NCBI RefSeq assembly: GCF_000336955.1
Contig: NZ_AOLI01000004.1
Location: 65,305 to 105,836, forward strand
Length of the DNA: 40,532 nucleotides
Direction: 5' to 3'
Origin: Haloferax larsenii JCM 13917
GTDB taxonomy: Archaea > Halobacteriota > Halobacteria > Halobacteriales > Haloferacaceae
Notes under the pieces: generated by a model
Seen by the model: only the letters and a program-made list of their open reading frames with translations
Told to the model about the DNA's origin: nothing
The model's database searches: none
Part shown: in pieces, positions 1 to 40,532 of the stretch
Position numbering within the stretch: the stretch's first letter is position 1
How the letters are laid out: each line of letters starts with the position of its first letter
Program-made: the position numbers and the translations under genes

Positions 1-54
1 GATGTTTCTTCGTTGCATTCGTCTCACGGGCTGAACTGGACGCCGCCCTGTACT

Positions 55-73
55 CCATTCGGGTGGATAAACC
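55..73 (-). promoter_or_regulatory. Possible promoter of a gene running off the left edge
   Basis: On the minus strand a TATA-like GTTTATC (66-72) follows the end of the VWA gene. A weak inverted repeat CCA-N6-TGG (55-66) touches it on the downstream side, like the promoters further right. Two ATG codons, at 58 and 18, open minus-strand frames that reach the window edge without a stop. A gene may therefore begin here, but too little is visible to name or confirm it. Confidence 0.3.
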
Positions 74-89
74 GAGGTGAGCGTGGAGT

Positions 90-2603
90 TCAGAAGCCGA
101 CGAGGAGGCTGGCGAACTGATCGAGTCGGTCGTCTAGCTGGTCCCCATCGTAGATCGTCGCTTCCCGCTCGTAATATGCGGCGAGTTCTGAGGCATCAGC
201 TGATAGCTTTCCTGTCTGAGTGTCAGTGGCGATCGTGAGAGCACAGATTGGGGCGGGGGATGCTCGGATCTGTTCGATGACGTCGTCGACGCTACTGGGC
301 TCTCCGTCGGTCACGGCGACTATGAGCGGTTCGTCGCGGTGGTCCTCTACGAACTGACTTGCAAGTTTGAGAGCGTCTGCCAACGGCGTGCCCCCGCCAC
401 AGTCCGTGTCCAGTAGCGTCGCCTGGATGTGTCGAGTCTCGACTGAGAACGGCTTTACGAGTCGGGCTTGGCTGTCGATGAAATCGACTATCGCGACATC
501 GATCCCCAGCCCTTCGGCGGCGACAGCGAACCGCGCTAGCGCCTTCGTTGCGACCTCGATCTTCGGGGGGTCGCCGTTCCGCATTGAGCCAGACCGGTCG
601 AGAACCAGCACTAGTGCGTATCGTTTCTCGCGCCCCGGCGTGTCGACCTTGCAGACCCGAGGGTCACCAATCAAAAGCCGATGTCCTGCAGTGGTATCGT
701 AGCTGCCGGCGGTCAAGCCTCGTCGGACACCACGTTGTCGGTCGAGACGGAGCTGTTTCTCGAGCGTGCCAGCAACCTGAGCAGCACCGTCTTCGATGTC
801 AGCCCACACGCCTGGTGGTGCGAGGTCGTCATTGACTGGGACGATCTCCAATTCGTCGAGCTGGCCTGGGCCCCCAGCAGTGCCGCCGGCTGCTTGATCG
901 TCTGAATTATCTCGGTCGAGTCGGCGGGCGAGGCCCTCCAGTTCGCGCTCTAGGGCGTCGGTGTCGATGCCCTCCCGATCTGCTTCGTCGTGAGCCGCTG
1001 TCCAGTCCGCTTCGAGTGCCCCTTTGTAGGCATCTTCCTCGTCAGCGGGATTCCGGTCGAGTGCCTCCGCGTGCGCTGGGACGGGGTCGGCAGTCGAGTC
1101 TATCTCCTCGTGGGGTGAGGGACTCGTAACCGGTGGCTCTCTTCCGTTATGATCCTGTTCCAGACCTTCTCGGGAGCCGGTTGTCTCTCTCGTTTCGCGG
1201 TCGTTCTGAGAAGCGTCGGCAGCGTCGAAGTCTCCGATGGTCGACTGACGTGCAGCAATAGAATCGTCATCCCTCTTCTCCTCCGCTGGGGACTGTCCAC
1301 GCTGCGGGGAATCGAGGTGTGATCCAGGTTGCTCAATGGTGCGAGCGAGTGCCCGCGCTCTCGTGTCTGTGGGGTTCGAGGTCTGCGACGGCTGGTCTTC
1401 ATCGCCGTCGGTCGGGCTTGGTGTCTCGTCGGGGCCGGTAGCTGACGTATCGGTGCCATGAGAACCAGGGGCCTGAGGAGACGGTGGTGCTTGGAGCTCC
1501 TCGTCGAATGAATCCGGAGTAATCGAGGGCTGGCTGAGGACGTCCTGGAATGGATCGTCAGTTGCGCTCCTGTCGAGTTGCGGGTATTCGTCGGTTCCGG
1601 AAGATTCAGATTCTGAGGAGGGATTGGAGTCTACATCAGATTCCTCAGACTCGCCCTGATCTGGGGACTGTGTTGATCCTTCGGAGCGCTCCTCTAGGAG
1701 TGGGAAAATTGCTGACTGCCACGTCTCGACGACCAATTGGGCTCGCCGTACAGATGCCGTCTTGTCGTGGCTGTGGGTGATATCGTCTGGTTCTGCACTC
1801 CGGATTTCGAGGGCATCCCGCGCTAACGCTTGGAGTGACTCCTGAACAGTGTCGAATCCCGAGGCATCCGTCTCCGACGCGAAGAGTATACGCTCATCAT
1901 CTTCGTCGAGAAGAACCTCTGTGATACCCGTCGGAAAGATTGCCCACTCGTAGAGGGCGCTCGTCACTGCATCCCAGAACGAGAAGAGGACTTGCTCGTC
2001 GTCAGGGATATCATCGGGAACCTGCGAGTGGATTCTGCGGGTGAGTTCGAGGCGTATCTCGGCGTTGTCGCTGAAGTTTGCTCCCTCGATCGCCTCCTGT
2101 TCGATGGCACCGTCCTCGATGATATTGACGAGGTCGTGAACCTGCTGGCGATAGTCGGAATCAATCTCGGATTCGAGGAGTTCTGCGATGGGGCCGATGG
2201 CTGTTTTGAGAATATGGAGTAGTTCGTGAAAGGCGAGACCGAACTGGTGGGCGTGGTCGGCTGTCAGCTGATCGTTCACCGGAATCCGGTCTATCGGTGC
2301 TGGTTCCGTCGTCACTAGAATGAGGAATTCAGCGTCGACGCTTTCGAGTAACTGTGCGGCCTGCTGCCGTTCAAAATCGGTTGCATCACTTCTTGCGAGC
2401 GCATCGGGTTCTGCAGGGAGGACCGCCGCGGTCTTGACGGCTGGCGTAAGAACGACTTCTACGTCGACACCTGAAGGCAGATGCCCGCAGATGAACGCCC
2501 GGAGCCTGTCGGCCCTACTAGCCGAGGTGCGAACGCGAGAGGCGGTATCGGGTGTGACCCTCTCTAATTGAAGTATTGTATCGGCTGAATGAGTATCGGA
2601 CAT
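90..2603 (-). CDS. VWA-domain protein with an N-terminal HELLH zincin-like motif
   Basis: An 837-residue protein, started at the ATG at 2603 because that codon lies 41 bp downstream of a TATA box; a longer frame from 2759 overlaps the upstream gene and has an un-halophilic basic leader. An HELLH motif (126-130) followed by an IIEDGAIE segment with Glu163 resembles zincin metallopeptidases. A long, very acidic Ser/Asp/Glu-rich linker (about 300-600) follows. The C-terminal von Willebrand A domain (about 663-837) has a complete metal-ion site: DRSGS (669-673), a Thr near 739 in GGGTP, and Asp near 766 in VTDGE. VWA proteins of this layout usually act with a MoxR/CobS-type AAA+ ATPase, and one is encoded immediately upstream. 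CobT-like chelatase subunits and DUF2201-type metallopeptidase/VWA proteins are the nearest families I can suggest. The substrate is unknown. Confidence 0.85.
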   Translation of the reverse strand: MSDTHSADTILQLERVTPDTASRVRTSASRADRLRAFICGHLPSGVDVEVVLTPAVKTAAVLPAEPDALARSDATDFERQQAAQLLESVDAEFLILVTTEPAPIDRIPVNDQLTADHAHQFGLAFHELLHILKTAIGPIAELLESEIDSDYRQQVHDLVNIIEDGAIEQEAIEGANFSDNAEIRLELTRRIHSQVPDDIPDDEQVLFSFWDAVTSALYEWAIFPTGITEVLLDEDDERILFASETDASGFDTVQESLQALARDALEIRSAEPDDITHSHDKTASVRRAQLVVETWQSAIFPLLEERSEGSTQSPDQGESEESDVDSNPSSESESSGTDEYPQLDRSATDDPFQDVLSQPSITPDSFDEELQAPPSPQAPGSHGTDTSATGPDETPSPTDGDEDQPSQTSNPTDTRARALARTIEQPGSHLDSPQRGQSPAEEKRDDDSIAARQSTIGDFDAADASQNDRETRETTGSREGLEQDHNGREPPVTSPSPHEEIDSTADPVPAHAEALDRNPADEEDAYKGALEADWTAAHDEADREGIDTDALERELEGLARRLDRDNSDDQAAGGTAGGPGQLDELEIVPVNDDLAPPGVWADIEDGAAQVAGTLEKQLRLDRQRGVRRGLTAGSYDTTAGHRLLIGDPRVCKVDTPGREKRYALVLVLDRSGSMRNGDPPKIEVATKALARFAVAAEGLGIDVAIVDFIDSQARLVKPFSVETRHIQATLLDTDCGGGTPLADALKLASQFVEDHRDEPLIVAVTDGEPSSVDDVIEQIRASPAPICALTIATDTQTGKLSADASELAAYYEREATIYDGDQLDDRLDQFASLLVGF

Positions 2604-2630
2604 ACGAATGCACGAGGGGCGCTCCCTCGA

Positions 2631-2649
2631 TCCCTTTGGGATGTTAAAC
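2631..2649 (-). promoter_or_regulatory. TATA box plus inverted repeat before the VWA gene
   Basis: Coding strand: GTTTAA (2644-2649), then the inverted repeat TCCC-TTT-GGGA (2631-2641), 28-38 bp before the ATG. The repeat lies where a bound protein would block the initiation complex. The same layout occurs before the AAA+, DUF932-like, PCNA, TFB-operon and RPA genes. Confidence 0.55.
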
Positions 2650-2692
2650 TGAGACGGACGAAAAATAGCGGACAACACTGTTTCACAGGGAA

Positions 2693-4303
2693 TTACAGAT
2701 AGTCGTTCAGTGTTTCGTAGGCATCCTCTGGATACTGATTCGGCTCGGCGACCGCCCACACCTCGTTCTTCACCGCTGCCTTCGGTGAGGCGCCGTCTTC
2801 GATGTGCTCACAGAGAATCGTCAGGTTCCGAGTCGAGAGCGTTGGCCAGCTCTCATTCCGCCGGGTCTGATGAGCAAACTGGACGATCTTCCTGAGCGTC
2901 CCGCGATCCACGACTTCGTGACTGGTATTCACCTGTGCATCCAGCGTGACGACCTCTTCCTCGACGTCCTGAATGTAGGGCTGCTCTAGCGCTCGGAACC
3001 GGCCACGAGTGGCCGAGTTCATCGGCTCGGAATCACGGTACTCCCTGGTCGGCGGGTTCATCGTAATCACAATTCGCGCAGACGGATGAGGTTCGACCAA
3101 CTCACCGTGGGCCTTCACGAGGAGTTTTCCCTCATTGAGCAGGCGGTGTAGAGACATCGCGGCGCCGGCTCGCATCACTGGAAACTCATTGAGCACCAGC
3201 ACCGACCCGTTCAGAAGCGCTTGCTTTGCGGGACCGTTCCGCGGTGCAATTAGCCCGTCCTCAGTGGGGGTGAGCGGTCCGAAGAGATCCTCCGTGTGGG
3301 TTGCCTCGTCACAGTCTACCGAGACGTAGCCCCGATTCGTCCGGTGACACAGGTACTTGACCAGATAGTTCTTCCCGGAGCCTCGAGGGCCAACAATCCG
3401 AACTGGAACCAGCCCACGAGCGAGTTTCTTCGCGAGGAGTTCGTCGAGCGGAAGTTGAAGCCGTGGTTCGGTCGGCACTGCTGGCGGGACGACGTCGCCC
3501 GCTTCGTCGACTGGGAGGGCGTCATCACCGGCGTCAGGATGTGTCGCTGCCTTCGGTACGTCAGGATGGTCAGGGTTATCGAGGATGTGGAGGCCTGTTG
3601 GGACAGGATCCTGTGCATTCCGCCCAATATCGGACACGTACTGTACGTCGACGGCATCAGGCGATAAGCCATCCGTGCGGTAGCGTGGTTCCCCTACGGG
3701 TTCGTTGGCAGTCGTAATGTCGAGAACTCGAGCGACACCGTGCCTCCCAGTTTCATCAAGGCGTTGGGAGTACCGGGCGTCGGCAGCTCGCGAAAGCCAC
3801 ACACCGACCGGAACGTGCCGAGGAGCGGCCTGAATAATCGCTTCTGCTCGGCTCTCTGTTAGCGTGCCAGTCAGATTCGCAAGCTCAGCGACTTCCGCGT
3901 CGACTAGCTCGGTGAACGTCGTGTAGCCTGCGTTTCTGAGTGCAGTCGCAATGCTTTCGGTGACGACATCGAGAATTTCGAAATCGTCACCCGCAGACGC
4001 GCCAGCGGGACCACCGAACGCTTCCGTAATCACGGGCGGCTCTGGACCCTGTGGAGAAACGCCGACGATTGTCGTGCTCCCACCAGACCCCCGGTCGAGC
4101 GTGAACGTTCCATCCGCTGCTCCAGCATCGAGGAGGTCGGCGGCCTCTTGCTCACCGATATCGACGTAATCACAGACTCGAAGCGTAACGCGTTCGACCG
4201 GGACCGTCCCACCCTCGCGCTTGAGGAGGCGATGCACCAGGTGCGAAAGGACGACGAGCGGTTCTGGCGAGTCGATCGTCGAGTCGGGTTCTGATGAAGA
4301 CAT
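2693..4303 (-). CDS. MoxR/CobS-type AAA+ ATPase with a helix-hairpin-helix
   Basis: A 536-residue protein. The first 100 residues look like a winged-helix or helical segment. A helix-hairpin-helix resembling the Rad51 N-terminal type follows (about 110-152). The AAA_5 core spans about 290-500, with P-loop GPRGSGKN (315-322), Walker B LVLNEF (Asn382-Glu383), sensor 1 Asn in ITMNPP (about 425), and Arg-finger candidates around 443-445. The P-loop ends in Asn rather than Thr/Ser, and the Walker B Asp is Asn while the catalytic Glu stays. It precedes the VWA gene by 89 bp in the same direction; AAA+/VWA pairs remodel or metallate client proteins in known systems. The ATG at 4303 lies about 50 bp after a TATA box. 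The fold is near certain, the client unknown. Confidence 0.9.
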   Translation of the reverse strand: MSSSEPDSTIDSPEPLVVLSHLVHRLLKREGGTVPVERVTLRVCDYVDIGEQEAADLLDAGAADGTFTLDRGSGGSTTIVGVSPQGPEPPVITEAFGGPAGASAGDDFEILDVVTESIATALRNAGYTTFTELVDAEVAELANLTGTLTESRAEAIIQAAPRHVPVGVWLSRAADARYSQRLDETGRHGVARVLDITTANEPVGEPRYRTDGLSPDAVDVQYVSDIGRNAQDPVPTGLHILDNPDHPDVPKAATHPDAGDDALPVDEAGDVVPPAVPTEPRLQLPLDELLAKKLARGLVPVRIVGPRGSGKNYLVKYLCHRTNRGYVSVDCDEATHTEDLFGPLTPTEDGLIAPRNGPAKQALLNGSVLVLNEFPVMRAGAAMSLHRLLNEGKLLVKAHGELVEPHPSARIVITMNPPTREYRDSEPMNSATRGRFRALEQPYIQDVEEEVVTLDAQVNTSHEVVDRGTLRKIVQFAHQTRRNESWPTLSTRNLTILCEHIEDGASPKAAVKNEVWAVAEPNQYPEDAYETLNDYL

Positions 4304-4339
4304 AGTTCGTATGCGAGACTCTGTTAGGAGCCCCGTCGC

Positions 4340-4359
4340 CCGCTTTCGGACTGATAAAT
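4340..4359 (-). promoter_or_regulatory. TATA box plus inverted repeat before the AAA+ gene
   Basis: Coding strand ATTTATC (4353-4359) is followed by the dyad CCG-CTTT-CGG (4340-4349, + strand). Spacing matches the VWA, PCNA and RPA promoters. The element lies just before the DUF932-like gene's stop (4367), so the AAA+ gene can be transcribed independently. Confidence 0.5.
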
Positions 4360-4366
4360 ACCAGCT

Positions 4367-5863
4367 TCAAGACGAGCCTTCAATGTCGTCGAGGCGGTGC
4401 TGAACCCGGTCGTGCAGTCGCTGAGCGGCTCCGTCAGTGAGATTCGCTTCTGTATCAACCTCGATGCCAGGAATATCGACAACGTCTTCGAGCGCGTCGC
4501 TGAGCGTCTGCTGGTTGGCTGGCAGGACACGCTCTTCGGGTTCGTCAGTTTGCCGGTCGTGTTCCTTCATCGCCAGTTGAATCATCATCGCTGGTTTTCG
4601 AAGCAGTTCGCCAGCGACCTCGAGATACTCTTGATGGGTATTCGATGCCCAGGACCCCTCGTACTCATCGAGGAGTGCGATCAACAGGGAGAGCTGGAGG
4701 TTGTAAACGGTTGGTCGCGACGATGGAGACGCCAGCGTCGTGGCTCGGTCCGCAGCGGCCTCGGCGTACCTGTTGGCGACGCCCCAGTAGCGGTAGCAGG
4801 TAGCCGTATCGAATGGAAGCTCGTCGAAGTCGTAGGCGATGGCCCGCGTTCTTCGGATCGCCAAATCGACTCTCACCAGGCGGTCGGCGATGTCGTCATA
4901 GATCGCCTTCCACCACTCGTTGATCGGAACTCTGTTGTTCGCCCGTTCGTGGTCGGCGTCGGTGGCCCGACCGTAGTGACGGCGAGTGTACCGCTTGCCC
5001 GTGTCGGGGACGATAGTCCCGGTCTCGGGGAAGTAGAGGATCGGTTTCGCCCACAGTGTTTGTGTCCCCCGGAAATCGTAGCCGGTCTCGAATCCCCCAT
5101 AGACGACGAGATCCGATTCGGTTGTCCCAGAGACGCTGGTGACGCCGTCGATATCCTCCTCTATCTCAGGCTCTTCACTTGCTGTGACGGTGTGTTCGAG
5201 ACCGGGACAGACGACGAACATCTTGAGGAGTCCACCCCAGTCGCGGTAGCTTGCCCAGCCGAACGCGCCGGTTTCTCCTCGTTGCTGGAGTGCTCCCACG
5301 ATTGGTAGGTACGCCTCTTGCGGATTGATGATAGAGTATCGATCCGAGGCGATCTGCCAGCGGAACTTGACATCGAAGCCCAGCGCACACAGCGCCTTGC
5401 GACGTTCGTCGACGATATCCTTGTGATCTCGGACACGAACCAACGGGTTGGACGACGCGTCCGTGGCGATCTCCGAGAGGGACTGACCGGTCGCCGTCTC
5501 CAGCGTATCGATATCCAGACCCTCGACGTTGCGGAGAGCTTCGACATCGAGGGTCCCGTCGACACCGACGAACTCGTTTGTGGCCCAGAGTTCACCTGAA
5601 CTCGCTTGAGGGAGGACGCTAAGAACGTCTTTCAGGGAACGAGGATTCTGATCGAGACACCCCGTTTCTGGTGAAACATCGTCTGGATACTCCGCGTCGT
5701 CTGCCGACGTCAACCCTGCAAATGCGTGCGTTGCTTCCTGATCCAGGAGGTCGAGGACTGACATGGATGCAACAACTGATTGATGGTTATCCTCGCCCGA
5801 ACGGGAATTCGACGTGGAGTTCTCTCGCTTGCGGCTCGCTTCTGACTGTGTATGTGTCGACAT
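4367..5863 (-). CDS. DUF932-like phage/plasmid protein
   Basis: A 498-residue protein with a polar Ser/Asn-rich start and a probable globular core from about residue 100 to 470. The stretches around DRYSIINPQEAYLP, GGFETGYDFRG and RRHYGRA resemble the order of conserved blocks in DUF932 proteins of phages and plasmids (a 'sDrYsvv' block, an 'NSyDGs' block, then a 'kHt' block). The match is by eye and distant. DUF932 proteins commonly sit in replication or early regions of mobile elements but have no settled activity. It is followed after 63 bp by the AAA+ and VWA genes, so the three may form one functional group. A well-placed TATA box and dyad lie about 60-85 bp before the ATG. Confidence 0.75.
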   Translation of the reverse strand: MSTHTQSEASRKRENSTSNSRSGEDNHQSVVASMSVLDLLDQEATHAFAGLTSADDAEYPDDVSPETGCLDQNPRSLKDVLSVLPQASSGELWATNEFVGVDGTLDVEALRNVEGLDIDTLETATGQSLSEIATDASSNPLVRVRDHKDIVDERRKALCALGFDVKFRWQIASDRYSIINPQEAYLPIVGALQQRGETGAFGWASYRDWGGLLKMFVVCPGLEHTVTASEEPEIEEDIDGVTSVSGTTESDLVVYGGFETGYDFRGTQTLWAKPILYFPETGTIVPDTGKRYTRRHYGRATDADHERANNRVPINEWWKAIYDDIADRLVRVDLAIRRTRAIAYDFDELPFDTATCYRYWGVANRYAEAAADRATTLASPSSRPTVYNLQLSLLIALLDEYEGSWASNTHQEYLEVAGELLRKPAMMIQLAMKEHDRQTDEPEERVLPANQQTLSDALEDVVDIPGIEVDTEANLTDGAAQRLHDRVQHRLDDIEGSS

Positions 5864-5921
5864 GGCGAATCAGATGGGAAACAGTCGAGGCCAGTTGTAG
5901 TGGACACCCGACGAGTCTTCC

Positions 5922-5947
5922 CCTCACCCGATTGAGGATGGTAAAAT
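5922..5947 (-). promoter_or_regulatory. TATA box plus inverted repeat before the DUF932-like gene
   Basis: Coding strand ATTTTAC (5941-5947) is followed after 3 bp by the dyad CCTCA-N6-TGAGG (5922-5937). The loop is longer than in the sister promoters, but the position relative to the TATA box is the same. Confidence 0.5.
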
Positions 5948-5971
5948 GGGGCGGCGCTGTCTCATCCGGCA

Positions 5972-6835
5972 CTACCCCGAAGCGGATGCCGATGGATCTC
6001 CTGTCGTACCTGTGTGCTCTTCATCTTCACCAGTATCCTCACTCAGGAGCGTCTCTTGATCGTCGTCGTAGCGTGGGATATATTCTTCACCGCCGAACCA
6101 GCGAATGAGCGTCGGCCGAAGACGTCGAATGCTTTCCTCAGTCGATTCGCCGACGTGGTCGACAGTCCTGAGCGTCGTGGCGTAGCAGGCCCAAGCCGCG
6201 AACGCGCCCATCGTCTCGAACTCATCAGCGATGGCCCGCTTGGCGGCAGCGGAAGTCAGCCGACCATGTGTCGAGAGCCACTGCTTCGACAGTGATTCGG
6301 AAGCAGGGTCACGATTCTCCAATCGGATTTCCTGGAGTCGATGCAAGTTCCCCCTGGTGTCTCCCTTCTTCCAGAGGACCTCGTCGTATCGTCGGACCAG
6401 AGCAAGTTCGTCAGCGTAAGTGATCGAGTCCAGATCGACCGTTTCGATGTCGATGTCATCCGGTTGTGGAGCGGTGTTGTCCGGATAGTCCCTGTGAAGG
6501 TACTGTTCACGAAAGCTCGACTCGCGGAGGTCCTGAAGACGAATCGACCACTCATCACCGCTCAGTTCCCGCCTGACGAAGTTCTCTGCGAACAGGTGAT
6601 AGTCATCGATTGCAACTTCGACCCCGAGAGCGGAAGCGAGCAGGGCGATAGCGAGTTGGCAAGCGCGTTCTGGAGCCGCGTCCGGACCCCAATCGAACCC
6701 GCCCGGTGACACCGAATGTACCATCAGGTGTTTGTCGAGGAGATCTTCGCCGGCGTAGACGAGACAGCCCCCAAGTGTGCGTTCTCCTCGATATCGCCGT
6801 GCTCGGTACTTCGACTGTGAGTAGCTAGTATTCAT
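5972..6835 (-). CDS. DUF6166-domain protein
   Basis: A 287-residue protein. The first ~85 residues carry the pattern of DUF6166, a small domain frequent in haloarchaea: YRGERTLGG, a segment around HSVSPGGFDWGP, then ERACQLAIALLA. The rest is charged and mostly helical, without a motif I recognise. It starts 27 bp after the PCNA stop codon on the same strand with no obvious promoter, so it is probably co-transcribed with the clamp gene. DUF6166 has no established function. Its coupling to PCNA suggests a part in DNA handling, which is inference only. Confidence 0.8.
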   Translation of the reverse strand: MNTSYSQSKYRARRYRGERTLGGCLVYAGEDLLDKHLMVHSVSPGGFDWGPDAAPERACQLAIALLASALGVEVAIDDYHLFAENFVRRELSGDEWSIRLQDLRESSFREQYLHRDYPDNTAPQPDDIDIETVDLDSITYADELALVRRYDEVLWKKGDTRGNLHRLQEIRLENRDPASESLSKQWLSTHGRLTSAAAKRAIADEFETMGAFAAWACYATTLRTVDHVGESTEESIRRLRPTLIRWFGGEEYIPRYDDDQETLLSEDTGEDEEHTGTTGDPSASASG

Positions 6836-6862
6836 AGTGCGTGGAAAACCACCTGGGAGCGG

Positions 6863-7969
6863 TTACGTCTCGATACGGGGAGCCAGCATCCGAGTCATCG
6901 ACCCTGCATCATCGTCGAGGTCGTACGAGAGCATGATGGGGAACTCACTCCCGAAGTCAACTGTGACGCTAGCCCCCTTGGGGATTGTTCGGACAATCTT
7001 TTTCATGTAGTCGAGGCTGAACAGCGACGAAGCTTCAGCGAACGTGGCCTGGTCGAGCTTCTCCTCATCGAGTTGGAAGTCGACAGTGTCGGTATCACCT
7101 TCTGCCTCGATTCTGAGGACCTCTTCGTCTGCGTCCATCCGGAATCCGACGTGATCGGCAACGAGGTCTGAAGCTTTGACTCCTTGCTGGAGGACGTCGC
7201 GGTCGAGCGTAGCGCTCGCTGGGAGTTCCAGCTCAGGAAGCGTCGGCTCTGCTCTGATAGTCGATGGATCGAGGCAAGCCATTCGGAACTCGATGCCGTC
7301 GACGAAGACGACCAGCTTGCGTGTCTCTCTATCGAGGCTGAACTGGACGAGATCGTCTTTCTTTGCGAGGTTCACGGGATCGGCGAAGCGGTCCAGGTCG
7401 AGACCGAGGACACCCGGAGTAGCATCGTACGACTCGAATGCCGAAGCATTCAGAGTGAGATCGTCCATCGCGACGTTGGCGGGATCGACTGCACGGACGC
7501 GGATACCGGATTCGTCGATCTTGAATCGGGCTTCGTCGACGTTTGCGCGAAGTGCCTTGAGGATAGTCTTGAGAGGACTCGCCTGGATGGTTGCTCGAAA
7601 CGTCGACGGCGGCTCTGAGGGTATCTCATCCGTCGCTTCCTCTCCATCAGTATCGATATCTGCATCTGGTCCTTCCTCTGTCCCGGATGCGAGATCTCGG
7701 GCTTGCTCCAGCCAGTCTACAGCCTGTTCCACGCTGACGTTTGCAAACTCCGCAATTGTCTCGGAGTCAGCGGCTTCGAGAGCCTCGATCGTTGAGATTC
7801 CTTGTTCGTGCAGACGGGCCGCTTGTTCCGTATCGAGACCAGAGATGTCGACGACATCCGGTAGTTGTTCCGAGGGTTCCGGAACAGTCTCGGACCGTTC
7901 AGATGCATCTGAACGGTTGTTCTCAGGCTGTTCGTTGTCAGAGCGGTCTGTGGGTGTTTCTATACTCAT
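6863..7969 (-). CDS. pcn: PCNA sliding clamp with N-terminal helix-hairpin-helix extension
   Basis: A 368-residue protein in three parts. An acidic tail (1-35) is followed by a helix-hairpin-helix region (about 38-94, GLDTEQAARLHEQGIST then IAEFANVSVEQA). An acidic linker leads to a complete PCNA (about 123-368). The clamp shows the DESGIRVRAVDPANVAMDD block of domain 1, the interdomain loop around CLDPSTIRAEP and a normal C-terminus near LAPRIET; about 246 residues is the usual archaeal length. Cellular haloarchaeal PCNA has no such N-terminal domain. The clamp presumably tethers polymerase and repair proteins to DNA, and the added domain may give DNA or partner binding. It has its own TATA-plus-dyad promoter and about 65 bp of leader, and the DUF6166 gene follows it. 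Confidence 0.93.
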   Translation of the reverse strand: MSIETPTDRSDNEQPENNRSDASERSETVPEPSEQLPDVVDISGLDTEQAARLHEQGISTIEALEAADSETIAEFANVSVEQAVDWLEQARDLASGTEEGPDADIDTDGEEATDEIPSEPPSTFRATIQASPLKTILKALRANVDEARFKIDESGIRVRAVDPANVAMDDLTLNASAFESYDATPGVLGLDLDRFADPVNLAKKDDLVQFSLDRETRKLVVFVDGIEFRMACLDPSTIRAEPTLPELELPASATLDRDVLQQGVKASDLVADHVGFRMDADEEVLRIEAEGDTDTVDFQLDEEKLDQATFAEASSLFSLDYMKKIVRTIPKGASVTVDFGSEFPIMLSYDLDDDAGSMTRMLAPRIET

Positions 7970-8044
7970 AAGCTTCTATGGCGCGATAGAGCGAAAGCAC
8001 GAGTTCAGACGGACAGTCGTGGAGTCAACTCGCCTTTCCCTCAG

Positions 8045-8064
8045 TCTCTTTAGAGATGATAAAT
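8045..8064 (-). promoter_or_regulatory. TATA box plus inverted repeat before the PCNA gene
   Basis: Coding strand ATTTATC (8058-8064), then the dyad TCTC-TTTA-GAGA (8045-8056, + strand). The TATA box is itself bracketed by GAGAT (8053-8057) and ATCTC (8063-8067), so two nested symmetries are present. It is a clear member of the shared promoter type. Confidence 0.6.
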
Positions 8065-8128
8065 CTCGACTCAGGAGTACCGGCCGAGATACGGCTCACG
8101 ACGCGAGAAGTACAACGAGCATCTGGAG

Positions 8129-8998
8129 TTACTGAAGTCGGACAGTGGTCGCCTCGCGCTCTAGAATCTGCTTTTCGATTAAGCGAACAATCGCATCGTC
8201 AACAGCATCCGCCTGGTCGTCGGAAAGCGCTCGCACGTTCGAGAGGACGCGGTCTCGAATGTTCTCGATATCGGTTAGTCCATCATCGACCGCACCCAGA
8301 ACGGTATACTCGACTTCGAACTCTGTCGCGAAATCTGAGATACGAGACGTGAACGAATTCGGAAGGCCCGACAGCGAATTGACCGCCATCTCGATGGTGA
8401 ACAGCGGATGGGAACGGTCGCGGATGTGTCGTGCTTCAGTCGAACCAGTGTTGAACGGCCGCTGTTCGTCGATTTCGGTCAGAATGGATTCGTAATCGAG
8501 GCCACGCTGGGCGTACTTCCGCATGTCCTCGATGTCGCGCCGGCGGCCACTCGCCAGATCACCACCCGAGACCGCTTTCAACAGGAACATATCCTCGTCC
8601 GAAAGGATGAACGCTGTCGCGTGATCGCCGGCCCAGAATTCCTCGGCCCGGTCATGCATTCGCTCGGTGATCCATACCTTCCCGACGACCTGCCGCTCGA
8701 AGAGATCAATCTGAAACCCGCGGTCTTCGTGATGGAGTTCGACAGTTTTTCCGACCCCTTCGAACGACTCTGTCGGCTCGTCAACCACCGTGAACCCTTG
8801 TGCCTGAAGCGCCTGGTAGACGTGCTCGAACTCGGAAACGACGCCCAGCGCAAGGTCGATGTCCTCGGTCTGATCTTTCAGCCCTCGAACCGTCATCGCC
8901 GAGCCGCCGAGGAGATACACGTCTACGGGTTCCGAGAGCCAGCTGTCGAACTCTTCGAGGAACGCTCTGATCGCATCTCCACCTTTGAACACAGTCAT
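8129..8998 (-). CDS. Nucleotidyltransferase, DUF6036/AbiEii-like
   Basis: A 289-residue protein. The N-terminal half has a polymerase-beta-type nucleotidyltransferase signature: GGS (31-33) in YLLGGSAMTVRG and the metal pair DID (46-48) in TEDIDLAL, with a third acidic candidate in FQIDLFE. This matches DUF6036-type proteins and recalls AbiEii toxins, which transfer nucleotides to tRNA. The C-terminal third (about 200-289) looks helical. It overlaps the upstream winged-helix gene by 4 bp (ATGA), typical of regulator-toxin pairs. A TATA/dyad element inside the upstream gene could give it a second, leaderless promoter. A toxin role is inferred; a housekeeping transferase is the alternative. Confidence 0.8.
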   Translation of the reverse strand: MTVFKGGDAIRAFLEEFDSWLSEPVDVYLLGGSAMTVRGLKDQTEDIDLALGVVSEFEHVYQALQAQGFTVVDEPTESFEGVGKTVELHHEDRGFQIDLFERQVVGKVWITERMHDRAEEFWAGDHATAFILSDEDMFLLKAVSGGDLASGRRRDIEDMRKYAQRGLDYESILTEIDEQRPFNTGSTEARHIRDRSHPLFTIEMAVNSLSGLPNSFTSRISDFATEFEVEYTVLGAVDDGLTDIENIRDRVLSNVRALSDDQADAVDDAIVRLIEKQILEREATTVRLQ

Positions 8999-9945
8999 GA
9001 GACACCGTATTGCTCTTTGAGAGCGATAAATTCTGATTCACTCGGGAGGAAGACCGGGAGATCCTCGGATATCTCGAACTCTCCGTGAAGGGGTCGGTAC
9101 ATCGCGGCCACTGCGGTCTCCAAGTCGTACCACCTTGCCGTGTCTTTGAGGGTATCTTGGTCGATGTCCAGCTTCTCGATCAACAGCATCGAATAACTGA
9201 CGCGGCGAGAGCCACTATCGAGGACGAGGGTGTGGCACACCACCTCCGATGGTGTGAGATCCCCGTCGGGGGCGTACCAGAATGCGGGTTCGCCAGCGAG
9301 GAAGAACTGCAAGCCGTACTCCTGGAATCGTGCGAGTCCAGTCACCCGCCAGTCAGCAGCCGACTCTAGTGCGGTCGTATCCTCGGACGTCTGGACGCGA
9401 ACAAGCGCCCGCTTCGGGTCGCACCACTCGACAGTCGCACTCGGAGCAAGTTCTCGAGCTCGCGAGCGGTGTTCGTGGGTCACCACTTCTCGTGCGAACG
9501 TCAGCAGTGGCGAGAGGTCATCAGTCAAGGCGTATTCCGGCCCAGAAGGCGACAGCATCGCACGGTGCTTGAGCGGCGACAACGCATTGTGGACGCCCTG
9601 TCGGGTGATGTCGAGTCGCTCTGCGATCTCGGTCGCTCGACGTGGTTCGTCGAGGTACCAGCACACCCGCAGTGTTGCTGGCGAAAGGATCTCGGTCCAA
9701 TCGACATGACCCAGCTTCGAACGGAGGTCTCGGTACGACTCAACGATTGGATGGTCCGTTACCCGGACACGGCGCCGGTTCTTCGACCCGCGAGATTCAG
9801 TGAGCAACCCGTCTTCGAGCAACTCATCGAGGACGTCGTAGATGTGGTCCTGCGAATACTCGGTTTCGGTCGCGAGTTCGTGTGGAGTCGCTTCACGGCC
9901 AGCGCTAAGCGCGTCTAGCAGTGCGAGGCTGGCCTTGGTCAGCAT
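8995..9945 (-). CDS. Winged-helix regulator paired with the nucleotidyltransferase (AbiEi-like)
   Basis: A 316-residue protein started at the ATG at 9945; the open frame extends to 10272, but its first 109 residues are un-halophilic and overlap the neighbouring zinc-protein gene. Two winged-helix-like segments are visible: residues about 5-60 (LALLDALSAGREATPHELA ... VLDELLEDGLL) and about 95-145 (CWYLDEPRRATEIAERL ... VHNALSPL). The C-terminal half is mixed alpha/beta. A TATA box (coding CATATTTATA, 9971-9980) lies about 30 bp before the ATG, so the mRNA is probably leaderless. The gene is coupled to the nucleotidyltransferase by an ATGA overlap. It probably represses its own operon and neutralises or controls the partner, as AbiEi does, but the family link is by layout rather than clear sequence identity. 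Confidence 0.78.
   Translation of the reverse strand: MLTKASLALLDALSAGREATPHELATETEYSQDHIYDVLDELLEDGLLTESRGSKNRRRVRVTDHPIVESYRDLRSKLGHVDWTEILSPATLRVCWYLDEPRRATEIAERLDITRQGVHNALSPLKHRAMLSPSGPEYALTDDLSPLLTFAREVVTHEHRSRARELAPSATVEWCDPKRALVRVQTSEDTTALESAADWRVTGLARFQEYGLQFFLAGEPAFWYAPDGDLTPSEVVCHTLVLDSGSRRVSYSMLLIEKLDIDQDTLKDTARWYDLETAVAAMYRPLHGEFEISEDLPVFLPSESEFIALKEQYGVS
9012..9031 (-). promoter_or_regulatory. Putative internal promoter for the nucleotidyltransferase gene
   Basis: Within the 3' end of the regulator gene lies GCTC-TTTGA-GAGC (9012-9024), directly abutting the TATA box ATTTATC (9025-9031), about 30 bp before the ATG at 8998. The layout copies the shared promoter type although the DNA is also coding, so chance cannot be excluded. 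Confidence 0.4.
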
Positions 9946-10042
9946 CTCTGTAAATAATAGAGCCGATTCGTATAAATATGTTTCTGGATTTCTGTTTACA
10001 GACTGCTTGTGTGACGTCTGCCCACCTGCGGACGAAGTCCTG

Positions 10043-10285
10043 CTACATCGAAACCGGTGGAAGCCAGTCACAGGACGGACAGAACGCTTCGTATACAGCC
10101 AGTGTTTCGTCGAACTCCCAATCTCCGTCGTCATGGAATAGTACACCCGCTCGAACAATAGCATGAACCGCACCGTGACCACAGTTGGGACATTCGTCAC
10201 CAGGAGCCCATCCCGCCCGCTCGAAATCGATCGTCCACTCTGCGTCAGTGACGACGGCCGACGACCGTTCACCGCAAGAAGTCAT
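10043..10285 (-). CDS. Small double-CxxC zinc protein downstream of TFB
   Basis: An 80-residue protein. Two cysteine pairs, CPNC and CPSC (near the C-terminus in FCPSCDW), make a probable zinc-binding site flanking a segment that includes VLFHDDGDWEFDETLAVY. The ATG at 10285 overlaps the TFB stop codon as ATGA, so translation is likely coupled. I chose this start over the frame's earlier Met because of the overlap. I do not recognise a named family. The position suggests a partner or modulator of the TFB, which is inference. Confidence 0.72.
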   Translation of the reverse strand: MTSCGERSSAVVTDAEWTIDFERAGWAPGDECPNCGHGAVHAIVRAGVLFHDDGDWEFDETLAVYEAFCPSCDWLPPVSM

Positions 10286-11274
10286 CCGTGTACCTCCAAT
10301 CCAGACTCCTCTTCGTGTTCGAGCAACGATTGGAGTTTCTTCCATTGCTCACGGAGCGTCATAGCGGAGACACTCGCGAGCTCGGCGAGACTCGTTTGGG
10401 TGACGTTCTCGTCAGCCTCACGAGCAGCCTCGTAGATGCAGGCAGCGGCAACGCCGGTTGGTCGACAGCCGTTCCCGAGCCCGACTTCGGACGCTTCTCG
10501 GGCCAACCCCAGGGCGCGTTGGCGCACTTCTCGTGAGAGATCGAGATCCGATGCGAATCGTGGGACATACTGAACGGGAGCCATCGGAACTGCCGGGAGA
10601 TTCAGTTCGTGATTCAACACGCTGTACGCGTTGCTGACCCGCTCTCTGGAGACAGTCGACACCTCTCCGACCTCGTCGATTGTCCGAGGGAGTCCCGAAC
10701 ATCGACAGGCTGCATACACGCCGGCAGCCGCGATTGCTTCAATCGAGCGACCACGGATGAGGTCCTCGTTCGCAGCAGTCCGATAGAGGGCGCACGCTTG
10801 CGTACAGATGCTCTCGGGAAGGTCGAGCGCACCGACGATTCGCCGGACTTCCGAGAGCCCATGTGCAAGGTTCTGCTCAGCTTTCCCTTCGAATCGAGCT
10901 TGGCGGTCCCATCGCCGAAGCCGGTGCAGTTTCCGGCGTTTCGCGGCCGGAAGCTGTTGCCCTCGTGCATCGCGATACCGACCGATCTCTGCAGAGATGC
11001 CCCAGTCGTGCCGGGCATTCGTCACTGGCCCACCAACGCGACGTCGATCTTCGGCGTCGTATGGCGTCCATTCAGGCCCGTAGTCGATACAATCCTCGTC
11101 GACGACGAGCCCACACTCAGGACAGTACCTCTCAGTTCCGTCTCGTCTGAGCTTGACCTCAGAACACTCGGGGCACTGGTCGATCGTAGAAGGGAGGCGT
11201 TCGGGAGTCTCAACACCGGTCCTTTCAGGCTGTTCAGTGTGCTTCGTCGCGACGCTGGATGAATCTATAGACAT
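10282..11274 (-). CDS. tfb: Transcription initiation factor TFB
   Basis: A 330-residue archaeal TFIIB homologue. The N-terminal zinc ribbon has Cys34, Cys37, Cys51 and Cys54 (CPEC ... CPEC), followed by the B-finger/linker region (DYGPEWTPYDAEDRRRVGGP) and two cyclin-like repeats (about 120-215 and 225-315). It should bridge TBP-bound promoters and RNA polymerase. Haloarchaea carry several TFBs used for specialised gene sets, and an element-borne copy could direct polymerase to element promoters. It starts 29 bp after the upstream gene and overlaps the zinc-protein gene by 4 bp, so it is third in a four-gene operon that begins at 12416. All core motifs look intact. Confidence 0.95.
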   Translation of the reverse strand: MSIDSSSVATKHTEQPERTGVETPERLPSTIDQCPECSEVKLRRDGTERYCPECGLVVDEDCIDYGPEWTPYDAEDRRRVGGPVTNARHDWGISAEIGRYRDARGQQLPAAKRRKLHRLRRWDRQARFEGKAEQNLAHGLSEVRRIVGALDLPESICTQACALYRTAANEDLIRGRSIEAIAAAGVYAACRCSGLPRTIDEVGEVSTVSRERVSNAYSVLNHELNLPAVPMAPVQYVPRFASDLDLSREVRQRALGLAREASEVGLGNGCRPTGVAAACIYEAAREADENVTQTSLAELASVSAMTLREQWKKLQSLLEHEEESGLEVHG

Positions 11275-11303
11275 GGTTGATCGATTGGAGCTCTGGAAGC
11301 GGA

Positions 11304-11831
11304 TTACTCGAAGTCGGGGCCAGTCAGGTTAGGCGGAAGTTCCGGGTCGTATTCGCGGTGGAATGCTCGGAGAACCTGATTCTGCCAAGCTACGTATTCG
11401 CCAGGAGTCGAGGCTTTGAACCGTGTCACACCGAGGTCGTATTTTCGCGCAAACGCTTCGAGATCGACTGCTTCGATACTCGTAATCGCGTCTGTCGTGG
11501 GATCTGGAGCAGCGGCTGCAGGAAGTGGTCGTTCCACCCACGCATCGAAGCACCCGTCCACGGAGCTAATCACAAGGACGCCGTCGGTCGCTCCGACGAA
11601 CAGACTGGTCGAAATCCGAGCGAGGTTTCGGTACAGATTCGACGGAACGACCAAGAGTAGGTTTTCGGAATCTACCGAGGATGGATGGGGATCTCCTTCA
11701 GACCGGCTGTCAGTCCTCCACTGGTTCTCGGTGTCGAGCCAACCTCCATATCGGAGCTTGTCGAGTGCGGCATCGAGGAACGTCTGGCTCCGGTACTGGA
11801 TGTACCCGACTACGGTCGCATAGAAGCTCAT
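11304..11831 (-). CDS. Hypothetical protein in the TFB operon
   Basis: A 175-residue protein of unrecognised family. It starts MSFYATVVGYIQYRS and looks like a mixed alpha/beta domain, with hydrophobic strands LLLVVPSNLYRNLARI and GVLVISSVDGCFDAWVE in the middle, an Ala/Pro-rich turn near residue 105 and a Trp/Tyr-rich acidic C-terminus. No metal-binding or catalytic motif is evident. The compositional profile is haloarchaeal. It lies 87 bp after the 165-residue gene and 29 bp before TFB on the same strand, so it is probably co-transcribed with them. Confidence 0.65.
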   Translation of the reverse strand: MSFYATVVGYIQYRSQTFLDAALDKLRYGGWLDTENQWRTDSRSEGDPHPSSVDSENLLLVVPSNLYRNLARISTSLFVGATDGVLVISSVDGCFDAWVERPLPAAAAPDPTTDAITSIEAVDLEAFARKYDLGVTRFKASTPGEYVAWQNQVLRAFHREYDPELPPNLTGPDFE

Positions 11832-11918
11832 CGGGCCTCCGCGGAGAACTCCAGAGTGAGCGAATCAGGAGTACACGACCCACAGCGATTCGTCGAGGAT
11901 ACATTTCGGACGGAACGC

Positions 11919-12416
11919 TCAGTAGTGGACATCAGCGGGGACCACCCAGAACTCGTCCTCACTGTTGTGTTCGAGATGCTGTTCAACCGCTGACCGAGAG
12001 CGAAGCCCGGCGCCGTGTTGGTCGTAGATCCAGACGGAGGGGCCGGCGAATTGGCCGAGTCGATAACAATCGAACCGAGTGAGATCGACGTCGTCCATTA
12101 CGGACTCAGAGTCGAGGGATTCGAGTTTCACTCGTAGTTTGTCGAGTGTCTCATGGAACCACGCTTCTTGTGCTTCGACAGCGTCTTCGAGGAATTGCCT
12201 TCCCGTCTCCGACTGCAGGGACAGGGCTGGGTCGAGGCCGCCGTAGCGGGGATGATCTCGATACCGAGCCGTCGATTCATCTAGCGTTTTGTAGTAGTCG
12301 AACGCCGTCGAAGCCCCGTCACCGATTCCGATCAAGTGGTCGAGTGCGTATCGAGCTGTACTAACCGCCTCCGAGCTATCGACCGCCGGAACGAGGACTC
12401 TGATGAGCATATGCAT
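11919..12416 (-). CDS. Hypothetical protein, first gene of the TFB operon
   Basis: A 165-residue acidic protein of unknown family. Alternative starts are the ATG at 12416 and one two codons later at 12410; a TATA box 29-35 bp before 12416 favours the first and a leaderless message. The sequence has a small hydrophobic N-terminus (MLIRVLVPAV), a long amphipathic helical middle and a C-terminal segment WIYDQHGAGLRS ... DEFWVVPADVHY that looks like beta strands. No catalytic motif is recognised. It leads the operon with the 175-residue protein, TFB and the zinc protein. Confidence 0.65.
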   Translation of the reverse strand: MHMLIRVLVPAVDSSEAVSTARYALDHLIGIGDGASTAFDYYKTLDESTARYRDHPRYGGLDPALSLQSETGRQFLEDAVEAQEAWFHETLDKLRVKLESLDSESVMDDVDLTRFDCYRLGQFAGPSVWIYDQHGAGLRSRSAVEQHLEHNSEDEFWVVPADVHY

Positions 12417-12429
12417 TTTCTATTCCTCG

Positions 12430-12451
12430 CCTCCTTTGGAGGTCGATAAAT
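12430..12451 (-). promoter_or_regulatory. TATA box plus inverted repeat heading the TFB operon
   Basis: Coding strand ATTTATC (12445-12451) then the perfect dyad CCTCC-TTT-GGAGG (12430-12442). The TATA centre is about 32 bp before the ATG at 12416, so the dyad would cover about -14 to -26 of a leaderless transcript. This is the strongest dyad of the group. Confidence 0.6.
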
Positions 12452-12600
12452 TGGGTGTAAGAAATGCCCCCTATCGAGTAGGCACATGATGTATTATTGG
12501 AAAATCGGCTCTATGAATTATCTGTATCTAACAACATCGGTACGCAAGATACACGAAGTGTTCTAATCTCTTTGAGGAGTTAGCATGATCCCTCATAGAG

Positions 12601-13629
12601 TCAAAATGAATCTATTTCTGTATGGTCAATATTTGGCAGGAAATCTTCGGGAAGACTACACTCGCCAAACACCCAGTCTGGTCGTTCCTCTCGATATTCA
12701 CTGTCAACTGTAGCAGCGTGCCATTCCACCAGTGACCTGAATGCACCGGTCAGGAATATCGCATTCGCTAGGTTTTCTTTTACAATATTATTGAACGCTT
12801 CGTAATCGTACTCCGAGTTTTTTGACGGGATACGGACAACACTGCCACTTGGGTCGGAGATAATGTCATTGTGTGCAATCCCATTGCGGATAGTACTATC
12901 AAATTTCCCGACGATTAGATCGAAGAACACACTATTTGGCTCATCTTCCTCGTTAGTTAGCTCGCGACGAACCTTGGAAGCCCGGAGACGCTGCAGCTCT
13001 TCTACATCAGGGCTCTCCCCATCCAAGATACGTTTTATTGCAAGAAGATTAGGGAAACCCCTCTCACAGATCTTGAGACAGTCTTCATAAATATCCCTTC
13101 CAAAGTTGATATTTTCGGTAGATAGGTCAGTCTTCTCCCACTGTTTATATTTCTGCAACAGTTGCTCTTTGTTTTGCCTAAGCGCGTATTCGTGGTCAGT
13201 ACCCTGGAAGGACCGCATATATCGGTTGGCCTCTTCTAGCTGCTGGCTGTCGAAATCAAAGATGGCCTCCACGGTAGGTTCGAATCTCCAGAACTCGTTA
13301 AGATCCTTAATTAGCTGTAGTCCGAAACTGGCTTCAGACCCTGCTGCAGTCACGTACATATTCGTCATCAGTTGCTTCATTTCCTCATCCCTCCCTGCGG
13401 CTATCTGTTCGGAGGTATCTCGGAATTCACTGGCTGCTATGGCAGCCCATATCTCTGGAGGCGCTGAAGCTGCCTTTCCAGGGTTTTCGAACATCTGGAG
13501 CTGAAAATCATAGGGGTCGAATTCAGGAGAATCGATGAGTTCTGCGACTCTAGCTCGGTCAATATCAGCTTGAAAGTATTGAGAAAGGCTATTGATGAGA
13601 TGGAGTTCTTTATCGCTAAATTCGCCCAT
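12601..13629 (-). CDS. Hypothetical HEPN-like protein, AT-rich cargo
   Basis: A 342-residue protein of unrecognised family. It is mostly helical and ends in a domain with RNGIAH (Arg248 to His253). This is the Arg-X4-His spacing found in HEPN-type ribonucleases and in many 'RNxxAH' proteins of abortive-infection systems. The N-terminal half includes a Tyr/Phe/Trp-rich helical segment. The DNA is visibly more AT-rich and uses more A/T-ending codons than its neighbours, which suggests separate acquisition. A TATA box (coding ATTTTATAGG, 13654-13663) about 30 bp before the ATG gives it its own leaderless transcript. A defence role is possible but rests on one short motif. Confidence 0.7.
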   Translation of the reverse strand: MGEFSDKELHLINSLSQYFQADIDRARVAELIDSPEFDPYDFQLQMFENPGKAASAPPEIWAAIAASEFRDTSEQIAAGRDEEMKQLMTNMYVTAAGSEASFGLQLIKDLNEFWRFEPTVEAIFDFDSQQLEEANRYMRSFQGTDHEYALRQNKEQLLQKYKQWEKTDLSTENINFGRDIYEDCLKICERGFPNLLAIKRILDGESPDVEELQRLRASKVRRELTNEEDEPNSVFFDLIVGKFDSTIRNGIAHNDIISDPSGSVVRIPSKNSEYDYEAFNNIVKENLANAIFLTGAFRSLVEWHAATVDSEYREERPDWVFGECSLPEDFLPNIDHTEIDSF

Positions 13630-13653
13630 GTGTCATCTGCTATCCGCGCAAAT

Positions 13654-13663
13654 CCTATAAAAT
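13654..13663 (-). promoter_or_regulatory. TATA box of the HEPN-like gene
   Basis: Coding strand ATTTTATAGG, centred about 30 bp before the ATG at 13629, the usual distance for a leaderless haloarchaeal mRNA. No dyad follows it. Confidence 0.5.
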
Positions 13664-13715
13664 CACCTCAGTAAACCCTCGCATAGACGAGTCAGCACGA
13701 TATGCGCTAATGCGA

Positions 13716-13820
13716 TCAGTCTTGAAGCATCGCAGCCATTCGGCCAGCCTCTTCGGCTTCCTCGCTACGGGTCATATCGTACTTGGCGAGCGCTTCTTCA
13801 ACCGCTTCATCGAGCGTCAT
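13716..13820 (-). CDS. 34-residue small protein downstream of the TumE antitoxin
   Basis: A short frame reading MTLDEAVEEALAKYDM and ending in AAMLQD, strongly acidic and helical, with a Met-rich C-terminus. It starts 8 bp after the antitoxin stop codon and has a Shine-Dalgarno-like GGAG five bases before its ATG, in contrast to the many leaderless genes here. This placement suggests a translated third cistron of the TumE module. It could be a small accessory protein or the remnant of a longer gene. I know no family for it. Confidence 0.5.
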   Translation of the reverse strand: MTLDEAVEEALAKYDMTRSEEAEEAGRMAAMLQD

Positions 13821-13828
13821 TCGTACTC

Positions 13829-14278
13829 CTACGGTGCTGCAGCCGCCGTGTCTCCAGCTTCAGGATCGAACGGGAGGTTGATGACGAGTTCGTCGAACCA
13901 GACGACCGGGCGCTTGCTCTGACCTTCTTCCTCGAAGAAGATGATTCCAAGCTGCGCAAGTCGACTAAGTTCCTCGTGGACGTTCTTTACGTCCCGATCC
14001 ACAACTCGGGCAGTCTCGTTGATGCTGGATGGCTCTTCCCGGCGAATAGCCTCAATGAGCTCAAGGACACGCGGTGTCAGCGTCTCCATGAGGTCGTCGT
14101 AGCTGGTGAACGACAGCGTCGGCGTTGCGTCCACTGAATCACCGTTTTCCAGCGACTCGACGTCCTCGGTAACGTCGTCGTGGAACTCGTCGGACGATTT
14201 GACTGTCACGACGAGCGTCGACGCAGCCCGAAGCTGTTCGCGTTCCATCGGATGCAGCGGTGGCGTTGATTCGTTCAT
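13829..14278 (-). CDS. HVO_A0114-type winged-helix DNA-binding protein (TumE antitoxin)
   Basis: A 149-residue protein from the ATG at 14278; an ATG three codons earlier (14287) is an alternative. The C-terminal half is a winged helix: SYDDLMETLTPRVLELIEAI, then EPSSINETARVVDRDVKNVH (helix-turn-helix), then a wing ending in RPVVWFDELVINLP. This matches the HVO_A0114-type regulators that accompany TumE-family toxins in haloarchaea. The N-terminal part (LVVTVKSSDEF ...) likely forms the partner contact. It follows the toxin after 22 bp and likely binds the double dyad in front of that gene. Typical length for the family. Confidence 0.85.
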   Translation of the reverse strand: MNESTPPLHPMEREQLRAASTLVVTVKSSDEFHDDVTEDVESLENGDSVDATPTLSFTSYDDLMETLTPRVLELIEAIRREEPSSINETARVVDRDVKNVHEELSRLAQLGIIFFEEEGQSKRPVVWFDELVINLPFDPEAGDTAAAAP

Positions 14279-14300
14279 GGGTATCACCGTGGTAATGGCC

Positions 14301-14639
14301 TCACTTGACCTCGATTTCGGATTTCGGAATTTCGCTCCAGAATCGTTCCCAGAGTTCGACCATTCCTGGGAACTCGATTATCTCTGGTTCTGTCTCGGGT
14401 GCGACGTGGAGTTCGTGGCCTTTTGTGTCCTCGTGCGAGTTGTCGTACCGACGAATCGTACCGTCCTCAAGCGTACGGGGCGGATCTGGCTCTGTTGCAC
14501 CGTAATGGAGCTTGTAGGCCCACCCAGACGGGTACGCATCACGGTCAGTCCGCATGCAGAACACCCGGACGACAGTCCCGTCAGGGTACTTCTGCCCCTT
14601 GCTTACGCCATTGAGGTCATCGTCGGTCAGCGAGCCCAT
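14301..14639 (-). CDS. TumE-family toxin
   Basis: A 112-residue protein started at the ATG at 14639; the longer frame to 14693 would read through the operator region. The blocks AYPSGWAYKLHYG and IRRYDNSHEDTKGHELH are the hallmark of TumE (DUF6516-type) toxins of type II toxin-antitoxin systems: Arg-Tyr-Asp-Asn-x-His, then an Asp/Lys-rich turn and His-x-Leu-His. The cellular target is not settled for the archaeal members. It is first in the operon, upstream of the winged-helix antitoxin and the 34-residue frame. Two perfect dyads lie just before the start codon, implying tight autorepression. Confidence 0.85.
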   Translation of the reverse strand: MGSLTDDDLNGVSKGQKYPDGTVVRVFCMRTDRDAYPSGWAYKLHYGATEPDPPRTLEDGTIRRYDNSHEDTKGHELHVAPETEPEIIEFPGMVELWERFWSEIPKSEIEVK

Positions 14640-14645
14640 CCTCAA

Positions 14646-14696
14646 CCATTGGTTTGTAGGCCAATGGAATAACTCTATTGGTCGCCACACCAATAG
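14646..14696 (-). promoter_or_regulatory. Double operator and promoter of the TumE module
   Basis: Two perfect 7-bp dyads, each with an 8-bp spacer: CCATTGG-N8-CCAATGG (14646-14667) and CTATTGG-N8-CCAATAG (14675-14696), centres 29 bp apart. A TATA-like coding-strand GTTATTC (14667-14673) lies exactly between them, about 31 bp before the toxin ATG. A dimeric regulator on both dyads would enclose the promoter. The winged-helix antitoxin is the likely ligand. Confidence 0.65.
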
Positions 14697-14800
14697 TGTT
14701 CGACAGACGCGAGGTAAATCAGGCGATATCAGATTTGTCTTGAAGATGAGAGTTTCCGCCTGCTACGATCACAGGTGGACACTCTCTGATACCCGAGAAG

Positions 14801-14821
14801 ATTGTGGGGAAATTGTGGGGA
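14801..14821 (+). repeat. Tandem direct repeat ATTGTGGGGA
   Basis: Two exact copies of ATTGTGGGGA at 14801-14810 and 14812-14821, in the divergent region between the TumE module and the OB-fold gene. A third exact copy lies at 31748-31757, in another regulatory gap. Function unknown. Confidence 0.55.
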
Positions 14822-14860
14822 TGCTTTGTGAGAACTAGCGTTCTGTGGCCTCTGTCGTCG

Positions 14861-14934
14861 ATATACCTATGCTCCGCTAGGCAGTGTAGAATGTGAGGCT
14901 GACTAGAGCCTCACGAACGGAATTGGAGTATTCC
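14861..14934 (+). promoter_or_regulatory. Promoter and structured leader of the OB-fold gene
   Basis: A TATA-like ATATAC (14861-14866) would start transcription near 14890. The leader then holds a perfect dyad GTGAGGC-N8-GCCTCAC (14893-14914) and a second, GGAAT-N6-ATTCC (14919-14934), whose loop contains the GGAG ribosome-binding sequence (14925-14928). As RNA this second hairpin would present the binding site in its loop. As DNA either dyad could be an operator. Confidence 0.45.
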
Positions 14935-14935
14935 A

Positions 14936-16807
14936 ATGAATAGTAGCAACACTGAGAATAAGAACCTATCGGCGACGATAGCGGCGACGAAGCAGACGAA
15001 CGAACGACATGGGACCGCAACGACGCGGACTGAAGACGGTCGCTCTCCCTACTTCCGGACCTACCGGGAGGACCAGGAGCAGCGCCGCTCCGGCACTGAC
15101 CCCACGACGAGAACTCGCCTGGTCGCAAGACTGGCAGGACTCCTCTGGGCGCTCATGGACGCCCCATCCGACGCTGACTCCCGAATCGACCCCGAGGTCG
15201 CGACGGAACAGCGAGAAGACGGTGACGTCTACACGGAGCGGACCGCAGCGAAGACTGACTTCGGGACGCGTGCAGAACCCGTCGATGGACTGTACGGGTA
15301 CACGTCTGATGGCTACCCCATCGTCCCAGAACGAGGACAGCTCATGAGAGCCCGAACGAACGCGAACGGCCAGCCCGCTGACGCGCTTATCGAGCCCGAT
15401 TCAGCAGGCGATCTCGCATCGTGGCACCCTGGTAACGCCAGCTCAAAATTCGTCGATCCGACCGGCGAACAAGTCGTTGGTGTCGCCAGTGGCCTCGACG
15501 AATCCGCCGGCCGCACGACTGCACACACGTCGTCGACACCCACTTCGAAGGCTGTCGACCGCCGGATGCAAGCGTACGACCGCCCGGACGACGCAGAGAC
15601 CCACGACCACGCTGAGCGGACGGAGACAACCACGGGACTCGAGACCGCCGATCTGGAGGTCTTGCTCCCCGATGGCGAATACGTCCGTCTCGGTGACCTG
15701 GTCACGGAGCCCGAGCAGTTCGCAGGCAGCTCTCTGGAGGCTATCGAGCGATCACTCGCATTGGAGGCCGAGAAACGGAAAGTCACGGATGGCATCTGCC
15801 ACCCTGGCGAGCTGAGCGACGACGTCGAGCTAGTCGGTCACGCGAAGTGGCTGAACAACCGCTTCGACGAACTCGCTGCGACCCGGCCCACTGCGGCTGA
15901 ACTCGCTGAGGCCCGAGAGAAACGAGCGAAGCAGGCCCACAAGGACCGCCTTCGCCCGTTGCTTGAGCTGGACCCCGACGAACACGAGGAGGTCTGTGCG
16001 ATGGCGCACCGACTCCTGAGTGACGACTTCGAGAAGGTCTACGAGGTGCGCAAGAGTCCGCTGACGCTCGCACTCGCGCTCGCGAAGCGTGTCAACCGCG
16101 GCGTCGAGCCGACGAATGCACTGCTCAGACAGGCCGAAGACGAAGCGAACGATCCCCAGAACGTCCAGAAGATCGGCAACGTCCGATATATGTCGACTGC
16201 TCAGACGAAGGGACGGTTCTCCACGCAGGGTCGTGTTTCGATCCTCTTCGAGAACACTCACCCCGGAATCAAGCAGGCCGGCGTGCTTCAGGACGAGACC
16301 GGGACGATTCGTTTCGCTATCTGGAAGAAGTCTGAATGGGACGAGACGCGCCCGACGCCAGACCCGACGGACTTCGGTGGCCGCACGCTCATCCGATCAC
16401 ACCGGTTCCCCGAACTGGCGGTCGGTGACCTCGTGCGTGTCGAGAACGTCCACAAGGGCTGGTACGGGAACGAAGCAACGTTCGAGACTCGACGCGATAG
16501 CGAAATCACGATTCTCGAACAGGCGCCTGACGATTCGGACGACGAATCAGCGTCGACGCCACAACAGACTCCATCTGTAGAGTCACGACGAACGAGACCA
16601 CACCGGAAATCGAAGCCCTCGATCAGCGGAACAGCCGTGCCGAGGAATCCAATCGCGTACTGGCGAGGATCCGAAAGCTGGGTGTTCCCGATCGCGGACT
16701 GGATGCCCGACTGGTGGCTCGCGCAGGATGATGTCGAAGTAGTTGCGCAGAATCGTTCGACTGCGTCGGAGACAGCGACGAAACAGCAGGTGACGAGAAC
16801 GACGTAG
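14936..16807 (+). CDS. OB-fold DNA-binding protein (RPA-like)
   Basis: A 623-residue acidic protein. Residues 1-230 look disordered, rich in Thr, Arg, Asp and Glu. A short domain around DLEVLLPDGEYVRLGDLV and a charged helical region (about 300-395) follow. An OB-fold-like domain spans about 405-530: RYMSTAQTKGRFSTQGRVSILFE, then AGVLQDETGTIRFAIWKKSEW, then LAVGDLVRVENVHKGWYGNEATFE, which parallels the strands of RPA/SSB domains. The tail is Trp-rich (WVFPIADWMPDWW). It probably binds single-stranded DNA or coats element DNA. It is one of few plus-strand genes here, transcribed divergently from the TumE module. A GGAG precedes the ATG by 7 bp. Confidence 0.8.
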   Translation: MNSSNTENKNLSATIAATKQTNERHGTATTRTEDGRSPYFRTYREDQEQRRSGTDPTTRTRLVARLAGLLWALMDAPSDADSRIDPEVATEQREDGDVYTERTAAKTDFGTRAEPVDGLYGYTSDGYPIVPERGQLMRARTNANGQPADALIEPDSAGDLASWHPGNASSKFVDPTGEQVVGVASGLDESAGRTTAHTSSTPTSKAVDRRMQAYDRPDDAETHDHAERTETTTGLETADLEVLLPDGEYVRLGDLVTEPEQFAGSSLEAIERSLALEAEKRKVTDGICHPGELSDDVELVGHAKWLNNRFDELAATRPTAAELAEAREKRAKQAHKDRLRPLLELDPDEHEEVCAMAHRLLSDDFEKVYEVRKSPLTLALALAKRVNRGVEPTNALLRQAEDEANDPQNVQKIGNVRYMSTAQTKGRFSTQGRVSILFENTHPGIKQAGVLQDETGTIRFAIWKKSEWDETRPTPDPTDFGGRTLIRSHRFPELAVGDLVRVENVHKGWYGNEATFETRRDSEITILEQAPDDSDDESASTPQQTPSVESRRTRPHRKSKPSISGTAVPRNPIAYWRGSESWVFPIADWMPDWWLAQDDVEVVAQNRSTASETATKQQVTRTT

Positions 16808-16823
16808 AACCAAGTAGCACAAA

Positions 16824-16840
16824 AAGTCTCTCTGAGACTT
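16824..16840. terminator. Hairpin between convergent genes
   Basis: A perfect 7-bp stem AAGTCTC-TCT-GAGACTT, 17 bp after the OB-fold gene stop. On the minus strand it is followed by a run of five T, so it could end transcripts arriving from the right; on the plus strand no T-run follows. Confidence 0.4.
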
Positions 16841-16895
16841 AGAATCCTAACCCCTCTTTCCGAACACCTGAACCGGAGCAATTGAAGACAGAGAG

Positions 16896-16938
16896 GTTAC
16901 CCCACAAAAACGTAGGCTATTCGATTCCGTGGGGTAAC
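16896..16938. repeat. 10-bp inverted repeat GTTACCCCAC / GTGGGGTAAC
   Basis: A perfect 10-bp inverted repeat with a 23-bp spacer in the gap between two convergent genes (arms 16896-16905 and 16929-16938). It has no promoter neighbour. It could be a protein-binding or replication-related site; function unknown. Confidence 0.5.
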
Positions 16939-17000
16939 GATGGATTGGTAGTTCGTTTTCCTGCCTCATCTAGCGGCTCAGTGACTTCGGTTGGTCAATG

Positions 17001-17459
17001 CTATTCCCAGCAATCACGACAGAAGACAGTCCCATCCATGCCCACCGGCGGCTGCCGTGGAGTGACGACCTCTCGCACCGAAACGGTCTCCTCACAGTGT
17101 TCACAAGCAACGGTGGGATCGATAGCGGTGTCATCGGGCAACCACCATGGTGGGTCGTTAGCATCGACGGTCTCGGGGTCGAGTGTCCACGAAGGGATCT
17201 CGTCTTCCTCGTAGTCGAGTCGCTGACCGAGTTCTTGGACACCCTCTGAGGTGATATACATCCGGCCGAAGGCGTACCCCCAGTAGTCGATACGGTACTC
17301 GTCGTCACCCTGATCGATGACGGCGATAAAGTCGACGCCATCGCTGATGACGGACGGCTCCGTATGATTATATCGTAGGTGAACCCCAGAAGGGTCCCGC
17401 TCTAACTCTCGCTCGTCGATCTCGATCTCCTCAACGATGTACTCCTCAGGGACGAGCAT
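17001..17459 (-). CDS. Hypothetical protein with C-terminal zinc finger
   Basis: A 152-residue acidic protein. The C-terminus carries two cysteine pairs, CEHC and CRDC (the last residues), forming a probable zinc ribbon. The N-terminal part includes VISDGVDFIAVIDQGDDEY and a helical segment ITSEGVQELGQRLDYEEDEI that could be a small winged helix. A TATA box (coding CTATATGG, 17482-17489) is centred 26-27 bp before the ATG, indicating a leaderless transcript separate from the RPA gene upstream. The family is not recognised; a DNA- or protein-binding role is plausible. Confidence 0.75.
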   Translation of the reverse strand: MLVPEEYIVEEIEIDERELERDPSGVHLRYNHTEPSVISDGVDFIAVIDQGDDEYRIDYWGYAFGRMYITSEGVQELGQRLDYEEDEIPSWTLDPETVDANDPPWWLPDDTAIDPTVACEHCEETVSVREVVTPRQPPVGMDGTVFCRDCWE

Positions 17460-17529
17460 AGATGGAGTTCACACAGAGATTCCATATAGCTGAGGGGGAG
17501 AAGAAGTAACAGATTCTGAACGACTGCGA

Positions 17530-19104
17530 CTATTCTTCACTGTCGTCAGAGTTGCCATCCTCGATGGCGACGACGGCCTCTCGAAGCTCACTGAGGCTCT
17601 CACCGTACTCGTCCTGTGCTTGCGCACCGAAGGAGGCCTCGCCAACCTCGAATGCCTCGATTCGGTCACTGGTCTGAGCTGCCGCTTCAGCTACCCAGGC
17701 TTCCCGAGTCGGCTCATCAACCTCGGTGATTGACTCAGGCTCGATGGCGACGTTGACCCGGTCTCCCGATTCGTAGGTTCGAATCTTGCCGACGATCGCG
17801 ACGTAGGTGGGAGTCTCCGCTGCTCGGAGCGCCGCCATCGCTTCGGGCTGGTACTGGCCGGCGTAGACGTAGACAGGGGAGCTAGCTGCGAACACCTTTC
17901 CCTGCCAGTACTCCGAATCGTTTCCGACGTCAGCCGTCTCGGTGAGCGTTCCGACAACGAACACCCGGTTGATGCCGATCCCAGTTGGCGTCAGGCCGTA
18001 CACAGGAGCGCGCTCTTCGTCGGATTCTTGGAACGTGTGCGTAGTCGCGTTGAGCTCCTCAGCGAACAGCCGCGTCGCTGGCTGGCGCTGGGTGAGCGCG
18101 GGTGCGACTGCATCTGAATCCAGCCCAGCCGACACAGCGTCGGTCTCTTCAGCCTCGTCGACGAGGAAGTACGTCCCGAAAACGCTGCCGGCGAGCCGGA
18201 ACCGGCGACCCAGGAGCTGCTCGCTGATCTCGTCGGCGACGACATCGGTCGAGAGTGCGTCCATCGCCATCGTCGTCGCATCGTCCAACGAGATGCCGGT
18301 GACTGCTTCCGTCGCTTCCTCGTTGAACAGCACGCTGACCGACCGCTCACCGTCGTCGAGGATCGCCTTGATTCGGAGGTCGAAGTCGCCGTCACGCTGG
18401 CCGTGTTCGGCACACCGGCCGTTCCGGAGAACGCGAGTGCAGTCATCCTGTCCACAGCGCTTGATGAGGCCCGAACCTTCCTGGACATCGACGATGCTTC
18501 CGACGACTTCGGTCGTGCCGTCGCTGACCTCGACGGACTGGTCTGTCTCGCTGATCGAGGTGGCGGAGTTGCAGCTCACCGAGAACCGGCCCTGGTACTC
18601 GTCGGTGACGACGCTCTCGAATTTGTAGGTGCTACCCTCCTCGAGTTCGGGCAGGTCGGCGCTGGCCCATACGACGAACTTGAGTCGGCCGGACTCGTCG
18701 CCTAGCAGTCCGACCTGGGCTATCTTCTCGCTCCGGGGCTCCCACAGTTCGACGACTTCGGCGACGACGTCGACCCACTTGTCGGCCTCATCGATGCTGT
18801 TGAGCATCGTCCGAGCAGCCTTCTGGGGACGTCCGCCGTAGCCAGCCAGTTTGGCGAGGTCGTCGGTGAGGTCGTCCCGGTCGAGGTCGGCATCGGTGCA
18901 GGCCTTCCGAACGATGGTTCGAACAGCCTCGTCCATCGGAACTCGGTAGGCGCACATCCGCTCCAGTTGGTCCTCTATATCGCGCTGGTCGAGGGCGAAC
19001 GTCGGGTCGTTTCCGCCGGCAACTCGGGATTCGTCGAACGCCGCGAATGCGTCGCTGATGGTCTGGATACGATCCTGCAGGTCTGGGGCAACAGTGCTGG
19101 ACAT
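17530..19104 (-). CDS. RPA single-stranded DNA-binding protein fused to RPA-associated protein
   Basis: A 524-residue protein combining two proteins that are normally separate neighbours in haloarchaea. Residues about 1-340 are RPA: an N-terminal helical region, an OB-fold (about 115-190, VGLLGDESGRLKFVVWASA) and a second OB-fold region with a zinc finger (CGQDDC ... CAEH). Residues about 350-470 match the RPA-associated OB protein (COG3390), with its signature blocks TRLFAEELNATTHTFQESDE, GINRVFVVGTLTETADVG, YVYAGQYQPEA and YVAIVGKIRTYESGDRVNV. It should protect single-stranded DNA during replication and repair. The ATG at 19104 has GGAG 8 bp upstream; an in-frame ATG at 19146 lacks this. 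Confidence 0.93.
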   Translation of the reverse strand: MSSTVAPDLQDRIQTISDAFAAFDESRVAGGNDPTFALDQRDIEDQLERMCAYRVPMDEAVRTIVRKACTDADLDRDDLTDDLAKLAGYGGRPQKAARTMLNSIDEADKWVDVVAEVVELWEPRSEKIAQVGLLGDESGRLKFVVWASADLPELEEGSTYKFESVVTDEYQGRFSVSCNSATSISETDQSVEVSDGTTEVVGSIVDVQEGSGLIKRCGQDDCTRVLRNGRCAEHGQRDGDFDLRIKAILDDGERSVSVLFNEEATEAVTGISLDDATTMAMDALSTDVVADEISEQLLGRRFRLAGSVFGTYFLVDEAEETDAVSAGLDSDAVAPALTQRQPATRLFAEELNATTHTFQESDEERAPVYGLTPTGIGINRVFVVGTLTETADVGNDSEYWQGKVFAASSPVYVYAGQYQPEAMAALRAAETPTYVAIVGKIRTYESGDRVNVAIEPESITEVDEPTREAWVAEAAAQTSDRIEAFEVGEASFGAQAQDEYGESLSELREAVVAIEDGNSDDSEE

Positions 19105-19198
19105 CGTTGTTCTCCGAGGAGGAACTGGAGGAAGCGTTCGAGACACACCGATTCGCTGTCAGGGTATCTTTTCGTCGCTCCCTCTCTGATTCTCCTCA

Positions 19199-19218
19199 TC
19201 CCCTTGGGAATGATAAAT
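19199..19218 (-). promoter_or_regulatory. TATA box plus inverted repeat before the RPA gene
   Basis: Coding strand ATTTATC (19212-19218), then the dyad TCCC-CTT-GGGA (19199-19209), nearly identical to the VWA promoter dyad TCCC-TTT-GGGA. The TATA box is also bracketed by TGGGA and TCCCA. The leader to the ATG at 19104 is about 80 bp. Confidence 0.6.
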
Positions 19219-19401
19219 CCCAGAATCAGTCGCCAGCAGGCCACGAAATCTGAGAGCAGTCCGAGAGAATCAGCCTTATGCTCCCCCAACAAATGATATA
19301 GCATTCCGGCTGTGCTACATGCCACACGCAAATCTGGTACATTGGATCTTGCTGTCCGGGGGAACCATTACCGCGTAGCGACTATTTTGTACGACTTACC
19401 T

Positions 19402-19848
19402 ATGGAGCGCGACCCACTGTTTCGTGAAGTACAAAGATTTCGTCAGCCGTGGGTCTGGGTACTTCTCGGGGGGATCACACTTCTGATGCTTGTGTTAGGG
19501 CCAATCGCGTGGGGAGGGCTCGCCATCGTCGTCGTGATCGCTGGACTAGTCTACAGTATTCGTCTCCAGACCGAAGTTAGAGTCGACGGTATCTATTTCA
19601 AAATGTGGCCGCTTCACCGTTCGTTCCGACAGATTTCGTGGTCGGAAATCGAGCGGTGCGAATCCAGACAGTACGGGCCACTTCGTGAATTCGGTGGCTG
19701 GGGGATTCGATGGGCACCTGGGAAAATCGCATACAACGTCAGGGGCAATCGGGGGGTCTGGATTGAACGGACCAATGGGCGCGCAGTTCTGATCGGATCA
19801 CAACACGCTGAGGAGTTTGTTAGGGCCATCGATGAAGCAGCCCGGTAG
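19402..19848 (+). CDS. DUF6141 family membrane protein
   Basis: A 148-residue protein started at the ATG at 19402; the 30 residues before it in the open frame are not halophilic in composition. Two transmembrane helices form a hairpin at about residues 16-50 (WVWVLLGGITLLMLVLGPIA and the following hydrophobic run). A soluble domain follows, with the DUF6141 blocks WSEIERCESRQYGP, GGWGIRWAPGKIAYNVRG and VLIGSQHAEEFVRAI, resembling bacterial PH-like membrane-associated domains. It is a chromosomal-type family with no assigned function, lying alone on the plus strand between convergent and divergent minus-strand genes. Confidence 0.85.
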   Translation: MERDPLFREVQRFRQPWVWVLLGGITLLMLVLGPIAWGGLAIVVVIAGLVYSIRLQTEVRVDGIYFKMWPLHRSFRQISWSEIERCESRQYGPLREFGGWGIRWAPGKIAYNVRGNRGVWIERTNGRAVLIGSQHAEEFVRAIDEAAR

Positions 19849-19984
19849 TTCCTCTGAAACTGTGTCTTGACCTCTACAGAATGTTGAAGGGGTGGAACGT
19901 TGTTCAAATCGAGTGTAGAATGTATTCTCTGAGCGACACACGCCAATTGGATCGACTAATGATGTAATCAGCCAAGTCAGAGAA

Positions 19985-22900
19985 TCAGGCCTCGCTCAAG
20001 CGTGAAAGCAGTTCGTCGGTCCTGTCTTTGGCCTCTTTTCGAGAGATACCCTTGTCGACGTAACGCTCGATGACGCGGGCACGCATCTGGCCATGATCCA
20101 GCGTCTTCCGGGATTCGATGTACCCGTTCTCTTCAAGATGCGTCTCCAGCTCGTTCGCCTTGCTGCTGTAGAACCCGCTTATTTCGTTGTGCAAGGCCTC
20201 AACGATCTGCCTGCCATCGCCATTGACTGACTCAGCAAGGTCACTAACCTCGTCGATGAAGTTGCTGCTCACGGCGCCAGAGGCTTCGAGAACCTCTCGA
20301 TCGACGGGTTCGCCACGACCGACCTTCCAGGCGTCGACGAACTCGCTCAGCGCCGCAGCATTCTCCTCTGCTATCTTTATCTGGTCGGAATCAACTGAGG
20401 AGAGGTCGCCGTTGCCCCACTGGAGCAGGTTGTTCAGCTGTCCCCAGTGCTCGATTCCAAGCTCCAAGAGTTGATGGAGAGTTTCGACATCATCGACCAC
20501 GTACCACAGGTGCGCTGTCCCAACGCCATGGTGCGGATTGAACAAGTCCACCGCGAGTTCGTCCCCATACGAGGCATGGTCGTGACTGTCGGGACTGGGT
20601 GCTTTCGGAGTGAACGATTCGACAGATTCCAGATCGGGAATGTGGACCGAATCGTCGACATCGCGAACCGTTGCAAGGTCGACAATCTCGTGGTCAACAC
20701 CGTTCGTGCTCTCCAGCGCAACAGTCCACTTCGCCACTTCGTCGCCCTGTGCGGTGAAATAGAAGACCTGCCGACCGTTCCGAGCCAGTTCAATCGTCGA
20801 CTCGATGATGGTCTTCGCCCTGCGGTCGTCCGTGTTGGCGAGTGTCTCGTCGAGGAGAAGTGGAATCCGAACGCCCTGTTCCTGCTGTTCGACGAAAGCA
20901 ATTCGGACGGCGAGCAAGACCTGGACCCGAGTACCGCTCGAAAGCTCGTCGAGCGCGAGTCCCTTCTGTTTGGATTCGTCGAACGCACGGAACTCGGCTT
21001 CATTCTCGTCGAAGTCCAACCGATACCGGCCACGAGTGATCGTCGCCAGGATTTCTCGAGCACGCTCGAAGACGTCAGGGCGGCTCGTCTCCATCGTCGC
21101 CTCCTGAACGTGATCCACCAGTACGTCGCCGACCATCGCAGCACAGTCGTCCTCGAGTTGGTCTTTCAGATTATCTAGCGCCCTATCGCGCTCCGCAAGC
21201 GCCGTTTCAACTTGATCGTCGGACTTCGCCTGCCTGATCTCCGCCTTGATATCGGCAATCCGTGACTGCAGGTCTTCGAAATCTTCGGCAGTTCGTTCCG
21301 CCTCACGGAGCCCTTCTCTGAGGTCAGCAATCTCTTGCTCCTTGAGATCTGGTTCAAAGCCCGGGTAGCTTTCGAGTTCTTCGGCCTCCGTACTTGCCCG
21401 GATGTCCGCCTCTCGTACGTCCTCCGCTGCCGACTCGTATGCTTCGACCTGGTCACAGAGTTCCTCCAACCGATCGTGGTCATCGGAGTCGAGATTCAGC
21501 TCCACAAAGATTTCGTTGCGTTCGGCTTCCAACGCATCTATTTTCTCGGTCGCTTCCTGAATCGTCTCGGTAGCTTGGTCGAGGTCCCTTTGTGCAGCTT
21601 CGCGTTGCTGTTCGCGGTTCTCGAGGTCCCGGATGGACTCGGTCGCCTCGCCGGAACTCTGGACGTCGTCGTAGCCATAGGGATCGAGTTTCGATTGGAG
21701 CTCTTCACGGGCGCTCTCGATCTGCTCGTCGACGATCTCGATGTTCTCTCGAATCCCTTCAACCTCGTCGTGGGCTTCCTGCCAGTCGAGCACTCGCTTG
21801 GAGATTACGGCGAGTTCGACATCGGACGCATCTGGCGCGGCGCCCAACTGGTCTTGGAGTTTGGCACGCGTTTCCTCCAGATTCTGCTCTTTCTGTTCGA
21901 GCGTGTCTGAGTCCGTCGCCAGGCTATCGCGCCATTCGGACCGTCGCTCGGCCAGTTTGTGCGCTGCGATTGCGTCGTACAGTCCGATCAGACGGGACCG
22001 GACCTCGTCTTCGGTCCACGCAGTCGGCAGGGTCAGACCGGTTTTCTCGAACGACTCGCGATGCGGTTCTCGTGAACCACCTCCGTCTTGGGACTGTGAG
22101 CGAGCGCGCAGCCCATACCAGAAGATACCAGCGGCGACGACCAGGATGGAGAACAACAGTGGATGTACCAGCAGACCGAGCGCGATTCCCGTTGAGGCGA
22201 GAGAGACAGCCGAGAACACAGCGATTCGGAATGCCTCTGAACCGTCGTTTGACTCCGTAGCAACGGACGCGGCCAGCCACTCCTCCAGCGACTGACTCGC
22301 ACGCTGGAGCGTGGGTAGATCGGGGTCAGGGTGCTCCCCGTCCTCCAGTAGTCGCTGGACGGCCTCCCGGGTTTCACGCTCGGACTGGAGTTCTTCGGCC
22401 TCTCGGGCAAACTTAGAGACAGTCTTCCACGTGACGGGCTCCAGGTCAACGAGGTCCTCGGTATCGACCTCCAGAGGAATGTCCTCTCGTGCAGTTTCTC
22501 GCTGCCGTTTGGCGTCAGCCAGGTCTCCCTGGAGATCACGTTTCCGGTCCTCCGCAGAATTGAGGTCATCGCGAAGTTCTTTCAGATGGTCGATACGGCC
22601 TGTCGGCAGGCCCTCTTCAGGAAGGTCGGCCTCATCGAGCCGTTCCTGAGCATCCGTTTTCGTTTCCTCGGCCCCGTCTTTTTTGTCGGTCCATTCGTCG
22701 ATGTCATCTTCGAGGGATCGAACACGCCCGATTTCGTCCCCGTCGATCAGGTCTACGATATCGGGGAACTCGTCGAGTCTCGATTCAGCCTGCTCCAGTT
22801 TGTTCCTCGCCTGTGCGTAGTCGATTGCCTGCTCGAGCAGTTCGGAGCGCTCCTGTGCTTGACGGGCTGCTTCCAGTTCACTACGTAAGCGGGAGAGTTC

Positions 22901-23458
22901 GTTCTGCTCTTGGCGCAGTTCGGATACGTCGTTCCGCGCCTCACGTAACTCCTGAATCGCTCCCTTGGCGTTCTGGACGACGTTCCTATTGGCCCGACTC
23001 GGGGAATCCGAATATCCGAGCTCGTCGTATGCTGCGGAGAGATCGTAGCCACCAGCCGATTCTCGCTCGATTATCTCGGCGAACGATTCATTGTTATTGT
23101 CCCGCTGGAGCAGGTCGTGGAGGGAGAGACGGTAGCGGTCGCGTTGATCGGCCGGCGGGAGGCTCGGACCGTTCGCCTCCTGGCCGTCACGCTGGTAGCT
23201 CGTGCGCCCATTGTCGACTTCGACTCGCCAGGCTTCACCATTCAGTGAGAGCTGCCCCACGAGGGACGCACGTTCGTCGGCGGTCTCGGGCCAGCAAAGC
23301 CATTCGAGCGACTCAGCGAGCGTCGTTTTTCCTGCCGCGTTCGGTCCATGAACGACATTGATTCCAGAGCACAGGTCGTCGACCGAGAAGCCACCGGTCT
23401 CGAATCCAGGAGCCTGGACGATCTGGATTTCCTCGAAGCAAATCGGGTCCCTGGTCAC
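19985..23458 (-). CDS. YhaN/Rad50-like SMC-type ATPase with membrane hairpin
   Basis: A 1157-residue ABC/SMC-like ATPase. The P-loop is GPNAAGKTT (38-46). Coiled coil runs about 165-400 and 500-790. The signature motif LSSG is at 839-842 and Walker B LLLDE at 867-871. A strongly hydrophobic stretch at about 411-450 can form a transmembrane hairpin in the middle of the coil, as in YhaN-type proteins, and there is no zinc-hook CxxC as in true Rad50. Residues about 910-1157 are an extra helical domain beyond the usual ATPase end. It overlaps the YhaO-like nuclease gene by 4 bp. The pair probably processes DNA ends at the membrane, possibly during transfer or against incoming DNA. Confidence 0.9.
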   Translation of the reverse strand: MTRDPICFEEIQIVQAPGFETGGFSVDDLCSGINVVHGPNAAGKTTLAESLEWLCWPETADERASLVGQLSLNGEAWRVEVDNGRTSYQRDGQEANGPSLPPADQRDRYRLSLHDLLQRDNNNESFAEIIERESAGGYDLSAAYDELGYSDSPSRANRNVVQNAKGAIQELREARNDVSELRQEQNELSRLRSELEAARQAQERSELLEQAIDYAQARNKLEQAESRLDEFPDIVDLIDGDEIGRVRSLEDDIDEWTDKKDGAEETKTDAQERLDEADLPEEGLPTGRIDHLKELRDDLNSAEDRKRDLQGDLADAKRQRETAREDIPLEVDTEDLVDLEPVTWKTVSKFAREAEELQSERETREAVQRLLEDGEHPDPDLPTLQRASQSLEEWLAASVATESNDGSEAFRIAVFSAVSLASTGIALGLLVHPLLFSILVVAAGIFWYGLRARSQSQDGGGSREPHRESFEKTGLTLPTAWTEDEVRSRLIGLYDAIAAHKLAERRSEWRDSLATDSDTLEQKEQNLEETRAKLQDQLGAAPDASDVELAVISKRVLDWQEAHDEVEGIRENIEIVDEQIESAREELQSKLDPYGYDDVQSSGEATESIRDLENREQQREAAQRDLDQATETIQEATEKIDALEAERNEIFVELNLDSDDHDRLEELCDQVEAYESAAEDVREADIRASTEAEELESYPGFEPDLKEQEIADLREGLREAERTAEDFEDLQSRIADIKAEIRQAKSDDQVETALAERDRALDNLKDQLEDDCAAMVGDVLVDHVQEATMETSRPDVFERAREILATITRGRYRLDFDENEAEFRAFDESKQKGLALDELSSGTRVQVLLAVRIAFVEQQEQGVRIPLLLDETLANTDDRRAKTIIESTIELARNGRQVFYFTAQGDEVAKWTVALESTNGVDHEIVDLATVRDVDDSVHIPDLESVESFTPKAPSPDSHDHASYGDELAVDLFNPHHGVGTAHLWYVVDDVETLHQLLELGIEHWGQLNNLLQWGNGDLSSVDSDQIKIAEENAAALSEFVDAWKVGRGEPVDREVLEASGAVSSNFIDEVSDLAESVNGDGRQIVEALHNEISGFYSSKANELETHLEENGYIESRKTLDHGQMRARVIERYVDKGISRKEAKDRTDELLSRLSEA

Positions 23459-24756
23459 GCCTTACCCTCCTTTTGGCTGAGTAGGGTATCGAGCAGCACC
23501 CGTGCTTGCTGTTCGAGATGGTCGATTGCGTCATCGTCGTCAGGATCCTCGAGTTCAGTCTCGCGTCGAAGCGGGTTGTACGCATTCGCACTATGAGCCT
23601 GCCTTACAGCGCCTAGCGAATCATCGACCACGTCACCGTAGGCTTCGCGAGGATCACCGTCCTCGATTTCAAGCAGGAGACCCGCGAGGTACGCAGCTGC
23701 ATTGTCTCCCTCCGCAAGGTCTTCGAGATTGATTGCCGGCCGGGTATCGACATCAATCGATTCGATCCGGACAGAAACCGAGCCCTCCCGGAATCCGAGG
23801 TCACGCTCCATCGACCGATGCTGATCGACGAGCGCCGAGTGCGCATCCGTCCGTCCAGTTAGATGAACGCGAACGAGGCTGAGTTCCAGCGATCTCGTAT
23901 CGAGTTCGGAGCGAACGTGTTCCTTGATCTCGTCCGAAATGACGGCAGTCGCCTCCTGTGGGTCGTCTACCCCGGAGACGTCGACCGAAACCCGGTCGTA
24001 GCGAACGGATGCCAGGGGAATCTGTTCAGCTTGTATGTCTCCGGTTTCGGGTATCGTAATCGTCCACGGGCCGTGGGCCCGCTGTTCTCCTGGGTCAAGG
24101 GGTTGTGGCGACCCCGAGTACAACGCCAGTGGACGCGAGTCGATCTGGATGCCTGGACTGTGAATATGACCGAGTAACCAGGCATCTGCCGCGGTGTCGC
24201 GGAGTTCGCTAGACAGAACCGGTGCGTACCGGCTGCCTCGCGAATCGAGGTCGGCGTGAAGTACTCCGATCTGAGGAGCGTCATCAGTCGTCGGAAGCTC
24301 GTACTCATCGAGCGGGGACTCGTAGACGTGTTCAGCCGAAAACGACCAGCCATCGAAGTGGGCGATGGGCTCGCCGTCCCGTTCGAGCGTCCAGCGTTCC
24401 CACTGCCCGTCTCTCCCGAGGAATTGGAGCGTGTCAGCGTCGAGGTTATCGACCATATCGGGGAGCGCATCGAAGTCGTGGTTCCCGGCTACCACGACGA
24501 CTGGAATCCCCGCTTCGTCGAGTTGTGCAACTCCATCTTCGAACGCGCCGTACGCCTCGAAGTAGCGATTCTCCTGATCGACGACATCACCAGCAATCAC
24601 GACCGCGTCGACGTCCCGGTCGATTGCTTCCTGGACCGTCGACAGCCAGACAGCTTTCGGCGACAGCTCCGGACCATCCAAATCATCCGGAATTCGACTC
24701 GGGTGACGGCCGAGGTGGAGATCTCCCGTGTACAGTAGTTCCAGGGCATCCTTCAT
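23455..24756 (-). CDS. YhaO/SbcD/Mre11-like metallophosphoesterase nuclease
   Basis: A 433-residue protein from the ATG at 24756. It has all the calcineurin-like phosphoesterase motifs of the Mre11/SbcD nucleases: GDLH (Asp12, His14), AGDVVD (Asp57), GNHD (91-94), a His in HADLDS and GHIH in LLGHIHSPG, all before about residue 220. The C-terminal half is the capping/partner-binding region of the YhaO type. It requires two metal ions, normally Mn. It is coupled to the YhaN-like ATPase by a 4-bp overlap, so the two form a complex-like unit. The promoter has a TATA ATTTATTTATC just upstream, flanked by direct GTGAC repeats rather than a dyad. Confidence 0.92.
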   Translation of the reverse strand: MKDALELLYTGDLHLGRHPSRIPDDLDGPELSPKAVWLSTVQEAIDRDVDAVVIAGDVVDQENRYFEAYGAFEDGVAQLDEAGIPVVVVAGNHDFDALPDMVDNLDADTLQFLGRDGQWERWTLERDGEPIAHFDGWSFSAEHVYESPLDEYELPTTDDAPQIGVLHADLDSRGSRYAPVLSSELRDTAADAWLLGHIHSPGIQIDSRPLALYSGSPQPLDPGEQRAHGPWTITIPETGDIQAEQIPLASVRYDRVSVDVSGVDDPQEATAVISDEIKEHVRSELDTRSLELSLVRVHLTGRTDAHSALVDQHRSMERDLGFREGSVSVRIESIDVDTRPAINLEDLAEGDNAAAYLAGLLLEIEDGDPREAYGDVVDDSLGAVRQAHSANAYNPLRRETELEDPDDDDAIDHLEQQARVLLDTLLSQKEGKA

Positions 24757-24785
24757 GAGTGCGACTAGACAGTGAGATAGAAGCA

Positions 24786-24810
24786 CAAGTCACGGATAAA
24801 TAAATGTCAC
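24786..24810 (-). promoter_or_regulatory. TATA region of the nuclease/ATPase operon
   Basis: Coding strand ATTTATTTATC lies about 37-47 bp before the ATG at 24756. It is flanked by two direct copies of GTGAC. It lacks the dyad seen in the RPA/PCNA-type promoters. Confidence 0.45.
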
Positions 24811-24902
24811 CCATTCCTGAACTACTGGGAGTCGATAGATATCCAGATCTACGTAACGCCAGCTGTTGAAACAGGGTGCAGCAGTTTGTTATTGGCGGCG
24901 TC

Positions 24903-26591
24903 TTAAGACAGTCGCCGCCGAAGACGATTGAGTAATCCACTCGAGGATGGCTTCTCCTCATCTGATGTCCCACTGAGTTCTTCATGAGAGGGGAGTACAT
25001 CATCAGTAGCCGTGTCCTCGCGATCAGGCTGGCCCTGTCCATTCGATTGCAACTCAGCACCATCCTTGGATTCACTGTCGCCGTGTTGTCCAGTCCAGGA
25101 CTGGCGGCTAGGGTGGCTTCGACTCCCGTTGCTGGTGACAGTGTCTGTGTCCCTCAATTCTCTGAGGAGAGTCCTCTCGCTGGCAGGGTCAATCCCGAGA
25201 ACTGTCCGATACTGACGAAGCCGACTCTCTAATTCTGCAATCCGCTCACGCTTCTCGTCAAGTTCACGCTGCTGACGTTGTACCTTTGCGGCTAAACGAC
25301 GAGCGTCGTCAACGGCGTCGGTATCCACGGAATCAGAACCAGTGTTATGAGCTGGCTCCTGCGAGAGTGCCGTCTCACCCAGGTTTTCGTCTCGGTCATC
25401 AGGTGTTGAACGCTCTCGGCCCGTTTGCGGTGTGTAGTAGTCGTCGATAGTCAGGAGCGTCCTAGCGATACACACGTCTCCATACGTCGCGCCGTTCGCG
25501 AAGTGGACCCGATCCCACTTACCCCGGTAGAGGCCAGAATCCCGGAACAAGCGATCCATCCGTTCAGGATCGCCGCCGGTCCAAAACCCCAGGTAGAAAC
25601 ACAGCCCCATGTCTGCCTCCGACTGCGAGGGATATCGGCTCTCGGGCGATGCCCAGAGTTCCTTGTTTCCATCGTAGAGAGCCGCGATGGTGTCGCCACT
25701 TTTCGAGGCCATCGCCTGCTCTAGGAGTGCGTCATCGTCGAGGTTGACCCCGGGACCAGCGATTTCGTCGAATGTAGTCGGGGGATCATCGGGAAGGACA
25801 TCTACGCTGCAACTGTGCAGTGCGACTTCGAGCGCCGGATCTTCTATGTCCGGTAAATCGAGGCCATAGCGAGCATAAAGACTCGACTTCGAACCGATGG
25901 CCTGTGGTTTCCCGTCACCGGATCCTCCAGTGGATCCATCACCAAAAGATTCGCCATCCTGTGCCTCGTCCCCAGTCTCCGCTGCCGCGTCGACCGCCTG
26001 GTCGAGGTCAATTGCCTCAGTATCCGAATCGGGTGAGGACTGAACGTATTCGTAGTGGACACCGAGCAGTGCGTCTTGCCGGCGAGCAATCGTCTCAGGC
26101 GTCCCGTCGACGTGGTCCGTCGTGACCGTGAAGAACCGAGCCTCGTCGTACATCTCGACATCACCACGCCGATTGCGACCCGGCGGAAGTTCCCCTTCGA
26201 GGAGGACGTGAACACCGCGGCCAGATGGAGAAACCTCGGTGTAGGAATCGAGTCGCTCGACGATATCACGAGCCCAGTCAGTGAGGTCGCCAGTATCAGG
26301 GTCACGGCAGTCGTCCAGGTCAACGCCGACGATAGGTGTCTCGGGAGCAAAGACGAATCCAATCCCATCGGTATCGACGCGGTCGCTCTGGTGGAACTCG
26401 AGTGCACTCTGGAGATCACGCCACGTTGCAGGGTCTGTCGCACTAGCGTTCGATGTCCCACTGGTATGGTAGGGCTTGATCGGAACCTTTGTCGGCTTCC
26501 CATCACGTTCGACCTCCTGCCAACAAATCCATTGCTCACACTCAGCCAATCTATCTGGAATCAGACGCTCGTCGATTTCACTGCTGGACAT
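24903..26591 (-). CDS. Primase-polymerase (PrimPol), NrS-1-like
   Basis: A 562-residue protein. The N-terminal archaeo-eukaryotic primase fold has the metal pair Asp91 and Asp93 (GVDLDDC), the SPSGRGVH block (Ser123, His128) and EMYDEARFFTVTTDH (about 146-160). A second helical domain (about 290-350, LCFYLGFWTGGDPERMDRLF ... GKWDR) matches the one that follows the primase in the NrS-1 polymerase family of phages and plasmids. No helicase domain is present. The last ~160 residues are polar with a coiled coil (AKVQRQQRELDEKRERIAEL). It probably primes and possibly extends element DNA. It lies upstream of the VirB4/HerA-like gene with 248 bp between. Confidence 0.88.
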   Translation of the reverse strand: MSSSEIDERLIPDRLAECEQWICWQEVERDGKPTKVPIKPYHTSGTSNASATDPATWRDLQSALEFHQSDRVDTDGIGFVFAPETPIVGVDLDDCRDPDTGDLTDWARDIVERLDSYTEVSPSGRGVHVLLEGELPPGRNRRGDVEMYDEARFFTVTTDHVDGTPETIARRQDALLGVHYEYVQSSPDSDTEAIDLDQAVDAAAETGDEAQDGESFGDGSTGGSGDGKPQAIGSKSSLYARYGLDLPDIEDPALEVALHSCSVDVLPDDPPTTFDEIAGPGVNLDDDALLEQAMASKSGDTIAALYDGNKELWASPESRYPSQSEADMGLCFYLGFWTGGDPERMDRLFRDSGLYRGKWDRVHFANGATYGDVCIARTLLTIDDYYTPQTGRERSTPDDRDENLGETALSQEPAHNTGSDSVDTDAVDDARRLAAKVQRQQRELDEKRERIAELESRLRQYRTVLGIDPASERTLLRELRDTDTVTSNGSRSHPSRQSWTGQHGDSESKDGAELQSNGQGQPDREDTATDDVLPSHEELSGTSDEEKPSSSGLLNRLRRRLS

Positions 26592-26632
26592 GGATAGAAC
26601 TGGGGACTGTTTCAGTCGTGTTCACAGCCAAT

Positions 26633-26649
26633 TCGGTTTCGCGATAAAT
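26633..26649 (-). promoter_or_regulatory. TATA box of the primase gene
   Basis: Coding strand ATTTATC (26643-26649), about 50-58 bp before the ATG. The adjacent sequence TCG-N6-CGA (26633-26644) is only a weak dyad, so membership of the shared promoter type is doubtful. Confidence 0.4.
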
Positions 26650-26839
26650 CTCAGTGCGGCGCCGTGCGCTCTGTGCCCTCTCGGAAACGAGCCTGTGCGT
26701 CCAAAACCGTATGACTGCGCGCGGGTCGTGCGGACCTGCGTTCCCTCTCCTTCCAAGACCTATTCTAGGTGTTTCGTCGACAGACGCAGGAAGGCAGGAG
26801 GTCGCTTTAGAGAGTCTATAGAGCGCCCGGTGCGCCCAA

Positions 26840-29800
26840 CTAGTGACGCAGATCATCTCCCTCAGAGTCCTCCTCAGCTTGGTCGACCGATTCGATGATA
26901 TTGCGACCCCCGACGAACCGCCATTCGCGGGGATTGTCGAACGCCTCCTCGGAGAGACGTGCGTAGTTCTTGGTAGTTTTGTGTGGCGCGTTCTCAAGCC
27001 GCCCCACATCAACCAGTGCCCTGATAATTTCGTGAGCAACGTCCGTATGCGGGACGATCCACATCTTCCGAACTCCATCGAACGACGCGAGATCATCGTA
27101 GTGTTTGACCATCAGTTCCGGGCGGATGTTCGTCACCACCTCAGCAATCACCGCAAGTTGTCGGCTTCCGTCGTCACGCGGAAGGAACGCGGCGACATCG
27201 AAGACCATCCCGCCGGCCATCGGCTCGTAGTAGGTCTCGACGAGAAGTCCCCGGTTTCGCAGGTGCCGAGCGATGTACTCGACGTAGACCTTGTGAGCCG
27301 TTTTCTCGAAGAGGTCGCCGTTGTTCCGGCCCGCGTAGATCTTCCTGCTGACTGCAGTCTGCCCAGCTGGAGGAACGTAGTAGTACTTCCGACCGTACAC
27401 GCGCTGAATTTCGAGGAATCCGTCTTCCACCAACTGCTCTTCGTCGATCTCCTCACCTAGCGCATCCCGAATGGTCGTCATCGACTGCGTCAGGTCATAC
27501 CCTTCCAGTTCACCGTTGATCCCTGCAATCACGTCTCGAAGGAACTGCCGTTCGGTGTCGGTCAGGACACCCCCCTGGTCGAGATTCTTCCCAGCCCCAG
27601 GTGTCGCAGGAAGGTCAGAGACGTGGGGTGTGGTTTCTGCGGTTGGGCCCTCCGTTCCTGGAGTGTCTCTATCCGTCGCATCATCCGATTGAACCCGTGA
27701 TGGCGAACCAGTTCCGAGAACGGTTCCGAACTCGTTGGAAGCCCCGCCCAGAGCAGAATCTGAATGGGATTCCACCTGAGAGTCGTCTTCGTCCGGGGTC
27801 CTTGACTCGTCAGTGTCGCCGGGAGCTGGGCGTTCAGCCTTCTCTTCTCTGTCTGGAGGCGTCGGTGGTCGCTCGGTTGTCGCGCTGTTCATCGGGCCGG
27901 TTCCATAGCGGGCTGCACGCTGGGCGGCATCTGGCGGGCTGTTGACGCCGGGGACGAGGCAGTACGTGAATCGAGTGCGTGACCACTGCAGTTCGTCTGC
28001 CTCCTGGAAGGTCATCTCTGCCGTCTGGCTGTACGTGCCCGCGTCGACCGACTCCTCTCCATCGCTGTGTCCGTCAGGGACGGGAAGCGGCTTGAGCGTC
28101 ACCAACTCCGGCGTGTCGGTCATGAAGCCGGTATCGGGTAACTGTGCGAGCCACTCACCGCGAGGGAGTGAGGCGATCCGATTCGAGAGGGCGACGGCGT
28201 CGAGTTCTTCGTGAAACAGCGTCGTCGCCAGCTCGTCGTCGATTGCGAGTTTGCCGATGAGCTTGGTGTTGATGTTGCGGAGGATTTCCTTGTAGGCCCG
28301 CGTATCGAGTGCGTCACGTTTGACCTGCTCCGGGAAGTGAACGATAAGCTCGAACGCGAGAGCGAACTCACGAGCGTCAGGAATCATCTCGTCACGGACG
28401 AGACTGGACTGCATGATCGGTGCGGCCTCGTCGATGATCAGGTTCACACAGTAGCCGTCGGCAGGGTCGAGGACAGTCCGGTTCCATCGCTTTCGGAGTC
28501 GCACCCACGACCAGAGATAATCCAGCATCAGCACCGTGAAGACGTTACTCGACGCGGGGCGGAACTCACCCGTGTCTATCAGCACGACCGATTTTGAGTC
28601 GAGGAGGCCATCGAGGTCGAGCAGCATCTGCTCGTCAGCATACCGCTGGGCTTCGCCGTCCCATTCGGGAACGAAATTCAGCATCCGCCAGATGAAGTCC
28701 CGCTCTTTCAGCTTCGTGATGCGGTTGAGGACAGCGTCGATCGACGTGGCGAAGCGTCGTTCCTCGGCACTGAAGTGCCGCGTAAGCGTCGCGTGAAGCT
28801 CTGGGTCGCTGACCTCTGGAACTTTCTGTTCGGTCTGCATCTTCGTAGCCGCATCGAGGAGGTCGCTGATGGCGTACGCGTCCTGGCCGTACACCGGGTC
28901 GAATAACGCACCGATGAGATTGCTGAGAATCTCCTGTGCGACGAACGCCTGGTTGTGTTGTTCGTCACCGAGGACGTACTCCAGTAGTTCGTTGTACCGG
29001 TCGATTTTCTCCTGAACAGCTGCCTCGCGACTCATGCCAGCCGCGATCTGGGGCCGAATGTCGAAGAACGGGAACGCGGGCAGTTCGCCGTTCGGCCCTG
29101 GAACCGGGAGATGGACGATGTCGTCGAGGTCGCCGAACTGGCGGAAGTGCGCTCGTTTGTACTCTGTCGCCATACTGCCCCCCTTCTTGTCGAAAATAAA
29201 GATCGGCCCGTCGAGTTCGTCGTACGCGCTAAGACCGTCGTTGATCATCGCGGTCGTCTTCCCACCACCCGTCGTCGACGCCCGAAGAACGTGATGGGTG
29301 AGTTGCTCCGCAGTGAGACTGATGGGAATGTTGTCGCGGTCGGGAGACGCCGTTTCAGCTTCCCCGATGCACATCCCCGAGTCGAATTCCGCGAGCAATT
29401 CTTCGTCGGTCGCGGTGAGCGGCGAGCGAGCGTCTGGAGCACCACCAGACGCGCCACGGCTTGCTTTCGGGAGCGCGCCTGTGCTGGGTACAGTAACGAA
29501 ATTCGCGAGTTCGTCTGGGCTAGCGACGATGATCGGGTTCTTGCTCTGGAAGCGCTCTCGGATACTCGTCGGGCTCAGTCGCGACCGGCAGAGCGCGTCG
29601 AACTCGCGCCCAATCCGACTGACGCTTGCCCCCTCGACGCCGTAGTACGGCCCGCTCAGAGCCGTGAACGCGCCAGTGACGCCGTTCACCACGCTCGGTT
29701 CACCAGCCGCTCGTAGGGAGACATCGAACGTCACGGTCGGCTGCTTCAGGTCGATCTGTCCCATTCGGCTGTGTCGCGTCGATTGACCGTCTCCCCCGCC

Positions 29801-30934
29801 AGAGATGGTGCCCCCGATTTGCTCGGGCGTATCTGGCCGGTGACGCTGCCGTCGCTCCTCTTCAGACGTGCCGAGAATCATCGCGGCAGCCTCCTGCTTG
29901 AACGAACTGAAGACACCAGTCGTCCCCATCTTGAGGTTTCGTTTCTGGACCTCCGCTTCCTTCGTCCAGTCACGGCGAGGCGTGAAGACGACCTGGAAGA
30001 CGAACGGTTCGTCCGTCTCCGTTGCCTGTTCGAGGAGAACGCTCAGGGGCGACCGGAATGAATCCTCGATGTCGACTGAGATCTCGCTGAACTGCGAGAG
30101 CAGCGTCATCCAGTCGTTGTTCTTCGTCTCAACGCCCTCCCAGCGAACCATCGCCGGCGGCGTCGGGTCGGCATTCGCGCCACGTCGAGATTCGTCGCCA
30201 GTATCTTCAGCTGTGTCGGGGAGGTCTGGTTCGAAGCCGTCCAGTTCGATGAGTTCGTCGATACCTTCGAACGCGGCTAGATTCGCGAGCGTCGCACCAG
30301 CGGGCTCGACGTCGTCGACGAAGATATCGGTCGTGGCAAACGGGACGATTTCGAAGTGGAAGCTCTCGGGATACATCGCCCTGACGTTCGCTGCAAGGTG
30401 TTCGAGTGCCTCGACCTCGTAAGGCCGAACGCCGAGGTAGAAATCGAAACGACGGGTATCTGCTGGCTTGTGGATCAGGAACTCGAACGTCCGCTGCGTA
30501 CTCACGAACGAGAGCCGGCGTTCGAGATGGAACGGCATCTCTCGGCCACTGCCAGCTCGGTAGAGGCCGTAGAGGCCTTTGACGACGTGGTCTGGCGTTA
30601 CCTGCTCACGAGCCGGCGTGATTTTGATATACGGGCGGAATCCATCGTCGTCGTCAGTAGAATCGTCCGATAGTTCATCAGAACCGACTCCTCTCACATC
30701 CCGGTCCGGCTGGGATGATCCATCACTCGGAGAGGCGGATGGGTAACTTTCTTCGGCACTGTCAGCAGGTTTTCCACCTTCCGAACTTGGTCCGGAGTCG
30801 TCACTCGTCTGACCCTGAATCCGTGTCGAAACCGCGTTCTGGATTTCGGAGTCATCGATGCTCGGAAGTCGTGGTTCCCGTCCTCCAGAGCCGGACCTAC
30901 GGGATGATCCCGACCCGTTCGTCACCTGGACCAC
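26840..30934 (-). CDS. VirB4/HerA-like DNA-transfer ATPase with C-terminal nuclease-like domain
   Basis: A 1364-residue protein. An acidic, Ser-rich, disordered N-terminus (1-95) is followed by a long region typical of conjugation ATPases (about 100-530). The P-loop ATPase has Walker A TTGGGKTT (554-561) and Walker B LIIDEA (832-837). An acidic linker (about 1030-1125) and a winged-helix-like segment (about 1140-1210) lead to a domain with FDVAAF (Asp1246) and AVIAEVV (Glu1265) that resembles PD-(D/E)XK folds, although the Lys is Val. The likely start is the GTG at 30934, because no in-frame ATG is near. It probably powers DNA transfer with the nearby pilin-like proteins. HerA-type DNA processing is the alternative. 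Confidence 0.85.
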   Translation of the reverse strand: MVQVTNGSGSSRRSGSGGREPRLPSIDDSEIQNAVSTRIQGQTSDDSGPSSEGGKPADSAEESYPSASPSDGSSQPDRDVRGVGSDELSDDSTDDDDGFRPYIKITPAREQVTPDHVVKGLYGLYRAGSGREMPFHLERRLSFVSTQRTFEFLIHKPADTRRFDFYLGVRPYEVEALEHLAANVRAMYPESFHFEIVPFATTDIFVDDVEPAGATLANLAAFEGIDELIELDGFEPDLPDTAEDTGDESRRGANADPTPPAMVRWEGVETKNNDWMTLLSQFSEISVDIEDSFRSPLSVLLEQATETDEPFVFQVVFTPRRDWTKEAEVQKRNLKMGTTGVFSSFKQEAAAMILGTSEEERRQRHRPDTPEQIGGTISGGGDGQSTRHSRMGQIDLKQPTVTFDVSLRAAGEPSVVNGVTGAFTALSGPYYGVEGASVSRIGREFDALCRSRLSPTSIRERFQSKNPIIVASPDELANFVTVPSTGALPKASRGASGGAPDARSPLTATDEELLAEFDSGMCIGEAETASPDRDNIPISLTAEQLTHHVLRASTTGGGKTTAMINDGLSAYDELDGPIFIFDKKGGSMATEYKRAHFRQFGDLDDIVHLPVPGPNGELPAFPFFDIRPQIAAGMSREAAVQEKIDRYNELLEYVLGDEQHNQAFVAQEILSNLIGALFDPVYGQDAYAISDLLDAATKMQTEQKVPEVSDPELHATLTRHFSAEERRFATSIDAVLNRITKLKERDFIWRMLNFVPEWDGEAQRYADEQMLLDLDGLLDSKSVVLIDTGEFRPASSNVFTVLMLDYLWSWVRLRKRWNRTVLDPADGYCVNLIIDEAAPIMQSSLVRDEMIPDAREFALAFELIVHFPEQVKRDALDTRAYKEILRNINTKLIGKLAIDDELATTLFHEELDAVALSNRIASLPRGEWLAQLPDTGFMTDTPELVTLKPLPVPDGHSDGEESVDAGTYSQTAEMTFQEADELQWSRTRFTYCLVPGVNSPPDAAQRAARYGTGPMNSATTERPPTPPDREEKAERPAPGDTDESRTPDEDDSQVESHSDSALGGASNEFGTVLGTGSPSRVQSDDATDRDTPGTEGPTAETTPHVSDLPATPGAGKNLDQGGVLTDTERQFLRDVIAGINGELEGYDLTQSMTTIRDALGEEIDEEQLVEDGFLEIQRVYGRKYYYVPPAGQTAVSRKIYAGRNNGDLFEKTAHKVYVEYIARHLRNRGLLVETYYEPMAGGMVFDVAAFLPRDDGSRQLAVIAEVVTNIRPELMVKHYDDLASFDGVRKMWIVPHTDVAHEIIRALVDVGRLENAPHKTTKNYARLSEEAFDNPREWRFVGGRNIIESVDQAEEDSEGDDLRH

Positions 30935-31032
30935 CCCTCGCTGGTGATCAACTGCGACTGCTGTGGGAGCTCGCGCGGAGCGAGTCGCTGGCTGAGGCGG
31001 CTATACAGCGGATTGTGGGTTAGCGTGTGCAT
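30922..31032 (-). CDS. Possible 36-residue upstream frame overlapping the ATPase start
   Basis: Starting MHTLTHNPLYSRLSQ, this frame ends 13 bp inside the GTG-started ATPase gene. Such an overlap could couple translation to the weak GTG start. The peptide has no recognisable family and is more basic than usual for haloarchaea. I rate it as possible only. The rest of the gap to the pilin-like gene (31033-31212) holds no clear gene; a dyad CTCGC-N5-GCGAG lies near 30973. Confidence 0.25.
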   Translation of the reverse strand: MHTLTHNPLYSRLSQRLAPRELPQQSQLITSEGWSR

Positions 31033-31212
31033 GTTCGGAAAGAAGGCCACATCGTGAGAGCTGTGACCGATGCCACGAAGCGCCCAGTCAGGAAAGACGT
31101 TCACTACACAGGTGGAACGTCCACCCCGACGGGAAGGTGCCTCGCAATGGCGGTATGAAATCTGGCCACGGGTTGGTTCCAATGGAGTCAATGGGTAGGG
31201 TGTTCGTTGGGT

Positions 31213-31614
31213 TCACCCTGCGATGAACTCGAGCAGGGAGACGAGTGCGCCGAGCCCGAAGTACGCGATGACCATTGCACCGCCACCGAGCGTGAGTTTC
31301 ATTCCCGTCTCTGACCGCTGGGAGTTCGTGCGGGCGGTGAGCCAGACGATCAGGCCCAGAACCAGCACAGTGAGGCCGGCGTACTGGAGCGTCGTGTAGA
31401 CGACGTCGTAGAGATTGGTGAGGATCGTCTCCCAGCCGGCGACAGAACCACCGGACCCACCCGTGGGGCCGCTGGATTGTGCAGCTGCAGGGCTAACGAA
31501 AAGCATCAGTGAGAAGAATGCGGTGACGAGAAGGCTCTCGAAGTTGGGGACTCGCCGGAAGCGGCGGAGGCTGTTCGTGTCGGGGTCGGAGTCTGTGGTG
31601 TGCTGGTTCGTCAT
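31213..31614 (-). CDS. VirB2-like pilin candidate
   Basis: A 133-residue protein started at the ATG at 31614, which has a TATA box 28 bp upstream. An N-terminal signal-like helix (about 27-46, LLVTAFFSLMLFVSPAAAQ) ends in an Ala-rich cleavage-type site. Two transmembrane helices follow (about 67-90 and 101-126), joined by a short basic loop TNSQRS. This is the size and topology of VirB2/TrbC pilins, which are cleaved and assembled into conjugative pili. It lies next to the VirB4/HerA-like gene, and related hairpins occur in the 166- and 144-residue proteins nearby. Assignment is by topology and context. Confidence 0.75.
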   Translation of the reverse strand: MTNQHTTDSDPDTNSLRRFRRVPNFESLLVTAFFSLMLFVSPAAAQSSGPTGGSGGSVAGWETILTNLYDVVYTTLQYAGLTVLVLGLIVWLTARTNSQRSETGMKLTLGGGAMVIAYFGLGALVSLLEFIAG

Positions 31615-31639
31615 TGCACACCAGCCGTAAGCTGGAAGG

Positions 31640-31645
31640 TATAAT
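31640..31645 (-). promoter_or_regulatory. TATA box of the pilin-like gene
   Basis: Coding strand ATTATA, centred 28 bp before the ATG at 31614; the message is probably leaderless. It lies 14 bp downstream of the proximal TGCG-N5-CGCA site. A dyad CCAGC-N5-GCTGG (31621-31635) overlaps the presumed start region. Confidence 0.6.
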
Positions 31646-31659
31646 GTTTGTTTCAGGAA

Positions 31660-31723
31660 TGCGGATTTCGCAATCTTACGGCGGGCGCAAGGTTGCGTCG
31701 GACGCACAGATGCGCGAATCTCG
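31660..31723 (-). promoter_or_regulatory. 17-bp-spaced TGCG-N5-CGCA array upstream of the pilin-like gene
   Basis: Sites begin at 31660 (TGCGGATTTCGCA), 31677 (TACGGCGGGCGCA, one mismatch) and 31694 (TGCGTCGGACGCA, a perfect palindrome), exactly 17 bp apart. A half-site TGCG follows at 31711, in register. The proximal edge is 46 bp before the start codon and just upstream of the TATA region, the usual place for an archaeal activator. Confidence 0.65.
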
Positions 31724-31838
31724 CCAATAAATGCGACCTATGAGGGGATTGTGGGGAAACAGTTATGCTCGTTACCAACCACCATAGAGCGAGCAAGTAG
31801 TTGCGGTCCCGATCTGTAGTCGAACCATAGTGACCACC

Positions 31839-31895
31839 ATGTCGTATACTACCAGAAGGGGTAGGCTGAACAGCCAGAGGGGACGTCAGCGATGA
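31839..31895 (+). CDS. Possible 18-residue leader frame
   Basis: A short basic frame (MSYTTRRGRLNSQRGRQR) whose stop overlaps the DUF7557-like start as ATGA, suggesting coupling. It contains a 12-bp palindrome GGCTG-AA-CAGCC (31864-31875). Translation is unproven. Confidence 0.3.
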   Translation: MSYTTRRGRLNSQRGRQR

Positions 31896-32077
31896 GCCGA
31901 TATTCGATTCCCGTGAAAGAGGGAACCCGTGACCGCCTTCGGGCGTACAGCAATCGGAACCTCCTCGACCGACAGTCCTACGACCAGGCAGTGAACGAAC
32001 TCCTCGATCAAGTGGAGTTCGCCTCTGCCGAAGAACTCAACGCGCAGTACGGGTCCATTGAACGAGGTCGCGTCTAG
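31892..32077 (+). CDS. Small DUF7557/RHH-like protein, possible regulator
   Basis: A 61-residue protein reading MSRYSIPVKEGTRDRLRAYS, then DRQSYDQAVNELLDQVEFAS. The pattern of a short N-terminal strand, then 'T-RDRL' and 'SYDQAVNELLD', matches the ribbon-helix-helix or DUF7557-like small proteins common in haloarchaea, often antitoxin or copy-control types. A GAGGGG precedes the ATG by 9 bp. It is the only plus-strand gene among the minus-strand transfer genes and lies between two of the TGCG arrays, so it is a candidate binder of them. That link is inference. Confidence 0.65.
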   Translation: MSRYSIPVKEGTRDRLRAYSNRNLLDRQSYDQAVNELLDQVEFASAEELNAQYGSIERGRV

Positions 32078-32164
32078 CTCCCATTCCGTCATCAATAGAA
32101 TTGGAGACAGCCACCGTTGGCCGAAACGCGACTTGCCTTTCAGTTTTTGGGGTTTCTCGGATAC

Positions 32165-32665
32165 TCAGAGCCCATAGATACCCGCGATGGCGGAGAACAG
32201 GATGCCACCCATCGAGACACCAATCATCACGAGCCCCCAAGTGACTCCGCGATAGCCGCGAGTTGAGGTTCGACCGTATCGTGAGCCTCCCGCCCACAGC
32301 GCAGCCCCTAGCGAAAAACAAGCCAGGCCCAGATAGGAGAGCATTCCAGACGCTGCTTGCGCTATGGGGAGAAGTCCCGAAGTGCCGCTCGCTCCGTATG
32401 GCCAGCCCGATGGGAGAAATCCCGTCCCGCCCATGATGAATGCGATGAGGTCGTAGAACGCATGCATACCAAGGATAGCAACGAGAGCGGCAGCAGCTCC
32501 AACCATCATCCCTCGGTAGCGAATCGACCGTCTCGAGTTCGCCTTTGTTGTGAAGAAGCCGATGATGCCGATAACGAGGAAGATCAGCGCGAGATATCTG
32601 GCCGTCACCTCTGCGACGGTGAACAGTCGAAACGCAGGATCGACGAGATCGGAAACAGACGGCAT
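32165..32665 (-). CDS. Four-helix membrane protein, duplicated pilin-like hairpins
   Basis: A 166-residue protein with four predicted transmembrane segments (about 24-42, 51-75, 107-126 and 138-160). The first pair, around FLVIGIIGFFTTKANSRRSI, and the second pair are each joined by a basic loop (KANSRRS and SRYGRTSTRG). This repeats the helix-basic loop-helix layout of the VirB2-like protein twice. No enzyme motif is seen. It is likely an inner-membrane part of the transfer machine or a tandem pilin, encoded with its own TGCG-N5-CGCA site upstream. Confidence 0.7.
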   Translation of the reverse strand: MPSVSDLVDPAFRLFTVAEVTARYLALIFLVIGIIGFFTTKANSRRSIRYRGMMVGAAAALVAILGMHAFYDLIAFIMGGTGFLPSGWPYGASGTSGLLPIAQAASGMLSYLGLACFSLGAALWAGGSRYGRTSTRGYRGVTWGLVMIGVSMGGILFSAIAGIYGL

Positions 32666-32713
32666 AGTTCGTACCTCACAGGGGTTGAGAAAGAAGAAAT
32701 AGACTTAGAAGGT

Positions 32714-32743
32714 GCGGAGCACGCACAGTTGCGGCCCCACGGC
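32714..32743 (-). promoter_or_regulatory. TGCG-N5-CGCA site upstream of the four-helix protein gene
   Basis: A perfect site TGCGGAGCACGCA (32714-32726) has its proximal edge 49 bp before the ATG. A degenerate second site (TGCG then ACGG) follows 17 bp further at 32731, in the register seen at the other two arrays. A TATA-like coding CTATTTC lies between site and start. Confidence 0.55.
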
Positions 32744-32748
32744 AGTGG

Positions 32749-33234
32749 CTACTCACCGTCACCTGTTACCTCGATCGAGACATCAATATCGTCGAGAGTG
32801 AGCTCGGGATCATCGTTTGCGAAGAGAATACTGGCTTCTAAGACACTCTCCAGAGTATCCACGCTAGTTGCATTGATCAAAAACCGAAATGGGCAGGTTA
32901 ATCGAACCAGCTTTTCCAGCTCACCAACGTCGTCAGTCGTGATCTCCTCGTCTTGAAGGTCTCCATAGAGAGCTTCGTGGTTGTCGAATTCCGCCCACCG
33001 ATCCAGTAGACAGAAATCCGCCAAGGCATGGCGTACAGTTTCGTGTAGTCGAGTACGATAGCCCTCGGGCAATGTCTCGTTCCCGTCGATCGCCTCCTGG
33101 ATATGCCCTCGATCGACGAGGGAGAGAAATCCATCTGACCAGTCTTTCCGCGTTGGGTTGAGTTCTGACCCACACTCCGGGCAGTAGTTTGCTGTGGGCT
33201 TTACGGAATTATTGCAGCTGTCACAGATGACCAT
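32749..33234 (-). CDS. Zinc-ribbon protein of unknown function
   Basis: A 161-residue protein starting at the ATG at 33234, chosen over 33282 because the zinc ribbon begins at once: CDSC (4-7) and CPEC (19-22). The rest is acidic, with helices (LVDRGHIQEAI, LHETVRHALADFCLLDRWAEF) and a beta-rich end, and no named family is apparent. Zinc ribbons of this type commonly serve as protein- or nucleic-acid contacts. It is transcribed away from the DUF457 gene and could be cargo. Codon use is more AT-rich than the transfer genes. Confidence 0.65.
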   Translation of the reverse strand: MVICDSCNNSVKPTANYCPECGSELNPTRKDWSDGFLSLVDRGHIQEAIDGNETLPEGYRTRLHETVRHALADFCLLDRWAEFDNHEALYGDLQDEEITTDDVGELEKLVRLTCPFRFLINATSVDTLESVLEASILFANDDPELTLDDIDVSIEVTGDGE

Positions 33235-33371
33235 ACTCCTAGCTTTGCTACGGGCACTATTCAACTCCCTCCGGAGCGTCATAGGTCACTGCGATATTTT
33301 TGCGGTATTTGTGGGTTTCAGGCAATTTCACGCCAGAATTGATTAGAGATACCTCAACCTACACGGTTCTA

Positions 33372-33398
33372 TCAGCCACAGCTGGATCTGGTGGCTGA
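33372..33398. promoter_or_regulatory. 8-bp dyad before the DUF457 gene
   Basis: A perfect inverted repeat TCAGCCAC-N11-GTGGCTGA ending 12 bp before the ATG at 33410. It is a plausible operator or 5' hairpin; no ligand is known. Confidence 0.4.
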
Positions 33399-33409
33399 GT
33401 CGATAACCC

Positions 33410-33901
33410 ATGTACAAGGACGGACACCGAGGCGTTGCATTACTGCTGATGGTTCCGCTAACAGGTCTGTTCGGGATTGTCGGATTCGGGATGACGATCC
33501 TGGCTGTGGCGGTCTGTCGGCTTCCCGATCTCGACCACGATTATAGTTGGCTCCCACACAGAGGACTCACGCACACGATTTGGTTCGCAGTGGGTGCTGG
33601 AGCAGTAACGACAGCTGGACTCTATATCGGTCTCATCGGACTCCCTATTGAAATTCCAGCTTGGCCGCTCGCTCTACTCGCAGGAACGACCGTCTTCCTG
33701 GGTATCGTCTCGCACCTGATCGCAGATGCCCTTACAGTCGGTCGGGGAGATCACGCAATTCGCCCGTTCGAACCGCTGTCCCCCGAACAGCTCAGATTCG
33801 GTCTCGTTCGTTCGAACTCCCGTATCTGGAATGTGGCGTTACTAGTCGGAGGAATCGGAGCACAGTTACTCGCACTGGGGATGTTTTACCGACCCTTCTG
33901 A
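33410..33901 (+). CDS. DUF457/YdjM-like membrane metal-dependent hydrolase
   Basis: A 163-residue membrane protein with a hydrophobic N-terminal pair, then the family signature around CRLPDLDHDY and HRGLTHTIWF, followed by two more helices and a SHLIADALT segment. The conserved Asp-Leu-Asp-His, His-Arg-Gly-Leu-Thr-His and Ser-His-x-x-x-Asp match DUF457 proteins (YdjM-like, LexA-regulated inner-membrane proteins in bacteria), thought to be metal-dependent hydrolases. It lies between a divergent zinc-ribbon gene and a convergent propeller gene. Such genes are common cargo or chromosomal genes; no link to transfer is seen. Confidence 0.85.
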   Translation: MYKDGHRGVALLLMVPLTGLFGIVGFGMTILAVAVCRLPDLDHDYSWLPHRGLTHTIWFAVGAGAVTTAGLYIGLIGLPIEIPAWPLALLAGTTVFLGIVSHLIADALTVGRGDHAIRPFEPLSPEQLRFGLVRSNSRIWNVALLVGGIGAQLLALGMFYRPF

Positions 33902-33935
33902 CGAAGGTGATTCTCGCGATTCTATTGAATGGATC

Positions 33936-35030
33936 TTAGGAGAGGTTCTCGATTTTCTCCTTGTCGGCGTCGGTGAGCAACTGAACGTCGTGTTCCTCCT
34001 CAAGCTCAGAGATACTCTGTAAAAGCTGGAGCGCTGTCTCTTCATCTCCTTCTTTCAGATGGTACTTCGCCTGTTTGCGCTCCACTTTGGCGACCCCTTT
34101 CTTACCGTCGTACCAGGGTACGATTTCGTAGTAGTACTGTTTCGCCTGGTTGAGGTGCGCCCACCATGCGTCTGTGTCTCCCTCCTCTTTGTGGATTTCC
34201 TTAGATAGCTTCCAGTGAGCGTCTGCTAATTGATTTGCGATCGATTTCTTCCTGTTCTCGTCGTCGGTGAGTTCGTACGCCTCTTCGAGAAGTTCAATAG
34301 ACTCCTGGAAATCAGCCCGCTCGCTGCTATCCAGAAGGTCGTCGATACGATCTTGATTCTCGAGTTTCTGGCTCTTCCAAACGGTATTACCGTCGAGGTC
34401 GATTGCCTGATACCGCTCGTCACCATCGAAAAGGTACAGAACGATTTCCCCATCAATTTCTCCGAATTCTTGTGGTGGGCCGTTGAGATTCGGCGTCTCG
34501 AACTCCGTGATGAGTTCCTCAGACTCGATATCGAAGATGTATACCGAACGGTCGGGATTATGGGTTGCTGTGGAAGCGTACCGACCGTCCTCGGTAATCG
34601 AACACTCCCAGATGTTCGCATCGAACTCGTGCTCGATGATTTGCTGGCCGTCAGGAGCGACAACGTTGAGTGTCCCAGCGAGATCTTGATTATCAGCTTC
34701 GCCGATGTCGGTAACAACGACGTGCCCGGTGTTTGCGACAGCAACGTTTTCTGCACGAGTTACGGCGAAGGCGTGTTGAACCTCCCCGTCCCCTCTGACT
34801 AAGACGATTGGAGCACCATCGTTCATTCCAGTTCGTCCGTACAAGCACCGCCACTCCCCATTTGGCGATGGCACCGACGAGAAGGTGACTCGCTCGCCAC
34901 GAAACTCTCCCTGGATGAACTCCTTGTCTAATGGGCTGTCAATCACGATATCTGGTTCCGGCCCAGAGACGTCCTTCGATTCCGAATTGGTGTCGTTCCC
35001 CGAACCGAATAACCGGCTAAGCAATCCCAT
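33936..35030 (-). CDS. Beta-propeller and TPR-like helical repeat protein
   Basis: A 364-residue protein started at the ATG at 35030, with a TATA box about 28 bp upstream (coding CTTTATC, 35055-35061). After an N-terminal helix (GLLSRLFGSG) and an acidic linker, residues about 40-225 contain repeated blades with ECSITEDGRYASTATHNPDRSVYIFD, like a small WD40/PQQ-type propeller. The C-terminal part (about 230-364) is helical in TPR-like pairs (ESIELLEEAYELTDDENRK, QAKYYYEI, EETALQLLQSI). No enzyme motif is visible. It may be a scaffold or sensor. It is divergent from the DUF4209-like gene, and the two could form a defence cargo pair, which is speculative. Confidence 0.7.
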   Translation of the reverse strand: MGLLSRLFGSGNDTNSESKDVSGPEPDIVIDSPLDKEFIQGEFRGERVTFSSVPSPNGEWRCLYGRTGMNDGAPIVLVRGDGEVQHAFAVTRAENVAVANTGHVVVTDIGEADNQDLAGTLNVVAPDGQQIIEHEFDANIWECSITEDGRYASTATHNPDRSVYIFDIESEELITEFETPNLNGPPQEFGEIDGEIVLYLFDGDERYQAIDLDGNTVWKSQKLENQDRIDDLLDSSERADFQESIELLEEAYELTDDENRKKSIANQLADAHWKLSKEIHKEEGDTDAWWAHLNQAKQYYYEIVPWYDGKKGVAKVERKQAKYHLKEGDEETALQLLQSISELEEEHDVQLLTDADKEKIENLS

Positions 35031-35193
35031 AACACTAGTCACTGACGAATATGTGATAAAGGCACACAATGGTTCTGACAACAACAAACGCCCCCTGCTT
35101 TTCGATTAAGACAGCACGATTAAGCGTCTCTATGGTGCGGAGGAGAGCGTGTTTCCGAAAAATAATGAAAGGGAGGTTGTATTGGTGAAGTAA

Positions 35194-36831
35194 ATGGACC
35201 CCATTGAAGAGGCCCTCGATAATGCCAATACATCCGCTAGCGATGATTTCGGTTTCCGGTCAGCCTTGCATACATTAAAGCGACAAATCGATGGGGAAGT
35301 CCGGAACGAACTTCTCTACAATATTGCTCTTCTCGAATCCACCGACGCCGAACATCCGCTACTGGAAGCACTTCGAGGCTACCAACGTTGGGAGAACGAG
35401 CAAGACTACGAGAACGGAGCAGAGCACGCCCTGAAGAAATACGAAGAGGGAATCGACCAAGCCCTTGATGACTGCTGGTTTCACGTAGCGAGCTGGTCCC
35501 TCGCCGCGTACATCGATCTCGCTGACTCATTGAGCCACGAAGACCGGTTACAGCAGGCCGTCGACGACGCTATCGAATTGCTCGAAGAGCAGTATTCAGA
35601 GTTCGATACAGACGAGGGGAGTGCGGGACGCATCTTGGATGCGATCTCGGAAGCGGACCTTCGATCGATTGATTCAGCAACACTTGATCGACTTGTCGAG
35701 TTCTCTTGGACTCGTGCGGAGTACACCAACAAGCAACACAACTACCATGCGCAGCGGAATTACCTCCATCGTATCCGTCAAATCCAGGAACAGAGGGACG
35801 GATCAATCGAAGATGTCCAAGAGGGACTGATTGAGTCCTATGAGAACGAGATTGAGTTCCAGAAGACGCGAGGTCACTTAGTGACTGCAACGACGATAGA
35901 GGAAGCACTGAAAGAGTGTGAGTCGTTTGCCGATGAGGAGACGCTCAATCGATGGCGGCTTGTAAAACGCAGGGAGAACCGAAAGGGAATCGAGCAGGAG
36001 ATGAAGCCTGTTGGTGGTGAAGTACCTGATGAAGTTGCCGAGAATTTTACTTCTATTGCGGACACTCTAGTTGAAAATTTCGAGAAGGCTGCCAGCGAGT
36101 TCTCGCCAGAAAAGGCGTTCTTGGGTCTCGTGAAGGTCCCTGTCTTTCTTCCACATCTTGATGACGAACCCTCCGACTCTGGGGTGCAGTCCGGAGAGGA
36201 GGAAGAAGGGGAGAATTGGTTTCCGACAGCTTCGCTCACCGATATCTTCCCACGACGGCATATGACTCATGAGGGAGACTCAGTCTCCAGCGAAACATCA
36301 GATATCGATGTTCCCGATGGGTATTCCGCTGAGGCACGATTATCGGTCGGGTTGACTGCCCGGGTATTGTATAAACTCATCAGTCAAGGGTTGATCAAGG
36401 AGCATCACTTCTTCACGTTGCTTGAGTCGATTGACGGGGCGACTGTCGATGACAAAGCCTTCCTGACGGACTTCATCATCGCGTTCTTCGAGGACCGACA
36501 TGCAGAGGCGGTCCATCTCGGGATGCCCCGTCTCGAGGGAGTAATAAAACACCAGTTGGAGGCCTCGGGCACTGCGATTACTGCGTCCATTCGCGGCGAG
36601 GATCTTCCGAAGACGTTTGGTGGGTTGATGAATCGGTTGGACGGGTTGCTGAACGAGGACTATGTGACGTTTCTACGGTTCAGATACCACGACGCTACTG
36701 GGGAGGCGCTGCGGAATCGTACTGCGCACGGTGAACTCCGGTATAAGGAGGCTCACTACGATTTCTCGGCGTCACTGCTTGTGGAGATCTTCCGGAGTGC
36801 GGTGTATATTAGTGAATTAGATCAAGAGTAG
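35194..36831 (+). CDS. DUF4209-like protein with C-terminal HEPN-type motif
   Basis: A 545-residue acidic, mostly helical protein. The N-terminal 300 residues look like helical repeats. The C-terminal part (about 390-535) carries LFRFRYHDATGEALRNRTAH-like text, in which Arg507 and His512 form the Arg-X4-His pattern, within a layout matching DUF4209 (a C-terminal domain with 'lRn.iaHG'). HEPN-fold domains of this kind are frequently RNA-cutting or regulatory parts of defence genes. It has a TATA-like AAAAATAAT about 33 bp before the ATG and a GGAGG within the leader. It is flanked by the propeller/TPR gene on the other strand. Confidence 0.75.
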   Translation: MDPIEEALDNANTSASDDFGFRSALHTLKRQIDGEVRNELLYNIALLESTDAEHPLLEALRGYQRWENEQDYENGAEHALKKYEEGIDQALDDCWFHVASWSLAAYIDLADSLSHEDRLQQAVDDAIELLEEQYSEFDTDEGSAGRILDAISEADLRSIDSATLDRLVEFSWTRAEYTNKQHNYHAQRNYLHRIRQIQEQRDGSIEDVQEGLIESYENEIEFQKTRGHLVTATTIEEALKECESFADEETLNRWRLVKRRENRKGIEQEMKPVGGEVPDEVAENFTSIADTLVENFEKAASEFSPEKAFLGLVKVPVFLPHLDDEPSDSGVQSGEEEEGENWFPTASLTDIFPRRHMTHEGDSVSSETSDIDVPDGYSAEARLSVGLTARVLYKLISQGLIKEHHFFTLLESIDGATVDDKAFLTDFIIAFFEDRHAEAVHLGMPRLEGVIKHQLEASGTAITASIRGEDLPKTFGGLMNRLDGLLNEDYVTFLRFRYHDATGEALRNRTAHGELRYKEAHYDFSASLLVEIFRSAVYISELDQE

Positions 36832-36957
36832 TTGGTGTAGGGGAATACGGCTCTGTGAACCCTCCAACCTGGACAGAAGTCGCGTTCTGAATAGTGGAGA
36901 CGGGCGAGAGTATGTGTCAGTGGTGATTCTTGAAACCCTTATTCATCAGCATTACTA

Positions 36958-39297
36958 TCACGCGGGCTTCTCGCGCATGAATCGCATCCAGAACAGCGCG
37001 AAGATTCCGAGCACGAGCCATTCGATGAAGATGATTGTATTCGAGATTGCGGCGTTGAGGTAGCCGAAGAGGTCGGTAGCTCCCGAAAGGAACGAGGTGG
37101 GCGAGACGCCATAGGAGTGGGTCTCCAGGTAGTACTGGGACCGAGAATCGCGCCAGTTGTCGCCGGCAAAGTGGGCACGGACGAGCGTCCCCGAGAGAGG
37201 AACTGTCGCTCGACCGTTCGCATCTGTCGTCACGTTTTGTACGCTGGCCCCATCGAGACTGACCAGTCGATTCGGGATCGGATTTCCGGCAGAATCAGAG
37301 AGGAACACCTCGGCTGTCCCAGCGCTGTGGTTCATCGTCACCGTGAGTCGTGACTCCTGATACCGGACGACGCTCACAGAGGTATCGACCGGAAGCCCCC
37401 AGACATCGCCTGCCTGCGCACTCACGGTCTCGCCCATCGTTCGATCCAGACTTTTCAGGATGCCCGCGTACTGGTCGTAGAGGTAGGTCGGCTTCGTGTT
37501 CTCCGGGGCGACGATGGTACTCGGCAGCGACGCCGCTGGAACTGATCGGTTCTGAGCGACGTACGTCGTCTCCCACCAGATACGCTGGTCTGCGGTTTGT
37601 TCCGCGAGGACACTTACGTTCCCGGGACTCATCCGATATCGGAGCATCGCTGGATAGGCCCCGTTGTACGAATGGGACGCTTCAACTTGGGTTGTCCCGC
37701 TCTGGGTTCGCTCTTCGACGTGCGTATTCCGAGAGACAGAGTAGAATCGCCACGGCGCCGTGACGTACATCGTCTTTTCGCCGATCTGGATTTCCACGTC
37801 TTCCCATGCAGCTGCGCCAGCTGCGAGTCCCTGCTCGCCGCTCCAATTGACGGCGACGATGTCTCGACCCGGTCGGTCGTACACCTGAACGTCGATGGAG
37901 AGGTCGTCGCTGTTGACCGTCTCGATGGGAACCGAGTACTGGAGTTCGACCGTCCGGTTGACCGTTCGTCGGTTGTTCCACTCGGAACACTGTGCGCTAG
38001 AGACGCCGTAGTGAGTCTCCATCTCGACCTCTATTCGAAGTGTCGCAGTGAGGTCGTAGTTCCCCGGTGGGAGCCGACGAGGTCGAGACGTCGTGTAGTT
38101 CATCGTCGTCCACATCCCCGGTCGCGTTCGGTCGAGGCTGATGTTCCCCGCTGTGACGTTCACGATCGACGCGTTCGAATCGATGAGCCGGTAGTTGGCC
38201 CAGCGCGTCAGGGGATAGGTGTGATTGTGGGTGACCGTCGTGTTGCCCTGCTTGTGGTGGTGGGTGATCGTGCAGGTTCCGCTCTCGCTGTAATCGGCTG
38301 GCTCTTCGATGCGGTAATCCCACGGGACGTAGGTGGTGAGCTGCCAACTCGGGGTGACGTACCGGCCGTCGTGCCAGACACCAGGGATAACGTCGATGTT
38401 CCCGACGTACGCATCGCGGACGAGCGCATGAGAGCCGGGCTGCCACTGGAGGTTGACGTTGGCGCCGTCGGTGGTCGGGAATACCTCGATTCCGTTCTCT
38501 GTGGGTACGACGGACGTGCTTCGCGCTGCGGACTCACTGGGAGCCATCTCGGAGTGTTGAAGGAGCGCTTCGATGATCTGGATCTTCCGCTCGATAACGG
38601 TGCTGTAGTACGAAGAGAGGACGAGCGCCTCGTCTGGATTCGTGACGGTGAGGTTCCCGTCGACGCGCTCGACGTCTGCGTTGTACACCGGATTCCACCA
38701 GCCGTTCGGGTGCCTGACTTCGACGGTGTACTGGCCGTTGTTGCTCGTGGCTCGACTCGGGTCGCCGGTATAGATCGGGAGAATTCGGAACTCGCCGTCC
38801 CACCAGTCTCGGAGGGTTGTCCACTGGTCACGGTACGGGACCTGGACGAATCCGTGGAGCCCGGATTGGTACATATCAGACTCGTTCGCGATGAGCAGTG
38901 CGTCGCGTGATTGGATGTTCGAGTCCCAGAGCTGGACCGGCTGGGTAACGACGGTCCGGTTCACTTCGGTGATTGTTCCGTTCTCGCCGTACTCGTAGAC
39001 CTGCACGACACTGGACCCCCGCCCTGGGTCGGGATCGTTACTCGCCAGCACCCGAAAGGTGTCGTCGTAATCTTTCTCGACGCCGGGTTCTGGACTGGGG
39101 ATTAGCAGATCGCCTGCCGCTGCGCCGATGACTGCGCTGGAGACGAGCAGGAAGACGACGCCGGCGACGACGAGCCGTGTCTTCACGGGGTTTCCAGGAA
39201 GACTAAGCGGAGGTCGACGCAGTCGTTTCGTGGATCCGGCAACTCGACGAAGTTTCGAGGGGGACGAGCGACCCTCGCGAGACTTATCCGAGGACAT
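36958..39297 (-). CDS. Large secreted or surface membrane-anchored protein of the transfer region
   Basis: A 779-residue protein started at the ATG at 39297, which overlaps the pilin-like gene's stop by 14 bp. The N-terminus has basic residues followed by one hydrophobic segment (about 40-60, LVVAGVVFLLVSSAVIGAAA), then a long extracellular region rich in Asn, Thr, Ser, Tyr and Trp, including likely N-glycosylation sequons. Near residues 690-740 a domain with SAGNPIPNRLVSLDGASVQ and TDANGRATVPLSG resembles an Ig-like (Big-1) repeat. The C-terminus has one transmembrane helix and a basic tail (FFWMRFMREKPA-like). It probably forms an exposed part of the transfer machine or a mating contact; no known family name fits. 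Confidence 0.75.
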   Translation of the reverse strand: MSSDKSREGRSSPSKLRRVAGSTKRLRRPPLSLPGNPVKTRLVVAGVVFLLVSSAVIGAAAGDLLIPSPEPGVEKDYDDTFRVLASNDPDPGRGSSVVQVYEYGENGTITEVNRTVVTQPVQLWDSNIQSRDALLIANESDMYQSGLHGFVQVPYRDQWTTLRDWWDGEFRILPIYTGDPSRATSNNGQYTVEVRHPNGWWNPVYNADVERVDGNLTVTNPDEALVLSSYYSTVIERKIQIIEALLQHSEMAPSESAARSTSVVPTENGIEVFPTTDGANVNLQWQPGSHALVRDAYVGNIDVIPGVWHDGRYVTPSWQLTTYVPWDYRIEEPADYSESGTCTITHHHKQGNTTVTHNHTYPLTRWANYRLIDSNASIVNVTAGNISLDRTRPGMWTTMNYTTSRPRRLPPGNYDLTATLRIEVEMETHYGVSSAQCSEWNNRRTVNRTVELQYSVPIETVNSDDLSIDVQVYDRPGRDIVAVNWSGEQGLAAGAAAWEDVEIQIGEKTMYVTAPWRFYSVSRNTHVEERTQSGTTQVEASHSYNGAYPAMLRYRMSPGNVSVLAEQTADQRIWWETTYVAQNRSVPAASLPSTIVAPENTKPTYLYDQYAGILKSLDRTMGETVSAQAGDVWGLPVDTSVSVVRYQESRLTVTMNHSAGTAEVFLSDSAGNPIPNRLVSLDGASVQNVTTDANGRATVPLSGTLVRAHFAGDNWRDSRSQYYLETHSYGVSPTSFLSGATDLFGYLNAAISNTIIFIEWLVLGIFALFWMRFMREKPA

Positions 39298-39718
39298 ACT
39301 GCAGGAGGTCCACGAACGTTCCGAAAGCGGTCCCGACGACGAACAACCCACCGCCTGACATCGCGAGCCGTCGGCCCCAGGCACGGCGATAGAGGCTGTG
39401 GCTCCCGAGCCAAGCCATCACGCCCAGGACTAACAGGACAAGTCCGGCGTAGACGAACACTGTTGCCGTCCACGGCGGGAAGTCGAGCATTGAACTGAAG
39501 TCCACGGCTGCGAGTATTGTCTCTGGACGCAACTGCTGGAATACGAAGAGAGACAGCCATCCGAGGTCGGTGAACGAACCCAAGACATCACCAACGATGT
39601 AGAATCGTTCGATTGGGATTGTCAGTGGTCCCGTAACGGGGAGCAACAGGTCAGGCAGGCGCTCAAGGAAGCCACCAGCGAACGGCAGCGGGAGGTGGAA
39701 CTGGTGAGGTGTCAGCAT
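39284..39718 (-). CDS. Pilin-like membrane protein upstream of the surface protein
   Basis: A 144-residue protein. The first part (1-90) is amphipathic, with hydrophobic stretches around RFYIVGDVLGSFTDLGWLSL. The C-terminal part has two transmembrane helices (about 82-100 and 115-140) joined by a basic loop SHSLYRRAWGRR, the same helix-basic loop-helix layout as the VirB2-like and four-helix proteins. Translation is coupled to the 779-residue surface protein by a 14-bp overlap. A TGCG-N5-CGCA array precedes it, so it belongs to the same putative regulon. Confidence 0.75.
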   Translation of the reverse strand: MLTPHQFHLPLPFAGGFLERLPDLLLPVTGPLTIPIERFYIVGDVLGSFTDLGWLSLFVFQQLRPETILAAVDFSSMLDFPPWTATVFVYAGLVLLVLGVMAWLGSHSLYRRAWGRRLAMSGGGLFVVGTAFGTFVDLLQYVLG

Positions 39719-39766
39719 GGTCGTCGCTATCGACGAGGCTGTACCGCGAGAAAAGTCCTCTAAGAA

Positions 39767-39813
39767 TGCGGAAATCGCAGGCTTGCGCCTGCCGCAACAG
39801 TGCGCTGTACGCA
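39767..39813 (-). promoter_or_regulatory. 17-bp-spaced TGCG-N5-CGCA array upstream of the surface-protein operon
   Basis: Three perfect sites start at 39767 (TGCGGAAATCGCA), 39784 (TGCGCCTGCCGCA) and 39801 (TGCGCTGTACGCA), each exactly 17 bp from the next. The proximal edge is 49 bp before the ATG at 39718. A TATA-like coding CTTTTC lies near 39750-39755. The array ends 8 bp before the stop codon of the partial gene at the right. Confidence 0.7.
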
Positions 39814-39820
39814 GGAATGA

Positions 39821-40532
39821 TTAGCTCCGTAGATAAGATCTCCACCCAGCTCTGAGATTGATTTCACCACAGAACATTTTCTCTCGGATCTCGGCATCGA
39901 GTTCCTCGAACAGTTCCTCGAAAGCGTCCGGGGCCAGATCGGGACAACTTGCCCCTTTTCGATACAATCGAAGATTCGGATGCTCATGATAATACTCTCC
40001 ATCATCGTCCCTAGTCCATCGAAACTGTAGGTGACGTGTACTCTCACCCGGTAGATTCTTGAAGACATCTGCTCCTCGTTCAGGAACGTACACGTGCTGA
40101 GCTTCCTTCGCTTCTAATTTAGGATACTCCTCATACACCCACTCGATTAGTGGTTCATAATCGACTTCCTCTCCTGAAAACGTCATCTCTCGAATGCTCT
40201 CCGGGATAGCTCCGAGTAGTGACGAAAAATACTCAGCGCTTATCCAGCCAAAATTTGAGGTCTTATTACTATTTTCGTCAGTCCATCGAATACGAAGCCC
40301 CAATTTCCCGTCCTCAAATACGCTGGAGTCACCGTTCAGTCTCTTGAGTTGCAGTAGTTTCCGATGCCCAGAGCTAGGATTGTAGTCAGAAATAATCATC
40401 TCAAGCTGCTCATATTCCAGATACCGTGCATATTCAGCTAGAAGATAACGATCTAATTTTGATAACGAGACATCAGAAACGAGTGAGAGACAGAAATCGT
40501 AGATACGTCTCCACTTGATTTCTACCCTTTCT
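39821..40532 (-). CDS. Partial gene running off the right edge
   Basis: At least 237 residues, 5' end missing. The frame has no stop from 40532 down to its stop at 39821. An internal Met at 40399 is not needed as a start, because about 44 upstream codons (KWRRIYDFCLS, then DRYLLAEYARYLEYEQLEM) read as good protein continuous with it. The visible part is acidic and mixed alpha/beta. Two blocks look related to each other: LGLRIRWTDENSNKT ... GEEVDYEPL and HLQFRWTRDDDGEYY ... GEINLRAGW, which suggests an internal duplication. Codon use is AT-rich compared with the transfer genes. The 'RYLL.EYARYLE' segment recalls C-terminal regions of PD-(D/E)XK-type proteins, a weak hint only. Confidence 0.65.
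   Translation of the reverse strand, partial: ERVEIKWRRIYDFCLSLVSDVSLSKLDRYLLAEYARYLEYEQLEMIISDYNPSSGHRKLLQLKRLNGDSSVFEDGKLGLRIRWTDENSNKTSNFGWISAEYFSSLLGAIPESIREMTFSGEEVDYEPLIEWVYEEYPKLEAKEAQHVYVPERGADVFKNLPGESTRHLQFRWTRDDDGEYYHEHPNLRLYRKGASCPDLAPDAFEELFEELDAEIREKMFCGEINLRAGWRSYLRS

Follow-up and report, generated by a model that had tools for sequence, protein, structure and literature searches.

A predicted zincin-like VWA protein and its AAA+ partner in a haloarchaeal plasmid module, with relatives on phages and bacterial plasmids

What might an AAA+ ATPase, a VWA protein with a protease-like HELLH motif and a DUF932-like protein do together beside a sliding clamp gene in Haloferax larsenii JCM 13917? 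The original prediction, which was made from the 40,532 nucleotides analysed here (the window; contig NZ_AOLI01000004.1, positions 65,305 to 105,836), proposed a possible new module for ATP-driven, VWA-recruited proteolysis or remodelling that could act on replication, defence or host proteins.

Gene order and a shared promoter element

The VWA, AAA+ and third-gene ORFs all lie on the minus strand of the window. The listed VWA ORF (90-2759) opens with a GTG, whereas the conserved start codon is the ATG at 2603.

90..2603, minus strand: zincin-VWA gene, 837 aa, ATG at 2603
~residues 20-310 of the VWA protein, minus strand: predicted N-terminal zincin-like domain, followed by an acidic low-complexity linker and the C-terminal VWA domain with MIDAS
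2214..2228, minus strand: HELLH (residues 126-130), with the predicted catalytic Glu and metal-binding His residues
2115..2117, minus strand: Glu163 of NIIED, predicted third metal ligand
204..614, minus strand: VWA domain with complete MIDAS (DRSGS, GGTPL, TDG)
2693..4303, minus strand: MoxR/CbbQ/CobS-type AAA+ ATPase, 536 aa, Walker A GPRGSGKN, Walker B LVLNEF
3824..3964, minus strand: helix-hairpin-helix region of the AAA+ protein, residues 114-160, sub-cut-off Pfam match
4367..5863, minus strand: third gene, DUF932-like, 498 aa, phrog_13083 family, distant DUF932 relative
5972..6835, minus strand: DUF6166 protein gene, upstream neighbour often kept with the module
6863..7969, minus strand: PCNA-like sliding clamp gene, product with an N-terminal helix-hairpin-helix; the conserved block ends here on its upstream side

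The survey of co-occurrence revealed that the three genes stay together and keep their order across a family of haloarchaeal plasmids: at 39 of 43 loci the VWA gene comes after the AAA+ gene, both on one strand, and at 27 of 31 the AAA+ gene comes after the DUF932-like gene. The order PCNA-DUF6166-DUF932-like-AAA-VWA recurs on many haloarchaeal replicons. At some loci large insertions split the module genes, and the gaps hold accessory genes, including one with a weak RAMP-family match. Diverged extra copies of the DUF932-like C-terminus were also observed. Their origin as integrase duplications was rejected, since at L034, the one locus compared at the DNA level, they differ too much to stem from a recent duplication of an attachment site.

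The proposal that the three genes share one promoter type with PCNA and RPA was borne out. The element, TTTAYC and then a palindrome whose core is AA, has six sites on the contig against 0.8 in shuffles, and eight on the closest complete plasmid (circular, 113.5 kb) against 0.7 expected in shuffles. It is common to the VWA, AAA+, PCNA, RPA and other genes (6-8 sites per replicon); the window sites of the VWA, AAA+ and DUF932-like genes are close variants of the element, short of perfect matches to it.

2624..2652, minus strand: VWA-gene promoter element, GTTTAACATCCCAAAGGGATCGAGGG, with the exact TTTAYC form found in the closest relatives
4338..4362, minus strand: AAA+-gene promoter element, GTATTTATCAGTCCGAAAGCGGGCG
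5922..5948, minus strand: DUF932-like-gene promoter element, CATTTTACCATCCTCAATCGGGTGAGG, imperfect palindrome
8030..8067, minus strand: same element upstream of PCNA, ATTTATCATCTCTAAAGAGACTGAGG
19184..19221, minus strand: same element upstream of the RPA/OB-fold gene, ATTTATCATTCCCAAGGGGATGAGG

The three proteins

The VWA protein does unite a HELLH...E motif with a complete MIDAS, the VWA domain spanning residues 664-800 (Pfam VWA_2, E 1.3e-13). An HExxH-x28/29-NxxED signature was found in all homologues whose sequence covers the zincin-like domain, with H126, E127, H130, N160, E163 and D164 (window-protein numbering) invariant; its presence in every homologue that spans it argues that HELLH/NxxED is not a chance occurrence. 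In an alignment of 14 relatives from haloarchaeal plasmids and chromosomes, a halovirus, a cyanophage, Gordonia, Ochrobactrum, Roseobacter and Escherichia phages and bacterial plasmids, the invariant columns are exactly six, namely H, E, H, N, E and D (HELLH aligned as H61, E62 and H65). The MIDAS residues are likewise conserved. HELLH and Glu163 are conserved and the three genes are found together, and so neither of the outcomes that would have counted against the original prediction occurs.

An AlphaFold model (pLDDT 87) bears a weak resemblance to zincins and a clear one to viral 'CobT/VWA' proteins. Zincins are among the best rows of VIA-align, with 3e11 (Z 5.1, rmsd 4.1, 100 aligned), 2ejq (Z 4.7), selecase (4.4), ERAP2 (4.1) and HtpX (4.0) in a range (Z of about 5 or below) that may be chance, and Foldseek gave no significant match in PDB. 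In the BFVD structure search, the HVTV-1 VWA protein matched the N-terminal domain (E 3e-8, TM 0.67). A profile of the zincin domain gave no convincing match among PDB sequences; that to AcrIIA26 (E 0.01) covers the NxxED helix only. The N-terminal domain is predicted to be zincin-like.

The second protein is an AAA+ ATPase (Pfam AAA_5, E 8e-20). Residues 114-160 weakly match a helix-hairpin-helix (E 1.8e-5, just under the Pfam cut-off). Its Walker B is unusual in reading NE, with Asn replacing Asp; this Asn is invariant throughout the plasmid clade and ATP hydrolysis is therefore not guaranteed.

The term 'DUF932-like' stands for the third protein in a distant sense only. No Pfam or NCBIfam match was obtained, the curated cut-off of DUF932 (PF06067) not being reached, and direct profile comparison with DUF932 detected no similarity, whereas relatives that are ~22-27% identical do match DUF932 (hhalign 84%, E 8e-6); the relation is thus distant and transitive. 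On IncC pAR060302 a hypothetical gene separates AAA from ssb, but its product matches nothing in Pfam and so provides no link to DUF932. The model of the third protein (pLDDT 65) is too poor for fold claims, and Foldseek returned nothing significant from PDB.

Relatives on viruses and bacterial plasmids

The module is not a new kind, contrary to the possibility raised in the original prediction. A MoxR AAA+ protein with a vWA protein fused to an N-terminal metallopeptidase has been reported in group 2.2 jumbo phages (PMC7824862), pairs named CobS/CobT are known from haloviruses and cyanophages (PMC8651126), and more than 1,000 bacterial plasmids, many of them conjugative, carry relatives of the VWA protein. 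By its published description the jumbo-phage pair has the same two-gene architecture as the pair here, which differs in lying on plasmids that lack a recognised virion gene, in the conserved DUF932-like third gene and PCNA, and in the helix-hairpin-helix region and Walker B Asn of its AAA+ protein.

Among haloviruses, HVTV-1 gp57 combines HECGH...NAAED with a VWA domain and adjoins a cobS-type AAA+ gene, as here, and a cyanophage 'peptidase' encoded next to cobS shares its motifs with the window VWA protein. The viral cobST genes of Druskaviridae, Saparoviridae and cyanophages, annotated as a cobalamin enzyme, encode proteins less than ~30% identical to those of the window. A broad alignment search found six viral loci with AAA+/VWA pairs, and no third-gene homologue was detected beside viral pairs.

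The VWA proteins of IncC, pQBR55 and pPGC22-type plasmids also contain HExxH...NxxED and a VWA domain, and their genes adjoin those for SSB, Bet/RecT and a lambda-type exonuclease. In these plasmids a DUF3150 gene replaces the DUF932-like gene and Bet/exonuclease replaces PCNA; an AAA gene lies near the VWA gene in IncC and pQBR55, but none is listed beside it in pPGC22. In the neighbourhoods outside haloarchaea, a few examples chosen from search matches, the pair or its VWA gene adjoins clamp and clamp loader, SSB-Bet/RecT-exonuclease, or DNA polymerase III alpha genes. What is new here is a variant on haloarchaeal plasmids whose third gene is fixed, whose Walker-B Asn is invariant and for which virion genes were not found, together with the recurrence of the pair beside clamp, SSB or recombinase genes.

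Possible functions of the pair

On several phages and bacterial plasmids the pair lies close to genes for DNA copying or recombination, and its role is therefore probably to remodel or cut proteins at work on the DNA of the element itself. Phages and plasmids often carry replication genes, however, and neighbourhood alone is no proof of substrate. The chances seem to us about even that it is a plasmid-borne, ATP-driven remodelling and probably proteolytic machine with such proteins as its clients; we infer the complex, zinc binding, catalysis, the substrate and a role in replication. The AAA+ protein would be expected to form a MoxR/CbbQ-type ring on which the VWA protein docks, with the metal-dependent MIDAS gripping an acidic side chain in either the ring or the client. 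Movement powered by ATP would then carry the client to the far end of the VWA protein. There, in the zincin-like domain, a metal would be bound by His126, His130 and Glu163, and water would be activated by Glu127. The most likely clients would be DNA-bound replication or recombination proteins, such as the clamp, RPA, a primase-polymerase, repair proteins or the DUF932-like partner.

If the pair instead represented CobS/CobT, it would insert cobalt together with a host CobN and raise the cobalamin supply, as already proposed for the tailed haloarchaeal viruses of the Druskaviridae and Saparoviridae (PMC8651126). Cobaltochelatase CobS/CobT (PDB 9uka and related) likewise consists of an AAA+ protein and a VWA/MIDAS partner, the host has a cobN-type gene on a different contig, and Pfam CobT spans the N-terminal domain of closer phage and bacterial-plasmid relatives (Cyrano, E 6e-27; CRP-810, 2e-15; IncC, 5e-6). 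The window VWA protein, however, is unlisted for Pfam CobT (PF06213) at E up to 1, and the AAA+ protein, which weakly matches solved CobS (E 5e-4), is far closer to midasin (E 8e-29), CbbQ (2.5e-19) and NorQ (1e-9) and is unlisted for NCBIfam CobS (TIGR01650) at E up to 1. Moreover, the relatives keep HExxH, which is absent from readable residues 25-107 of solved CobT (9uka_G), a stretch whose alignment is not significant; no cobalamin genes are annotated on the closest plasmid, and the pair's neighbours are replication and recombination genes. This function is considered unlikely.

It is similarly improbable that the pair only remodels, its zincin-like domain binding metal or peptide without cutting, as a chaperone like CbbQ-CbbO, NorQ-NorD or RavA-ViaA. 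These systems and midasin pair an AAA+ protein of the same clade with a VWA partner, as here, and act on Rubisco, reductases or ribosomes; none of their VWA partners is known to carry a zincin. The closest AAA+ proteins by sequence, midasin, CbbQ and NorQ, work without proteolysis, and the substitution in Walker B hints that ATP turnover is altered, but the catalytic Glu of HExxH is invariant among relatives that share little else, which is unexpected for a dead enzyme.

Very little probability is given to a virion or tail assembly chaperone with proteolytic maturation, the role proposed for the jumbo-phage pair (PMC7824862), the plasmids then being viral relatives. Many relatives do occur in tailed viruses and several plasmid proteins match PHROG families. 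Against this, no gene for a capsid, portal, terminase or tail protein is annotated on the closest complete plasmid, such genes are absent from the 25 PHROG families listed out of 43, searches with the plasmid-type VWA protein found no relative in 2.9 million viral contigs (IMG/VR), and many carriers of relatives are conjugative plasmids. A defence or counter-defence system cleaving host or invader proteins, akin to the vWA-MoxR-VMAP ternary conflict systems, of which vWA-MoxR pairs form the core (PMC7159879), is just as improbable despite the accessory genes in the module gaps and the BREX-5 and McrBC of the closest plasmid, given the fixed place beside PCNA, unlike the patchy position of cargo, a conserved third protein that is DUF932-like with no recognised effector domain, and the lack of a relevant PADLOC match, and the defence role first envisaged finds no support.

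In its broadest form, the protease reading would make the AAA+/zincin-VWA pair a general ATP-powered protease that serves the replication and recombination of mobile elements in both archaea and bacteria, clearing or maturing clamps, SSB or recombinases on their DNA. CobS/CobT would then be a relative, perhaps derived with loss of the zincin site, and viral and plasmid 'cobST' would have been misread as B12 genes. This generalization is tentative and, on present evidence, rather doubtful.

Viral and plasmid cobS/cobT genes have been read as auxiliary vitamin B12 genes (PMC8651126; PMC12023590). We argue for a job other than B12 synthesis because the protease-like site is invariant, no cobalamin gene is annotated near the pair on the closest plasmid, and genes for a clamp, SSB or a recombinase lie beside it repeatedly. 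If the pair is indeed an ATP-driven protease acting on replication complexes, it would constitute an unrecognised machine common to phages and to bacterial and archaeal plasmids, and the different job proposed here can be tested in a salt-loving archaeon or on a laboratory plasmid.

Conserved gene order and shared promoter

The module, which encodes a DUF932-like protein, an AAA+ protein and a VWA protein, is real and conserved, and a promoter type is common to its genes. Amongst 170 genomes of the host's family, a VWA gene lies downstream of the AAA+ gene on the same strand and within 12 kb in 39 of 43 loci, and the AAA+ gene is placed likewise in 27 of 31 DUF932-like loci; the three genes are thus found together elsewhere, as the original prediction required. 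The five-gene order listed here is repeated in named loci, with varying insertions between genes. The third gene was not detected beside the distant haloarchaeal and viral AAA+/VWA pairs.

Genes of the module region in transcription order, and promoter motif sites (window coordinates)
6863-7969, minus strand: PCNA, first of five
5972-6835, minus strand: DUF6166 protein, second
4367-5863, minus strand: DUF932-like protein, third
2693-4303, minus strand: AAA+ protein, fourth
90-2603, minus strand: VWA protein, fifth, conserved start ATG 2603
8063, 9030, 12450 and 19217, minus strand: sites of the element-wide promoter motif, with further sites on the Natrinema plasmid NZ_CP100447

The intergenic gaps carry accessory genes, as in one homologous locus (L034, 2777-7420) and a Natrinema plasmid locus (L002, 11104-13907). 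The former holds a weak RAMP-superfamily match (E 0.0014) adjoining a diverged copy of the DUF932-like C-terminus, and the latter TIGR02391 and M48 protease genes.

The promoter motif consists of TTTAYC, about 3 bases, a pyrimidine-rich arm, AA, a complementary purine-rich arm and then GAGG. Six sites occur on the contig against 0.8 expected (40 shuffles) and eight on NZ_CP100447 against 0.7 expected, although the pattern was picked after viewing these upstream regions and the shuffle counts overstate independence. Sites or close variants lie upstream of the VWA, AAA+, DUF932-like, PCNA, RPA and other genes, which, with the excess over shuffles, upholds the claim that the module shares its promoter type with PCNA and RPA. 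The palindrome arms differ in sequence between sites and retain complementarity, an unusual property for the binding site of a sequence-specific repressor. The plasmid's own TFB and a winged-helix regulator of the HVO_2833 type (window 8995-11274) are candidate readers of this promoter.

Proteins of the module

The Pfam match in the VWA protein is limited to the C-terminal VWA domain, where the predicted complete MIDAS site was found, its residues being kept throughout the homologues examined. The predicted HELLH and Glu163 were also confirmed and are conserved in homologues, and their numbering agrees with the conserved start at ATG 2603, not the GTG at 2759 of the ORF list. HExxH-x28/29-NxxED is present in 37 of the 38 collected haloarchaeal and HVTV-1 (halovirus) proteins longer than 600 aa, the sole exception being a truncated copy, and is invariant in two alignments. 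In a further, wider alignment of 14 sequences (from plasmids and chromosomes of haloarchaea, HVTV-1, a cyanophage, phages of Ochrobactrum, Gordonia and Roseobacter, Escherichia phage Cyrano, and the bacterial plasmids IncC, pQBR55 and pPGC22), mean column identity is 22% and only six columns are invariant (H, E, H, N, E and D). Preservation of a site while almost all else diverges is the behaviour expected of an active metal site.

An AlphaFold2 model of the predicted zincin-like domain, built on 21 homologues (pLDDT 87), places HELLH in the helix spanning residues 112-133 and Glu163 further along, in the helix at 149-173. Zincins were among the best VIA-align rows at Z up to 5.1, a range in which matches may be due to chance, with unrelated folds interspersed. 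Against viral predicted structures, nearly all the best rows were VWA/CobT phage proteins (HVTV-1, E 3e-8, TM 0.67). A weak match to AcrIIA26 (PDB 9zq6_B, E 0.01), confined to the NxxEDxxIE helix of the zincin-like domain, may be due to chance.

The best solved relatives of the AAA+ protein by sequence are midasin (8e-29), CbbQ (2.5e-19) and NorQ (1e-9), with CobS far behind (5e-4). All plasmid-clade copies examined (window 2693-4303 and its counterparts at homologous loci) carry asparagine in place of the Walker-B aspartate (NEF or NEV); DE is found instead in HVTV-1 and the distant haloarchaeal pairs. The protein also gave a weak helix-hairpin-helix match, and such a region lies outside the core domain in both PCNA (6863-7969) and AAA+ (2693-4303).

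The third gene has no Pfam, NCBIfam or PADLOC family match and matches PHROG 13083, whose function is unassigned. It has relatives (about 22-27%) in a family present in numerous haloarchaeal genomes and in a protein of the virus Hardycor1, and that haloarchaeal family matches haloarchaeal DUF932 (probability 84%, E 8e-6). The term DUF932-like therefore holds as a distant relation but not as membership, because only intermediates match and direct comparison with DUF932 gave no match.

Known pairs, replicon and proposed role

The module had been put forward as possibly new, which was not borne out: the two-gene architecture of a MoxR AAA+ and a metallopeptidase-VWA protein was already described in group 2.2 jumbo phages (PMC7824862). 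What is new here is the plasmid-borne form, the pair type itself being known. The haloviral relatives were reported under the names CobS and CobT, with a proposed role alongside the host's CobN, and the cyanophage peptidase annotation was deemed a mistake (PMC8651126), whereas the cyanophage S-ShM2 protein examined has an intact HEVGH...NVIED. Kinship of the VWA protein family with CobT is real: the Cyrano, CRP-810, IncC and pQBR55 proteins match Pfam CobT over their N-terminal domain. This match, and a cobN-type gene in the host genome, keep in play a cobalamin-related pair working with host CobN. HExxH is absent from residues 25-107 of solved CobT 9uka_G, the readable part only, where the alignment is not significant. 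The label 'dimethylbenzimidazole phosphoribosyltransferase' on the CobT-type protein of phage Cyrano (L140, 6001-8109) probably arose because two unrelated genes share the name cobT.

The window is the final 40.5 kb of a 105.8-kb contig, which is probably a complete circular replicon since its two ends share an identical 89-bp overlap. The nearest relative found, the 113.5-kb circular plasmid NZ_CP100447 of Natrinema caseinilyticum, is alignable over about 36.8 kb of the window and encodes Orc1/Cdc6, BREX-5 and McrBC. The PHROG families (25 of 43 listed) include primase, helicase, clamp and exonuclease. Virion assembly, as proposed for the jumbo phages, is an unlikely role for the window pair, because no virion genes are annotated on NZ_CP100447, capsid, portal, terminase and tail are absent among the 25 of 43 PHROG families listed, and no plasmid-type VWA relative was found in two scans of IMG/VR.

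Elsewhere in the window, Rad50-like (1157 aa) and Mre11-like (443 aa) genes adjoin an NrS-1-type primase-polymerase (19985-26591), many of whose best relatives are on contigs also bearing AAA/VWA genes. Weak DUF87/HerA, TrbC/VirB2 pilin and Ig-like domain matches (26840-30934, 31213-31707 and 36958-39384) may represent a DNA-transfer or surface apparatus.

In the window, PCNA is the DNA-transaction neighbour of the pair. In unrelated lineages, the neighbours of the pair, or of its VWA gene, are a clamp and clamp loader (cyanophage S-ShM2, Ochrobactrum phage OC), SSB-RecT/Bet-exonuclease (pQBR55, pPGC22, IncC) or DNA polymerase III alpha (phage Cyrano). These cases were picked from search hits rather than surveyed, and elements of this kind often carry replication genes, so they suggest rather than establish a replication role. 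MoxR-type rings paired with a VWA protein ordinarily serve to remodel a client, and here the partner would add a predicted protease domain. For the module as a whole we infer a machine whose targets are most likely proteins attached to the element's DNA.
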